In this document: positions 1-64,000 of the stretch, one piece after another
Numbering within the stretch: position 1 is the stretch's first letter
How the letters are laid out: each line of letters begins with the position of its first letter
Origin: Candidatus Dadabacteria bacterium
GTDB lineage: Bacteria > Desulfobacterota_D > UBA1144 > Nemesobacterales > Nemesobacteraceae
Length of the DNA: 64,000 nt
Assembly: GCA_022827275.1 (NCBI GenBank)
Contig: JAJDTG010000005.1
Coordinates: 62,001-126,000, forward strand
Direction: 5' to 3'
Program-made: the position numbers and the translations under genes
The notes under the pieces: generated by a model
Told to the model about the DNA's origin: nothing
Database searches by the model: none
What the model saw: only the letters and a program-made list of their open reading frames with translations

Positions 1-86
1 TCAAGAAGATTATCAAGAGAGTCCTGCGCCTTCTTAACTTCCTTAAGACATTGCGTTAGTTCTTTTACGTTTGTCTTTAAAGACAT
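1..86 (-). CDS. Hypothetical protein, 5' end only (runs off window start)
   Basis: Reverse strand ATG at 86 reads MSLKTNVKELTQCLKEVKKAQDSLDNLL without a stop to the window edge; not in the ORF track because truncated. Confidence 0.4.
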   Translation of the reverse strand, partial: MSLKTNVKELTQCLKEVKKAQDSLDNLL

Positions 87-151
87 TAACCTGCCTCCTT
101 GGTTACGATCATGCCCCGCCCGGGGCAGTTCTGATTCTAACACATAATCGA

Positions 152-967
152 TTATTTTACCCTGTATACAAGAAGCCCGGGCTTGTTTTTCATGTAGGCG
201 GCGAGTTCCTCGTCCAGCACTTTTCCGTGTACCGTGGAAGCGTGGCGCAGGTACACCACTCCGTCCTTTCTAACGGCTATTCCCGTGTGAGAGACGTCAA
301 GGCCGTCTTTATCGGAGTAGATCCCGAGATAGTCCCCCGTTTTTATCCCTTGGAGTACAGGAGGGCTTAATTTCTCCGATGGGACATAGCTTACGTTCCT
401 TTTTACCGTCGCAAGTCCCGGAAGCCAGAGAGAACCGTCTGTTTTTCTGTTAAGCTCTTTGGTCACCGTTGCTGTTGCATCGCCCCCGATTTCCCGGGTC
501 ACATCACGCGCGTTCGTATCATTTCCGCTAACCCAGTCGGAGAAAAAATGTCTCCTGTTCTCCCACCGCACAGCGCCGTCTTTGTATCTGGTTTTCACAA
601 GTTTTTTCTTAAACTCCCCGAAGCTTCCAGAAAGCCTGAGCGACTCCACGTAGTCGATATAGGTAAAGCAATCAAGCCCCGAGAGATCCACCGTAAGCTG
701 CTCCGCCTCGCCACTTGCTCCCCCAAGGGTGTTTCCGGCATACGGAGTCCCGAGAAATTTCTCCGAGAGAAATTCTATTTTGGCTTCGGGACCGTCTTTT
801 AAAGCTGCCTGTTCCATAAGGGTTTCTATCTCCTGCTGCGTCCAGTCTCCAAGAATCATTTTTTCTGAGTGTGCGGTCGAGAAGTCTTTTCCAAAGACCG
901 TAAGCAGGAACTTTGCCGCGATAACTATGATGACCAGAAGAAAAAGATTTTTTATTATCCTGTTCAT
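152..967 (-). CDS. DUF1460 family protein (NlpC/P60-like amidase fold), N-terminal membrane anchor
   Basis: 271 aa; FLGTPYAGNTLGG..DLSGLDCFTYIDYVESL, TGIAVRKDGVVYLRHAS typical of DUF1460. Confidence 0.8.
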   Translation of the reverse strand: MNRIIKNLFLLVIIVIAAKFLLTVFGKDFSTAHSEKMILGDWTQQEIETLMEQAALKDGPEAKIEFLSEKFLGTPYAGNTLGGASGEAEQLTVDLSGLDCFTYIDYVESLRLSGSFGEFKKKLVKTRYKDGAVRWENRRHFFSDWVSGNDTNARDVTREIGGDATATVTKELNRKTDGSLWLPGLATVKRNVSYVPSEKLSPPVLQGIKTGDYLGIYSDKDGLDVSHTGIAVRKDGVVYLRHASTVHGKVLDEELAAYMKNKPGLLVYRVK

Positions 968-971
968 GGTT

Positions 972-1838
972 TTACCCCGGCGACCCGATATTTATTCCGG
1001 CAAGGAGGAAAAGATCATCTCCGAGCAGGTAAAGGATGGCCGAAAGCGAAAGAAAGGGGCCGTAGGCTATGGCATGTCCCGGATCTTTCCTGCGCAGTAT
1101 TATAACCGAGAGTCCGATCAGGGTTCCGAGGATGGAACTCAGAAATATTACGACCAGCACCCCCCACATTCCGAAAAAAGCTCCCAGCATCGCGACAAGC
1201 TTTACGTCGCCCATTCCCATTCCTTCCTTTTTTCTCAAGTTCCTGTATGCCGTGGCGATCAGTAAAAAAGCTCCCCCTCCGAGCAGCGCTCCCCCTATGG
1301 AATTAAAAATGGCGATACTGGCCGTTGCAGGCAGAAAGTCCGCAAGGCCGGAGGAGAAGACCACCTCGGCCGCGGCTCCCCAGTCGGTCCTGAGCGCGTT
1401 TAGCGCAACCCCGGCTGCTATTCCGGGAAACGTTATCATGTCGGGAATAATGAGGTGCTTTATGTCTATCATTGTTATGGCCACAAGCCCGGTGCAGAGT
1501 GCCAGGTAGAAAAGCAGTTCAAGTGACACTCCGAACTCCCTGTAGAGAAAAACCGCCAGCACCGCGCAGAGAAGTTCTACAAGCGGATACTCGGCCGATA
1601 TGCGCTCTTCGCAGTAGGCACACCTGCCTCCGAGCAATAGCCAGCTCAGGATCGGAATGTTGTGATAGATCTTTATGGTGGTTTTGCAGCTTGTGCAGTG
1701 GGAACGGGGGGAGACTATGGATATCCCGGCCGGAACTCTCCTCACGCAGACGTTTGCGAAGCTTCCAAGTGCTGCTCCCAACATGAAAAACCATATTTCG
1801 GGAACGATGCTATGAAGAAAGAAAGAAGAACTTTCCAA
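972..1838 (-). CDS. pilD: Prepilin peptidase (A24 family, type IV leader peptidase/N-methyltransferase)
   Basis: GAALGSFANVCVRRVP, paired CxxC motifs, MGMGDVKLVAMLGAFFG. Confidence 0.9.
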   Translation of the reverse strand: MESSSFFLHSIVPEIWFFMLGAALGSFANVCVRRVPAGISIVSPRSHCTSCKTTIKIYHNIPILSWLLLGGRCAYCEERISAEYPLVELLCAVLAVFLYREFGVSLELLFYLALCTGLVAITMIDIKHLIIPDMITFPGIAAGVALNALRTDWGAAAEVVFSSGLADFLPATASIAIFNSIGGALLGGGAFLLIATAYRNLRKKEGMGMGDVKLVAMLGAFFGMWGVLVVIFLSSILGTLIGLSVIILRRKDPGHAIAYGPFLSLSAILYLLGDDLFLLAGINIGSPG

Positions 1839-1867
1839 GGTGACTCCTGTCCCAATTGCGGCTTTCG

Positions 1868-3967
1868 TTAAGCGTTTCTTTTCTGCAGTTCCGAAAGCGC
1901 TAGGTCAAAATGTCTTCTGCAGAGCTTGATGACTTTCCTGTTTCTTCCCAGGTGTTCTTTTATGGCGTGAAGAGAAGCCCTGTTGCATACGAGCCTTACA
2001 TCTGCTCCAGTTCTGCCTTCAAGCTGTTCTGCAAGCGCGGTGAGTTTCACGTCCGTTCCGAGAGGTTTTTTCTGCGTGTGGATTTTCAGGATCTCGAGAA
2101 TCTCCTGTTTTGACGGAGTCGGGATTTCGACTATCAGATCGAATCTTCCCGGTCTCAGAAGCGCCGGTTCTATCATGTCAATCCTGTTTGTTGCGGCAAG
2201 CACCAGCACGTCCGGAAGTTCCTCGACTCCGTCAATCTCGGCAAGCAGCTGGCTTACCACTCTTTCGCTCACGCGGGTCGAGTTGGATTCGGAGCGTCTT
2301 GGGCAAAGGGCGTCAATCTCGTCGAAAAACACTATGCAGGGAGAAACCTGCTTCGCCTTCTTGAAAACTTCCCTTACGGCACGCTCCGACTCGCCGACAT
2401 ACTTGGAGAGAAGCTCCGCTCCCTTTATGGAAATGAAGTTGACCTCCGTTCTGTTGGCAAGAGCTTTTGCGAGGAGGGTCTTCCCCGTTCCCGGAGGGCC
2501 GTGAAGCAGTATTCCCTTGGGTGACTTTACGTCCAGGGCCTCGTAGAAGTTCCTGTGCTTCATGGGCCATATGACGGATTCAATAAGGTCGTCCTTTACG
2601 TTCTCAAGACCTCCGACGTCATCCCAGGAGGTCTTCGGTATCTCGGCCACTATCTCCCTTATTGCGGAGGGATGGATATTTCGAAGTGCCTCAAGGAAGT
2701 CTTCCATGCCGACTTCGACAAGAAAGCTGTGTGCGACGTTGGAGACGAAGTCCTGTTCCATGTCCGGCAGGATGTTTGTGAGAGAATTTATGGCCGCTTC
2801 CCTGCAGAGATTCTCTATATCGGCTCCCACATAGCCGCTTGAGAGTTCGGAGAGCCTCTGAAGATCAACGTCGTTTGAAAGCGGCATGCTTCTTGAATGA
2901 ACCTGGAATATCTCCAGGCGGGCCTCGGTATCGGGAACCGGAAGGTGGATTTCCCTGTCAAATCTGCCCGGGCGGCGAAGCGCGGGGTCGATCATGTCCG
3001 GAAGGTTGGTCGCTCCGATAACCGTAACGTTTCCCCTGTGCGTGAGTCCGTCCATGAGGGATAGAAGCTGGGCCACCACCCTTTTTTCAACGTCTCCCGT
3101 GACCTTGTCTCGGCGGGGAGCTATTGCATCCAGTTCATCCAGGAATATTATGGACGGCTGGTTCTTGGTGGCATTCTCAAATATCTGTCGCAGCTTGGCT
3201 TCGCTCTCTCCGTAGAACCTGTGAATTACCTCGGGGCCGTTTATTACCTGGAAATTTGAATCCGTCTCAAACGCTATGGCTTTTGCTAGCAGGGTTTTTC
3301 CGCTTCCCGGGGGGCCCGTGAGAAGGATTCCCCTAGGTGGCTGAACCCCGAGCTTTTCAAAAAGCGAGGGAAAGCGTATCGGAAGCTCGAGAATCTCCTT
3401 TATTCTTTTTACCTGGGTTGAAAGTCCCCCTATGTCCGTATACGAAACCCTTTCCGCGTCCACCTTCGTTCTCGGCCTCTGTATCACGTCCATGCGGGTT
3501 TTCTGGCTTATGACAACCGAGTGCTCAGGCATCGTGGTAAGCACGTCGAAATCTTCGGTCTTGGCGGCGGACACTCTCACAGATACCCTGTCTCCGACCG
3601 TTACGGCGAGTCCTTCAAGCCTGTTGCAGAGGTGCTTGTTCTTGGCCGGGTCGTAGAGAAACGCCTTGTTTCTCGGACACAGGGTTATCCTGCTCGCTTT
3701 CTCAAGGTCGGCTTTCGTCACTATTACTATGTCGTCAAGCTCAACTCCCGCGTTCTCTCTCGTTACAGTGTCTATTTCTATTACCGCCCTCATTTCCGGT
3801 TCTTCGGCGTCAAGCGGCAGAGCTCTCGCGACGGTTTTCTTCCTTCCGTCTATCTGTACCAGATCCCAGGAGGTAAGGCCCAGCTCCCGCATGTCCATGG
3901 GGCTTATCCTTGCGTAACCCTTTCCCGAGTCTCTTGAGTGGATTTCCGAAATTTTAAGCGATATCAT
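1868..3967 (-). CDS. CDC48/VCP-family AAA+ ATPase with N-domain and two AAA modules
   Basis: 699 aa; CDC48 N-domain, Walker A GPPGSGKT and GPPGTGKT, Walker [11 protein letters not shown] and [10 protein letters not shown]. Confidence 0.93.
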
Positions 3968-4009
3968 TAGCCCTCACCTTTCAAAAAAGATATTAACGCT
4001 TAAAATTTT

Positions 4010-5170
4010 ATGGTCAAGAAAGCACCCGAGGGAAAGGAGGAAGAGGCTTTTCCCCGGGAAAAACAGTCGGCGAATCAAGTGCAGCTAAAACATCTGAGCC
4101 TTAGGAACTACAGGAATTACGAAAATCTCTCTCTCCCGTTCTACACGGGACTGAACGTCATTCATGGCCGAAACGCCCAGGGGAAAACCAACCTTCTCGA
4201 GGCCATCTATCTTGTCTGCGGGATGCGGCCTTTTTCGGGCGCGAAAAATTCTGAACTCGTGCGCTTCGGCTGCGAAGCCTCGCTCGTTAAGGGGGAGATT
4301 CTTTCCGCAAACGGTTTAAACGAAGTGCATATCACCATAAAGAAAGAGGGCCGCCACACGCGGCTTAACTCAAAAACCGTGCGGAGCATAAGCCAGCATT
4401 TCGGCCGCTTCAAGGTCGTTTTGTTCCTTCCCTCGGACATAGAGATAGTGAAGGGCGGGCTTCAGGCAAGAAGAAATTATCTTGATTCCGTTGTAAGTGC
4501 TATCCACCCGGCCCACATAAAGCAACTTCGCGACTACCAGAGGGCCGTAAGCCAGAGAAACCACATGCTCGGATTAAAGGAGAAAGTGTCCCCGGTTTCC
4601 GTGGAACTCTGGGACGATCAGATAGCCAGAATCGGGGCCGATATCGTAGGAAGGCGCATCGAGATGATTAAAAGCTTTAACCGAAAGCTCGCCGAGGTTT
4701 ACGGGGAGCACGGAGAGTCGGATACGTCGGCGCGTGTTAGCTACGGGTTTTCGTTTGAACGCAGTGCGGATATAGCGGAGGCGATAAGGGAGGCACTTTC
4801 CAAGAATTTCCCTTCTGACAGAAAAAGGGGCCACACAACTGTCGGTCCCCACAGGGACCGGGTCGGTTTTCTGCTTAACGGGCAGGACGCTTCGCGCTTT
4901 GCCTCGCAGGGACAGTCCAAAAATCTGGTCCTGGCGCTCAAGGCCTCGGAGATAAGGCTCTTTAAGGAACACACGGGAATTAACCCCATACTCCTTCTCG
5001 ATGACATAACAAGTGAACTCGACATAAAGCGCAGGAGCTTTCTTTTCAAAACTCTCTCGGAATTCACCGGGCAGGTGTTTGTCACCTCGACCGACAAGAA
5101 CGAGATACCCCGCCGGGGGGAATTCCACTCGTTTCTCGTTGACTCAGGCCGGGTGAAAGCAGGTGCTTGA
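4010..5170 (+). CDS. recF: DNA replication/repair protein RecF
   Basis: LKHLSLRNYRNYENL, GRNAQGKTNLLEAIYL, FASQGQSKNLVLALKASE, LLLDDITSELD. Confidence 0.93.
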   Translation: MVKKAPEGKEEEAFPREKQSANQVQLKHLSLRNYRNYENLSLPFYTGLNVIHGRNAQGKTNLLEAIYLVCGMRPFSGAKNSELVRFGCEASLVKGEILSANGLNEVHITIKKEGRHTRLNSKTVRSISQHFGRFKVVLFLPSDIEIVKGGLQARRNYLDSVVSAIHPAHIKQLRDYQRAVSQRNHMLGLKEKVSPVSVELWDDQIARIGADIVGRRIEMIKSFNRKLAEVYGEHGESDTSARVSYGFSFERSADIAEAIREALSKNFPSDRKRGHTTVGPHRDRVGFLLNGQDASRFASQGQSKNLVLALKASEIRLFKEHTGINPILLLDDITSELDIKRRSFLFKTLSEFTGQVFVTSTDKNEIPRRGEFHSFLVDSGRVKAGA

Positions 5171-5465
5171 GAGATGGTCTCGTAAATTGTTTTTATGGAA
5201 TTGCCAAAAAGAGAAGGATTTATCGCGATTGATTAACCATAAGGCAAAAAATACGGGTTTCTAATTGAAAGGAGTTAGTGAAGTGTATAAAATCAATCTG
5301 GCCTTGTTACGGGGTTTCTGGACCTGGGCGGGAGCGCGAGGCTGAAACGGGGAATTGCCAGGAGCAGCGACATAATAGATTCGTTGTCAATCGACAATAC
5401 AACATTGCACGCGGGTTTACGTTTCGGATTCTAAACAAGGAACAATTGCAGGAGGACAAAACTAA

Positions 5466-6362
5466 ATGGACTTGAAGATCATTGACCTTAATTTCTTTAT
5501 GACTGAAACGATAGCCTCTTACGTTATCGAAACCGGCGAGGGGCCGATACTTATAGAGACGGGTCCCGAGACCGTGTTCGAGAATCTCAAAAGCGGGCTT
5601 TCGGATCTGGGATACTCCCCCTCGGACGTAAAACATGTGTTCGTAACCCATATCCACCTCGATCATTCCGGAGGCGCCTGGCGTCTCGCCGAGACGGGCT
5701 CAACGATATACGTTCACCCGGTGGGGGCTCCACACCTCATAGAGCCGGAGAAGCTCATGAAATCCGCGACGAGGATATACGGGGAGGACGACATGAAACG
5801 TCTCTGGGGCGAGGTTGGGGGAATAGACAAAGACCGCGTGGTTGCCATTGAGGACGGCCAGAGCATCAACATCGGGGGCGTTGAGATAAGGGTCGTAGAG
5901 ACCGCCGGACATGCCGGGCATCATCACTGCTACCTGATTGAGAATGCACTTTTTACCGGGGATACGGCGGGGTGTATGATGGCGGGCGGTCCCATGATTC
6001 CCGCGACTCCTCCTCCCGAGATACACCTTGAGAAGTGGAACGCTTCCATTGACAAGATGAGGGAGATATCCCCCGACGTAATTTATCTAACCCATTTCGG
6101 CGGATACACGGATGTGGGTCCCATGCTTGACGCCGCCGCCGAAAGGCTCGAACAGTGGTCTGAGTGGATCGGCGAGAGAGTATCGGCCGGAAAGAGCGAT
6201 GAGGAAATAACAGAGGAGTTTGGTGCCTACTTTGACGAGATATTCGAGCATGAGGGCGTAAGCGAAGAGATCCATAGAAAGTATGCTCTTATGGCTCCTT
6301 ACCACATGAACGCCGGCGGTCTTATAAGATACTGGAAGAAGTACAGGCTTCCGGCTTCTTGA
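5466..6362 (+). CDS. MBL-fold metallo-hydrolase
   Basis: THIHLDHSGG metal-binding motif, ETAGHAGHH, FTGDTAG. Confidence 0.9.
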   Translation: MDLKIIDLNFFMTETIASYVIETGEGPILIETGPETVFENLKSGLSDLGYSPSDVKHVFVTHIHLDHSGGAWRLAETGSTIYVHPVGAPHLIEPEKLMKSATRIYGEDDMKRLWGEVGGIDKDRVVAIEDGQSINIGGVEIRVVETAGHAGHHHCYLIENALFTGDTAGCMMAGGPMIPATPPPEIHLEKWNASIDKMREISPDVIYLTHFGGYTDVGPMLDAAAERLEQWSEWIGERVSAGKSDEEITEEFGAYFDEIFEHEGVSEEIHRKYALMAPYHMNAGGLIRYWKKYRLPAS

Positions 6363-6428
6363 GCTTTTTATCAGAATTGCGATTTTGTTTTCTTCGAGTC
6401 CTGTCGTTATAATTACTCGTTTTTGAAT

Positions 6429-6504
6429 CGGGGTGTGGCGCAGCTGGGAGCGCGCAGCATTTGGGATGCTGAGGTCGGAGGTTCGAGCCCTCTCACCCCG
6501 ACCA
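6429..6504 (+). tRNA. tRNA-Pro (anticodon TGG)
   Basis: CGGGGTG/CACCCCG acceptor stem, GGTTCGAGCC T-arm, anticodon loop TTTGGGA, encoded CCA. Confidence 0.95.
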
Positions 6505-6538
6505 TTTCTTCGTGATTTGATGTGTGTTTGATTTTCTG

Positions 6539-6613
<75 letters not shown>

Positions 6614-6643
6614 CATTTCCGCACGGTTTAGAACCCCCCTTTC

Positions 6644-8020
6644 CTAGAGCAGTGCCGCGCCTAAAAAGAGGTAAAAAGCGGTACCGAATATATCGTTGAA
6701 AGTAACGAGAAACGGTCCCGAGGATACCGCCGGGTCCATCTTTAGCTTGTTAAGAACAAGCGGACCCGCAACGCCAAGAAACGAAGTCATAAGCGTGGCT
6801 CCGACAATTCCCGCGAATATTACAAGAAACAGCCTTACGAAATCGGTATCTGTGGTATTCAGCAGAAGTCCGATCAGGGAGCCCAGAAGGCCGCTTATGA
6901 TCCCAAGAGCCAGTCCCACCTTGAGTTCCGCCAGAAAGAGATCTTTTATCTGGTCTTTTACGAAATCACCGGTGGCGAGGACTCTGACAGTGATGGTATT
7001 TGTCTGAACTCCTACGTTTCCGCCCGTAGCCATGACAAGGGGAAGCAGGGCGGCAAGTATGATGAAATTCTCAAGCGTGGTCTGAAACTTCTGCATTATT
7101 ATAAACGCCACGAGGAGCTCTCCCACAAGAGCGAGCATTATCCAGGGCGCCCTCAGCCTCACGTTGTCGTATATGGACGTGTGTATGGGGTGGAGTCCTT
7201 CGCCGCTTATTCCCCCGAGTTTGTATATGTCTTCCCCGGCCTCTTCGGATATGACGTCTAGTATGTCGTCTGCGGTTATTCTGCCGAGCAGCACTCTGGA
7301 ATCATCTACCACTGGAAGCGACATTTCATCGTATTTCCTGAAAATCTTGGCTACTTCCTCCTGGTCCATCTCCGGAGTGAGCGTTACCTCGACAGGGTCC
7401 ATTATCGTCCAGAGGGGAGAATCCGCCGCTGCCGTTGAGAGCTTAAGCGGGAACACTCTCCCGACCAGCCTCCCTGTTTCGTTCACCACGTAGACCATAT
7501 GCAGGTCCTCTACATCGTCTTCGTCTTCTTCCTCGATTTGTCTTATGAGTTCAACGGTTTCTCTCGAAGTGGCGTCGTGCGAACTTTTAAGAACCTCGGT
7601 CTGCATGATTCCGCCTGCGGAATCTTGCGGATACTCAAGAAGCGGTGTTACCTCCTCGCGTTCTTCCGGATCCATGGTTTCGAGAACCTTCTTCGCCACA
7701 TCTTCCGGCAGTTCTCCCAGGAAGTCGGCGGCGTCGTCCGATTCCATCTCTTCGGCCATCGCGGTGAGGGAGGTCTCCCGCATGAGCTTCAGTATGCTTA
7801 CGCGTTCCTCGGGGTTAAGCTGGAAATAGACTTCGGAGGCTACCTCCGCATCTAGGGCCTCGAGTATCAGGTGCTTTTTTTCCTGGAGGGAGGCAGCCTG
7901 TATAAGCGCCGCTATCTCTGAGGGATGCATGGATTGGGTTATGCTTCTAAGGGTATCCCAGTCCCCCTTTTTAACAGCCCTGTCTATCTTCCTTACAGTT
8001 TTTTTGACGTTAACCGGCAT
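6644..8020 (-). CDS. mgtE: Magnesium transporter MgtE
   Basis: 458 aa; MgtE N domain, CBS pair, C-terminal TM domain (ATGGNVGVQTNTITVRVLATG). Confidence 0.95.
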   Translation of the reverse strand: MPVNVKKTVRKIDRAVKKGDWDTLRSITQSMHPSEIAALIQAASLQEKKHLILEALDAEVASEVYFQLNPEERVSILKLMRETSLTAMAEEMESDDAADFLGELPEDVAKKVLETMDPEEREEVTPLLEYPQDSAGGIMQTEVLKSSHDATSRETVELIRQIEEEDEDDVEDLHMVYVVNETGRLVGRVFPLKLSTAAADSPLWTIMDPVEVTLTPEMDQEEVAKIFRKYDEMSLPVVDDSRVLLGRITADDILDVISEEAGEDIYKLGGISGEGLHPIHTSIYDNVRLRAPWIMLALVGELLVAFIIMQKFQTTLENFIILAALLPLVMATGGNVGVQTNTITVRVLATGDFVKDQIKDLFLAELKVGLALGIISGLLGSLIGLLLNTTDTDFVRLFLVIFAGIVGATLMTSFLGVAGPLVLNKLKMDPAVSSGPFLVTFNDIFGTAFYLFLGAALL

Positions 8021-8215
8021 CGTGTGTTACCCTCGCCGTATTTTTAGGAGGCGTATTGAGACACTGCCCCTTTTCTGAACAGATTAGAATACAGTTTTCA
8101 GTATCGATTACTACAAAAAATATATTCCGTGATTTTTTGTTGCTCCAGCTTTCAATCGTAAAACAAATTTTTGTGAAGCCACTGTCTTGGCAATTTGATG
8201 TTCCGCTTTGCGCGG

Positions 8216-8476
8216 TTATTCCAAAGAGGCGATTTTGTCGGGTGTTTCCATTCGCTTTGCTTTGTTCCAAGCTTCCCGCAATTCCTCTTGCCGAAGAGAT
8301 GCCCATTCAACCACTAGCCCGTGAGCGCGAGGAGGAAGGTGTCCGCGCAGTACAGCCAAGGTTTCGATATCCATCAGTGCTTGATATTCACCGTAAAATG
8401 CGTGGAAGTGAGGAGGTGCGTGGTCATCAAAATACATGCGTATAATGATTCCGTAGAAACGGCATAGTTCAGGCAT
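8216..8476 (-). CDS. DUF4160 domain protein (putative TA-like pair partner)
   Basis: MPELCRFYGIIIRMYFDDHAPPHFHAFYGEYQALMDIETL is diagnostic for DUF4160; internal Met start preferred over 8512. Confidence 0.85.
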   Translation of the reverse strand: MPELCRFYGIIIRMYFDDHAPPHFHAFYGEYQALMDIETLAVLRGHLPPRAHGLVVEWASLRQEELREAWNKAKRMETPDKIASLE

Positions 8477-8750
8477 TTGCAAAAGAAGCGTCCGTGTCCG
8501 CCATCTCCGCAATTGATTTTCCGGTCAGTTGCATGTAGAGGGCGTCCGGACAGAGTTCAATATCATTTTCCCAAGCTATTGCTCCGTACGAGGTTATGTG
8601 CACCATCTCAAAGTATTTACGGTCATTCCAGGCTTTGAACACTCCATGCCCTGCCAAATGAGATAGATTGATTTCCCCAGCCGTGCCGTCAGAGTAGGAA
8701 AGCCAGATATGGTAACCATCTCGTGGTTCTACTTGCGTTGCTCTGATCAT
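8469..8750 (-). CDS. DUF2442 domain protein
   Basis: YHIWLSYSDGTAGEINLSHLAGHGVFKAWND..FEMVHITSYGAIAWENDIELCPDALY. Confidence 0.87.
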   Translation of the reverse strand: MIRATQVEPRDGYHIWLSYSDGTAGEINLSHLAGHGVFKAWNDRKYFEMVHITSYGAIAWENDIELCPDALYMQLTGKSIAEMADTDASFANA

Positions 8751-8941
8751 CTTCTGTTTGCCCGGGTACTGATGCGTTTTGTCTCCACAATCTGATTGCG
8801 CCGTTTAACGTGAGCGAGAGTGCCCCTTAGTTCCTCGCTCGCAGTTATGAAGTACTCCGAATAAAGCGGATAGAACTTCAGTTAACAAAAACGATTATAA
8901 CTTTTGCCGCACGTGATTCAAATTCGTGCGGACAAAGTTAG

Positions 8942-9223
8942 TCAGATCGAAAGCTGCCAGCCGATCGTGAAGCTGTAATCGTTTTTAAGCTGCGGGCCGT
9001 CTAGGTCCTGATAAAGCGGCAATCCTACCTCAATCGCCAGGCGGTTTCCGTCCATTTTCATGAAACTGTAGCGGTAGGAGAGCATCCATTCACCCGCCTT
9101 GTGGGCATGGTCGCCCATAACCCCTATGGGGGCGTGGTCATCTGGAAGCGAAACCTGATCGGCAAGCGAGATCTCGCAGAGGAATAAGAAAAGAAAAGCT
9201 GCGGCCAAGGTGAAAAGGGACAC
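8942..9223 (-). pseudogene. Internally deleted outer-membrane/transporter-like protein (N- and C-terminal segments fused)
   Basis: Signal peptide then [30 protein letters not shown] joined directly to [30 protein letters not shown]; in recalled homologues these motifs are ~200+ aa apart. Confidence 0.6.
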
Positions 9224-9273
9224 TTCCCGCCTTGGCCGCGCAAAAAACAGGCTTTTTTCAATCCGGCACTCCG

Positions 9274-11547
9274 TTACTTCTTCTTGCGTCTGCCGGTTTT
9301 TTTCGCAATAAGCTTCTTGAGTTCCCTGCGGTCGGGGCTCAGCAACTCTTTTACGTAATCGACGTTTACCTTGGTCACTATTATATGGCCGACTTCGGTG
9401 TTGACCGATTCGTAGATTCCGAGCTTCATCATTCCCTTGGTCTGCATGAGGTTGTCTTCCGTGGGGCTTACGTAATGCACGAAATCCGTTCTGTAACGGT
9501 GAATCAGGAACAGGTGAAGCATAGTCGCGAGGCGTTTCCGGCGAAGGGATGTATCAAAATTGTTCTCATCCCTTACGGTGAGTATTTTCTCTCCCTTTCT
9601 GTCCTGCAGTATCTCGAATATGACATCTGCCACCTTATCGCCGGAGCCGTTCATGATGTTCAGCTCAAGAACGAAAGTTCCCACGGTGTGAGGCTTGAGT
9701 TCAGCTGTGAAGCTGTCTTCGATCTTGTAGTGCCTCGTCCAGGCTTCGAGCCACTCTTCGAGAAGCTTGATCGAAACTTCCGTCTGAACCAGGTGCTGGA
9801 ACTGGGTCGAACCCTTGCCCATGGCTTTCGTGGTTGCGGTTCTTCCCGAACTTGCCACGAGTGCTCCGTCCATGCGGGGTCCCCCGACATGGGTCTGCGG
9901 AGTCTTGTAAGGCGAATCTATGAGCCTCAGCCTTCTCTGCACGCGCGCCAGAGCGAGCATGCCGTCTTCCATGAGCGCGGTTGCGAACTCTTCGGCGGCC
10001 ATTCCGTCGATCTGGTGGCCTCCGTAGGTTATGAAATCGAACACGAAGCCGAGTTTCCCTATCTCCTCTGGGAATTTCTTCATTTCCTCGTCGGTCATTC
10101 CCGTAGTGTCCCAGTTAAAGGAAGGAGAGAGGTTGTAGGCAAGCATTTTGTCTGGAAAAACTTCGTGGATGGCGTCTGCGAACTGCCTTGCGTCCTCAAG
10201 GTCCGCCGTCTTGGTTTCCATCCAGAGCAGATCGGCAAAAGGCGCCGCGGCAAGCGACTTGGCGATCGCGTATTCAATCCCGCCTTTTACCTGGGAGTAT
10301 CCCTCGGGCGTTCTTGAAATTTCAGGATCCCATATGTAGTCGATTCCCAGGGAATCGGCTTTTGCCATTGCGTCTTTCGTTGAAGCGGTCTTGGCAAACT
10401 CTCTCCACTGCTCGACGGTCATGTCGAATTCAATGCCCTGTTCCATGTTAAACTCCATCAGCGTTTCTATCGTTTCGCCGAAGGTGCTCAGGCCGGATTC
10501 CTCTTCCCATATCTCAACGAACTTGGTGACTACGGAATCAAGAGCGGTTTCAAGATCCTGGGTATCGCCTTTCATTGCCTCTATGTTTTCGTCTATAAAC
10601 GACGCTATTCCGGTTTCCTCGAGCCACTTGTCCGTTTCCGCGTAGGTCTCTTCGCTTATCTTGTAGAGCTTGTGGCCGTTTATCTCCTTTACGCCTTTTT
10701 CGTGGATTCTCTTAAGGATCGTGAGGTAGGCGTTTTTGTAGCTGGGGATATTGAGCTTGGTCGCTCCCAGGACAAACGGCTGGTCCCGCTCGTCCCCGTT
10801 TCCGTCAAGAAGGGTGGCGGCTTCGGCGTCGGTCCTTGAAACTATTATCCCGGGCACTTCCATGATATCGAGCTGGAACCGGGCGGCGTTAAGTCTCTTT
10901 ATCTGTTCGTCAGAAGGGACGAGAACCTTTCCGCCCTGGTGACCGCATTTCTTGGTTCCGGGCTTCTGGTCCTCTATGTGATAGCCTGTAACGCCCGCCT
11001 CGACGAACCTTCTGATAAGGTTTCTAACGTGGGCGTCTCCTCCGTGTCCAGTGTCCGCGTCGGCGATTATGAATGGACTGTAGTCTATCTCGGGCGTCTG
11101 CCGCCTTTCCTTCTCAGTCATCCTTGCGCGGTTGTATCTCTGGTTCTTGTCCGCAGCGAGAAGTGCCCTCACTATGGGGGCCGCCTCGTCCGGCACCTGG
11201 CTTAGCGGATAGCTCGCGAGATCCGCTCCCTGATCCTCGCCGATCGATCCCTTTGCCGACGTGGCCCATCCGCCGAGATATATGCCCTCTATTCCCTTTC
11301 TTTTCATCATGACCGCCTGGCCGGGCGAATAGGGGCCGAAGGACGTTATCTGCTTTTGCTCGGCGAAAAGCTCGCGGAGTCTCTTGTAGAATGCCCCCGC
11401 GGCGTTTTTCGCGATTGAGTAGTCTCTTCTTATGGTTCCTCTCTGCTCCACCACCTGGCGGGGCGAATAAAGACGGGTTATTCCCTTGAAGCGCGCGCTT
11501 GAGAAATACCTTTTCGTCTTCCTTATCTCAGCTTCTAACTGGCTCAT
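9274..11547 (-). CDS. aceA: Isocitrate lyase, long ICL2-type
   Basis: 757 aa; catalytic [29 protein letters not shown]; extended central and C-terminal regions. Confidence 0.92.
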
Positions 11548-11590
11548 CGATATGCTCTCCTGAAAATAAAATGATTGTTTCTTCGGGAAC

Positions 11591-13474
11591 CTAGATTACG
11601 AAATCGAGGTTCTCGGTGATTCTCGTGTCATTGCCCGCGAACTCCGTCATGTAGAGTTCGATTCTCTGCGAGGCCACGTCGTGGTCGTGGTTGTTTAGGT
11701 TTATGTTGAGCAGGTCTATGTACCACGGCACCTTTACGTCGTCAAGCACGTAGGCTTTCACTATCTGCTTCGCTATCGGAAGGGTTGTGGGCTTAGAGAT
11801 GTCGTGGACGTCCCTGTCACTTGCCGCCTGAAGCTTTGCGTACTCTTCCTCAAGAAGCCTCTCGAAGACCTCGACGGTGAACGTGTCTCCGGCCTTAAGC
11901 CCGGTCTCGGCATCATCCTCGGTGAGCTCCGCTCCCTTGTGGATCCACTCCCATAGTATGCTGAGCCTTATCTCCCCGGTCGCGGCGTCCTCCATCAGGT
12001 AGAGGATATCGTCGTTTCCGAAGAAGTCGGCGGGCTTGAGCGCCGCGGCCTGGAATCCCTGGCCGAACGCGTTTCCGTACTGAAGTCCGACGCTGAGCAG
12101 GTTGCGTGCCCCTCTTATCGTTCTCGGGGCGGGCTCAAGAAGTATGAGGCCGTCTGCGTCCTCCTGGGTATATGTGAGGGGAGGGAATTCTCTTCCGAGC
12201 TGGTTTTCCTCGCCTGCCTTCTCCCAGACGGGTCTTATTATATGGACCATCTTCCAGTGGGCGACCCATTTGCCGCTTGCCCCTTCCTGCTGCTCCCTTA
12301 CGGCCCCGGCGTAGGCCTTCTCCATGCTGCTCTCTACCCCTTCCTTCGATCCCACGGGTATGTTCGGTTCCATGCCTCCCTGCCAGAGTGCAAAGTTCCC
12401 GTTTACGTCCGGGGTGTTTACGGCTCTTCTAACTCGGTCCTCGTAGTTTCTCATGTATCCGTAGGTCATGGTGATCGATTCTATGTTCGGATTAACGAAA
12501 TCCTCATCCCACGCCATGGCGTCAGAGACGCTGTTTATGTAATCCCACCTGCCGGTGTTAAACCCGGCGAAGTGCTTGCCGAGAACTGCCCTTATCTCCA
12601 TGAGCTGGAACGTTTCCTCGAGCTGCTCTATAAGCACGTATACCTTTATCGTGCCTTCGGGAAGCCCGATGTGGCCCTCAAGGGCGCTTAGCATCTCGTT
12701 CCAGAGCGCGGCTTCCTCTGCGGTCTGGATCTTGGGCAGGTAAAGGACTATGGATGAGTTTCTCTTGGCGAGCTCCCTGTAGTTGTTAACGACAAAGAGA
12801 GTCATGTCGACCACGGAAGCCGAAAGCGCTACGCCGTCAGCGTCGCGTATGTGGCGGTCGTCCAGGTGAAGTCCTCTCGCCCTGAAAATAACGGTGGTGA
12901 AGTCAAGCTGCTTTTCCCAGTCCTCGATTATGTTGTGTCCGAAAAATTCCTGTCCCCAACTGTTCATCTGCCCCGCCACGACTTCCGCGGTTTTCATGAA
13001 CACCTCGTCCCTTGCGATCGCGAGCTTCAGGTTTCGCTGGTTGTCAAGGGACATGGTCGAGATCTGTCCCAGCGCGTCCTCGCCGTCGAACATCCACCCG
13101 TCCGCGCCCGAGAGAAGGGCGTAGGCGACGTTTCTTATGCTGTTTTCAACCGGGGAGTTCGGTTTTGCCGCAGGTCCTGTTCCCTGTATCCACTGTCTTC
13201 TGAGATCGTGGGGGATCTCCGGCCCCTCGAATTTTCCGTCCCTTGCGTCCTGGACCTTCATGTTGGTGCGCGGTATGAGAGAATCGGGATCAAGAAAAGT
13301 TATTCTTTCCTTGGATTCATAGCGCCTTTTTCTTCTCTGGGTCCTTTTTTCCATGAGGGACTTCTGCTCGCCGTTATAGTGGGCCATGAATTCAAGGGCC
13401 TCTAGCGCCTCCGGCGTGTACACGTCCACGTAGGATTGCTCGATGTTGTCTCTTATGTGCAGTGTGGTGCCCAT
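11591..13474 (-). CDS. aceB: Malate synthase-family protein (glyoxylate shunt)
   Basis: 627 aa; [48 protein letters not shown]; adjacent to isocitrate lyase. Confidence 0.88.
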
Positions 13475-13745
13475 TGGTTATTTACTCCTCGGATGCCTGT
13501 TATGATTGAATAAAAACAGCCTAGTATAAACAAGTTCTCGATTAAATCAAATATCCCGTCCGGAACCCGCTGGGCGTCGGGGAAAGCGGCGGTTTTTTAG
13601 CTTCAAGCGTGATCGTACAGGCGAATGGAGAAGGGTTTTTTGCGCTGCCGGCACACAAGCTTTACAGGGGAAGACGGGCGGGCGGGAGCACCGGTATTTT
13701 CCGGCTGACACAGCTAAAACCTTGCGCGTCTCTTCCCTTGACCGC

Positions 13746-15506
13746 TCAATCGGATGAAGGAGCTGGTGCCTTCACGCGGATCTTGAGGATGTCCGTGTCG
13801 TAATACTGCTGATGTTGCACCGATGAGGCGATGTGTTGCAACAGTCGCAGAGACACCTCCTGTTCAGTCGGGGCCTCCGTTGCTCTCTCGCCTAGCAGCG
13901 CGATCTGGTCTTCGAGATTTTCTTCAGTGGCTGATGCAACGAATTCAAGCACAGCCTCGTCGCCTTCCTTGTGCGCAATAATGCGCAGTCGCCGTAAAGG
14001 TTCTTCCTCATCTGATGCCGTCTTCTGCTCAAGCAGTGTGAGTAGGGTTTCTTCACTGGCGGCATCGAGGCGGTCAGCCATTGCCTTCCCCCAACCGCTG
14101 TGAGAGGCAAACGATTGCAGAAACTCCCGGATTTTCGGCAATATCGTAATATGAAACGGAAGCTCTATGCGTCTGCGCCGAGGTTCAGTGACTTCGATAA
14201 AAAGCGTCAAGAGCAGAGCGGCGAGACCACCTGCCGTCATGCCGTTCTGCAATAAGCCACCGGCAAATTCCGCAAAATACTCAGGGAAGATCACGCCGTT
14301 CTGAAAGCCGACGCCTACCCAGAATGAAACTCCTGCGATCATGCCTTTGCGGTAGTCAATTCCGTCCTGGACGACAACTTTCATTCCAACCACAAACAGC
14401 ATGGCTACCAGGATGGCCAGGTACCCCGCGGCCACCGGACTCGGAATTGCAAGAATTGCGCCGAGCGCCTTGGGGAAGCACGCCAGGATGAGAAAGACGA
14501 TGCCCGCAGCGACCCCGACTGTCCGGGTCCCCACTCCGGTAAGTTCCGTTACCGATACGCTGGTCGAGTACGTCGTATTTGGAATCGTGCCGGCGCACCC
14601 GGATAGCAGGTTGCCCACCCCATCGGCGGCCACAGCTCCCTGAACGGAACGAAAGTCTATGGCTCGTGGCCGTCGCCACGAAATGCGCTGAATTGCTACG
14701 GAGTCACCAACTGTTTCGATTGCACCAATCAGGGTGACGAAGATGAACCCGGGCAGAAGCGCCCAGAATGTCGGTCCAAAACTCAGATCCAGGCCGGGCC
14801 AGCCTCCTTTCGGAAACCCGATCCAGGCGGCCTCGGAAATGCGTGCCGTGTCGTAAATTCCGAAAAACCCGCCGACAATGGACCCTACAATGACGCCTGC
14901 TACGGGTGCCCAAAGTCGAAATACACCGGCGCCCTTGAGGGCGATGGCAGTGATGACAAGTACGGTCACGAGCGCGCTGATGGGGGCGGCCTGGGGATGT
15001 GCGGCTTCCTGAACGTTGTCCAGAAGATCGAAAATTATTGGCATCACGGTGACGGAAATCAGCATGATTACCGTGCCCGCGACTGTGGGGGTAAGTATCC
15101 GGCGAAACAGGGAAAGACGTTTCGCCAAGGCAAACTGGAACAAGGACGAGATAATGACAAGCGTCGCCAGCATGGCGGGTCCGCCTTCCGCGATCGCAGT
15201 GATACAGATTGCGATGAATGCGCCGGAGGTGCCCATCAAGAGGACATACCCTGCGCCGATTCGACCAACTTTGACGGCCTGCAGTATCGTGCTGATCCCG
15301 CTGATCACGACTGATGCGAATACCGCCCACATCATGTAATTTTCAGATCCGCCGGCCGCCTTGATCACGATTAACGGCGTGAGGACAATCCCCGATATGG
15401 TGAGAATGGCAAGTTGCAGGCCCAGCCCGGCTACCAGTAGCGTTGGCGGTCTGTCGTCGGGTTCGTAGCGGACGTCTGATCGCAGAGTGGAAGTGTCGGT
15501 AGACAT
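13746..15506 (-). CDS. Nucleobase:cation symporter, SLC23/NCS2 family permease with C-terminal cytosolic extension
   Basis: 12-14 TM segments, QRISWRRPRAIDFRSVQGAVAADGVGNLLSGCAGTIPNTTYS. Confidence 0.88.
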   Translation of the reverse strand: MSTDTSTLRSDVRYEPDDRPPTLLVAGLGLQLAILTISGIVLTPLIVIKAAGGSENYMMWAVFASVVISGISTILQAVKVGRIGAGYVLLMGTSGAFIAICITAIAEGGPAMLATLVIISSLFQFALAKRLSLFRRILTPTVAGTVIMLISVTVMPIIFDLLDNVQEAAHPQAAPISALVTVLVITAIALKGAGVFRLWAPVAGVIVGSIVGGFFGIYDTARISEAAWIGFPKGGWPGLDLSFGPTFWALLPGFIFVTLIGAIETVGDSVAIQRISWRRPRAIDFRSVQGAVAADGVGNLLSGCAGTIPNTTYSTSVSVTELTGVGTRTVGVAAGIVFLILACFPKALGAILAIPSPVAAGYLAILVAMLFVVGMKVVVQDGIDYRKGMIAGVSFWVGVGFQNGVIFPEYFAEFAGGLLQNGMTAGGLAALLLTLFIEVTEPRRRRIELPFHITILPKIREFLQSFASHSGWGKAMADRLDAASEETLLTLLEQKTASDEEEPLRRLRIIAHKEGDEAVLEFVASATEENLEDQIALLGERATEAPTEQEVSLRLLQHIASSVQHQQYYDTDILKIRVKAPAPSSD

Positions 15507-15709
15507 GCCGATACTATACTAAAACGGTCAGATTTTTCTACGGAGCAACAAATGCGGGCTGGAAGCATGACAACAGGGCGCCAATCCAGCACTGACGAAG
15601 GCGGATGTGGAACTTCTGGAGGCTCTCTTTCGGCAATTTGTCTGTTAACCAGGTTGCCGGTATATTAGCAAATTCGGTTTTTACCTAATAGACGACAGAA
15701 GATTTCGAA

Positions 15710-15788
15710 GGTGGGTGTAGCTCAGCCCGGTTAGAGCACTTGGTTGTGGCCCAAGAGGTCGCCGGTTCAAATCCGGTCATCCACCCCA
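15710..15788 (+). tRNA. tRNA-His (anticodon GTG)
   Basis: Acceptor GTGGGTG/CATCCAC with G-1:C73, anticodon loop TTGTGGC, encoded CCA. Confidence 0.95.
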
Positions 15789-15820
15789 TTTCCTTACAGG
15801 CAGCGGAAAACTAAAGACAG

Positions 15821-16921
15821 ATGGGACTTCGATGCGGAATAGTAGGGCTTCCCAATGTCGGGAAGTCAACTCTCTTTAACGCGCTTACAAACGCGGGTGC
15901 GGCGGCCTCCAACTTTCCTTTCTGCACAATAGATCCCAACGTGGGAGTGGTAGGGGTCCCGGACCCGAGGCTTTATGCCCTCTCGGACATAGTAAAACCC
16001 CAGAAGATCGTTCCCACCAGCCTGGAAATTGTTGACATCGCGGGGCTTGTGAAGGGGGCTTCTGAGGGAAAGGGCAAGGGAAACGCCTTTTTGTCACACA
16101 TAAGAGGGGTTGACCTGATACTCCATGTCGTTAGATGTTTTGAGGATGAAAACGTAATCCATGTCGAGGAGGGGATCGACGCCATCCGTGACATCCGCAC
16201 TATCGAGGACGAACTTATCCTAAAGGATCTCGAGACGGTGGAGAAAAGGGAGGAGAAACTCGCAAATCAGGCCAAAAGCAGGGATAAGGACATAATAAGG
16301 GAGCTTGAGACCGTGAAGTCGCTTCGGGAGTTTATAGAGAGCGGGCGGCGCGCGAGGGATTTCCCGTGCCCGGAAGGGGGCACGGACACTTTAAGGGAGC
16401 TTTTTCTCCTTAGCGAAAAACCCGTTATCTACGTCTGCAACGTCTCGGAAGAGGAGGTCTCGGGAGCGGGGGAGAACGCCGAGGTCAGGAAGGTACGGGA
16501 GCATGCGGAGCGATCGGGAGACGATGTCATCGTCGTTTCTGCCAGGATAGAGGCGGAGATAGCAGAGCTTGAGGGCGAGGAGAAGGCGGCTTTTTTGGAG
16601 GAACTCGGGCTTCGGGCTTCCGGCCTTGATAGGCTCGTTAACTGCGCGTATTCGAATCTCGGGCTTCTTACCTATTTCACCTCGGGACCGAAGGAAGTAA
16701 GGGCCTGGACGGTGAAGCGCGGAACCAAGGCGCCCCAGGCGGCCGGGATGATCCATACCGATTTCGAAAGGGGTTTCATAAGGGCCGAGACCATATCCTA
16801 CGAGGATTACGTGGGGGAAGGTTCCGAGCAGATGGTTAGGGAAGCCGGGAAGATGAGGCTCGAGGGAAAGGACTACGAGGTCTGCGACGGGGACGTCATG
16901 TTTTTCAGGTTCAATGTCTGA
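15821..16921 (+). CDS. ychF: Redox-regulated ATPase YchF
   Basis: GIVGLPNVGKSTLFNALTNAGAAASNFPFCTIDPNVG. Confidence 0.97.
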   Translation: MGLRCGIVGLPNVGKSTLFNALTNAGAAASNFPFCTIDPNVGVVGVPDPRLYALSDIVKPQKIVPTSLEIVDIAGLVKGASEGKGKGNAFLSHIRGVDLILHVVRCFEDENVIHVEEGIDAIRDIRTIEDELILKDLETVEKREEKLANQAKSRDKDIIRELETVKSLREFIESGRRARDFPCPEGGTDTLRELFLLSEKPVIYVCNVSEEEVSGAGENAEVRKVREHAERSGDDVIVVSARIEAEIAELEGEEKAAFLEELGLRASGLDRLVNCAYSNLGLLTYFTSGPKEVRAWTVKRGTKAPQAAGMIHTDFERGFIRAETISYEDYVGEGSEQMVREAGKMRLEGKDYEVCDGDVMFFRFNV

Positions 16922-16992
16922 TCCGCCCGCGCCCGGTTTCGGGGCCGGTTTTGCCTGCTCCCGCCTTGTTCGGATAGAATTCTCAAAAGGGC

Positions 16993-18099
16993 ATGATCTA
17001 TAAAACTTTCCTAAGGCCGGTTCTTGACCGTCTTGATTCAGAAACGTGGCACCATAACGTAAAGGAACTCATGCACGTCTGCGAGTTCTCGGGTCTTACC
17101 CTGAGACTCCTTGAGTTAGCCGCAAGCGGCGGAAGCAGGTTCGGGGACAAGAGGTTAGGCGTCACCGTAGCCGGCGTGCCTTTTGAGAATCCCCTTATCG
17201 TGGGTGCGGGATGGGACAAGACCGGCAGGGCGCTCCGGGCGCTTTACTCGATTGGTTTTGCGGGAGTCGAGGTGGGTTCGGTCGTGGAAAGGTCCCAGGG
17301 GGGAAACCCCAAGCCCAGGCAGTTCATGGTAACCCCCGATGTGTGTCTTAATTCCCTTGGGCTAAACAGCCCGGGGATGGACGCTGTCTTAGAGAACCTC
17401 AGGAGGTACGGCCGCCTCGATATGCCCTTGGGAATAAATCTGGGCATAAACTCTGATGTAAGCCATGAGGATGCCCCGCGGGCCTACGCCGCCGTCGCGC
17501 GGAAATTCCGTGGGGATGCTTCCTACTTTGCCATAAACGTGAGCTCTCCCAACACCCCGGGGCTGAGGAAGCTTCAGGACGGAGGGCGCCTTGAGGAGAT
17601 AATACGTGCGGTAACGGAGTCACTCGTTGATTCCTCGGGAGTTGGGAAACCACTGTTTGTAAAAATCTCCCCAGATCTTTCCCTGGGTGCGATAGACGAT
17701 CTCCTTGGGGTCGTGATCGATTCCGGGATTTCGGGCGTAATCGCTACCAACACGAGTGACAACCGGGCCCTCAAGGCAAAGTACGGTGCGAAGTGGGAAG
17801 GTCTTCCCGGGGGGCTAAGCGGAAACGATTCTGAGTACAGGTCGCTTTCGACGTCGATTATTTCCCATATTTACCGTACCGCCGACGGGGAGCTTGAGAT
17901 AATCGGGGTCGGGGGCGTGAGCGACACGGCTTCTGCTCTTGAGAAGCTTCGCGCGGGCGCAAAGGCTCTCCAGGTGGTCACGGGTCTTCGCGGAGAGGGC
18001 CTGTCGGTCGCGAACTCCATAAACAGGGGGCTTCTCCGGTTCATGGATGAAAACGGAATCAGCGACATAAGCGAGATTACGGGTTCCGATCACGGGTGA
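16993..18099 (+). CDS. pyrD: Dihydroorotate dehydrogenase (quinone type)
   Basis: NPLIVGAGWDKTG, INVSSPNTPGLRKLQ, FVKISPDLS, GVGGVSDTASALEKLRAGA. Confidence 0.93.
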   Translation: MIYKTFLRPVLDRLDSETWHHNVKELMHVCEFSGLTLRLLELAASGGSRFGDKRLGVTVAGVPFENPLIVGAGWDKTGRALRALYSIGFAGVEVGSVVERSQGGNPKPRQFMVTPDVCLNSLGLNSPGMDAVLENLRRYGRLDMPLGINLGINSDVSHEDAPRAYAAVARKFRGDASYFAINVSSPNTPGLRKLQDGGRLEEIIRAVTESLVDSSGVGKPLFVKISPDLSLGAIDDLLGVVIDSGISGVIATNTSDNRALKAKYGAKWEGLPGGLSGNDSEYRSLSTSIISHIYRTADGELEIIGVGGVSDTASALEKLRAGAKALQVVTGLRGEGLSVANSINRGLLRFMDENGISDISEITGSDHG

Positions 18100-18221
18100 A
18101 GCGGTGTGGAGTCGTTAAGGGAAAGGGGATCTTGAGTCTTTCTTCCGGCCGCCATTGCGGCCTGGTTCCGGTTTTCCCGGCTTTTATTCCGTAGACAGCA
18201 TAGTTTGTATATAATTCCCCT

Positions 18222-19400
18222 ATGAAAAACGTACCGGGATTTCTGCTAAGCGGTGTATCCGCCGGGCTTAAGAAAAACGAAAAGAGGGATCTGGCGCTTA
18301 TATTCTCAACGGTTCCGGCCCGCGCGTCCGCCATATTCACGAAAAACTTGATAAAAGGCGCCCCCGTGCTTGTCGGGCAGGAGAGAATCGCAGGCGGGTT
18401 CTGTCAGGCGCTGATAATAAACAGCGTGAATGCTAACGCTTTTACGGGCCAAAGGGGCTATGAAGACTCGCTTGAAGTTGCAAACACCCTCTCCGGGCGG
18501 CTCGGAATAGATGAATCGCTCGTGATCCCTTCGTCAACCGGGGTTACAGGGGAGTGGCTGCGCGTCGGGAAAATCAAAAAGTCCATTCCCAAGCTCATAA
18601 AGGCTCTTGGAGAAGACAATGTCCGCGAGGCGGCCGAAGCCATAATGACGACCGACTCCTTTCCCAAGTACGCATCAAGGCAGCTTGCCGTGGGAGAAAA
18701 GACCGCCACCGTCTCGGCTATCGGCAAGGGGGCGGGGATGATATGCCCTGACATGGCGACCATGCTCTGTTTTATAATGACCGACCTTAATATTCAGCGG
18801 AGAGCTCTTTCGAGAGCTCTTGTGGCGGCGGCAGCCGGTTCTTTTAACGCCATAACGGTTGACGGGGACACTTCCCCTAACGACTCCGTTTTTATCCTCG
18901 CAAACGGGGTTCTGGGAAACAGGCAGATCACGGAGAAAAGCGGGGATTACGGCAGGTTCGTGGACGTGCTTTCGTCTTTATGCGGAGAGATCGCCGGGAT
19001 GATAGTAAGCGACGGCGAGGGGGCTACGAAGGTTGTCAGGATCAATGTTACGGAAGCCAGGACCGAGAGGGAAGCCGAGAAGATCGCGAGGACGATAGCC
19101 ACTTCCCAGCTCGTTAAGACCGCGTTTTACGGGGAGGACGCGAACTGGGGAAGGATAGTGGCGGCCGCCGGAAGGGCCGGCGTGAAGTTCGATCCGGAGA
19201 GAATAAAGCTTTATTTCGGAGGAGTGGAGGTATTTTCAAAAGGGGTAAGATCCAAGCCGGAATCAAGGTTTGCCTCCGTGTTCAAAAAACCGTCTTTTAC
19301 GGTAACCCTGAGTCTCGGGGAGGGTAAGGCGGCCTACTCGATTCTCACAAGCGACCTAAGCCACAAGTACGTCTCTATCAACTCCGATTACAGGACCTGA
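18222..19400 (+). CDS. argJ: Bifunctional ornithine acetyltransferase/N-acetylglutamate synthase
   Basis: NSVNANAFTGQRG, KGAGMICPDMATMLCFIMTD, YGEDANWGRI. Confidence 0.95.
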   Translation: MKNVPGFLLSGVSAGLKKNEKRDLALIFSTVPARASAIFTKNLIKGAPVLVGQERIAGGFCQALIINSVNANAFTGQRGYEDSLEVANTLSGRLGIDESLVIPSSTGVTGEWLRVGKIKKSIPKLIKALGEDNVREAAEAIMTTDSFPKYASRQLAVGEKTATVSAIGKGAGMICPDMATMLCFIMTDLNIQRRALSRALVAAAAGSFNAITVDGDTSPNDSVFILANGVLGNRQITEKSGDYGRFVDVLSSLCGEIAGMIVSDGEGATKVVRINVTEARTEREAEKIARTIATSQLVKTAFYGEDANWGRIVAAAGRAGVKFDPERIKLYFGGVEVFSKGVRSKPESRFASVFKKPSFTVTLSLGEGKAAYSILTSDLSHKYVSINSDYRT

Positions 19401-19431
19401 CCCGGGGGGCTTTCGGCCGAGGCTCCCTGTT

Positions 19432-20124
19432 TCATGCCTGGGTTTCGTCAGCGAACCCGGTTTTCTCAAGATGTCTTCCGGTGCGGTATTCGGTATATCT
19501 CGTGAGAACCCTTATATTGTTTTTTACCTTCTCCAGGTTTGTGTCCATCATTTCCGGGCGTCTCATTATGTCCATGTGGAATGGGTAGGTGTTTGTTCTC
19601 CCGCGTGTTTTCTCAAGATTGCCGAGTTTTCCGTTTTCAACGTCAAACCCCGCGATCTCTTTTTCCCTGTCAAAGCGCAGGTCGGGCCTGTAGCCGCAAA
19701 GGGTAAGCGCTCTTAGGAAGAAAACGAGGAAAACGGAGTGCGGTTCCCGTTTTTCCGAGAGAAGCCCCAGGGTGTCTGCCGCGAGGTCGAACAGTTCGCC
19801 CCCGGGTTCCTGTTCGGGGGTGAGGAAATCAAGCAACTCCAAAACGCGGTTTGCCGCGACGAAAGAGTCGACCGATTCCGTTATCTCCCTGTAGCTCTCC
19901 TTAAGCGTCACGTCCCCGATGAGGTTGAATCTTCCTTTGTTAAGGGTTACTTCGATTTCAAGGCGGTTAAAGAAATCGAGGCGTCCCCCGAAGCGCTTCT
20001 GGCTTTTTTTCGCGTTTTTGGCAAGCGCCCTGAATTTCCCGAGTTCCCTTGAAAAAAGGGTCATAAGAAGATCGGCTTCCCCGTAGCTTGATTTCCTTAA
20101 AACAAGCGCTTCACATGTCTCCAT
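19432..20124 (-). CDS. recO: DNA repair protein RecO
   Basis: ALVLRKSSYGEADLLMTLFSRELGKFRALAKNAKKSQKRFGGRLDFFN. Confidence 0.88.
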   Translation of the reverse strand: METCEALVLRKSSYGEADLLMTLFSRELGKFRALAKNAKKSQKRFGGRLDFFNRLEIEVTLNKGRFNLIGDVTLKESYREITESVDSFVAANRVLELLDFLTPEQEPGGELFDLAADTLGLLSEKREPHSVFLVFFLRALTLCGYRPDLRFDREKEIAGFDVENGKLGNLEKTRGRTNTYPFHMDIMRRPEMMDTNLEKVKNNIRVLTRYTEYRTGRHLEKTGFADETQA

Positions 20125-20300
20125 CGTCTGTTTCCGGGCTCAAAACGTTGATTTTCATTGAAATTTCCCGTGTGTTTGAGAAGATTACTGTTATTTTAGA
20201 TGACAGGCAAAGTAAGCTGCGGACACGTTCCCTGCGGGTGACTATCCGCCCGAAAGGCCGTCCGCGCAGACAAAACATCCGGTAGAATTCTGTATCCGAA

Positions 20301-21143
20301 ATGACTTTTTTAAAAAACCTCTCGGGATTCCTAAAAATAGAGCACACCTTCTTTTCCCTTCCACTCATTTTCGCGGGAGCTTTTCTTGCCGCCGGCGGGA
20401 TATTCAGCGCCCGGCTTTTCGTGCTGATTGTGCTCGCGGGAACGGGAGCGAGGACCGCCGCGCTTGCGCTCAACAGGATTTTTGACCGGGAAATAGACCG
20501 GGAGAACCCGAGAACCACGCAGAGAGAGCTTCCCTCAGGCAGGATGAGCATGGGCGAGGCTTTGGCCGTGGCGGCCGCGGGGGCCCTGCTTTACTTTGTC
20601 TCCGCCTATCTTATATGCCCGCTCGTTTTCCTTCTCTCCCCCCTTCCGCTTGTGGCGTTTACGGTCTATCCGCTTATGAAGAGGTTCACGAGCCTCTGTC
20701 ATTTCGGCGTGGGGCTCTCCCTTGCGCTTGGTCCGCTTGGCGGATGGCTTGCCGTGAGGTGCTCCCTCGAGGAGATGCTTCCGGTAGTCATACTCTCGGT
20801 TTTCACTTTCCTCTGGATTTCGGGCTTTGACATAATATACGCAACGGCCGACGAGGAGTTTGACCGCCGCCGCGGAATTTACTCACTTGTTGCCCGTTTC
20901 GGCAGGCAGAGGGCGCTGCTTGTCTCGAGGATTTCTCACCTGCTTTCGTTCGCCTGCCTCGTGTTTCTCTATATTCTATCGTTTCGGACCCTGTCTGCGC
21001 TTTTGCCGCTTTTGCTCTGCGGCTACCTGCTTTACCTTGAGCACGGAAGCTTCGGGCGGGTTGATTCCGCTTTTTTCAGAATCAACATTCTTGTAGGTTT
21101 TGCGGTTTTGTTTTTCACCCTCGCGGGTATATACTTACCCTGA
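20301..21143 (+). CDS. mqnP: UbiA-family prenyltransferase (MqnP-like, menaquinone pathway)
   Basis: ALNRIFDREIDRENPRTTQRELPSG, DIIYATADEEFDRRRGIYS; adjacent to UbiX/UbiD/MqnE. Confidence 0.87.
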   Translation: MTFLKNLSGFLKIEHTFFSLPLIFAGAFLAAGGIFSARLFVLIVLAGTGARTAALALNRIFDREIDRENPRTTQRELPSGRMSMGEALAVAAAGALLYFVSAYLICPLVFLLSPLPLVAFTVYPLMKRFTSLCHFGVGLSLALGPLGGWLAVRCSLEEMLPVVILSVFTFLWISGFDIIYATADEEFDRRRGIYSLVARFGRQRALLVSRISHLLSFACLVFLYILSFRTLSALLPLLLCGYLLYLEHGSFGRVDSAFFRINILVGFAVLFFTLAGIYLP

Positions 21144-21145
21144 CC

Positions 21146-21697
21146 ATGAGAACGATAGTAGGAATTACGGGAGCTTCCGGAGTCGCTTACGGGGTTGATT
21201 TCCTCAGAAGATGTCCTGATGAGAAATACCTTGTGGCAAGCAAGTGGGGAAAGAGGGTCCTTCACGAGGAACTCGGCCTCAAGGTCGAGGAAATGCGCCC
21301 CTGGGTAACCGATATTTACAGCGATTCTGACCTCGCGTCCCCGTTCTCCTCGGGAAGCAATCATTTCGACTCCATGGTCATAGTTCCCTGTTCGGTTTCC
21401 ACCCTGGCGAAAATCGCAAACGGCATAGCCGACACCCTGATAACGAGAATAGCAGCGGTGGCGCTAAAGGAGAAAAGAAGGCTCATAATTGCCCTGCGCG
21501 AGACGCCGCTTGGCACTATCGCCCTTGAAAACGCGCTTCGGCTCTCCCGCGAGGGAGTGGTGATCGCTCCTATCTCTCCTACTGATTACATGGGGGCCGA
21601 ATCGGTCTCAGACGTGGTGGGCGGTTACGTTGACAAGCTTTTGGGTCTTGTCGGCGTCGATACCGGCAGGGGATGGAAAAGGGAAGAACTGGAGTAG
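21146..21697 (+). CDS. ubiX: UbiX-family flavin prenyltransferase
   Basis: VGITGASGVAYGVDFL, VPCSVSTLAKIANGIADTLITRIAAVALKEKRRLIIALRETPL. Confidence 0.93.
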   Translation: MRTIVGITGASGVAYGVDFLRRCPDEKYLVASKWGKRVLHEELGLKVEEMRPWVTDIYSDSDLASPFSSGSNHFDSMVIVPCSVSTLAKIANGIADTLITRIAAVALKEKRRLIIALRETPLGTIALENALRLSREGVVIAPISPTDYMGAESVSDVVGGYVDKLLGLVGVDTGRGWKREELE

Positions 21698-21706
21698 CTT
21701 TTTCCC

Positions 21707-23482
21707 ATGCCCCCAAAAGGTTTTCCCAATCTGCAAAGCTTTATAAGCCATCTTGAAAGCATAGGCGATCTCAAGAGGATAAAGGCCGAGGTCTCTCCCG
21801 ATCTTGAGATAACGGAGATAGCGTCGCGGACGGTTAAGGAAGGCGGTCCCGCCCTTTTATTTGAAAATGTCGAGGGATCGGACTTTCCCCTGGTGATAAA
21901 TCTCTTCGGCACGGAGCAGAGGGTGGAGCTTGCCCTCGGCAGAAAGCCCTCGGACGTCGGCGAGGAGCTGGTCGAAATATTCCGCAAGGTGAATCCTCCG
22001 ACGATACAGGGGATTTTTTCCGTGCTTCCGAAAGCCACAGGCCTTCTCTCCATGAGAACCAAGAAGGTAAGGCGCGGCGATGTCCAGCAGGTTGAAACAG
22101 AACCCGACCTCTCCAGGCTCCCCGTTATGAAATGCTGGCCGCGCGACGGGGGGAAATTCGTCACTTTCGGCCTGGTGCTGACGAGGGATCCCGCCACGGG
22201 CTCTAGAAATCTCGGGATCTACAGGCTTCAGGTGTATGACCGGAGGACCACCGGGATGCACTGGCACGCGCACAAGGGAGGAGCGGCGCACTACCACGAG
22301 GCGAAAAAACTGGGAAGAGATCTTGAAGCCGCGGTGATTCTCGGGGGGGACCCCAGGATGATCTTCTCCGCGGTCGCTCCGCTTCCCGACGGCATGGATG
22401 AGCTTGCGTTTGCGAGCTATCTTCGCGGAAGCCCGATGCCGATGGTAAAAGGAAAGAGCATCTCGCTTCACGTTCCTGCCGAGGCGGAATTCATACTGGA
22501 AGGCTCGGTTCCGAGGGACGTGCTGAGACAGGAAGGACCCTTCGGGGATCATTTCGGTCACTACTCGATGGAGGCCGATTTCCCCGTTTTTAACCTGAGC
22601 GAGATAACCCACAGAAGAAATCCCGTTTACCCTTCCATCGTGGTCGGCAAACCCCCCAAGGAGGATGTCTACCTTGGAATTGCCGCCGGCGAGATGTTCT
22701 CCCCGCTTATAAGGATAATACAGCCCGAGGTAAAGGACATGTGGGCGTATCCCGAGGCGGGGTTCCATAACCTTCTCGCTGTTTCCGTTGACGAGCGCTA
22801 CCCCAAGGGCGGTGTAAAGGCGATGCTCGCGCTCTGGGGAACCGGGCAGCTTCTTCTCACAAAGTGCATGATCTGCGTTTCAAGCGACGTTGACCCGAGG
22901 GATTTCTCGGCGGTGCTTCACGAGATCGGGGAGAACTTCGATCCCAGGGAGGATTTCCTCATGATACAGTGGGCTCCCCTCGACACCCTTGACTTCACGA
23001 GCAACAAGTTCAACGTGGGAAGCAAGATGGGAATAAACGCCGTAAGGAAGAACTCTCCCGAGAGAAAAACCTACGCCAGGGAGGTTCCCGATCCCAGGGA
23101 AAAACACCCGGAGATAACGGGATTCAGACTTCTTTCGGGAGGTTTCTGCGTAGTCCGGATAGATGAATCCCGGACCGATCCCAAGGGGATGATACGCAGG
23201 CTGTTCGAGACTCCGGGCCTTGAGGGGGTGCGCATAATCGCGCTTGTGAGCCCGGATATAGATCTAGATGATGACACGGAGCTTATCTGGGGTATCTTTA
23301 CTAGGTTTGATCCTTACCTGGATGTTCTGTTTGAACATACGGAACTTCGGGGTTCGGCGGTTGTTTATGACGGCAGGATGGGAATTGATGCCACCGTGAA
23401 GCAGTGGTATCCTCCCGTAATAGAGATGTCAGAGGATATAAAGGACAAGGTCGAGACGAGATGGAGCGAGTACAAGAGCTAA
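21707..23482 (+). CDS. UbiD-family decarboxylase (menaquinone biosynthesis, MqnL-like)
   Basis: 591 aa; EGPFGDHFGHYS, NLGIYRLQVYDRRTTGMHWHAHKGGA. Confidence 0.9.
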   Translation: MPPKGFPNLQSFISHLESIGDLKRIKAEVSPDLEITEIASRTVKEGGPALLFENVEGSDFPLVINLFGTEQRVELALGRKPSDVGEELVEIFRKVNPPTIQGIFSVLPKATGLLSMRTKKVRRGDVQQVETEPDLSRLPVMKCWPRDGGKFVTFGLVLTRDPATGSRNLGIYRLQVYDRRTTGMHWHAHKGGAAHYHEAKKLGRDLEAAVILGGDPRMIFSAVAPLPDGMDELAFASYLRGSPMPMVKGKSISLHVPAEAEFILEGSVPRDVLRQEGPFGDHFGHYSMEADFPVFNLSEITHRRNPVYPSIVVGKPPKEDVYLGIAAGEMFSPLIRIIQPEVKDMWAYPEAGFHNLLAVSVDERYPKGGVKAMLALWGTGQLLLTKCMICVSSDVDPRDFSAVLHEIGENFDPREDFLMIQWAPLDTLDFTSNKFNVGSKMGINAVRKNSPERKTYAREVPDPREKHPEITGFRLLSGGFCVVRIDESRTDPKGMIRRLFETPGLEGVRIIALVSPDIDLDDDTELIWGIFTRFDPYLDVLFEHTELRGSAVVYDGRMGIDATVKQWYPPVIEMSEDIKDKVETRWSEYKS

Positions 23483-24567
23483 CCGAGAGTTTCTGCACCG
23501 ACCCGAACCTGCTTCCCATAATGGAGAAGGTGGCCGAGGGCCGCAGGCTTTCCTTTGAAGACGGGCTTTCGATACTTGATTCTCCCGATCTTAACACCGT
23601 CGGCATGATGGCGGATTACGTTAAGAGAAAGAAATCGGGGGAAAAGGTCTACTTCGTCGTGAACCGCCACATAAATCCTTCAAACATTTGCGCCATATCG
23701 TGCCGGTTCTGCGCTTTCGGGACCACGAAGAAGTCCCCGAACGCCTACGAGCTCTCAGACGAGCAGATGCTCTCCATGCTGAGCGACGAGATGAAAGAAG
23801 TTCACATAGTCGGCGGCCTTCACCCCGACTGGGAGTTCGATCATTACCTGGACATAGTGAAGATGATAAAGCGCCACTTCCCGAGCATTCACGTAAAGGC
23901 CTTCACCGCGGTTGAGATCGACTGGTTCTCGGAGATAAGCGGTCTTTCCCTCAAGGATGTGCTTCTCGCCCTTCAAGACGCGGGCGTTGACGCCCTTACG
24001 GGCGGGGGAGCGGAGATACTGCATGAAGAGGTGAGAAAGAAAATCTGCGCGCCGAAAACGGTCGCGACAAGGTGGGAGGAAATCCACCGCCTGGCTCACA
24101 CGCTCGGCATCCCTACGAACGCCACCATACTCTACGGCCATCTTGAAAAGCCCTTCCACGTCGTTGACCACATGGAGAGGCTGAGAAGGATAGAGGACGA
24201 CTCCCCGGGGTTCTTCGCGTTCATACCCGTTCTTTTCCAGCCTGAGAACACGGGTCTTAAGAACGTAAGGCCTTTTCCGGCCTCATACGACATGAAGGTT
24301 CACGCGCTTGCGAGGCTCTATCTTGACAACTTCCCTCACATAAAGTCCTACTGGATCACCCTCGGGGAAAAAGCGGCCCAGGTGGCCCTGCATTACGGCG
24401 CGAGCGACGCGGACGGAACGATAATGAGGGAGAAGATCATCCACGACGCGGGCGCCCCCTCGGAAGTGGGTCACAGCAGGGATTTCATGATAAAGATGAT
24501 CCGGGATTCGGGATACATTCCCGTTGAGAGAGACGCGCTTTACAACGAAATAAGGGTTTACAACTGA
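23461..24567 (+). CDS. mqnE: Aminofutalosine synthase MqnE (radical SAM)
   Basis: NPSNICAISCRFCAFGTTKKSPNAYELSDEQ; start MERVQEL preferred (22-nt overlap with UbiD gene). Confidence 0.92.
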   Translation: MERVQELTESFCTDPNLLPIMEKVAEGRRLSFEDGLSILDSPDLNTVGMMADYVKRKKSGEKVYFVVNRHINPSNICAISCRFCAFGTTKKSPNAYELSDEQMLSMLSDEMKEVHIVGGLHPDWEFDHYLDIVKMIKRHFPSIHVKAFTAVEIDWFSEISGLSLKDVLLALQDAGVDALTGGGAEILHEEVRKKICAPKTVATRWEEIHRLAHTLGIPTNATILYGHLEKPFHVVDHMERLRRIEDDSPGFFAFIPVLFQPENTGLKNVRPFPASYDMKVHALARLYLDNFPHIKSYWITLGEKAAQVALHYGASDADGTIMREKIIHDAGAPSEVGHSRDFMIKMIRDSGYIPVERDALYNEIRVYN

Positions 24568-24637
24568 TTCCCGCCTGGGAGCGGCTCTACGGGTTTTCGG
24601 AGCCGGTAATTTCCCGGTTTTTGCCCGGTGTGAAAAA

Positions 24638-25294
24638 ATGAGACGTGATTTCTGGTCCAGAGTTCTTGTCTTGGCGCTTGTTGTGCTTGCGGGCGCGGCT
24701 TTTCCCGTGTACAACGAAAGTGCAGGGGAGGTTAAAGACATGGAAAGCGGAAAAAACAGCGGGTACATGGAGGCGACTTTCGCCGGGGGATGTTTCTGGT
24801 GCATGGAGCCTCCTTTTGACAGCCTAAGCGGGGTTGTCGAAACGATAGTGGGCTACTCGGGGGGAAAGGAGAAAAACCCTACCTACGAGCAGGTCTGGCA
24901 GGGCAAAACGGGCCACGCAGAAGCGATAAGGGTCGTTTACGATCCCAAGAAGATAGACTACGAAACCCTTCTTGAGACTTTCTGGATAAACATTGATCCG
25001 ACTCAGGTGGACGGGCAGTTCGCCGACAGGGGAAGGCACTACAGAACCGCCATCTTCTACCATGACGATTCGCAGAAGGAGAAGGCCCTTCTCTCGAAAA
25101 AGAAACTCGAGGAGTCGGGAAAATTCAAAAAGCCGGTAGTCACCTCGGTAGAGAAGTTCGTTTCTTTCTACAGGGCGGAGGAATACCACCAGAATTACTA
25201 CGAGAAAAACCCGATTCACTACGGCAATTACAAAATAGGTTCTGGGAGGGCGGGCTTCATTGAGCGGACCTGGGGAAAGCAGGATCTTCAGTGA
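24638..25294 (+). CDS. msrA: Peptide-methionine (S)-S-oxide reductase MsrA with N-terminal signal/anchor
   Basis: TFAGGCFWCMEPPFDSLSGVVETIVGYSGG, GRHYRTAIFYH. Confidence 0.95.
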   Translation: MRRDFWSRVLVLALVVLAGAAFPVYNESAGEVKDMESGKNSGYMEATFAGGCFWCMEPPFDSLSGVVETIVGYSGGKEKNPTYEQVWQGKTGHAEAIRVVYDPKKIDYETLLETFWINIDPTQVDGQFADRGRHYRTAIFYHDDSQKEKALLSKKKLEESGKFKKPVVTSVEKFVSFYRAEEYHQNYYEKNPIHYGNYKIGSGRAGFIERTWGKQDLQ

Positions 25295-25361
25295 ACCGGC
25301 AAACCCGAGGGATTTTCCTGAGTGAGCGGACGTCACGCTAAAGAGATTTTATCCGGAACCG

Positions 25362-26042
25362 ATGACCGTTTACTTTCTCGACTCCCGAATAAGCTTTCCT
25401 GATCCATCCGAAGCGGAGCCGGGAGGGCTTCTGGCGGTCGGAGGGGATCTTTCTCCCGAGAGGCTTGTTCTGGCCTACGAAAACGGCATTTTCCCCTGGT
25501 ATTCCGAGGGAGACCCCATTTTATGGTTCTCTCCCGACCCGAGAATGGTTTTTCTTCCGGGGGACTTCAGGTTCTCAAAAACCCTTTTAAAGACGGTGTC
25601 TTCCGGGAAATTCTCGGTAAGTGCCGATACGGATTTTGCCGCGGTCGTTGAGAACTGCGCGCAGGTTCAGAGGAAAGGGCAGAGCGGGACATGGATAACC
25701 GAGGAGATGAAGGCGGCTTACGGGAAACTGCATGAACTGGGTTACGCCCATTCTTTTGAGACCTACCGGGAGGGAAAGCTTGTCGGCGGTCTTTACGGAG
25801 TGTCTCTCGGAGGCGCGTTTTTCGGAGAATCGATGTTTCACCTCGAAACCGACGCTTCCAAGGTGGCCCTTTTCCATCTGGCGCGGAAATGCTGGGAATC
25901 CGGTTTTGATCTCATAGATTCCCAAGTTCCGACGGATCATATGAGGACTCTCGGAGGAAGAGAAATCAGCAGAAAGGAGTTTCTGTCCGCGCTTGAAACC
26001 TCTCTTGGGAAGAAGACCCTGCGCGGCAAGTGGGAGATCTGA
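25362..26042 (+). CDS. aat: Leucyl/phenylalanyl-tRNA-protein transferase
   Basis: GLLAVGGDLSPERLVLAYENGIFPWYSEGDPILWFSPDPRMV. Confidence 0.96.
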   Translation: MTVYFLDSRISFPDPSEAEPGGLLAVGGDLSPERLVLAYENGIFPWYSEGDPILWFSPDPRMVFLPGDFRFSKTLLKTVSSGKFSVSADTDFAAVVENCAQVQRKGQSGTWITEEMKAAYGKLHELGYAHSFETYREGKLVGGLYGVSLGGAFFGESMFHLETDASKVALFHLARKCWESGFDLIDSQVPTDHMRTLGGREISRKEFLSALETSLGKKTLRGKWEI

Positions 26043-26099
26043 ACTTTCCCCAGTCAGGCGAAATGACAGGGGCCGGAAAAATGGTTAAAATCCTGCCTC

Positions 26100-26849
26100 A
26101 TGCCGAAACTCCTTGTCTTCCAGCATGTGCCTCACGAGATACTGGGAACGCTTCATCCAATGCTCAGAAGCGCCGGTTTCAGAATACGTTACGTGAACTT
26201 CGGCCGGTCCAATTACAGCATTCCCAAGCTTCGCAACTACGACGGTCTCGTGGTTCTCGGAGGTCCGATGAACGTGGACGAGACCGACGAGTATCCTTAT
26301 CTCGTACCGGAGACCGAATCCATAAGGGAGTTTATCGACATGGACGCTCCGGTGCTCGGCATATGTCTCGGTTCACAGCTGATTGCCAAGGCCCTCGGAG
26401 CCCGGGTTCGTAAGAATCCGGAGAAGGAAATCGGCTGGTATGACGTTTCCACTACCGAAGAGGGGAAGAAAGATCCTCTTGTAGGCGCATTCGGCGCGGT
26501 TGAAAAGGTCTTTCAGTGGCACGGAGATACATTTGAGATTCCACCGGGCGCCGTGCATCTGGCCACCTCCCCCGCGTGTGCGAACCAGGCGTTTAGATAC
26601 GGAGACAAGGTATATGGGTTCCAGTTCCACCTTGAGGTGGACGCGCCCATGATAGAGCGCTGGCTCGTTACTCCGGTGAACAAAAAGGAAATCGAAGAAC
26701 TCGGCGGCAAGATAAGTCCCGATGTTATAAGGTCCGATACGCCCAAATACATAGATACCCTTTCCGATCTCAGCAGGCGGACTTTCGGCGGTTTTATTGA
26801 TCTGCTCGGGGGCACCTCGGAGAAGAAGGCGCATATGCCTTCTGTATGA
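26100..26849 (+). CDS. Type 1 glutamine amidotransferase (GMP synthase-like)
   Basis: VLGGPMNVDE, VLGICLGSQLIAKALG, YGFQFHLEVD. Confidence 0.9.
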   Translation: MPKLLVFQHVPHEILGTLHPMLRSAGFRIRYVNFGRSNYSIPKLRNYDGLVVLGGPMNVDETDEYPYLVPETESIREFIDMDAPVLGICLGSQLIAKALGARVRKNPEKEIGWYDVSTTEEGKKDPLVGAFGAVEKVFQWHGDTFEIPPGAVHLATSPACANQAFRYGDKVYGFQFHLEVDAPMIERWLVTPVNKKEIEELGGKISPDVIRSDTPKYIDTLSDLSRRTFGGFIDLLGGTSEKKAHMPSV

Positions 26850-27021
26850 AGTTTTCCTGCTTTATGCAGAGTTTTTCCGCTACGCACATTTGGGTCTATT
26901 TGCGTGCCTTGCGCAAGTCCCGAAGGGACATCTCTTCGGCAACAAGCCTTTTTGCCCGTTCCTCTACTTTCTTGCGACGCGTCGCGGGGAGTCTTTTCAT
27001 CTTCTCTTCTAGGGTCGACAT
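26850..27021 (-). pseudogene. XRE-family (HigA-like) antitoxin remnant with in-frame TAG
   Basis: Reverse strand ATG at 27021: MSTLEEKMKRLPATRRKKVEERAKRLVAEEMSLRDLRKARK*TQMCVAEKLCIKQENFIQK; stop interrupts the conserved RKARKLTQ segment. Confidence 0.6.
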
Positions 27022-27035
27022 TGCGATATATCTCC

Positions 27036-27101
27036 TTATAACTGCTTCAGCCGGTCGAAACGAGCATCAAAGGCCGGATCAAAACCGACTTCCCGTTTCA
27101 T
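27036..27101 (-). pseudogene. HigB/RelE-like toxin remnant reduced to 21 codons
   Basis: MKREVGFDPAFDARFDRLKQL* directly upstream of the XRE remnant; looks like N-terminal (REVxFDPAF) fused to C-terminal (ADxRFDxxLxRLK) pieces. Confidence 0.4.
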
Positions 27102-27301
27102 GAAATGGATATGCCTTAGACCGCATATGCTGTCAAGAGCATTTTACAGTCCATCCATTTAAACCAGGAAAACTCAGGTTATGTGGTCCGTTCTGTAGTT
27201 TCCCCCTTGATCGCTGTTGAAAAGAAAACCGGGCGTGTGTATAATCCGTGCGTCTTTCAGTTAGTAAAAATCTTCTTTTAATCCACTCGACGAGGTAAAT
27301 A

Positions 27302-27760
27302 ATGAGCAATTGGGAATGTAAAAATCACGGTCATCCGGACATAAAGCCCTCTTCTTCCAGAAGAGCCATATTCATCGGCAGGTATCAGCCATACCACGCC
27401 GGGCACATAAGCCTTGTCAGGCAGAAGCTCGACAATGGAGTTCCGTGCCTGATAATGGTAAGGGATATTCCTCCCGACCCGAAAAACCCCTTCACTACGG
27501 AACAGACTGTCGGAATGATAAGAAAATATCACGAGAGCAAGGGCGATGACGTGGTCGTGATGGTGATTCCGGATATTGAATCGGTAAACTGGGGCAGGGG
27601 AGTCGGTTACGAGATGAACGAGTTTTTCCCGCCTGAGAACATAGGGTTTATATCGGCTACCAAAATACGTGAGTCGATAGCAAGCGGCAATGAGGAGTGG
27701 AGGGAACTCGTGGACGAGTCCATTCAGGATGACGTGGTAAGTTACCTGAGCGGCGACTAA
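27302..27760 (+). CDS. Nucleotidyl (adenylyl/cytidylyl)-transferase-like protein, NMNAT fold
   Basis: IFIGRYQPYHAGHISLV and ISATKIRESI motifs. Confidence 0.8.
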   Translation: MSNWECKNHGHPDIKPSSSRRAIFIGRYQPYHAGHISLVRQKLDNGVPCLIMVRDIPPDPKNPFTTEQTVGMIRKYHESKGDDVVVMVIPDIESVNWGRGVGYEMNEFFPPENIGFISATKIRESIASGNEEWRELVDESIQDDVVSYLSGD

Positions 27761-27851
27761 TCGCAGTTCCTGAAGTTGAAAAGACGGCGTTGCTTGTCAC
27801 TCCGCACAAAAACCGTGCGGACATGTCCGAGGGGTGGAGCGAGGGAATCGC

Positions 27852-28670
27852 ATGTCGCAAAGAGCGCACCAGGGTGAAATTGCCGGAACGCGCTGGACCC
27901 CCGGTCAGTACCTGAAGTTTTCCCGGGAGCGCCTGCGACCGGCCCTTGAGTTGCTTGATCGTATACCCCTTGAAGCGCCGGATGTGATCTATGATCTGGG
28001 TTGCGGTTCGGGCCACATAACCCGTCTTCTGGCGGAGCGCTGGTCCTCATCCAAGGTATACGGTATTGATAACTCACCGCAGATGCTGGCCGAGGCGGCC
28101 GCGGAGCCGTCGACCATACACTGGGCGGATGCCGATATCCGCAGCTGGGTGCCGGAGGAAAACCCGGACCTTATTTATTCCAATGCGTCTTTGCACTGGG
28201 TTAACGGTCACTCTGAGCTGTTTACGCGCCTGGTGAGCTACCTTAACCCGGGAGGTTGCCTTGCGGTCCAGATGCCGCTTAGCTGGGATCTTCCGTCTCA
28301 CCGCCTGATGCGAGATACGTTGGCAAATGGCGGTCCCGACGGGGAGCCCGTCGGTGAGGCCTTGCTCCTTGCCTCCTTGTCAAACAAGTGGGTCGAGGAT
28401 TCAGAGTTCTATTACGATATCCTTTCTCCCTATACGCGAGGTCTTGATATCTGGGAAACGCGGTATCTCCATGCGCTGGAAGGGGATGATCCTGTTTTTG
28501 AATGGGTTATGGGCAGCGGTCTGCGCCCGATCCTAAATGGTCTGTCCGATACTGAGCGGAACCGGTTTTTAGAGGTATACAAGCAGCGGCTTCGGGATGC
28601 TTATCCGAGGGTTTCGGGGAACCGTACGCTGTATCCCTTTCCTCGACTGTTCGTCATTGCGCTGGTCTGA
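27852..28670 (+). CDS. Class I SAM methyltransferase, trans-aconitate 2-methyltransferase-like
   Basis: VIYDLGCGSGHITRLLAERW, GIDNSPQMLAEA, LIYSNASLHWVNGH. Confidence 0.85.
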   Translation: MSQRAHQGEIAGTRWTPGQYLKFSRERLRPALELLDRIPLEAPDVIYDLGCGSGHITRLLAERWSSSKVYGIDNSPQMLAEAAAEPSTIHWADADIRSWVPEENPDLIYSNASLHWVNGHSELFTRLVSYLNPGGCLAVQMPLSWDLPSHRLMRDTLANGGPDGEPVGEALLLASLSNKWVEDSEFYYDILSPYTRGLDIWETRYLHALEGDDPVFEWVMGSGLRPILNGLSDTERNRFLEVYKQRLRDAYPRVSGNRTLYPFPRLFVIALV

Positions 28671-28737
28671 GAGCGAGGCGAATCTGGAATCTTGCGTCAG
28701 TCGATTGCGGCGAAAACAGAGGGCTTCTGAAACCTTT

Positions 28738-29019
28738 TTACTGTGATTCGGTTTCCGCGGTCTCTTCCTTGGCGGACTTTTTCTGGTACTTGCGGCGGAA
28801 CTTCTCGACCCTGCCTTCTTTTTTAAAGTGCTTTTCCTTCCCGGTATAGAAGGGGTGAGAGTCGCTTGAGATCTCCACGCTTATAAGCGGATACTCGTTT
28901 CCGTCTTCCCATTTGGTGGTTTCCTCCGATGTCCTGGTCGAGCGGGTAAGGAACATATGCCCGGTGAACGAATCCTTGAAGACCACATAGTTATAATCTG
29001 GGTGAATGTCTTTTTTCAT
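28738..29019 (-). CDS. rpmE2: 50S ribosomal protein L31 type B
   Basis: [63 protein letters not shown]; no Zn CxxC. Confidence 0.92.
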
Positions 29020-29431
29020 CTTGTCTGTCCAGTGTTTTTTGAGAAAGGAAATTCTATACGACTATAAGATTTTGTAAAGCGCGCCCCAAAACATTTCTCA
29101 GATCTTTCATACGAAGTGATTAATCGGCATACCAAATAGTTCCCCAGATCATAAAAAGCTAAAGGAGAGAAAAAGAAAGTTGTTATAGCAACTGAAAATT
29201 CTGTGTAGCGGTAATAAACGTTTGTACTCGGGGCGAAAAACTACGGAGAAATATAATTAATAGCAGTCCTTCGTTTTGAACATAGGTGCGGGGATGAACT
29301 ATCTTGAAAGAATTGTACGTGGTAGATTGTTGGTTTGTTAAACAATACTTCAGGGTATTTTTAGTACCTTTAAAAATTATTTAATAAACCCGGTTCTTGG
29401 CTTAGTTTAAAAAAATACATATATTGGTACT

Positions 29432-30217
29432 ATGAATGCTGAAAGCAATTCCAAAATAAACCAACTTTTAAAGACTGTACCTAGAGAAGTTGTGCTGCTA
29501 TCGTCATGGCTGTCAGAGCAGGGATACAGCACAGATCTTCAAAAACGCTATAGACGCAGTCATTGGTTTGATTCAATAGGAAGGGGGGCTATGGTTCGTG
29601 CCGGGGCCAGAGTTGATTATTTGGGAGCGCTCTATGCCCTGCAGAAGCAGCGAGGTTTAAGCGTTCACCCTGGTGGTAGAACTGCTTTGTCATTGCTTGG
29701 TAAATCCCATTATCTTGAGATGTCCCCCAAGCGGGCAGTACTATTTGGTGATGCCGGAGAGAAGCTCCCTCTTTGGTTTAAAAGGTATGACTGGGAGCTA
29801 GAAGTTTATTACCGCGCATCTTCTTTTCTTCCCCCACGTCTGGGACTGACCAGCGTTGAACAGAAGACTTTTTCTGTCAATGTGTCCGGTGCTGCGCGAG
29901 CACTGATGGAATGCCTCTATCTTGCGCCAAGAAAACAGTCTTTACTGGAAGCGTTTGAGTTGATGGAAGGACTTAACAATTTAAGACCTGACCAAGTCCA
30001 AACATTGCTTGAGCAATGCAGCTCGGTGAAAGTGAAGAGGCTTTTTTTATATCTGGGTGAAAAAGCCGCACATAGCTGGTTTGATTTTCTGAATTTAGAA
30101 AAGATCGATTTGGGCAAAGGCAAGCGAAGTCTTCTGAATAATGGTACTTACGTGCCGAAATATCAAATCACTGTTCCCAAGGAATTAGAAGCAAACAGTA
30201 ATGAGACAAAACTATAG
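29432..30217 (+). CDS. AbiEi-family antitoxin (type IV TA)
   Basis: 261 aa; N-terminal winged HTH-like plus AbiEi-type domain; overlaps AbiEii-like ORF. Confidence 0.75.
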   Translation: MNAESNSKINQLLKTVPREVVLLSSWLSEQGYSTDLQKRYRRSHWFDSIGRGAMVRAGARVDYLGALYALQKQRGLSVHPGGRTALSLLGKSHYLEMSPKRAVLFGDAGEKLPLWFKRYDWELEVYYRASSFLPPRLGLTSVEQKTFSVNVSGAARALMECLYLAPRKQSLLEAFELMEGLNNLRPDQVQTLLEQCSSVKVKRLFLYLGEKAAHSWFDFLNLEKIDLGKGKRSLLNNGTYVPKYQITVPKELEANSNETKL

Positions 30218-30578
30218 AAAACAGGCGGAACTTTTGCTTGAAATTTTGCCCGAGGTTGCAAAGCTATCCTGCTTTGCACTCCATGGTGGTACGGCAATTA
30301 ATTTTTTCGTGCGAGATATGCCGCGTGAACCTTTTCCCTATGAAGAATACGAGGAAGCTAGAAATAAACCAGTTAGCATGATCAATAAGTCTCTTACTGA
30401 CGAAGACAGGGATTTTCTTCTAAGTTTTGACAATGCTGAACCCGATTGGAGTCTTTACAGTTTTGAACAGTTTCCCGCGGTACGGTGGAAACTTCAGAAT
30501 TTGAGGGAACTACGAGATACAAACCCTAAGAAGCACAGAAAGCAACATGAACTGCTGGAAAGGGTCTTATCTGGATAG
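30201..30578 (+). pseudogene. AbiEii-like toxin with internal deletion of the nucleotidyltransferase catalytic region
   Basis: ALHGGTAINFFVRDMPR joined to EPFPYEEYEEARNKPVSMINKSLTDEDRDFLLSFDNAEPDWSLY; the expected LSVDIDL (DxD) and following ~120 aa are absent. Confidence 0.75.
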
Positions 30579-30639
30579 GTTAAATTTTAGGTTTCCGTGA
30601 GTTTGTCCGGTTATCAGTAGAAAGTCTCTTTCCTAATTG

Positions 30640-31674
30640 CTAAGTTCGGCTAAGAATTTCGGCCGCCTTTTTCGCAAAATAGGTGATTACCATATCAGCC
30701 CCGGCCCTTTTTATGCTAAGAAGGCTTTCAAGGATGATTTTTTCCTCATCAAGCCACCCCGATTGCGCGGCCGCCTTTATCATGAGGTATTCTCCGCTTA
30801 CCTGGTAAGCGGCAAGCGGAAGATCGGTGTTTTCCCTAAACAGCGATACGAGGTCAAGGTAATACCCCGCGGGTTTCACCATTACCATGTCCGCGCCTTC
30901 CTCTTCGTCCAAAATGAGCTCTCTCAGGGCTTCCGTTGAGTTTGCGGGGTCCATCTGGTAGGTCATCTTGTCCCCGCCTCTCGGCGCTGAGTCAAGCGCT
31001 CCGCGAAACGGTCCGTAAAAAGAAGAGGCGTACTTTGCCGTGTACGACATTATCGAAACGCTCGTATAACCCTCTTCGTCGAGAGTCTCCCTGATCGCTC
31101 CGACCCGCCCATCCATCATGTCGCTCGGAGCTACTATGTCGACTCCCGCGGTGCCATGGCAGAGTGCCTGTTTGCAGAGCACCTCGACCGTTACGTCGTT
31201 AAGTATTTCCCCTGACGGGGAAACCACGCCGTCGTGCCCGTCGCTTGAGTACGGATCAAGGGCGATATCCGTTATGACGGCGACTTCCGGAACCTCTTTT
31301 TTAATGGCGGCTATGGCTCTTGGCACAAGACCCCTCGGGTTATAGCACTCCTCGGCGAAGGGGGATTTAAGACCGTCTTCGATTGCCGGGAAAATCATTA
31401 CCGCCCCGACGCCCAGACTGTGGGACTGCCTCACTTCCTCCACAAGACCCGGGACGCTCCACCTTTTGCATCCGGGCATCGATTCTATTTCCTCGTCGCC
31501 GTTTTTATCGTGGATAAAAAGCGGGTACACGAGGTCTCCCGACAGAAGCGAAGTTTCCCGCACGAGGTTTCTTACGGAAGGGGATTTGCGGTTTCTTCTC
31601 GGTCTTGCGGAGAGGTCAAGGGACGGGATGTCTCTCTCCGGCGTTTTTATTTTAGGTTTTCTTCTGGTGCTCAT
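30640..31674 (-). CDS. hemB: Porphobilinogen synthase (delta-aminolevulinic acid dehydratase)
   Basis: LVYPLFIHD, DIALDPYSSDGHDGVV, APSDMMDGRVGAIRE, VKPAGYYLDLV. Confidence 0.96.
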   Translation of the reverse strand: MSTRRKPKIKTPERDIPSLDLSARPRRNRKSPSVRNLVRETSLLSGDLVYPLFIHDKNGDEEIESMPGCKRWSVPGLVEEVRQSHSLGVGAVMIFPAIEDGLKSPFAEECYNPRGLVPRAIAAIKKEVPEVAVITDIALDPYSSDGHDGVVSPSGEILNDVTVEVLCKQALCHGTAGVDIVAPSDMMDGRVGAIRETLDEEGYTSVSIMSYTAKYASSFYGPFRGALDSAPRGGDKMTYQMDPANSTEALRELILDEEEGADMVMVKPAGYYLDLVSLFRENTDLPLAAYQVSGEYLMIKAAAQSGWLDEEKIILESLLSIKRAGADMVITYFAKKAAEILSRT

Positions 31675-31976
31675 GGCTTTTGCGGTCCTGGTTTTACAAG
31701 CATGGGAGGAAAAGCGCTTTTACACAGCACGAAACCCCCGGAAAACAATTTACTGCTTGAACTTTAAACTACACTGCTCATTCGGAAATCTTCTTTGAGC
31801 AGGAGTTTAACACAGGGACGGGCAAGGAACAATGATTTCGCGGTGAGGGTGGAGTTCGAGCGAAGAAGTCATTTGTCTTGGCCTGTCCCCAATCTGGAAA
31901 AACCCGAAGATAAGAAAACGCTCGACGCGCAAGCCGAAAAACTTTTACCGCTTATTTCCGGGCAAGCGGGAAACTC

Positions 31977-33413
31977 TCAGGCCCTTGCTTTCTTTCTCCC
32001 AAGCACCGCAAAGACAACAAGAGTCAGGAGAAACAAGCTGAATGGGGAAGAACCTTCGGGGCTTAAGGCGCAGCCTCCAGAACTTGTCGTTATCATTATC
32101 TCCCTGAGTTCTTTAAATTGAGAACGGATACTTTCCGGAATCTCTCCGGGGAGATCAAGCTCTGTCACTCTTCCATCATCATCCGTCGTGACTCCCTCGT
32201 GCCAGTCCTCGAAGTCAAAAGGGTCTTCATAGTCTTCAAACCACTCGGGGTTAAGATTAAGCATTTCCGCTATGTCTCTTAACGCCGCTCTCTCAACGGC
32301 CAGTACAAGTTCCTCCGGCACATCTCCCGAAAGATCTTCGTTGTCCCAGAGGGCAAGTTCCTTAAGTTCCGTGTTTTCATTAAGACACAGAAGTTCTTCT
32401 GTCGGCATATCTCCCGAGAGATTGTTATCCGAAAGACGAAGGGATATAACCTCTCCGTCTTCATCGGTTCCTACTCCGAACCACTGATCGAGAGGTTCTT
32501 CCGAGTTCCAGTTTTCATTCACATGCCACGCATCTCCCCCCGTGGCTTCGTAGAACCTCTCAAGGTATTCCCTGTCGCTTTCTCCGCAGCGGGCAGGGGT
32601 GTCAGAATCCGGGGTGGGGTCGGAGGGTCCTGCGGGCGGAGGAGCGCCACCGTCGGGTGAAGGACCACCGCCAGTGGGTGGAACGCTTCCCGTAGGGGGA
32701 GCAGGCGTGTTTGTGGGCGGAGGCTGAGGCGGCACGGGGTCAGTGGTGGTCTGCTCCGAGAACGTCCAGGGGCATTGCGCCGTGACTCTGGTGTTGTCCT
32801 TGAGTCTGAATTCAAATCCCTTGAAACCGGGGTAGGCATTGCGCATCTGGGCAAACGTATTCTCGCGAGATATATAGATGGAGGAGCCAGATGTTCTGAT
32901 TGGGATCGCCGCCAGCCATTGCCCTGAGGTACTGTTGATAATCCAGCGATGCTGTGTTTCGTTCTCCGAAGCCGGGGCGGGCATAAGCACAAGAGCATAC
33001 GTTGGCCCCACGGAGGTGTCGGTGACCTCAGACCCGCATGGCGGGTCGGCGTCGACGCTCAGGGTGTAGGGCGGCGCCTCCGGCGTGCCAGTCGTGGACA
33101 CCCAATTGAATGCGGGCTGCGTATCGATGTTATGCGCGATCACTCCGACCTCATAGATCGTGCCGCCGTCCAAACTCCCTATTTCATAAGTTGTTCGAAG
33201 ACTAAGTTCACCTGTGCTCTGCCATGTGCCCGCCCCCTGCTTCCTCCAACGAACGAAAGTGCGATGCGACGACGCCATGGCACTAGAGGGGTTCGTCCAG
33301 GATACCGTGAGCTTATTGACGCCCGGAGTTGCGACCAGATTGGTCACCGGGTCCGCCTGCTGCGCCTGCGCGACGGCTAACAGGAACAGCGCGCTGAGAA
33401 GCGCGGCCAGCAC
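31977..33413 (-). CDS. Secreted fibronectin-III / LRR-like protein with C-terminal Cys-containing sorting-like tail
   Basis: Signal peptide, FnIII (KLTVSWTNPSS...TTYEIGSLDGGTIYEVGV), Pro-rich linker, NENWNSEEPLDQWFGV..LRLSDNNLSGDMP, C-term TSSGGCALSPEGSSPFSLFLLTLVVFAVLGRKKARA. Confidence 0.8.
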   Translation of the reverse strand: MLAALLSALFLLAVAQAQQADPVTNLVATPGVNKLTVSWTNPSSAMASSHRTFVRWRKQGAGTWQSTGELSLRTTYEIGSLDGGTIYEVGVIAHNIDTQPAFNWVSTTGTPEAPPYTLSVDADPPCGSEVTDTSVGPTYALVLMPAPASENETQHRWIINSTSGQWLAAIPIRTSGSSIYISRENTFAQMRNAYPGFKGFEFRLKDNTRVTAQCPWTFSEQTTTDPVPPQPPPTNTPAPPTGSVPPTGGGPSPDGGAPPPAGPSDPTPDSDTPARCGESDREYLERFYEATGGDAWHVNENWNSEEPLDQWFGVGTDEDGEVISLRLSDNNLSGDMPTEELLCLNENTELKELALWDNEDLSGDVPEELVLAVERAALRDIAEMLNLNPEWFEDYEDPFDFEDWHEGVTTDDDGRVTELDLPGEIPESIRSQFKELREIMITTSSGGCALSPEGSSPFSLFLLTLVVFAVLGRKKARA

Positions 33414-33662
33414 AAGGGAAACGAATGTTCCCTGATTATGTATTACGGAATCAAATCTCTGAGGGGGGAGGCGCTCTTTAAAGCTAAACGGGCGATAAAA
33501 GGCCCGGGAGAAACAAAAGGGAATATTCTCGGCCGGTGCTTTGAGGATAGGGACGGTGGAGAGGACTCTGCTCAGGTTTTTTCGGGATTCCGGTTTCGAA
33601 GGCCTTTTAAATGCGGCACTTGGGGTCTATAATGATTTGCCAAAAACACTGAGGAGAAATCC

Positions 33663-34413
33663 ATGAACAGCAAAAAGACTCAAGATGCTTCCACTGCCAC
33701 TTATGCCATGCGATACAGCGACGATTTTCAGAAACTGCTAAGGCGCCGCAACGCGCAGACCAGCGCCGCGCACCTGCTCCCGCACCTTGAGCCGGGCATG
33801 CGCGTTCTTGATTTCGGGTGCGGTCCCGGAACGATTCGAGATCGCACGGGTCGCTGCGGAGGCCGGCGGACACCGAAACGCGGCATTCAAGACCGCTGAC
33901 GTGGCGGATCTGCCCTTTGATGCTAACTCGTTTGACGTCGCGCACTGCCACGCCGTGCTCATGCATGCCCCGGACACGGTGGCCGTTCTGGCGGAGGTGC
34001 GTCGGGTCCTGAAGCCCGGCGGTATCATCTCAAGCCGGGAGATGTTTGTTGACTCTTCGTTTTTGGAGCCTTCAATGAGAGACGGATGGGAAACGTTTGC
34101 GAAGCTTATCGAGGCCAATGGGGGCCACCCTCAGATCGGCAGGGAGCTCAAGCGGCTGTTTATCGAGGCCGGTTTCCGGGATGTAAGCGCAAGCGTTTCA
34201 TTTGAGCCTTTCTGCACGGACGAAGACATTGAATTTCTTCACGAGTTCATTATCGGCTGGTTTCTCGCTCCGGCTACAGTTTCGGCGGCCACAAAATACG
34301 GGATTGCCACCCGGGAACAGTTCGATGGCTGGCACCGGGAGCTTGATGAGTGGAAGGACACCCCCGGAGCGCTTGCGGCTTTTGCCTGGGGGGAGACAAT
34401 AGGGCGCAAATAG
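33663..34413 (+). pseudogene. SAM-dependent methyltransferase disrupted by internal deletion/frameshift
   Basis: 33663-33899 gives ...MRVLDFGCGPGTI then shifts; EIARVAAEAGGHRNAAFKTADVADLPFDANSFD continues in another frame (ORF 33787-34413). Confidence 0.75.
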
Positions 34414-34616
34414 GGTTGCCTCTGGGGCTTAACCCAAGACCTGACCCCATGTCTTTCTTCCGAGCCCTCCGCGATAAGTTCTCTGTCCTGGGATATTTAT
34501 CGTATAAAAAAACGGTTCTCGGGCCGCATGCACTTGTCAAGGGAGCAATCAGTCTTATTTTTACTAATGTGAAAAAGGTTTTTCCAAGCGGAATTTGCCG
34601 CTTAATGGAGGTTTAG

Positions 34617-36467
34617 ATGACCAGGGAGAAAACTGAAAAACACGAGTTCCAGGCCGAAGTGCGAAGGCTGATGGATATCGTGATCAATTCCCTCTATACG
34701 GACAAGGAGATATTCATCAGGGAGCTGGTCTCAAACGCTTCTGACGCGCTTGAGAAACTGAGGTACATACAGCTTACCGATAAGGAGATATACGACGAGG
34801 CTCTCCCGCTTGAAATCGAGATATCCACCTCAAGCGAGGACAATACGATCACCTTTACCGACTACGGCATCGGAATGAGCAGAAAGGACCTCGTTGAGAA
34901 CCTGGGAACTATAGCCCGCTCGGGCTCAAGGAGCTTTCTTGACGCGATAGAGAAAAGCGGGACCGAAGGGGGGGACCTGATCGGGCAGTTCGGGGTGGGC
35001 TTTTACAGCTCCTTTATGGTTGCCGACTCGGTTGAGGTAACGACCCGAGGCTACAGGAAGAATTCAGAGCACCTCGTCTGGCGAAGCGGCGGGGACGGGG
35101 TGTTCGAGATTACCAAGGGAAAGGGGCACAGAAGGGGCACTAAGGTCGTCGTGTCTCTCAGGGAAGATGCCAGGGAGTACTCAGACCCTGACGTGATAAG
35201 GGACATCCTTAGAAAATACTCCGCGTTTGTTCCCTTCCCCCTTAAGCTGAACGGCGAGCAGATAAACACCACGGAAGCCGTCTGGCTTCGCAGCAGAAGC
35301 GAGATTACGGACCAGGAGTACGGCGGCTTCTACAGGTTCCAGACAAACTCCTTTGACGAACCCAGATACAGGCTTCATTTCTCCTCGGAAGCCCCGATTG
35401 ACATGAACGTGCTTCTGTTCGTCCCGGAGGACAACATGGAGCGCCTGGGATTCGGGAGAATGGACCCCGGAGTGAGCCTTTACTCAAGGCGAGTTCTTAT
35501 AGACGCCTCCCCCAAGAACCTTCTTCCCGAATGGGCGAGGTTCCTTAAGGGCGTGGTCGACAGCGCCGACATCCCCCTTAACATCTCGAGGGAGACCATG
35601 CAGGACAGCTCCCTTGTGAGGAAGCTTAATTCCGCCATCACCAGAAGGTTCATAAGATTCCTTGAGCAGAGCTCGACTGACGACCCGAAAAGTTACGGCG
35701 ATTTCTACGGCAAGTTCGGTTTTTTCATAAAAGAGGGAGTGGCCTCGGATTTTGAGCACAAGGAGCAGCTTCGGGGGCTGCTTCGCTTCGAGTCCTCGCG
35801 CAGGGGGGAAGGGGAACTGGTTTCCTTTGAGGATTACCTCTCGGGGATGCGTGAAGGCCAGGAGGAGATCTATTACCTGTTCGGTTCCGCAAGGGACGCG
35901 CTTGAGAACGGACCCCACATGGAGTTTTTCCGCTCAGAGGACGTCGAGGTTCTTTTCATATACGAGCCGATTGACGAATTCGTGATGTCGACTCTCGGGG
36001 AGTATGAGGAAAAAAAGATTGTTTCCGCCGACAGCGTTGACGTAGGAGTTGCGCACAAGGATGCGGAGAGTTCCCCTGAGGGTCCCTCCGAGGAGGAAAA
36101 ATCGCTTTGCGGCTGGATGAAGGAAGTGCTTGGCGATAGGGTCGGGGACGTGCGCATGAGCCGGAGGCTGGTTGAGAGTCCCGCCGCCGCGTTTAACTCA
36201 GATTCCGCCATGACCCAGGGGATGAAGAGGATTATGAGGAACATAAGCGCGGGCGGTGATTTGCGTTCCGTTGTCCGCCTTGAGATAAACGGCAATCACG
36301 CGCTTATAAAGAACCTTGCTTCCATGAGAGAAAAAGACACGGAATTCGCCGCGATCATAGTTGAGCAGCTCTTTGATAACGCGCTTTTGGCCGCCGGGTA
36401 CATGGAGAATCCCGGAAGCATGGTCGGAAGAATAAACAGGCTGCTTGAGCGGCTGAGTTCCGGGTGA
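34617..36467 (+). CDS. htpG: Molecular chaperone HtpG (Hsp90)
   Basis: 616 aa; IRELVSNASDALEKLR, YGIGMSRKDLVENLGTIARSGSRSFLD, GQFGVGFYSSFMVAD. Confidence 0.97.
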   Translation: MTREKTEKHEFQAEVRRLMDIVINSLYTDKEIFIRELVSNASDALEKLRYIQLTDKEIYDEALPLEIEISTSSEDNTITFTDYGIGMSRKDLVENLGTIARSGSRSFLDAIEKSGTEGGDLIGQFGVGFYSSFMVADSVEVTTRGYRKNSEHLVWRSGGDGVFEITKGKGHRRGTKVVVSLREDAREYSDPDVIRDILRKYSAFVPFPLKLNGEQINTTEAVWLRSRSEITDQEYGGFYRFQTNSFDEPRYRLHFSSEAPIDMNVLLFVPEDNMERLGFGRMDPGVSLYSRRVLIDASPKNLLPEWARFLKGVVDSADIPLNISRETMQDSSLVRKLNSAITRRFIRFLEQSSTDDPKSYGDFYGKFGFFIKEGVASDFEHKEQLRGLLRFESSRRGEGELVSFEDYLSGMREGQEEIYYLFGSARDALENGPHMEFFRSEDVEVLFIYEPIDEFVMSTLGEYEEKKIVSADSVDVGVAHKDAESSPEGPSEEEKSLCGWMKEVLGDRVGDVRMSRRLVESPAAAFNSDSAMTQGMKRIMRNISAGGDLRSVVRLEINGNHALIKNLASMREKDTEFAAIIVEQLFDNALLAAGYMENPGSMVGRINRLLERLSSG

Positions 36468-36476
36468 TGCCCGCAG

Positions 36477-37076
36477 ATGAACTACCTTGCCCATATCCGC
36501 CTTGCCGGGGATGACCCGGAGTGCCTTGTAGGAAATTTCCTGGGCGATTTCGTGAAGGGCCGCCTCACCGAGGACCGCTATTCCCCGGGCATAAGACGCG
36601 GGATAATGATGCACCGCAGGATTGACGCCTGGACGGATTCTCATGAGATAACGAGGGAATGCGCCCGGCTTATAAGTCCGGAGCGCAGGCGCTGGAGCAG
36701 GGTTATTATTGACATCTTCTATGACCACCTGCTTGCCGTTAACTGGGAGAGGTATTCTGATGAGAGCCTAAGGGACTTTCTTGACAGGTCGTACGCTGTA
36801 ATCCTCGGGGCGGCGGATATCTTCCCCGGGGATGCGGCGGCCAGGATAAACACCATCATCAAGGACGGCTGGATAGAGAAGTACCGGAGCATTTCCGGGC
36901 TCAGCGTCGTATTCCAGGGGATGTCGATAAGAGTAAGGAGAGAAAATCCTCTTCCCGGGTCCGAGCGGGAACTCGTGGCGCACTACGACGAGATGAACGA
37001 GCATTTCAACCGGTTTTTCCCGGAAATTCTCGAATACGCGAAACATCTTCGGAAAGCGGACGAGATTCAGTCCTGA
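36477..37076 (+). CDS. Acyl carrier protein phosphodiesterase family (DUF479)
   Basis: MNYLAHIRLAGDDPECLVGNFLGDFVKG, GIMMHRRIDAWTDSH, DIFYDHLLAVNW. Confidence 0.88.
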   Translation: MNYLAHIRLAGDDPECLVGNFLGDFVKGRLTEDRYSPGIRRGIMMHRRIDAWTDSHEITRECARLISPERRRWSRVIIDIFYDHLLAVNWERYSDESLRDFLDRSYAVILGAADIFPGDAAARINTIIKDGWIEKYRSISGLSVVFQGMSIRVRRENPLPGSERELVAHYDEMNEHFNRFFPEILEYAKHLRKADEIQS

Positions 37077-37130
37077 TCGACCTCGAGCTCTTTCGCCGGA
37101 TCCCGCTTCCGTCGAAAGTTATCCGGGAAC

Positions 37131-38000
37131 TCAGATGCCCAGACCGAATCCGGTAGCGAAGGTATAGCCGACGTAGGCCCCCCATTCACTGATCTCAAAA
37201 TCGTAATCAACCTTTGACGTCGAGGTGGTCAGTCCGTCTCCCGAGCTTGAATCGAATTTATATCTGGAGTAGGTAACCCTCAGATCAAGACGGTTCTGTT
37301 CGCTTCCGAATTCTACTCCGGCTCCCACAAGCCAGGGCCACGTGCTAGGTTCCTTGCTGTCCACGCCCGCAATCCGCTGGGTAGTGCCGTCGGGAAGAAC
37401 GACCATGCCGTCATAACCGCCGTCAAACGTGAAGTCCGCCCACTTAACGCCTCCGACCAGGTAAACAGACCCGCCGCTTCCCAGAATGTCTTCCTGGGGC
37501 GAGAACCCCAGCTTCGCGTTAAATCCCGCGCTGTAGTTCTTCTCCAGGTCCCAGTCTCCCGGAAACACGTCGGGAGCCTCCGGCGAAGAAGTGTCGTCAA
37601 CTCCTTTAAGCCTGCCGTCTACTTTTTTGTTCAGGTTAAAAGCGAAGTCAAGTTCGCCTGAAAAATAGGTTTTGCCGGGGAGATTCCATCTATGTCCCAA
37701 GATGGCCTTGATGGAGCCGATTCCACCTTTGCCGTTATCGCTTTCGTGGGTCGACATGAGTTCCATGTCGGGAAAATTGTGAATTACCGCTTTCCTGTAA
37801 TCCACGTCGGCGTATTCTCCTCCGACCGCCGCCCCGATGTAAAAACCGCCCATGCCCTCGGCATTTGCGGTCTGGGGTTGCGACGCGAAGCAGAAGGTTG
37901 CCAGGATTAAAGCCGCGGCAAGCTGCCGCAAACGGGCTCTCGGCTGATTAAAATACCGTGGTGCAGTATGTACGGATGACCGGAAAGTTTCCTTTCCCAT
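37131..38000 (-). CDS. Outer membrane beta-barrel protein
   Basis: Signal peptide, MGGFYIGAAVGGEYAD start, alternating beta-strand pattern, C-term WGAYVGYTF. Confidence 0.72.
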   Translation of the reverse strand: MGKETFRSSVHTAPRYFNQPRARLRQLAAALILATFCFASQPQTANAEGMGGFYIGAAVGGEYADVDYRKAVIHNFPDMELMSTHESDNGKGGIGSIKAILGHRWNLPGKTYFSGELDFAFNLNKKVDGRLKGVDDTSSPEAPDVFPGDWDLEKNYSAGFNAKLGFSPQEDILGSGGSVYLVGGVKWADFTFDGGYDGMVVLPDGTTQRIAGVDSKEPSTWPWLVGAGVEFGSEQNRLDLRVTYSRYKFDSSSGDGLTTSTSKVDYDFEISEWGAYVGYTFATGFGLGI

Positions 38001-38134
38001 TTCGTTCTTAACCTCCTTGTTTGTTTCGCCGTTATCGTTACTGTTCGATTTTGATGGTATTATTCTATCTCAAATAACCCCTGAAGTTCTAGAGATTCCT
38101 ATAACTAAACGCCCGATATAAACCGAGGCAAAGA

Positions 38135-38803
38135 ATGATCGATCTATACACGGCGGCCACGCCGAACGGCAAGAAGGTTTCAATAATGCTTGAAGAACTG
38201 GGAGCCGCCTACAAGGTTCACGCGCTTAACCTCTCTGAGCTTGAACACAAGGAGCCGTGGTTTCTCGAGATAAACCCGAATGGGAAAATACCCGCGATAG
38301 TTGATAATGATGACGGCACGGCGGTTTTTGAGTCAGGAGCCATACTCATATATCTTGCCGACAAGTTCGGAAACTTTCTTCCTCCCCTCGGAGACAGTCG
38401 CAGAACGACGTGTATCCAGTGGCTCATGTTCCAGATGTCGGCTGTAGGGCCCATGCAGGGACAGCTGAACGTCTTTTTAAAGTACGCCCCGGAGAAAATA
38501 CCCTATGCCATAAAGAGATACACCGAGGAGACTAAAAGGCTCTACTCGATACTCGACGAAAGACTTTCAGAGATGGAGTATCTTGCAGGAGAGTATTCGA
38601 TCGCCGACATAGCCACGTGGCCCTGGATAAACGCTTACGATTGGGCGGAACTGGATCTCGGGGCTTTTCCGAATCTTACCAGATGGCATGCCGAAGTTGG
38701 CGAAAGGCCCGCCGTGATAAGAGGAAACGGGATTCCCCCAAGCCCGAAGGAAGAGGAAACGGAAGAAGAGAGGATAAAGAGAATTCAGAAACTGCTTTCC
38801 TAG
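38135..38803 (+). CDS. Glutathione S-transferase (nu-class/YfcG-like)
   Basis: [55 protein letters not shown]. Confidence 0.9.
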
Positions 38804-39006
38804 TTTCCAAAAGAAGCACTCCCGATCATCCTTTCCCTAGAATGTGGTCAGAAAACTACAAAATCTGTCATAATTAACTACAGTAAGCACTATTTGGTGA
38901 CTGCAACCTGCTGTTATAGTTGAATTATTCGACCTGTGGTCGAATAAGCATAGTTAATTGCGCTTATTTGACTTTTCCTTCTTTCCCGCTTATTATATTG
39001 ACTGCC

Positions 39007-40482
39007 ATGCTAAGAGTTTCAGAAGAAGAAATACTCCAGCGCTTCCGCACCGACAGTCCTTGGTGGGAGGACCGAAACGATATCCGGTGGAAAGAAGACC
39101 CTAAACGAGTCTATTTTACCCCATTTTTTGAACTGGTGACCGAGAAGAAGATCAATCGTGCGGTCGTCCTGATGGGCCCCCGCAGGGTCGGTAAAACCGT
39201 TATGGTTCACCAGGCGATTGCCGAACTTATAAGGAAAAGAGTTGATCCAAAACAAATTCTATATGTTCCTTTGGACAACCCTCTGTATTCAAGTCTCTCG
39301 CTTGAGAAAATACTCCTTATGTTTGTCGAACTGAATTCTATAGCGCAAGACGAGTCTTGCTACCTTTTTTTCGACGAGATCCAATACCTGAGCGACTGGG
39401 AGCGACATCTGAAATCTCTGGTTGATTCCTACCCCCGGCACCGATTCACAGTTACCGGCTCAGCTGCCGCGGCACTGAAACTGAAAAGCGATGAGTCCGG
39501 TGCAGGAAGATTCACCGACTTCATTCTTCCTCCCCTGACTTTCCATGAATACCTTAAGTTCTCGGGTGCAGAGATAAGGCTTTTCGGCCAAGAAGACCTC
39601 CCTGTCAATTTTCTGAGGGTTTTTGCTGAAAAAACTGAAAAAGTCGAAGAGCTTAACGAAGAATTCGTGAACTACATAAACTTCGGAGGCTATCCCGAAG
39701 CTGTATTCTCAAAGGAGATAAGAGCCAATCCTGATCGTTTCATTAAGAGCGACGTTATAGAGAAGGTGCTTCTGCGCGACCTTCCTAGCTTGTATGGAAT
39801 CCGCGATATACCGGAACTTTACCGGCTGTTCACAACGCTTGTCCATAACACCGGGCAGGAAGTAGACCTTCAGGGCATCTCTAAGGACTCAAACGTGGCC
39901 AAAGCCACGATATCAAGGTACTTGGAATATCTTGAAGCCGCTTTTCTGATAAAACGCGTGAGCCGCATCGACAGGAATGCAAAAAAGTTTAAAAGAGAGC
40001 ACAAGTTCAAAGTCTATCTTACAAATGCTTCGATGTATCCGGCTTTGTTCGGCACTTTGGAAAAAGACGACAGAACTGTCTTGGGAAAGCTTGTGGAGAC
40101 GGCGGTATTCAGCCACTACTTTCACCTTACTGAATACTCAGAAAAACCATATTACGCACGCTGGAAAAATGGAGAAGTTGACCTAATAACTATGGATGCA
40201 ACAGAAGTAACAATGACAGTTGAAATCAAATGGTCCGATAGACCGTTTGAAAACTCATCGGAAATCAAAGGACTGCTTGATTTTGCCGAAGAACATAAAC
40301 TTAGCAGTTTTAACAGTTTGATCTGCTGCACGTTCAGCAAAACCGATATAAAGCGATACAGGAATAAAGATGTTTTGTTTATCCCCACAAGCATCTTCTG
40401 CTTCATGTTAGGGCAGTATCTGAACAGCCGGAAATTCAGAGAAGGTCTGATCAGATCCGTCGTAGTTGGACAAAGCAATTAA
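39007..40482 (+). CDS. ATP-binding protein, AAA_14/DUF4143 family
   Basis: VVLMGPRRVGKTVMVHQAI, CYLFFDEIQYLSDWERHLKSLVDSY, C-terminal DUF4143. Confidence 0.88.
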   Translation: MLRVSEEEILQRFRTDSPWWEDRNDIRWKEDPKRVYFTPFFELVTEKKINRAVVLMGPRRVGKTVMVHQAIAELIRKRVDPKQILYVPLDNPLYSSLSLEKILLMFVELNSIAQDESCYLFFDEIQYLSDWERHLKSLVDSYPRHRFTVTGSAAAALKLKSDESGAGRFTDFILPPLTFHEYLKFSGAEIRLFGQEDLPVNFLRVFAEKTEKVEELNEEFVNYINFGGYPEAVFSKEIRANPDRFIKSDVIEKVLLRDLPSLYGIRDIPELYRLFTTLVHNTGQEVDLQGISKDSNVAKATISRYLEYLEAAFLIKRVSRIDRNAKKFKREHKFKVYLTNASMYPALFGTLEKDDRTVLGKLVETAVFSHYFHLTEYSEKPYYARWKNGEVDLITMDATEVTMTVEIKWSDRPFENSSEIKGLLDFAEEHKLSSFNSLICCTFSKTDIKRYRNKDVLFIPTSIFCFMLGQYLNSRKFREGLIRSVVVGQSN

Positions 40483-40646
40483 TGAAGTCTAAGAACCTGA
40501 ATATGCAAGCAGCATGACTGCAAATAAGAAGACTCTTTTCCCCGAAGCGTTGGCCAGTATGCTAGGCCCACAGCACCCTCTTGCGAGAAGAAAAGTAGTT
40601 TTATCAGCTTTCCTATATAATATCCCAACATTTGGGTTTACTCTTA

Positions 40647-42094
40647 ATGTCCGAGGATAAGAAAAAAACCGGACCGTACTGGTGACAGGGGCAAGCGGTT
40701 ACGTCGGCGGGCGCCTAGTCCCGGCTTTGGAGGAAAGGGGAGAGCGGGTGCGCTGTCTTGCCCGCAATCCCGGGTATCTCGCTGGTCGTTTCTCTCCCGA
40801 TACCCGGATTATCGCCGGCGATGTGCTCGACCCGGATTCTCTTGAGACCGCGTTTGAGGGGGTGGACACGGCTTACTACATGGTCCATTCCATGGGTTCC
40901 GGGGACAACTTCGAGGAACAGGACCGTATCGGGGCCCGTAATTTTGCCCGGGTTGCACGCCAACATGGGGTGCGTCGAATTATTTATCTGGGAGGCTTGG
41001 TCGGAGACGGCGAACTTTCCTCTCATCTGGCAAGCCGCAGGGAAGTAGGGGGTATCCTAGCCTCGGAAGGTCCCCTTGCCTTGGAATTTCGCGCTTCGAT
41101 CATAATCGGCTCGGGATCGCTTTCTTTTGAGTTGCTGCGAAGCCTGGTTGACAGGCTGCCGCTGATGGTCACCCCCAGCTGGGTGAGAACTTTAACCCAG
41201 CCCATAGCCATTGAAGACGTAATAGCCTATCTCATTTGCGGTCTGGATCTGGAACTGCAGGACAGCGCGGTTTTCGAAATCGCCGGTCCCGACCAAGTCA
41301 CCTACGGCGAATTGATGCAGGAGTACGCCCGCCAGATCGGCGTGCGGCGCTTCATGATTCCGGTGCCTGTACTGAGTCCCAATCTCTCGAGTCTCTGGCT
41401 GGGGCTCGTGACTCCCCTTTATGCGCGTGTGGGAAGGAAACTCGTAGACGGCTTACGCAACGAGACCATTGTCCGCGATAAGGCGGCCCTGAACCACTTC
41501 CCGGTACGTCCCCTGGGAGTGCGCCAGGCGATAGACCGGGCTCTTAAGCGGGAGGATATGGAAGTGGCGCAGACTCGCTGGAGCGATGCCGTGTCTTCAA
41601 GCGGCAAACAGCAGTCTTGGGGAGGAAGGCGTTTTGGTTCTCGGCTTATTGACTGCCAGCAGGCCGTTGTCGACGTGGACCCCGCCCGAGCCTTTGCGCC
41701 CGTACGGCGCATCGGCGGGGACCAGGGCTGGTATTTTGCCACCTGGATCTGGTATCTGCGCGGTCTGGTTGATCTGCTTCTGGGCGGAGTAGGCATGCGG
41801 AGGGGCAGGCGGCACCCGACCGACTTGCGCCCGGGCGATCCTCTGGATTTCTGGCGCGTTGAGGCGTATGAAGAGAATCGCCTGCTGAGTCTGAGAGCAG
41901 AGATGAAATTGCCCGGTCAGGCGTGGCTTCAGTTTGAAGTCGAACCCGCCGAAAAGGGCAGTTGGATAACGCAGACGGCCGTTTTCCAGCCTCTGGGCCT
42001 GGGCGGTCTGCTTTACTGGTATGGCCTTTGCCCCGTCCACTGGGTTATTTTCAGGCGGATGCTTAAGGAAATTGCGAAGCGCGTGGCTTATTAA
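40647..42094 (+). CDS. Extended SDR / NAD(P)-binding oxidoreductase with C-terminal DUF2867-like domain; start separated from body by apparent frameshift at A7 tract
   Basis: TVLVTGASGYVGGRLVPALEERGERVRCLARNP; C-term WRVEAYEENRLLSLRAEMKLPGQAWLQFEVEP; ORF track start 40682 is a GTG inside the beta1 strand. Confidence 0.75.
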
Positions 42095-42224
42095 TTCCCT
42101 AAGGTATGCCCTCACCTGCGATGAAACTGAGCGAAAAACTGAAATTCCGCATTGCCGAGCAGAAGTGCGAACTGTCCGTCTTAAATGCGCCCGGGGTCGC
42201 CGGAGCGCTAGAAAATGCAGGGGT

Positions 42225-43247
42225 CTAGAGGGGTTTGCGTGTCAGGAAGCAATATAGGGGCGTGAAGATTCCGGTCCTGCCGCCCGCGATGTAGGCGTTG
42301 GCGGTCCGAGCGGTCAGCCTTGCGATTTCCGTAGAGCCTTTCGGGAACACCCCCAGTGTCTCGGCGAGCCTGGATGTCCCGATGAAAGTCTTACGGATCA
42401 GGGAACTGCTGCGTGGGGATTTGTCCAGCGTTCCGTGCCGGGTCTCCATGGGTTTATACCACGGCGTGGTCGAACCGTTCTCCTCGACGGCTCGGTCCAC
42501 CCCCTCGACAACCTGGAATCCCGCGGCCTCAAGCGCCCGGTTCACCTCGCCCGTCGTCGCGATATCCCTGAGCGCAATGGAGTGCACCAATTCCTGCTTG
42601 ATAGCCCGGTGCTGATTGTCGTCGGGATCGAACTTGTCCGTAACGCACATTTCCTGACCCCAGAAGAGGGCTCCGGGTTTCAGCACCCGGTAGATCTCGG
42701 CAAACGCGTCCGCCTTTTCTGGAGCATGACATGTCGATTCGATTGCGTAGCCCCGGTCGAAGGTGTTGTCCGCGATGGCGCTCATGTCCATGAAGCTGCA
42801 CGCGAGGTAGTCGACCATGTGGTCGAGCCCTGCCTCGACGTTCAATGATTTTGCCTTGTCCAGCTGGACTTCACTGTTGTTGACCCCGATTACCCTGACA
42901 CCAGCCTCGCGGACGACGCGGCGCATCGGGCCGCCGACCCCGCAACCGATATCGACCACCGTCATCCCCTTGCGCAGATCCAGCTTGGCAATCATCAGCC
43001 GCTGATGCCGGATTATGGAGTCTTCCACGCTCTCGCGGGGGGACAGCGGCGCGAAGTGAAGGGATTCGCCCCAGCCGAACACCATGAACTCGTTGCATAG
43101 GTCGTAATATTCCTTGACGGTCTGGGTGTGGTCGTAACCTGCCCTCGTACCGGCATCCTCTGCGGCCGCCCTCTCGGTCCATCCATTGAAGTGTTGCACC
43201 CTGCGGGCGACGTCCGACCCGCTGTAGGCGATCTTCAGTCCGTTCAA
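42225..43247 (-). CDS. Sterol C-24 methyltransferase-like (ERG6/SMT family) paralogue A
   Basis: FGWGESLHFAPL, VVDIGCGVGGPMRR, YAIESTCHAPEKADAFAEIYRVLKPGALF. Confidence 0.8.
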   Translation of the reverse strand: MNGLKIAYSGSDVARRVQHFNGWTERAAAEDAGTRAGYDHTQTVKEYYDLCNEFMVFGWGESLHFAPLSPRESVEDSIIRHQRLMIAKLDLRKGMTVVDIGCGVGGPMRRVVREAGVRVIGVNNSEVQLDKAKSLNVEAGLDHMVDYLACSFMDMSAIADNTFDRGYAIESTCHAPEKADAFAEIYRVLKPGALFWGQEMCVTDKFDPDDNQHRAIKQELVHSIALRDIATTGEVNRALEAAGFQVVEGVDRAVEENGSTTPWYKPMETRHGTLDKSPRSSSLIRKTFIGTSRLAETLGVFPKGSTEIARLTARTANAYIAGGRTGIFTPLYCFLTRKPL

Positions 43248-43698
43248 TAATTTGCGGAGTCGTATGGCGGGTTCTCCCTGTAAATTTTATGCATTATTTT
43301 TGTTACTCTTTTTTGCCGCGTGAGCTTCCGGAACTCTTATGTAACAGCATCTCTAGGCTCCCGAGCCTGCGAGGAGACAGTCACTATAAAGAAAATTCTA
43401 TAGCACCGACCAGATGGTGTCAATGCTAGATGGTATTAATGAAAAGTGCAAATGATTTCAAAATCAACTTGGCTGGACGGGTGCCGTTTTGCCTGCGACC
43501 AGAATATTTCGTAATGACAGGCTATGGGCCTATGTTAAGGGAACGGACTAGCCGTGCATTGATCTAGACACAGAAGGCAAGCAAAACGATGGGAAGGAGC
43601 AGTGTGTTTACACTCTTTCCATTCATATATATAATCTCCAGGACTAATAACAAATGCATTTCTGGTACTTGACGCTGGATAAGCGGAGATAGCAGCAA

Positions 43699-44742
43699 AT
43701 GAATCCAAACCCAAACGTGCGCAAGGATGAAGCCTTGCTTTATCCATTTCCTGAGGGCTGGTATTTCGTCGCCAGCCGCAAGATGATTAAAAAAAAGGGA
43801 CTCCTGAAGAGAACCTGGCTCGGAGAACAGGTTGTTGTCTGGTGCAACGGGGAGGGGGAAGTTTGCGTTGCTGAGGCGGTCTGTCCGCATCTTGGAGCCG
43901 ATCTCGGTCCCGAGGTAGGGGGACGGGTGCACGACGGTTGCCTTGTATGTCCTTTTCACGGTTTCCAGTTTGACGTGAGCGGTCAATGCGTGGCGACACC
44001 ATTCGCTCCTCCGCCAAAAACCGCCAAGCTTAAGGTGTTCGAGACACGTGAAATCGAGGGTCTCATCTTTGCATGGTGGGGCAGCGGCGGTCGGGAACCT
44101 CAATGGCACCTGCCCGAAATTTCCACAACTCATACCGACTGGAGCGGGATGGAGTTCTGCCACCTCCGTTTTCCGGGACATCCCCAGGAAACTACTGAGA
44201 ACTCCGTGGATGTTGCACACCTTAACTATGTGCACCACTACAACAGTGTGAACATTGTCGGTTCGATATCAATTGACGGCACCTTGCTCAGAAATTCCTT
44301 CAACTTCAAACGCGGCCTTACGGTTGCCGGCATCAAGCTTTTCGAGTACGACGTTTCTGCGGTCGCCAGCATACACGGGCTTGGCTATTCAATTGTCGAG
44401 GTTCACGAACATTCGATCAATATGGACACCCGCCTGTGGGTGCTTGCAACACCGATTGATGGCAAATTTATTGAAATGACCTTGGTGAGCCAAGTGCGGC
44501 AACTTCGTAATCTGAAGGGAGTGGGCCACGGGCTGCGGCTCCTTCCCCTAGGGCTCAGGACCCGCCTCATGAACAAGGTCCTCATTTCCTCCCAGGAGCA
44601 TGACGTCATGCAGGATGTCGTCATCTGGAGCAATCTGAAACATCGGTCACTTCCGAGGCTTTGCAGTGTTGACGGCGATATCGGGAAGTATCGGCGCTAC
44701 TGCAGGCAGTTCTATCCGGATGGTCAGTATTATAATCCGTAG
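43699..44742 (+). CDS. Rieske [2Fe-2S] non-heme iron oxygenase (cholesterol 7-desaturase / sterol demethylase-like)
   Basis: CPHLGADLGPEVGGRVHDGCLVCPFH Rieske motif; NSVDVAHLNYVHH iron ligands. Confidence 0.85.
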   Translation: MNPNPNVRKDEALLYPFPEGWYFVASRKMIKKKGLLKRTWLGEQVVVWCNGEGEVCVAEAVCPHLGADLGPEVGGRVHDGCLVCPFHGFQFDVSGQCVATPFAPPPKTAKLKVFETREIEGLIFAWWGSGGREPQWHLPEISTTHTDWSGMEFCHLRFPGHPQETTENSVDVAHLNYVHHYNSVNIVGSISIDGTLLRNSFNFKRGLTVAGIKLFEYDVSAVASIHGLGYSIVEVHEHSINMDTRLWVLATPIDGKFIEMTLVSQVRQLRNLKGVGHGLRLLPLGLRTRLMNKVLISSQEHDVMQDVVIWSNLKHRSLPRLCSVDGDIGKYRRYCRQFYPDGQYYNP

Positions 44743-44819
44743 AAGTATCTAGAGGATGTTTATGCCGATTTCGGCATGCTGTTCAGCTTTTCCATGCCGC
44801 ACAGTGGAATCTTCGTGAT

Positions 44820-47150
44820 CTACGCGGTTGAGCCTCTCAATCGTTCCCTGATCTGCTCGCTGGTTTCCTTGGTCTCGTCAAGCAGCATCAGAAGCGGTGG
44901 AAGGAAGAAAAAATCTGCCAGCAGGGCAATAATTACCGTTATTCCCACCAAAAGACCAAGCACCTGGTTTCCCACCAACCCGGATGCTCCGAACACCATA
45001 AAGCCCAGCCCGAACACTACGGTAGTCGTAAACAGCGCCCTGCCCACAAAGCGAAAAGCTATTTGAACGGACTCCGAAGGCAGTTTCCCCGCCTTTCTGC
45101 TATCCGTGTATTTTGTCATGAAGTGGATGGTGTCGTCCACAATGATGCCGAATGCTATAGCGGTGACGACCGCCGCCGGAACTCCTACATCTCCCACCAG
45201 ATACCCCCACAGTCCCATGGCCATAGCGGCCGGAAGGAAATTGGGGATCAGACTGACCAGCCCCAGGCGTATGCTTCTAAATATGGCGAACAGCAGCAGG
45301 GAAACGATGGCCATCGCCACAAAAGTGCCCTGCAGCATATTTTCAATGTTCCTCTGAATCGAATGAGACCCCACAATCGAAATTCCCGTAGCGCCGGTTT
45401 CCATGCTGGGGGCATTCTGCTGCAGCCACGCGCGTGCACGGTCGTCGAGATTAATCTTCTCCTTGCTGGACATACTCTTCACTGAGACCGTTACGCGTGT
45501 TGATCTCCGGTCATGGTCGATCAGATTGTTAAGGTCGCGGCCTATCGGGAGAGAAAACTCATAAAGCAAGAGATACTGCGCGGCGAGTTCAGGATCGTCG
45601 GGAAGCGCGTAGTAATCCGGGTCATCGCCATGCAGGTTCTTGTTCAGACGCTTCATGATGTCGGCAATTGAGAAGATATGGACAAATTCCGGTTGCTCCC
45701 GGTACCAATCCGCAAACGCTTCGACCTGTTTTAGGTACTCAATGTCCGTGATGGCGCCCTCGCGGCCGGAATCCAGAGAGTACTCATAGGTTTCCACGCC
45801 AGGGAAGTTCTCGCTCAGGAAATCCGCGGACCGCCGGAACTCGTAACTCTCGTCAAGAACCTCAAGCCAGTTCTCCCTAAGTTCGATCTTGGAGATGCCG
45901 GCAACCAGAAAGACAGTCAGAATGCCAAAGAAACAAAGAAGGACCGTACGATAGGAGATGACAAAACGGCTGAGACGATCGAAAAAATCCTGTTTGTCTT
46001 CGCCTATTTTCCGGGGACGAATAGGTAGTATTGACAGGAATGCGGGCAACAGAGTCACCGAAAAGACGAAAGCGCACATGGAACCGAACGCCACGATGTT
46101 ACCCATGACCTTAAAGGGCGGCATATCTACGAAATTCAGGCTCAGAAATCCGATTGCAGTTGTGAACGAGGTAAGGAAAATAGGCCACACGTCCACTCGC
46201 ACGGCATGGATTGCCGCTTCTGTTCTCGTCATGCCCTGGCGTAAGCCCCCGGACATTGCCTCGATAATGTGCACGGAGTGAGCGACGGTCACAGCCATCA
46301 GTACAAACAGTGCGGCACCGCTTTCACCAAACAGCTTTAAGCCTGTCCACCCGGCAAAGCCCAGCGCGGATGGGATGACGGCAACAATCATCAGCACAAT
46401 GGCAAGTGTCCCCCATATCGAACGTATCAGAATCAAGGCGACAAGCAGCATGGTTCCAAGAGCAATGGGCCCAAGGATGGCCGTTTCATCGTCAAGCGCG
46501 TCACCAATGACACGATTGAGGATGAGTCCGCCTAAAAGATGGTAGTCGATGGATGTATATTTCTCCCCGGCGGCGGCAGTAGTTTCATACAGGTAGTCGG
46601 TAACCTCTCGCTTGGCCAATTCCCGATTGTCGTCAGGAAGAGTAATGCTGACAACCAGGCCGGCAACTCGTCCGTCGCGGGAGACGAATCGCCCGGCAAC
46701 TTCCTCAGTGCCGAGTGCGATATCCGTGATTCGTTGTATATCGGTATCGCTCAGGGAACTGGCTTCGTCGATAAGCGGCTCAACAACCAGCTCATCTTCG
46801 AAACCCTCGCTATGTGTGTAGTTCGAGATAGAGTCGACACGGGTGGCGTACGGGGTGCGCCAAAGCTGCTCAGTCAACTCTTCAATGGCGACAAGCCTTT
46901 CCTGTGTGAAAATTGTGCCGTTATGCGGCGCTACGGCAACCAGTACAGCATCGGACAGTGCATATGTCTCTTCAAGCTGTTCCAGCGCTATGAGGTGTGG
47001 GTCGGATTCGCCAAAGTGGTTACGGAAGTCCACGTCCACCACAATCAAACGCGCGGCTCCCGCGGCAAGGGCCAGCACAACAAGCAAAGAGATCAAAATG
47101 GTCAGCCAGCGGCGGGTGACGATCATTGAGATGCAAGATTCTAGGTTCAT
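44820..47150 (-). CDS. RND/MMPL-family transporter (HpnN-like)
   Basis: 776 aa, two 6-TM halves, FGIIVDDTIHFMTKYTDSRK, VTVAHSVHIIEAM. Confidence 0.87.
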   Translation of the reverse strand: MNLESCISMIVTRRWLTILISLLVVLALAAGAARLIVVDVDFRNHFGESDPHLIALEQLEETYALSDAVLVAVAPHNGTIFTQERLVAIEELTEQLWRTPYATRVDSISNYTHSEGFEDELVVEPLIDEASSLSDTDIQRITDIALGTEEVAGRFVSRDGRVAGLVVSITLPDDNRELAKREVTDYLYETTAAAGEKYTSIDYHLLGGLILNRVIGDALDDETAILGPIALGTMLLVALILIRSIWGTLAIVLMIVAVIPSALGFAGWTGLKLFGESGAALFVLMAVTVAHSVHIIEAMSGGLRQGMTRTEAAIHAVRVDVWPIFLTSFTTAIGFLSLNFVDMPPFKVMGNIVAFGSMCAFVFSVTLLPAFLSILPIRPRKIGEDKQDFFDRLSRFVISYRTVLLCFFGILTVFLVAGISKIELRENWLEVLDESYEFRRSADFLSENFPGVETYEYSLDSGREGAITDIEYLKQVEAFADWYREQPEFVHIFSIADIMKRLNKNLHGDDPDYYALPDDPELAAQYLLLYEFSLPIGRDLNNLIDHDRRSTRVTVSVKSMSSKEKINLDDRARAWLQQNAPSMETGATGISIVGSHSIQRNIENMLQGTFVAMAIVSLLLFAIFRSIRLGLVSLIPNFLPAAMAMGLWGYLVGDVGVPAAVVTAIAFGIIVDDTIHFMTKYTDSRKAGKLPSESVQIAFRFVGRALFTTTVVFGLGFMVFGASGLVGNQVLGLLVGITVIIALLADFFFLPPLLMLLDETKETSEQIRERLRGSTA

Positions 47151-47270
47151 ACGATCATGCAGAATTATGCAATATGTGTAGGTTTCAGATCTGGCATTTC
47201 CTCTTTACTTTGCCACGTTAAGCTCTATCCACCTTTACAGTGCTATATTACTGAACACAGGAATTATAGC

Positions 47271-47791
47271 GCGACAATCAAGATGAAAATGGTTGCGGCA
47301 ATCAAGACGAAATTCATGTCGCAATAAAAAAGACAATACCGGGATATTTCAGGGGATGCAACCTTGGGAGCTATATGATGGTAAAGTCAAAATCTTTCTC
47401 TGCTGCTCTGTAATTTGAGCATTTCTGCGAAGTCCCCTCCAAGTACCCGGTATAACGCCTCATGAGTTGGAATCATCGCTATATTGTGCTCGGCTGTCTG
47501 GCTACCTCTGCAGTTCCCATTGTAATCATTTACTCCTTCTCTAACTATCATCGAATAACCTGGATATTAAATCATTATTCTATTTCTCTGATATTTTGTT
47601 TTTCATTTTTATGATGTCCTCGTAATTTCTGTTGCTTGTTATGGGGACAATTTCCACATATAGATTTCTGTCTGATAAAGGGCAGGAAGTTTCCGGCACC
47701 TGCACAATCCCCGATTCCCGGGGTTGCGTCCCCTGAAATATTCCGGTATTGTCTCTCCTATCACAATATGAAATTTCATCTTGATTGTCGC
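47271..47791. mobile_element. Non-autonomous/decayed insertion element with ~70-nt inverted arms (47294-47363 and 47722-47791)
   Basis: GCGACAATCAAGATGAAA at left end and its inverted copy at right; arms share GACAATACCGG(G/A)ATATTTCAGGGGA(T/C)GCAACC; TTATAG flanks both sides; no transposase ORF. Confidence 0.6.
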
Positions 47792-47823
47792 TTTATAGTC
47801 AGATAGATTGCTACAGGTGGACG

Positions 47824-48183
47824 ATGAGCATTCAAAATAACCAACTTGAGTTGCAGGCCGATCAGATTGAAGGGGTCCTGATAATAAGCGTAGCTGGCCG
47901 GATTGATGGCATGAACGCGCAGGAATTCCACCAGAATCTGGACAAAGAAATTGGCAGTTCTGAAAATCCCGTAGTTCTGGATCTTGAAAAGTTATCCTAC
48001 ATCAGTAGTGCGGGATTGCGTTCAATTCTGCTTATTGCGAAAACACTCCAAGTTAAAAAGACAAGATTTGTGCTTTGTTCCTTACCCGGCCCCATAAAAG
48101 AAATCTTCGAGATTGCGGGTTTTGACAAAATCATTAATGTGCTCGAATCCCGTTCTGATGCTCTGGCTACAATAACGGGTTAA
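47824..48183 (+). CDS. STAS-domain anti-sigma factor antagonist (RsbV-like)
   Basis: VVLDLEKLSYISSAGLRSILLIAKTL. Confidence 0.9.
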   Translation: MSIQNNQLELQADQIEGVLIISVAGRIDGMNAQEFHQNLDKEIGSSENPVVLDLEKLSYISSAGLRSILLIAKTLQVKKTRFVLCSLPGPIKEIFEIAGFDKIINVLESRSDALATITG

Positions 48184-48188
48184 GCGCG

Positions 48189-50414
48189 TTAGGAAGAAGC
48201 AGTTGCCGAATCCTCGCCTTCTGCCGTCTCTTCTGGAATATCAATCACTTGATTAGCTTGGGGGTCAAGCGGCAAGTCAACAATCATATCTGTATATTCG
48301 CCTTCCTCCGTTTCTACGCGAAACTCACCGCCGTGCTGTCGTACTATGTCGTTGGACAGCGATAATCCCAGACCTGTCCCTTTATCCGTGGGTTTCGTTG
48401 TATAGAACGGATTAAAGATACGCTCCAATGCAGATTGGGGAATGCCGGTTCCATTGTCACGAACATGTATCTCAATACGATCACCAACCAGCCGCGTACT
48501 CAAATTAAGCGTCGGTTGATAATCCTTCTTTGACGCATCGTCGGCAGCAGCCAGTTTTTTTCGTTTTTCGTCCGCGGCATAGCAGGCATTGGTTACCAGA
48601 TTTAGGAAAACCCGGCCAATGTCTTGCGGTTGCACGGTGATCTCTCCTATATCCGGCGAATAGTCTTCTTGTATTTCCAGCTGGAAGTCAGGGTCGGCGG
48701 CGCGAGCACTGTGGAACGCAAGCAACGCATGCTCGTTAAGCAATATGCTGAGGTCAGTTGGTTGCCATTCCCCGCCACCACGACCCATCTTGAGCATGTC
48801 TGTTATAATTCGGTTCGCACGAGTTCCATGCTCGTGGATGCGCTTCAGATTTCCTGTCAAATCCTCGACTACTTCCTCGACTAACTCCGGATCGTATTCC
48901 TCTTTTGCGTCCCCGTTAGCCTCCATTTTGGCTACCTCTTCCAGCAGTTCTTCCAGCAGTTCTTGTGAAACCTCTGAGAAGTTCATGATGAAGTTCATGG
49001 GATTTTTGATTTCGTGCGCGACCCCGGCTGTCAACTGGCCAAGCGCGGCAAGCTTCTCCCGCATCACAATCTGGTCCTGAGCCCGTTTCAACTCTTCGTT
49101 AGTATGTGCTAGCTCCTCGTTTTTTTCCTGCAGTTGGTTAGCGAGTGTTTCTACAAGATTAAGGCGCTGTACTTCCAGTGCGTTATATCGGAACACCTCA
49201 AGCGCCTTGGCTAGTTGCGCGATTTCGTCATTACCTCTGGTGTCGACGGTTATTTCCAGGTTTCCATCAGCCATTTCCTGCATTTGACTCGATATCCGTT
49301 CCAGACGCCGAATCAGGCGGCGTTGTACAAACAGCCATCCCAGCAAGATTCCACCACTTATACTGACGATATTGAAAGCCAGCAGGACTTTCGTGCTGGT
49401 AGCAGTTACGGCGGCCGCTTTGCTCGCCATCTCCCCTGCAGCCATGCTTGAATCATTTACAACCCTTTCTACTCGCGCTACGATGTCAATTCCTAAAGCC
49501 TGATTTTTGAGGAGTAGGGCGGATAATTCATCGTCAACTGCAAGTTCCCGGCTGCGCAGGTCGAATCCGTTGTTTTCCCTTCTCCCGAATGAGATCAGGT
49601 CTTCGAAAATCCCAGACAGCTGGTCATGAAGGTCGCTTCCCTCCTGTTCGTATTTCTCAAGCGCATCAAGTGATCGGCTGGTGCTGCCGGCTGCGGCTTC
49701 GAACCGTTCTCGCAATGGCTGAAGCATGGCCGCCTCGGTCACTACAAACGTGGTTGCAAGCAGCTGCGAAGCGACTACAGCCGCTTCACGAAGTTCAAAC
49801 AAGCGGCGATAGATCAGGAATTCCGGTTCGGAGAAATGAACCGAGCGGGGAGATTGCGCTGCATCAAGAGACCGGTGTCCGGTCATTACATAGAACATCT
49901 GATCGTCGATCTCGTTAATTATAATCGGCGTTATTTTACTTTGGATACCCTGAAGCTCGTCTCTAAGATTGAGACTGCTCTCGCGAAGGTCGAAACGTTC
50001 CCTGACAAGCAATTTGATTCGCTCAATGTTCTGGATTATGGCGACCCCGTCAGATTGAATCTGCCGCGCTTGTTCGCTTTCTCCCTGATTTTCCATCATT
50101 GCCGAGAGTTGTGTTTTAAATGCATCCGCCTGCAGGTCGACCGTCTTGGATACGGTCCTGAACTGCTCAGGCGTGCTCGCGGTGAGTCGGGGAGCGGCGG
50201 CTACGAGCATGGCTGTCTGCTGGGCGATTGCAAACGCCGATGTCATCTCGGGTATGTTCTTTTCATTAACGTTTTGCTGAACTTTGCCGATTTGGCTAAG
50301 GAAGAAAAGAGCCATCAAACTGACGATGATGATGAGCACTACAGCACCTGCGTAACTTATATAAAGTTGCGTGGAAATCTGCGTAGAAATTTTGTTCCAG
50401 AGTTTTGAAAGCAT
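48189..50414 (-). CDS. Membrane histidine kinase (periplasmic sensor, HAMP, HisKA, HATPase)
   Basis: 741 aa; LAALGQLTAGVAHEIKNPMNFIMNF, NLVTNACYAADE, VRDNGTGIP, GTGLGLSLSNDIV. Confidence 0.93.
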   Translation of the reverse strand: MLSKLWNKISTQISTQLYISYAGAVVLIIIVSLMALFFLSQIGKVQQNVNEKNIPEMTSAFAIAQQTAMLVAAAPRLTASTPEQFRTVSKTVDLQADAFKTQLSAMMENQGESEQARQIQSDGVAIIQNIERIKLLVRERFDLRESSLNLRDELQGIQSKITPIIINEIDDQMFYVMTGHRSLDAAQSPRSVHFSEPEFLIYRRLFELREAAVVASQLLATTFVVTEAAMLQPLRERFEAAAGSTSRSLDALEKYEQEGSDLHDQLSGIFEDLISFGRRENNGFDLRSRELAVDDELSALLLKNQALGIDIVARVERVVNDSSMAAGEMASKAAAVTATSTKVLLAFNIVSISGGILLGWLFVQRRLIRRLERISSQMQEMADGNLEITVDTRGNDEIAQLAKALEVFRYNALEVQRLNLVETLANQLQEKNEELAHTNEELKRAQDQIVMREKLAALGQLTAGVAHEIKNPMNFIMNFSEVSQELLEELLEEVAKMEANGDAKEEYDPELVEEVVEDLTGNLKRIHEHGTRANRIITDMLKMGRGGGEWQPTDLSILLNEHALLAFHSARAADPDFQLEIQEDYSPDIGEITVQPQDIGRVFLNLVTNACYAADEKRKKLAAADDASKKDYQPTLNLSTRLVGDRIEIHVRDNGTGIPQSALERIFNPFYTTKPTDKGTGLGLSLSNDIVRQHGGEFRVETEEGEYTDMIVDLPLDPQANQVIDIPEETAEGEDSATASS

Positions 50415-50454
50415 TCCGCTTATCTCAATGTCTTTTGCATATCCAAAACGTCGG

Positions 50455-51654
50455 TCAGTATCGTCGTGTTAGAGTCGTGAGAGGCGTATACTGGCCATCA
50501 GGACCAATAATCGTCAAGAACACGCTGTCTGAGCCTTGATTGTCATTCTTGCTATATCGCAAGGTGAAGCCGTCCAAATTAATGTTGTTGCCAGTCCGCA
50601 GCACCGCGTCGATGCAATCGCGGTTAACCTGTTTGCCGCAATTGTCTACTACATAGATAGCCAAACGCCCTGCTAAATATCCTTCATACGATATAAATCC
50701 GGGTTTTGCCGCCGGATCGTACGCCTTGAGCGCAGCACGATAGGAAGCGGAAGCGGGCACCGTGTTTCCGGTTGGAAAAGGAACCACCTGCGTAACTAGA
50801 ACTCCGGCTCCTTGATCACCCAGTTCGCTTGCCAAGGCATTGCTGCCTACGAAAGAAAGTGTCATAAAAATGGAATTCATGCCGATGTGGCGTGCCCACT
50901 TAATAAATGTCGCAGTTGGCTTGTAGGGACCAATAATGATCACAGCTTCCGGTCCGGTGGCACGTAAATCAAGAAGCGCCGTCTTTATCGCGACAGTATT
51001 GCGAGAAAATATCCCCGTTCCGATAGTAGAAAGTTTGCGACGTTCAAGAGCAAGAAGTATCCCTTGCAACCCGGCGCGACCGAATGAATCATCCTGATAG
51101 AGAATGGCAATGCGATTAATTCCGAGATCAGTCGTCAATCGTTCTACCATCTCCTCGGTTTCTTGATAATACGAAGCCCGAAGGTTGATTACTGTCCGGC
51201 GTGCATTGTCACGCAGGAATTCTGCACCGGTCATAGGAGCTATGTAAGGTACATCGTGTTCCTCCGCGACAGGTACCGCAGCTTTGGAGGTAGGAGTGCC
51301 AACTGCGCCGATGAGTGCGAAAACCCTCTCACCAATCAGTTGCTGCGTATTTACGATTGCCGCCTCCGGTTCGTATGCGTCATCCAATGATCGCAGTTCC
51401 AGGCGACGTCCGTTAACGCCACCCCGGTCATTAACCTCTTTAAACGCGGCAAGAATGCCGACTTGCATGCCTTTACCAAGCTCGCTAGCTGGCCCACTGA
51501 AGGCAGCGGACTGACCAAAGACAATACGATCACTGTATACGCCCGGCACGGCGCGTGGTTGTTGTTGGGCTTCCCCTGACGCTACGCTTGTCAGTATTGC
51601 AACTATTGAAGCGGCAATCACTTTTTTGAGAGACAGTCTGCTTAATAACCGCAT
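50455..51654 (-). CDS. Periplasmic branched-chain-amino-acid-type (Peripla_BP_6) binding protein
   Basis: Signal peptide; IVFGQSAAFSGPASELGKGMQVGILAAFKEVNDRGGVNGRRLEL. Confidence 0.9.
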   Translation of the reverse strand: MRLLSRLSLKKVIAASIVAILTSVASGEAQQQPRAVPGVYSDRIVFGQSAAFSGPASELGKGMQVGILAAFKEVNDRGGVNGRRLELRSLDDAYEPEAAIVNTQQLIGERVFALIGAVGTPTSKAAVPVAEEHDVPYIAPMTGAEFLRDNARRTVINLRASYYQETEEMVERLTTDLGINRIAILYQDDSFGRAGLQGILLALERRKLSTIGTGIFSRNTVAIKTALLDLRATGPEAVIIIGPYKPTATFIKWARHIGMNSIFMTLSFVGSNALASELGDQGAGVLVTQVVPFPTGNTVPASASYRAALKAYDPAAKPGFISYEGYLAGRLAIYVVDNCGKQVNRDCIDAVLRTGNNINLDGFTLRYSKNDNQGSDSVFLTIIGPDGQYTPLTTLTRRY

Positions 51655-51664
51655 TTCATTTTTG

Positions 51665-52099
51665 CTAAATTTTCTTGATCATAGTCAGATGATTACGATC
51701 ACTGTTGCGTTGATAGCGCAGCTCTGTCATCAGTTGCTTCGCCAGCATTATTCCTGCTCCACCAATACGGCGGTCTTCAAGCGAACTTTCGACATCAAGC
51801 TCCGGCGCGTCTTCTAGCGGATTAAAGGGATATCCATCATCCAGTATCTCAACAGTCATGGTTTCACCTTCTCTCGAGAAGATGATTTCCACTTCATGTT
51901 CCTGATCATCATCATGCGCATAGCTTGCCACGTTGGTGAAGATCTCCTCCAGGGAGAGTTGCGTGGGGAACAACGCTTCAGAGGGGAGACCCTGCTGTTC
52001 AAAAAATTCCTCCAGCGCTACCGCAATCGTTTGGATTTCTTCCATTCGATTGGGAACTATCAACGTACGTGAAGCTTGCATCTTACCGTCTTTGCCCAT
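51665..52099 (-). CDS. RsbW-like anti-sigma factor kinase (HATPase_c_2)
   Basis: LEEIFTNVASYAHDDDQEHEVEI, EILDDGYPFNPLEDAPE, GGAGIMLAKQLMTEL; TAATG overlap with upstream gene. Confidence 0.88.
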   Translation of the reverse strand: MGKDGKMQASRTLIVPNRMEEIQTIAVALEEFFEQQGLPSEALFPTQLSLEEIFTNVASYAHDDDQEHEVEIIFSREGETMTVEILDDGYPFNPLEDAPELDVESSLEDRRIGGAGIMLAKQLMTELRYQRNSDRNHLTMIKKI

Positions 52100-53256
52100 T
52101 ATGTGGTTCGCAGAACAAGACAGGTTATATCGTCAGATTGCGGATTTTCACCAGCGAACTCTTTGACTGTATCGAACACCTCATTCGTAATTTCCTCGGC
52201 GTCTTTGAAAGTACCGCTTTGGAAAATTTCGCAAAACCTGTCCATTTCGAATAATTCCTTATCTTCTTTTTCAGCTTCCACTACTCCGTCAGTGTAAAAC
52301 ACGATCATGGAACTCGGCTCAAGGGTGATTGTATTCTCCTGATATTTGAAATCCGGCATTACGCCCAGAGCAACTCCCCCCGTTGACTCCAATAGCTCGG
52401 TTGTCAGGTTCTGTTTGACAATGACCGGCGGATTATGTCCGCCGTTTGCATAAACGAATTCTCTGGTTCTAGGATCGTAAATGCCATATAACAGGGTTAC
52501 GAATGTCATGGCATCGTTGTCCTCAGACAACATTGTATTTACCTGTTCCAGAACAGCGGCCGGAGAGGAGGAAATTGCCGCGCAAGCTTTCAGCAGTGTA
52601 CGACTGGCCATCATGAACATTGCCGCGGGCACTCCTTTGCCCGACACATCAGCTATTGCAACGCCAACCCGGCCATCACTAAATTCATAAATATCGAAAA
52701 AGTCGCCGCCTACGGAAAGGGCTGGAACCATACTCGCGTACAGATCAAATGACTCAGAAGTCGGAAAGGATTTTGGAAGAATGTCCTGCTGCATCGTCCT
52801 TGCCACATCGAGCTCGTTCTGGAGGGTTACAAGCTTGTCGCGCGCACTCAGTGCTTTACGCCACATAGCAAGGTTTTCAATCGTACGTTCGATTGTAGTC
52901 TTGAGGTCCGTGAAATCTATCGGCTTGGTAACAAAGTCAAATGCCCCACGGTTCATGGCAGTCCGTATGTTCTCCATATCTCCGTATGCGGAGACCATTA
53001 CGGCACGAACATCAGGGTCTACGTCCGGTATCTGTGACAATAATGTCAGCCCGTCCATAACGGGCATGTTGATATCAGACAGCACAATATCGAACCCGTT
53101 GTCTTTGCGTAGAAGTTCGAGGGCTTCCACACCGTTGTGCGCAAATTCGAATTCGTAACGACCGCGGCGAACTTCACGCCGCATTCTCTGCAGCATGAGC
53201 TGTTCTAAATCTACTTCATCATCGACAACCAGAATTCGGATTTTGCCGTCGTCCAT
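52099..53256 (-). CDS. Response regulator with SpoIIE/PP2C phosphatase output (RsbU-like)
   Basis: REC domain ILVVDDEVDLEQL..DIVLSDINMPVMDG; PP2C SVGGDFFDIYEFSDGRVGVAIADVSGKGVPAAMFM. Confidence 0.93.
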   Translation of the reverse strand: MDDGKIRILVVDDEVDLEQLMLQRMRREVRRGRYEFEFAHNGVEALELLRKDNGFDIVLSDINMPVMDGLTLLSQIPDVDPDVRAVMVSAYGDMENIRTAMNRGAFDFVTKPIDFTDLKTTIERTIENLAMWRKALSARDKLVTLQNELDVARTMQQDILPKSFPTSESFDLYASMVPALSVGGDFFDIYEFSDGRVGVAIADVSGKGVPAAMFMMASRTLLKACAAISSSPAAVLEQVNTMLSEDNDAMTFVTLLYGIYDPRTREFVYANGGHNPPVIVKQNLTTELLESTGGVALGVMPDFKYQENTITLEPSSMIVFYTDGVVEAEKEDKELFEMDRFCEIFQSGTFKDAEEITNEVFDTVKEFAGENPQSDDITCLVLRTT

Positions 53257-53506
53257 TTAGAACCTACCTTGCCGTTTAGAGCCTAATCTAACCATTAAAT
53301 TGGTAATTATATACCTGATTACACGAAGTTATGTAGAGGGAATCATATACTTGACCCGGCAAAGTGTCTGTGTCCGACTCTAGCAAATCCACGGAAAAGC
53401 AGTTGTTTTGTGGCAAATGCACCAGGGAGGAGTTTCCGTAAAGACATTTCATCTTGGTGAAATTAGATCAGCCGGATACGCCGCTTTCTTTCAGAACTTC
53501 CGCATG

Positions 53507-53525
53507 CGAGATTTGAATATAGCTC
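53507..53525 (+). promoter_or_regulatory. Shared cluster motif upstream of TPR gene
   Basis: CGAGATTTGAATATAGCTC; also preceded by TTTCAGAAC as at 60815. Confidence 0.4.
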
Positions 53526-53612
53526 TTGTGGTTGGTACGCTACACAGTGTGTACGGACTGGTATGCAAACATTCGGTTTTCTGGCAGACACCAATTACTC
53601 TGGAACCGTTAA

Positions 53613-54404
53613 ATGAAAAGTCGGAATAAACACTGTCCAGTTAATGCTGTCTGCCTGTTTTTTTTCTGCTGTCTGGCTTTTGTCTACGCCTTGGCGCTGG
53701 TCGGTGTCGTCCACGCAAAAACCATTGACGAGGCAAATGCGGCCTATGCACAGGGGCGATTCGCCGAGGCGGCCCGGATCGGTGAAAGCCTCGGGACTTC
53801 ACAGGGGTTTGCGCTCTCCGCAATGTCGCTTTCGGTTCACGCCAACTACATCGCTAAAGAGGGTGAGAAGAAAAAATTGCTTGAGCATGCCGTGACGCTG
53901 GCGAGAAAGGCGGTTGTCTCCGACCCCAATAATGCGGAGGCCCATCTTCAGCTGGCGCGTGCTATCGGACGGCGCGCGGAGACTGTCGGCGTATTGGAAG
54001 CAGCGGGCGAAGCGGAAAAAATACGCGAATCCACGGAAAATGCGCTTCGAATTAATCCCAAATTGGTATCAGCATATCTCAGCTTGGGGCGGTGGCATTT
54101 GGAATTGGTTGGCGCAATGGGTTCATTCATGGCCCGCACCCTCTACGGTGCGCGGAAAAAGGATGGCATTGCTTCCTTCGAAAGGGCTCTTGTCCTGGCT
54201 CCGGATGCGAAAGATGTGCTCCTGCAATACGCACTCGGCTTAATAGCGCTGGATGATTACCAGTACCGGAAGAAAGCGCGGGATCTGCTGACGCGCGCCA
54301 TCAAGTTGCCGGCGAAGGACGCTTACGAACGGATACTGGACAAAGAAGCGGTCGAGACCCTAAATAGCCTTGATGAATTTGAGGATGAAGATGACGACTG
54401 GTGA
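53613..54404 (+). CDS. Secreted TPR-repeat protein
   Basis: Signal peptide, repeated helical TPR pattern (AHLQLARAIGRRAE, AYLSLGRWHLELVG), acidic C-terminus. Confidence 0.75.
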   Translation: MKSRNKHCPVNAVCLFFFCCLAFVYALALVGVVHAKTIDEANAAYAQGRFAEAARIGESLGTSQGFALSAMSLSVHANYIAKEGEKKKLLEHAVTLARKAVVSDPNNAEAHLQLARAIGRRAETVGVLEAAGEAEKIRESTENALRINPKLVSAYLSLGRWHLELVGAMGSFMARTLYGARKKDGIASFERALVLAPDAKDVLLQYALGLIALDDYQYRKKARDLLTRAIKLPAKDAYERILDKEAVETLNSLDEFEDEDDDW

Positions 54405-54445
54405 CGACCTGCCGTACCTTCAGCAACCGGGATGCCGGGGCTGTT

Positions 54446-55801
54446 CTATGCCTTTCTGAGACGCCAGCCGTACATCATGCGTCCGTAGAAGTTAAACCAC
54501 TTCCTCGCTTCGGAATCCTGAAACGGATAGTCTGCTCCAAGTTGTCTCGCCGTAACGAGGCCGGAGACGAAACATGTCTCTTGACTGTTGATCAGAGTGT
54601 GGGCGCCACAGTGCCAGGTTCTTTTCTTTCCCTGAACGAAACCAAACAGATTAATCAGAAAAGCTGTGTGGAACACATCGTGTACGATATGCTGAAACCA
54701 CCATTTCTTTACGATTTTTTCTTCGTTGATACGACTGATCGGGTTGTAGGTTACAAGACATGGCTTGTCCGATTTTTTTGCCCAGGGTTGCTGGTTGTGC
54801 ATGATGTAGGTGATTTCATAGTTGTCTGGTCTCACACCGTACTGTTCAATGTAGTTGCTCCGGGTCTCGAGGGGTTTGACCTCGTTATCCGGGAGGACCG
54901 AGGCATCCGAATGGACAACCGTATGGTTGTGCAATTCGCTCTCGTAACGAACTGAAGAGAGAAGGAAGCTCTCCAAGAAGGTCGGATTGTCGAGAATCAT
55001 CAATGTCTGGTTCGCGTTGCAGGCAAAGACCACATCGTCAAATGTCTCCGTGGTTCCGTTTTCATCTTCAATGACCACGCCGGATGCGCGCCGATATACT
55101 TTTCTCACGGGCCTGTTGAGGTATATCTTGTCCCGAAATCCGGCTGACATTTCCTCGTATATACGCCGCGTACCCCTATCCCATGTTTGCATTGGTGTTG
55201 CGGTTTCTATATCAAAGAACTCCAGATACCGGGCAAACAGGGACGCAGGCATGTCGAACACATTTGTTGCCATCAGGAAATTGACGAACATCGGCTTCAG
55301 AACCTTGTACCTGAAGTCTCCTGAGAACCTGCCCCAGTTGAGAACCGTACCCATGCTGATGTAGTTAAATGGATTGAGAGCATTGAGCAGTAGGGATCTG
55401 GAGTGGTTAAGTCGACCGAACCACTTGAGACGCTTAAGGAGTTTCTGGAACTTGGCAATTTCCGGTTGCAGCTGACTCCTGATATCTGAGTCGAAATCGT
55501 GTGCATAAATTTCGCCACGGTACTTTACGCTGTAGTTGAATTTGGTGTCTAACAGATCAATGCCGTGTTGCTGCAGGAACAGCACCATATGATGATATGC
55601 CGATGGAATGCATGCGGTAACGGAAATATCGAACGGGATCGAGGTTCCATCTTCTTGAGGCATGTCGGCTGTTATGGCATTGCCGCCGAGCTGAGACTGG
55701 GCTTCAAAAATTCGAAACTCAAACAGATCAGGGTGTCGGTCCAGAGCCCAAGCCACCCCCAACCCGGATACTCCACCACCGATAATGGCAACCTTTTTCA
55801 T
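54446..55801 (-). CDS. FAD-dependent (amine oxidase/desaturase-like) oxidoreductase
   Basis: VAIIGGGVSGLGVAWAL Rossmann motif, FEAQSQLGGNAIT, C-term TCFVSGLVTARQLGADYPF. Confidence 0.87.
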   Translation of the reverse strand: MKKVAIIGGGVSGLGVAWALDRHPDLFEFRIFEAQSQLGGNAITADMPQEDGTSIPFDISVTACIPSAYHHMVLFLQQHGIDLLDTKFNYSVKYRGEIYAHDFDSDIRSQLQPEIAKFQKLLKRLKWFGRLNHSRSLLLNALNPFNYISMGTVLNWGRFSGDFRYKVLKPMFVNFLMATNVFDMPASLFARYLEFFDIETATPMQTWDRGTRRIYEEMSAGFRDKIYLNRPVRKVYRRASGVVIEDENGTTETFDDVVFACNANQTLMILDNPTFLESFLLSSVRYESELHNHTVVHSDASVLPDNEVKPLETRSNYIEQYGVRPDNYEITYIMHNQQPWAKKSDKPCLVTYNPISRINEEKIVKKWWFQHIVHDVFHTAFLINLFGFVQGKKRTWHCGAHTLINSQETCFVSGLVTARQLGADYPFQDSEARKWFNFYGRMMYGWRLRKA

Positions 55802-56079
55802 TTTTCCAGTGTTCTCCCTCTTTGTTTATAGCCGGCACTATGGCCTCTTAATTGCTTGCCCATTATAGCACCCGGTCAGCCGAGTGTAAAACTAGGACAT
55901 GTCAATTCCCCGGGCCTCGAAACGCTTGACAAATCCACGCAGTCTTCTTGTAGAAGAGAGCCAAGGCTGTTAGACAAACTGAACGAAAAAAGATCTGCCG
56001 GCATCACCTTGACCGGTATTATCCCGGGAAACTAAAATTCGGTTCCCACCGCGTCAACGTATTCAGGGACCATGGCACA

Positions 56080-58098
56080 TCAGACGGGCAGTTCGCGTTT
56101 CTGTTCGGCGATATGAAATTTAAGCTTCTTGTCCGGCTTCATTGATGGAAACGCGGTGATTCCAAGTTTATAGTCTTCGGGGTATACGCGAAGAGTAAAG
56201 TAATGCGCTATGATCAGCAGGTTGACAGCCATATGAAGTGTCATCCATCGGGCGCCAAGGCACGTGTGCGGGCCCAGTCCGTATGGGGCGTATCCGGGGT
56301 TTCTATGCTCATTGCGAGGCGGAAGGTAGCGGTCGATATCAAATGAAAGAGGGTCCGGGAAGGAATCTTCCATATAGTGCGGGGCGGTTTGTGCAATGTT
56401 TATTCTGGACCCCCGCGGTATTTCGTAGCCCTCGATCGTGAACGTGTTCACGACGTCGCGCATAGTCATTGGGACAATCGGGTACACCCGAAGGCATTCA
56501 TTGATGAAGCGATCGGTGACTTCTATGCTGGAGGGAGTGAAGTCTTTTCCGGTTGGATCACCGTTTGAAAACAGTGCGTCGGCTTCACTTCGAATTTTCT
56601 CGTAAAGCTCAGGGTGTGACGCCATTGCATAAAGGGCGAAGTTAAAGCCGTCACCCAGATACATGCTGGCAAGCACCACTGCCGATAGAGCGAAACTCAG
56701 ATTCGACTCGGGCATCAACAGCGGGTAGTTCGCATTGAGGCTTAGCAGATCATCCACAAAGTTTCGCGGACAACCGGCCCGTTGGGCTGATGTATGGACA
56801 CTTTGTACCCGCTCCATCAAAACGCCTATTGCCTTGGCCCTGCGTTTCATTCCCGGTGTTTTCAGCATGAATTTTGGCAGGATGTGTAAGAGATGGGTGC
56901 TGAGTGCCCGCTCCTTGTAGGCAATTATATCGTCCATGATATCCTGCGTATCAATACTCATGGATAGAGATGACATCTGAGCGTTAATCATTTTTCGGCA
57001 CAGATCCCTTGCGGGATAACTTTCGCCCACTTTCCAATTTGCCATGTATTCGCGAGCCTTACTGAAGACCACATCGATCTGTCCTTCCAGTCTCCCGCGG
57101 GAGTAGGCTGGAGTCATGGTTTTTCGATACCGGAAATGGTCTGCGCCATCCAGGGCAGGCAATATGCCTACCGCCCCATACACTTTCTCAAAGTCGCTAA
57201 AGAGATTCTTGGATGTCAGATACTTCCGTCCGTGTCGACGTGCCCAGCGGTTTATTTCTGGTCCGGAAAGAAAGATATTTGGCTTTGAAAAAGGAGGAGC
57301 GATTTCAAAGACCGGGCCGTACTGCTCTGTCAAATCTGCAAAAAGCGCTGGAAGATTTCCAGTGCGAGCAAGTGGGTTGAACAGTAGCCGAGGAAGTGAA
57401 ACGCGCGGGATTTTCTTGCTAACATGAGAAGTTGCAAGCAGCGGATTATTGATGTTTTCTTTGACCGCGTCCGCCATTGAACGGCCGATTAGGTCCATCC
57501 TGCAGATAAGCTCGATCCGCTCTTCCGCCTTTTTGTCGAGCTTAAACATTAGGGGAAAGATATCGCATGTCTCGATCAGGCAAATGATGATAATATCTCG
57601 CGGATCCGGAATGTCGTCTGAAAAGATGTCTTTGCCGATTCTGATTCTGATGAACTGACTTAAACTCGCATCTTCATCGTCGCCGTTTACATCCGCGTAC
57701 AGTTTGCCAGCTGCCACTGTCCAGAAATCACCCCGGTGATGCTCCAGAATTCCCATGTTAACCAGATTTTCTAATGTCAAATCAGTGATCGTTTCCGCAT
57801 GGCTGATGAGCTTTTCAATCCAGTATTGGGCGTTGTGCTTAACTGGCTCATCGACGATTTCCTTGAGAATTATGTCCAAGCTTGGGTTGCCCGTTTCTGT
57901 TGGATCCAGGAGGAGAAGAGACTCGACGTCCGTGTCGATACGAGAAAGCAGAGAGAGTTCTGCAAGTGCCGCACCGATAATAACGCAGTTCATTTTGTGG
58001 GCGGCTATTTGGTAAAAGTAGCCGCTCTCCTCGTCGAGGAGCATCAATATGAACTCGTCAAGCAAGCTCAGTGGCTGGCTCTCAATAGGATCATTCAT
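56080..58098 (-). CDS. GPP34 (GOLPH3-like) domain - cytochrome P450 fusion protein
   Basis: 672 aa; N-term SLLDEFILMLLDEESGYFYQ..AALAELSLLSRID..LVNMGILEHHRG (GPP34); C-term NECLRVYP (ExxR) and YAPYGLGPHTCLGARW heme-Cys loop. Confidence 0.85.
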   Translation of the reverse strand: MNDPIESQPLSLLDEFILMLLDEESGYFYQIAAHKMNCVIIGAALAELSLLSRIDTDVESLLLLDPTETGNPSLDIILKEIVDEPVKHNAQYWIEKLISHAETITDLTLENLVNMGILEHHRGDFWTVAAGKLYADVNGDDEDASLSQFIRIRIGKDIFSDDIPDPRDIIIICLIETCDIFPLMFKLDKKAEERIELICRMDLIGRSMADAVKENINNPLLATSHVSKKIPRVSLPRLLFNPLARTGNLPALFADLTEQYGPVFEIAPPFSKPNIFLSGPEINRWARRHGRKYLTSKNLFSDFEKVYGAVGILPALDGADHFRYRKTMTPAYSRGRLEGQIDVVFSKAREYMANWKVGESYPARDLCRKMINAQMSSLSMSIDTQDIMDDIIAYKERALSTHLLHILPKFMLKTPGMKRRAKAIGVLMERVQSVHTSAQRAGCPRNFVDDLLSLNANYPLLMPESNLSFALSAVVLASMYLGDGFNFALYAMASHPELYEKIRSEADALFSNGDPTGKDFTPSSIEVTDRFINECLRVYPIVPMTMRDVVNTFTIEGYEIPRGSRINIAQTAPHYMEDSFPDPLSFDIDRYLPPRNEHRNPGYAPYGLGPHTCLGARWMTLHMAVNLLIIAHYFTLRVYPEDYKLGITAFPSMKPDKKLKFHIAEQKRELPV

Positions 58099-58200
58099 CA
58101 GCCGGCGCCTCCTTCAATCTGAATCCGTGGCACGGTAATGATTACAGGAAATTGTAAAACCTACGATCATAGTTCGTAACATTAGAACTGTATATTCCGA

Positions 58201-58227
58201 CCGTGATATAGTCAAATCTGGCGTATG
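58201..58227 (-). promoter_or_regulatory. Shared cluster motif upstream of GPP34-P450 gene; possible -35 TTGACT with TACAGT -10
   Basis: Minus strand CATACGCCAGATTTGACTATATCACGG. Confidence 0.45.
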
Positions 58228-58451
58228 TTGAACAAGACCGAAGTTTAGACTCATGAGTCTTTGAATCTAGACTGAAGAAATACCGAAGACTTGAACTTAC
58301 GAAAAATTCCAAACACTACCCTTCTATATAACATGATATATAATCTATATTCTACGAATATTATTTAAATTCCAGTTGTCGTGTGTCATTGATCTTTTCT
58401 GTGACCGTATCCATAAAGTGACCACTTCACTGCAGGAAGGGGGATTTTGTT

Positions 58452-59591
58452 ATGATTGAATGGCTTGGTATTAGCCACCTTTTTGAGCTTTCCCAGGCGG
58501 AAGCGATTGCGGGGTTTTTCACCCCGCTGGTGATTTTTGCCGTGTTTTTCCTGGCGCAGATTATACTGCCCGGAAGATGGGTTCCCGGCTACGTTATTAA
58601 TCCGGAGACCGGCGAGCCCCGCAAGTATAGGCTGAACGGTCTTTTGGTGTTCGCGGTTGCGCTGATCGTCTGGGCTTTCGAGCTCACCGGGATGCCGCGT
58701 GAGTGGTTCTACCGGTCCTCGATCTATGCCGTGGTCGGCGGAACAGTCTTCACCGCAATCTTTGCGGTCATAGCGGTCTTCAGTCAGCCGCAAGGCAAGA
58801 TAAAGAACCCGCTTCTGGCGCTTTGGGACGGTCGGACGCAGGAGCTGTCGTTCTTCAATGACCGCTTCGATGTGAAGATGTATTTCTATGTCGTCGGTGG
58901 GACGATGCTGGCGCTCAACGCCTTGTCCGGAGCCGCGTACAACTACGAACTCTTTGGCGAGAACTACAATCCGGGCGTTTTCCTGTATGCGGCGTTCTTC
59001 GCATTCTACATACTGGATTACTTTATCTTCGAGCGCGTCCAGCTATATACCTACGATCTGATCCATGAGGGCATCGGCTTCAAAATGTTCTGGGGAGGCC
59101 TCGTGATCTACGGGTGGCTCTTCATCCTCCCGTTGTGGGGCATGGCCGCTTACCCGTCCCCCGGATTCTCATCGGGATGGACATATTTCTGGCTAATCGG
59201 AACGCCTTTGCTGTTCCTGTTCGGGTGGGGCATCTCGCGCGGCGCCAACATGCAGAAATACACATTCAAGCGATGGCCCGACCGCAAGTTTCTCGGGATC
59301 ATCGAGCCTGAGTACATCCAGGCCGGAGACCGCAAGATCCTGTGCAGTGGCTTCTGGGGTGCCGCTCGCCACTTCAACTACCTGGGCGAAGGCTTCCTTG
59401 GTCTTTCAATTGCCTTGGCATTCGGCTACTTCACTAATCTCTGGGCGTGGACCTACTTTATCTTCGTCGTAACGTTTTTTACCTTCCGTCAACGTTTTGA
59501 CGATGCATACTGTGCCGAGAAATACGGCGCCGAAAAGTGGGCAGAGTATCAGGCACGGGTGAAATACCGGATTTTTCCCGGCATTTACTGA
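58452..59591 (+). CDS. ERG4/ERG24-family sterol reductase (C-14, C-7 or C-24(28) type)
   Basis: 379 aa polytopic; C-term ILCSGFWGAARHFNYLGEGFLGLSIALAFGY...FRQRFDDAYCAEKYGAEKWAEYQARVKYRIFPGIY matches the ERG4/ERG24 signature end. Confidence 0.82.
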   Translation: MIEWLGISHLFELSQAEAIAGFFTPLVIFAVFFLAQIILPGRWVPGYVINPETGEPRKYRLNGLLVFAVALIVWAFELTGMPREWFYRSSIYAVVGGTVFTAIFAVIAVFSQPQGKIKNPLLALWDGRTQELSFFNDRFDVKMYFYVVGGTMLALNALSGAAYNYELFGENYNPGVFLYAAFFAFYILDYFIFERVQLYTYDLIHEGIGFKMFWGGLVIYGWLFILPLWGMAAYPSPGFSSGWTYFWLIGTPLLFLFGWGISRGANMQKYTFKRWPDRKFLGIIEPEYIQAGDRKILCSGFWGAARHFNYLGEGFLGLSIALAFGYFTNLWAWTYFIFVVTFFTFRQRFDDAYCAEKYGAEKWAEYQARVKYRIFPGIY

Positions 59592-59675
59592 GGAGATTTC
59601 CTGCGAGTCCATACAGGGTGATTACGATCGCCGCCTGCCCGCATTGTGCTTGAGTTGTACAGATTACTCTACGGG

Positions 59676-60704
59676 TCACCCCGGTTTGCGCGCCTTGTGG
59701 TAGTACATGGGCGTAACAATTCCCAGGCGTCCTGCGGCCAAGAGGCTGTCGGCCACGACATTGATAATTTTCCGTGCCTCGGACGACCCCTTGGGTACGG
59801 CGCGTACGCCTTCCAGAACGGGGAGAACCGCCGAAGCGATTTTTCGGCCAAGGGCCGTTCTCGAGAGACTCCTCAGATCCAGGTTGCCCCCTTCCAGCGG
59901 TTGATACCACGGCGTCTTGGGGTTGGCGTCAAGAGCGCGGTCACGCGCCTCGACAAGTTCGAAACCGACTGCCCGCAGGCTGTCGTCTACCTCCGTGAAT
60001 GAAGCGATTTCCGGAAGAGCGGAGACGTATTCGTTTATTTCCTTGAGTTCCCGGTGCTTAGGATTTCCGCCGTCGTAAAGCGGGGTCATGCACACATCGT
60101 AGCCGACGAAGATCGCACCGGGGCGCAATACACGGAATATCTCGGCAAAGGCTGCGGTCTTATCCGGCGCATGACACAGGGCCTCGATATGGTAGGCCGC
60201 GTCGAAGCTTCCGTCTTCCGCCGGTATATTCAGGAAATCGCCGTGCAGGACGCTGCAGAGATGGTCCAGGCCAGCCTCGCTGTTATACACAGAGCACTTC
60301 CCGAGCTGATATTCGTTGATGTTTAGGCCCACGATCGAAGCGCCGAATTTTCCTGCGAGGGAGCGTTGGGGTCCGCCCACGCCGCATCCGACATCAAGCA
60401 CCTTCATGCCCGGCCTCAATCCAATGGCTTCGCCCAGAAAATACTCATGGTTGGCAATGGATTCCTCGAAAGACACCCCCGGATCCATCAGTGCGAAGTG
60501 AATCGACCGCCCCCATCCACGCTCGCAAAAGTCGGTAATGAGGTTGTAAAATGCCGTCACCGTGCTGGCGTACTCTTCCTTGCTCATCCCCTGGCTTCTG
60601 CGGTACTTCAACAGCCTTTCCATAATATCATCCGGCTGAACTGCATTTGAAACTGCGTTATGGGAGTCATCTGCCACTTGTGTTTCCCTCCGTGGAATCT
60701 TCAT
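59676..60704 (-). CDS. Sterol C-24 methyltransferase-like (ERG6/SMT family) paralogue B
   Basis: FCERGWGRSIHFALM, VLDVGCGVGGPQRSLAGKFG, YHIEALCHAPDKTAAFAEIFRVLRPGAIF. Confidence 0.83.
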   Translation of the reverse strand: MKIPRRETQVADDSHNAVSNAVQPDDIMERLLKYRRSQGMSKEEYASTVTAFYNLITDFCERGWGRSIHFALMDPGVSFEESIANHEYFLGEAIGLRPGMKVLDVGCGVGGPQRSLAGKFGASIVGLNINEYQLGKCSVYNSEAGLDHLCSVLHGDFLNIPAEDGSFDAAYHIEALCHAPDKTAAFAEIFRVLRPGAIFVGYDVCMTPLYDGGNPKHRELKEINEYVSALPEIASFTEVDDSLRAVGFELVEARDRALDANPKTPWYQPLEGGNLDLRSLSRTALGRKIASAVLPVLEGVRAVPKGSSEARKIINVVADSLLAAGRLGIVTPMYYHKARKPG

Positions 60705-60830
60705 ATATGAAAGACTTCTTATTACCTTCTGATTTTTTCTAAATTTTGGGAAACGATCTTATCCAATTTCCTTCAACGGGTCAAAATATTCTTCGGATCG
60801 CCAAGCCCGTTTTTTTCAGAACCTCGATAA

Positions 60831-60850
60831 AACCAGATTTGAATATAATT
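60831..60850 (+). promoter_or_regulatory. Shared cluster motif upstream of outer-membrane barrel gene
   Basis: AACCAGATTTGAATATAATT, preceded by TTTCAGAACCTC. Confidence 0.45.
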
Positions 60851-60921
60851 CTGCTTCAGAACCCGGAACGCGGGAATTTAGGTTACTATATTCTTAAGTA
60901 AAAGGCTCACGCACTAATATC

Positions 60922-62268
60922 ATGTCGTTTGAAAAGACCCAGCGCCGGATTCTCAAAAATCCGTTCACCTCACCCGGTGAGACCGGCAAGAGCGTTCCGG
61001 TTTCAATCCTCTCAGCGATTTTAGCGGTGGTGCTGGGGATTATTGTTTCGGTGTTCCCGACCGTAGCGTACCCGGCCGGCTTCACCGACGAGGTTGATAT
61101 CTCCGGGCGCCTCTCGACTGAGACTTGGCTGTATCCCCAGAGCGCCGCGTATCCCGACCAGCGTTCGTATGCCGGCGGGCTTGCCCTGGAGACAACGTTC
61201 TATGTTGAGAGCGAGGAAGGCACAAGCATAACGGTTACTCCCTTTTTGCGGTACGATGCCGGGGACCCGGATCGCACGTACGGTGATTTCCGTGAGGCCT
61301 ATCTGCTGATGTACGGCGATATTGGCGACGGTGAATGGGAATTGCGTCTGGGCATCGATCGGGTGTTTTGGGGCGTCACGGAGTTGCGTTCCCTGGTGGA
61401 TATCATCAATCAGACCGATGTTATTGAACACCCGAACGAAAAGATAAAGATGGGTCAGCCGATGGCCCATCTCACTTGGTCGGGTGACTGGGGAGCACTG
61501 GAATTTTTCGCGACGACATGGCACCGTGCGCGCACCTACCCGGGCCCGCGTGGTCGCCAGCGGTATGAGTTCATTGTGGACCAGGATATGATTTCATACG
61601 AATCCGGTGCGAAAAAGTGGAATATTGATCTCGCCAGCCGGTACAGCGGCTTATTCGGGCCGCTCGAAATTGGTCTAAGCGTGTTTGACGGTACGAACCG
61701 AGAGCCCACTCTCTTGCCGATATTTCTCGACTCCGGATTGGTCCTGGCTCCACATTACGAGAAGATTCGCCAATTCGGTGTGGATGCACAGCTTAACAGG
61801 GGCTCTTTGCTGCTCAAGCTGGAAGCGATCTACCGCGCCGGCGCGAGGAACAGCAGGTACATTCAACACCTCAATACCTTAGAGGAAGAGGACTATGCGG
61901 CTTTTATCTTGGGTAGCGAGTACACGCTCTATTCCGTATTGGGTTCGAACTCTGATCTGGTCCTGTTTGCCGAATGGGCTTACGATGGACGTGGGCGGTG
62001 GGCAACCAATGCATTCGAGAACGACCTGTTCATTGCCGCACGTCTCGGGTTGAACGATCCGCATGGCACCGAATTTGTCGTCAGTGTTTTAGGTTCCCTC
62101 AACAAGAGCAGTCGCGTCCTCGCAGGCGAGTTCAAGCGTCGCCTTTCTTCGGACAACTGGCTTCTGCATATTGAGACCTCAGTTTTTCTGGATATCGACG
62201 AAGACGACTTCATATACTACGTGCGGCGCGACAGCTACGTGAAGATCAATCTGGCCTACAGTTTCTGA
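60922..62268 (+). CDS. Outer membrane beta-barrel protein (DUF1302/porin-like)
   Basis: N-terminal signal region, repeated amphipathic beta strands (YGDFREAYLLMYGDIGDGEWELRLGIDRVFWG), terminal aromatic KINLAYSF. Confidence 0.8.
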   Translation: MSFEKTQRRILKNPFTSPGETGKSVPVSILSAILAVVLGIIVSVFPTVAYPAGFTDEVDISGRLSTETWLYPQSAAYPDQRSYAGGLALETTFYVESEEGTSITVTPFLRYDAGDPDRTYGDFREAYLLMYGDIGDGEWELRLGIDRVFWGVTELRSLVDIINQTDVIEHPNEKIKMGQPMAHLTWSGDWGALEFFATTWHRARTYPGPRGRQRYEFIVDQDMISYESGAKKWNIDLASRYSGLFGPLEIGLSVFDGTNREPTLLPIFLDSGLVLAPHYEKIRQFGVDAQLNRGSLLLKLEAIYRAGARNSRYIQHLNTLEEEDYAAFILGSEYTLYSVLGSNSDLVLFAEWAYDGRGRWATNAFENDLFIAARLGLNDPHGTEFVVSVLGSLNKSSRVLAGEFKRRLSSDNWLLHIETSVFLDIDEDDFIYYVRRDSYVKINLAYSF

Positions 62269-62518
62269 ACCGGCCCGGGATCCCAAAGCAACTGGATCAA
62301 TGACTTTTCGGTACTTGCCTTGTCAAAGTTGGCGAAACGTGAGACAGGGGGCAATCGGGGTGGTGTGCGTATACGGTATTGGTTTTTTTAACGGAGCAAC
62401 GGAAAATCTGTTACCATATAGCGGAACGGTTCTATCATGCATGGGTTGCTTTATCGAATATATAACCGCGATTTTATCCGGACTATCGGGCCGATGACTT
62501 GGCTGGGGAGGGGTATGA

Positions 62519-63520
62519 GTGGGGATTAGCTTCCATAACCCAATTTCGAAAGCGGTTCGGCCGGAGGACACGGCGGAGACTCTGTCTGAGTACCGCAGAA
62601 GCCAGGGGCGGGGCAAGGAAGAATACGCCCGCATGGTAACGGCGTTTTACGACCTCATTACCGACTTTTACGAGTATGGATGGGGGCAGTCATTTCACTT
62701 CGCGCCGATGAAGGTGGGGGAGTCTTTCGAGGAAGCCATCGTCGGCCATGAATATTTTCTGGGCGAAGCCATTGGATTGAGGCCGGGCATGAAGGTGCTT
62801 GATGTCGGATGCGGCGTGGGCGGACCCCAGCGCTTTCTCGCAGGAAAGTTCGGCGCTTCGATCGTGGGCCTAAACATCAACGAATATCAGCTCGGGAAGT
62901 GCTCTGTGTATAACAGCAAGGCTGGCCTGGACCATCTCTGCAGCGTCCTGCACGGCGATTTCCTGAATATACCGGCGGAAGACGGGAGTTTCGACGCGGC
63001 TTACCATATCGAGGCAATGCCTCATGCACCGGATAAAACCGCCGCTTATGCCGAAATATTCCGCGTATTGCGCCCCGGTGCGGTCTTCGCAGGCTACGAC
63101 TGGTGCATGACTCCGCTTTACGACGGCGCGAACCCCGAGCATCGGGAACTCAAGACAGGAATCGAATACGGCAACGCTCTTCCGGAAATCGCTTCATTCA
63201 CGGAGGTAAACGACAGCCTGCGGTCGGTCGGTTTCGAACTTGTCGAGGCGCATGACCGCGCCTTGGACGCCAACCCCAAGACGCCGTGGTATCAATCGCT
63301 TGAAGGCAATGGCCTGAAGCTCAGGAGTTTCCCGAGAACGTCCCTTGGCCGCAGAGTCACCTCGGCGGCCCTGCGCGTTCTGGAAAGCGTACGCGCCGTA
63401 CCCAGGGGATCGTTCGAGGTGCAGAAGATTCTCAATATCGCGGCCGACAGCTGCGTGGCCTCAGGACGTCTTGGGATTTTTACGCCCATGTACTACCACA
63501 AGGCGCGCAAACCGGGGTGA
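62519..63520 (+). CDS. Sterol C-24 methyltransferase-like (ERG6/SMT family) paralogue C
   Basis: FYEYGWGQSFHFAPM (canonical SMT region I), VLDVGCGVGGPQRFLAGKFG, YHIEAMPHAPDK; GTG start. Confidence 0.85.
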   Translation: MGISFHNPISKAVRPEDTAETLSEYRRSQGRGKEEYARMVTAFYDLITDFYEYGWGQSFHFAPMKVGESFEEAIVGHEYFLGEAIGLRPGMKVLDVGCGVGGPQRFLAGKFGASIVGLNINEYQLGKCSVYNSKAGLDHLCSVLHGDFLNIPAEDGSFDAAYHIEAMPHAPDKTAAYAEIFRVLRPGAVFAGYDWCMTPLYDGANPEHRELKTGIEYGNALPEIASFTEVNDSLRSVGFELVEAHDRALDANPKTPWYQSLEGNGLKLRSFPRTSLGRRVTSAALRVLESVRAVPRGSFEVQKILNIAADSCVASGRLGIFTPMYYHKARKPG

Positions 63521-63701
63521 CACGTACGGTAATAGAGTCCGATGCAAACACTATGCGGGCCTGCGGTGACCGTGTCGGCAAGCCGCCAGCCGCGGTACTA
63601 TTCCTTCTCCACCGTGTGCCGCTCGATGTCAAGCGGCACTTCCAGATCTATATGGAATCAAGGTAAAATCATACAATCAAGCCGTTGCTTGATCATGTCT
63701 C

Positions 63702-63729
63702 CATACACCAGATTTGACTATATCTCCGG
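63702..63729 (+). promoter_or_regulatory. Shared cluster motif upstream of LolA-like gene; TTGACT-17-TATATC promoter-like
   Basis: CATACACCAGATTTGACTATATCTCCGG, near-identical to minus strand 58201-58227. Confidence 0.5.
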
Positions 63730-63760
63730 TTTTGTTTATATCCATTAGCAGGAGAAACCA

Positions 63761-64000
63761 ATGATTAAGTCTTCAATCTCGCGCACAATGCTTGCGCTCC
63801 TTGGGAGCTTTCTTGCAATTTGTTTCTGGCCGGCTGAGTCGCATTCCGATCTTCTGAGTGGTACCGCTGAGGAAGTGGGTCTCAAGGTTGCAACCGAAGC
63901 TCGTGAGAACCAGAAGGGTTTCGGCAATTTCACCGCGAACCTGACCATGACGCTACGTAACAAGCAGGGGCAGGAAAGCCAGCGTTCACTTCGCCTCAAA
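63761..64000 (+). CDS. Outer membrane lipoprotein-sorting (LolA-like) protein, 5' part only
   Basis: ATG after AGGAG; MIKSSISRTMLALLGSFLAICFWPAESHSDLLSGTAEEVGLKVATEARENQKGFGNFTANLTMTLRNKQGQESQRSLRLK open to window end; absent from ORF track because truncated. Confidence 0.8.
   Translation, partial: MIKSSISRTMLALLGSFLAICFWPAESHSDLLSGTAEEVGLKVATEARENQKGFGNFTANLTMTLRNKQGQESQRSLRLK

Follow-up and report, generated by a model that had tools for sequence, protein, structure and literature searches.

In GOLPH3, residues W81, R90, R171 and R174 bind PI4P (PMC4414131), and among bacterial proteins with a GPP34 domain, those of the Streptomyces SCO4440 type have been linked to the formation of wall-deficient cells, with no P450 part reported (PMC12402492). 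On the side of bacterial sterol chemistry, bacterial sterol methyltransferases (SMTs) recovered from demosponge metagenomes have been shown to alkylate sterols in vitro (PMC10070321), and clusters of ERG24, CYP51 and LSS are widespread in Ircinia symbionts (PMC9531527). Term searches of the main article texts returned neither GPP34 nor GOLPH3 in PMC9531527 and no P450 in PMC10070321. Consistent with the initial annotation of the gene described below, neither sequence and fold searches of the PDB nor the literature yielded a characterised enzyme, or any description, of a GPP34-P450 fusion. This fusion is a real and conserved architecture and, as far as we have searched, one that has gone undescribed.

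The gene lies in a 64,000-nucleotide stretch of a Candidatus Dadabacteria contig (hereafter the window) and forms a single unbroken frame with an ATG start (Table 1). Both domains score above their Pfam cut-offs, with 88 bits against 29.1 for GPP34 and 133 bits against 22.8 for the P450. An AlphaFold model of the GPP34 part alone (pLDDT 86.7, pTM 0.85) matched no PDB entries at E≤1e-3 other than GOLPH3/Vps74, of which it hit eight chains (best E 9e-9, TM 0.74), and a fold search of viral proteins with the same model gave no match. The model of the whole fusion (pLDDT 73.9, with low confidence at residues ~297–319, 398–414 and in the haem loop, 599–615) retrieved P450s with Foldseek, the top match being Methylococcus CYP51 (E 2.5e-14, TM 0.77 by target length). 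Thus, both Pfam and structure prediction bear out the N-terminal GPP34 fold and the P450 that had been proposed from the sequence. No further GPP34 or P450 was found in the organism's own genome, which is 95.7% complete.

Table 1. Features of the fusion gene and of its neighbourhood, in window coordinates
Feature	Position	Strand	Evidence
GPP34-cytochrome P450 fusion protein, 672 aa	56080..58098	-	single ORF, Pfam GPP34 12-214 + p450 244-651, 40 conserved loci
GPP34 (GOLPH3/Vps74-fold) domain, residues 12-214	57457..58065	-	Pfam PF05719 E 1.1e-24; AlphaFold/PDB match
Cytochrome P450 domain, residues 244-651	56146..57369	-	Pfam PF00067 E 1.4e-38; AlphaFold/Foldseek to CYP51, other P450s
Haem-binding motif APYGLGPHTCLG, residues 604-615, haem Cys613	56254..56289	-	invariant core in 30 sequences
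Non-canonical I-helix ASMYLGD, residues 477-483	56650..56670	-	29/29 aligned window-type proteins
Third sterol-methyltransferase-like protein (Sterol_MT_C)	42225..43247	-	PF08498 E 3.4e-13
Rieske oxygenase, KshA/SdmA type	43699..44742	+	PF19298 KshA_C E 4.5e-25; PDB 3-ketosteroid 9alpha-hydroxylase E 1.5e-22
MMPL/RND transporter, HpnN/BstA-like	44820..47150	-	PF03176 E 1.7e-35; NCBIfam HpnN, BstA weak, below cut-off
FAD amine-oxidase-like protein, downstream of fusion	54446..55801	-	PF01593 E 5e-16; best PDB match amine oxidase LkcE
ERG4/ERG24-type sterol reductase, divergent from fusion	58452..59591	+	PF01222 E 8e-32; PDB 4quv E 8e-32
Sterol-methyltransferase-like protein (Sterol_MT_C)	59676..60704	-	PF08498 E 6e-14
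Putative outer-membrane protein, weak DUF1302	60922..62268	+	PF06980 E 0.0018, below cut-off
Sterol-methyltransferase-like protein (Sterol_MT_C), contains YEYGWGQSFHF	62519..63520	+	PF08498 E 2.8e-20

One scan of GTDB-based contigs gave 40 loci, every one with a relative of the fusion; contig ends cut L035, L039 and L041, and L034 and L037 contain a frame break. The fused frame recurs in these 40 loci from at least eight bacterial groups (56–88% identity; labelled Dadabacteria, Chloroflexi/SAR202, Binatia, Gemmatimonadota, Acidimicrobiia, Poribacteria, Latescibacterota, alpha- and gammaproteobacteria), which rules out an artefact of assembly. One of them, L006, is labelled Poribacteria and is 77% identical to the window protein; it may be a misplaced Dadabacteria contig. 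Between close relatives, dN/dS is about 0.15–0.28 in the GPP34 part and 0.16–0.49 in the P450, with higher values in the linker, and both domains are under purifying selection. A fusion created by a frameshift or by assembly, which the initial annotation had named as one of the findings that would overturn it, is accordingly rejected, given 40 separate contigs with the same frame and selection on both domains.

Among 58 genomes of the window's phylum, window-type fusions were confined to its own genus, where 9 of 14 genomes carry the full-length protein and two more carry fragments at contig ends. The other families of the phylum have stand-alone GPP34 and stand-alone P450 proteins, and no link of the stand-alone GPP34 with a P450 was seen in these other Dadabacteria. 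In L053–L058 their stand-alone GPP34 gene adjoins a STAS-type gene of about 110 aa (confirmed by Pfam in L053 and L058, the two scanned), hinting at a regulatory partner. In samples of 398 Actinomycetota and 399 Pseudomonadota genomes, the full-length fusion was found at E≤1e-40 in the seed genome only, with one unfused P450 in addition in the Pseudomonadota; the fusion as a general trait of either group is rejected by these samples. No plasmid-borne copy of the fusion was found; the search gave one P450, from Planktothrix, that is unfused. The bin names RHO, COS, IRC, SB066x and jk18x presumably derive from sponge studies. Six carrier metagenome-assembled genomes (MAGs; MPMM, MPND, MPMJ, MPMR, MPMT and MPNE) are symbiont bins of the sponge Aplysina aerophoba (PMC5649159). 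Judged by these relatives, the window's own organism would likewise live in a sponge.

Window-type fusions (subfamily A) form one clade in the P450 tree. A paralogous subfamily, B, occurs in Gemmatimonadota and Chloroflexota in up to several copies per genome; its members (L074–L076, L079–L084, L087, L106 and L107, mostly with a canonical I-helix) resemble the window type in domain order and length and are about 30–37% identical to it in both domains. Several B fusions adjoin an acyltransferase-3 type gene (L080, L106 and L107 were scanned), and because subfamily B sits in such other contexts, the joining of GPP34 to a P450 is not by itself a steroid-specific trait. Among unfused P450s, the nearest that turned up were from Chloroflexota, about 460 aa long and 26–33% identical. 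Two further unfused P450s of the B group (L103:4797–6218 and L104:3029–4450) look like secondary losses of GPP34, because they nest beside a B fusion and their frames begin inside the last GPP34 helix; tblastn found no GPP34 gene upstream of either. Rooted on unfused P450s, the P450 tree requires that the fusion was gained once and lost once. Stand-alone Gemmatimonadota and Dadabacteria proteins branch next to a B fusion in the GPP34 tree, within the B group as it is drawn, a topology that fits both a single fusion followed by release and several fusions and cannot tell them apart. Within A, the tree groups Dadabacteria near Gemmatimonadota, alpha- and gammaproteobacteria, which suggests horizontal transfer of A fusions between phyla.

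Profile alignment of the GPP34 part to GOLPH3 places I41, E102 and T105 of the window protein at the positions of R90, R171 and R174, respectively. At the R90 position, A fusions have V, I or A, B fusions A, and stand-alone GPP34 proteins A or G, and at the R171 position most of the GPP34 domains compared (A, B and stand-alone) have E or D. The R174 position holds I, V or T in A, whereas most proteins of B and of the stand-alone type have Arg or Lys there. An alignment gap makes the assignment of the W81 position ambiguous. Because the basic PI4P pocket of GOLPH3 is thus absent from window-type proteins, the phosphoinositide binding raised by the initial annotation is not supported. Its broader suggestion, that the GPP34 part brings the P450 to a membrane or offers it a lipid substrate, may hold and agrees with the steroid gene context.

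In the P450 domain, APYGLGPHTCLG follows the haem-Cys pattern FxxGxxxCxG with Tyr in place of the usual Phe; Y606, G607, G609, H611, C613 and G615 are invariant in the 30 sequences aligned, as are E534 and R537 of the helix K ExxR motif. Aligned with the canonical AGLDT, the I-helix has a one-residue deletion at the acid and Tyr480 in place of Thr, followed by the invariant Asp483. Because of these two changes, the usual proton-relay residues are absent. ASxYLGD or a close variant occurs in 29 of 29 aligned window-type proteins, and YMGD in three more A relatives, so the acid-alcohol pair [AG]Gx[DE]T of canonical P450 monooxygenases is missing throughout the window type. The description of the domain as a full-length P450 hence stands as regards fold, haem-Cys motif and ExxR but not as regards the acid-alcohol pair. 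The D-T pair is retained in 11 of 12 B fusions and in most of the near unfused P450s, mostly as AGLDT, and is missing too in the distant unfused P450s L110 and L111. Judged from these alignments, the window-type P450 is a derived form. Membership of CYP51 is rejected, since ASMYLGD stands where the GxHTS-type motif of the CYP51 I-helix would be, and CYP51 as the nearest structure carries little weight because identity is 17–20% and CYP3A and CYP184 score about equally.

We then considered the genes around the fusion (Table 1). In the PDB, two neighbours have a steroid enzyme as their best relative, KshA for the Rieske protein and the delta-14 sterol reductase 4quv for the ERG4/ERG24-type protein, and three window proteins exceed the Sterol_MT_C (PF08498) cut-off. 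In NCBIfam, the SMT-like proteins match nothing closer than general methyltransferases, below cut-off, and the flavin oxidase is no steroid enzyme by sequence. The SMT-like genes at 59676–60704 (-) and 62519–63520 (+) are closely similar and on opposite strands, likely a local duplication; the putative outer-membrane protein gene between them is conserved in related Dadabacteria loci. The third methyltransferase, the Rieske oxygenase and the MMPL transporter lie 9–14 kb from the fusion. Between the two steroid gene groups, 48189–53256 (-) encodes a histidine kinase, a periplasmic binding protein, a HATPase-type protein and a PP2C/response-regulator protein, in an order shared by the Dadabacteria loci L002–L005 and L020. 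Elsewhere in the genus, an ERG4/ERG24-type reductase gene lies directly beside an unfused P450 gene (L061:908–3392), and the genes downstream of this pair match in length those at window positions 20301–24567.

Across the 40 loci, whose counts are not independent because several Chloroflexi loci are near-duplicates, genes near the fusion include an SMT in 28, a Rieske oxygenase in 28, a flavin oxidase in 26 and an MMPL transporter in 22; ERG4 (10) and LolA-like genes (6) are rarer. Sterol_MT_C is itself rare, with none in 14 control genomes and 0–3 copies per carrier genome. In 13 of 23 carrier genomes it is found at a distance of no more than about 2.5 kb from the fusion, against about 0.07 expected by chance, and in 8 of those 13 it is the sole copy in the genome (distances were taken from contig coordinates, a shared contig being inferred from matching coordinates and locus maps).

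The oxidosqualene cyclase of a de novo ERG24-CYP51-LSS pathway was not found: a search for squalene/oxidosqualene cyclases (PF13243) returned none in the window's own genome (95.7% complete) and none over cut-off in 16 of the 22 other carriers. As the carrier MAGs are incomplete, this absence is weak for any single genome and stronger as a pattern, and as such it points to sterols from outside. The remaining six carriers have a squalene/oxidosqualene-type cyclase away from the fusion, so some of them may make their own polycyclic substrate.

The genome context, with Sterol_MT_C proteins, a KshA-type Rieske oxygenase, a flavin oxidase, an MMPL transporter and a sterol reductase nearby, argues for steroid chemistry. 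On balance, we consider it probable that the fusion is a membrane-associated, steroid-tailoring haem enzyme of sponge-associated bacteria, which acts on imported sterols and is docked by its GPP34 part to the membrane or to partners. The sterols that it alters are probably not made by the bacterium itself and could originate in the host sponge, in its food or in other symbionts, with the MMPL and outer-membrane proteins taking them up or moving them. Stepwise changes might then comprise Rieske hydroxylation, C-24 methylation, double-bond reduction and flavin oxidation, with the P450 domain carrying out one oxidative or rearranging step. By analogy with GOLPH3, which holds enzyme tails at the membrane, GPP34 would serve to dock the P450, itself soluble, at the inner membrane or on membrane proteins that act as partners, through contacts outside the PI4P pocket. 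Because Tyr480 replaces the Thr and the acidic residue is lost, our reasoned guess is that dioxygen activation would be substrate-assisted, or that a (hydro)peroxide would be used instead of ordinary monooxygenation. In a more far-reaching form, offered tentatively and with some doubt, the window type would be a new P450 lineage that has spread horizontally among sponge-associated bacteria of several phyla, held by a GOLPH3-fold tether to an inner-membrane sterol-modifying complex with which symbionts that make no sterols reshape the sponge's own; its haem chemistry, which dispenses with the acid-alcohol pair, might then not be that of a monooxygenase.

The same set of genes could also modify a non-sterol membrane lipid, such as a methyl-branched or furan fatty acid, a hopanoid or a carotenoid, if acyl chains or other isoprenoids are the substrates of the SMT-like methyltransferases, the flavin oxidase and the Rieske enzyme, with the P450 serving as a peroxygenase or hydroxylase of the fatty-acid type. 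SMT-like proteins could indeed methylate another isoprenoid or lipid; those in the window also match CMAS/cyclopropane families, the flavin oxidase is of the general amine-oxidase type, most carriers are without a sterol cyclase, and the P450 has a weak match to the CYP152 peroxygenase model (E 3e-4). However, a methyltransferase fold in common accounts for the CMAS matches, the match to CYP152 lies far under its cut-off, and Sterol_MT_C, KshA_C and a relative of the delta-14 sterol reductase are together hard to explain without a steroid; we regard this alternative as unlikely. Compatible with the steroid reading would be a haem domain that acts as a peroxide isomerase or dehydratase, like CYP74 or prostacyclin synthase, and not as an oxygenase, on a sterol or lipid hydroperoxide supplied by the Rieske or flavin enzyme. 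That the I-helix deletion and the Thr-to-Tyr change occur in all window-type proteins, whereas the paralogues keep the D-T pair, is in line with such an activity, but the haem-Cys loop has normal spacing and no CYP74-type insertion, and some P450s without the Thr, such as EryF, are true monooxygenases. We rate an isomerase or dehydratase as unlikely.

As for the fusion itself, the confirmed GOLPH3 fold would allow the GPP34 part to use the GOLPH3 pocket for binding phosphoinositides or further anionic head groups and so bring the P450 to the membrane. We find this improbable, because a hydrophobic residue, an acidic one and, third, a hydrophobic residue or Thr take the places of the three pocket arginines in the window type, which has lost even the basic R174 position kept in most stand-alone and B-type domains. 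That two genes were joined by chance or in assembly, with no joint function, has next to no probability: related genomes do hold stand-alone GPP34 and P450 genes, but the architecture is shared by loci of many groups and by a paralogous subfamily, selection acts on both parts, and the rooted P450 tree needs only the single gain and loss. Overall, a docked, steroid-tailoring enzyme is the reading that we prefer; what is shown comprises the architecture, the missing motifs and the genes nearby, and the rest is inferred.

If this reading is true, it provides a concrete biochemical setting for a bacterial GPP34 domain, bacterial GOLPH3-like proteins having hardly been studied. It also bears on the makers of the unusual side-chain-alkylated, oxidised sponge sterols behind the 24-isopropylcholestane biomarker debate. 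Further, subfamilies A and B constitute a natural pair of P450s in the same fusion, one without and one with the acid-alcohol pair.

Compared with GOLPH3 and Vps74, with which its GPP34 part has the fold and the Pfam family (PF05719) in common, the protein described here is bacterial, is fused to a P450 and is without the basic residues of the PI4P pocket. The SCO4440-type GOLPH3-like proteins of Streptomyces are, as here, bacterial GPP34-domain proteins (PMC12402492). Subfamily B of Gemmatimonadota and Chloroflexota, unlike the window type, has the D-T pair in 11 of 12 members and other gene neighbours. CYP51 sterol 14alpha-demethylase is the nearest solved P450 by both sequence and fold, and the Methylococcus CYP51-ferredoxin fusion is likewise a bacterial P450 with an extra fused domain and a role in sterol chemistry; the window protein differs from CYP51 in its low identity, in its I-helix and in having an N-terminal GPP34 domain instead of a ferredoxin. 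Finally, the ERG24-CYP51-LSS clusters (PMC9531527) and the SMT clusters (PMC10070321) are sponge-associated, occur in many phyla and show signs of horizontal transfer, and they have the sterol reductase and the SMT in common with our loci, in which, mostly without a cyclase, the P450 is a GPP34 fusion accompanied by a KshA-type Rieske oxygenase and a flavin oxidase.
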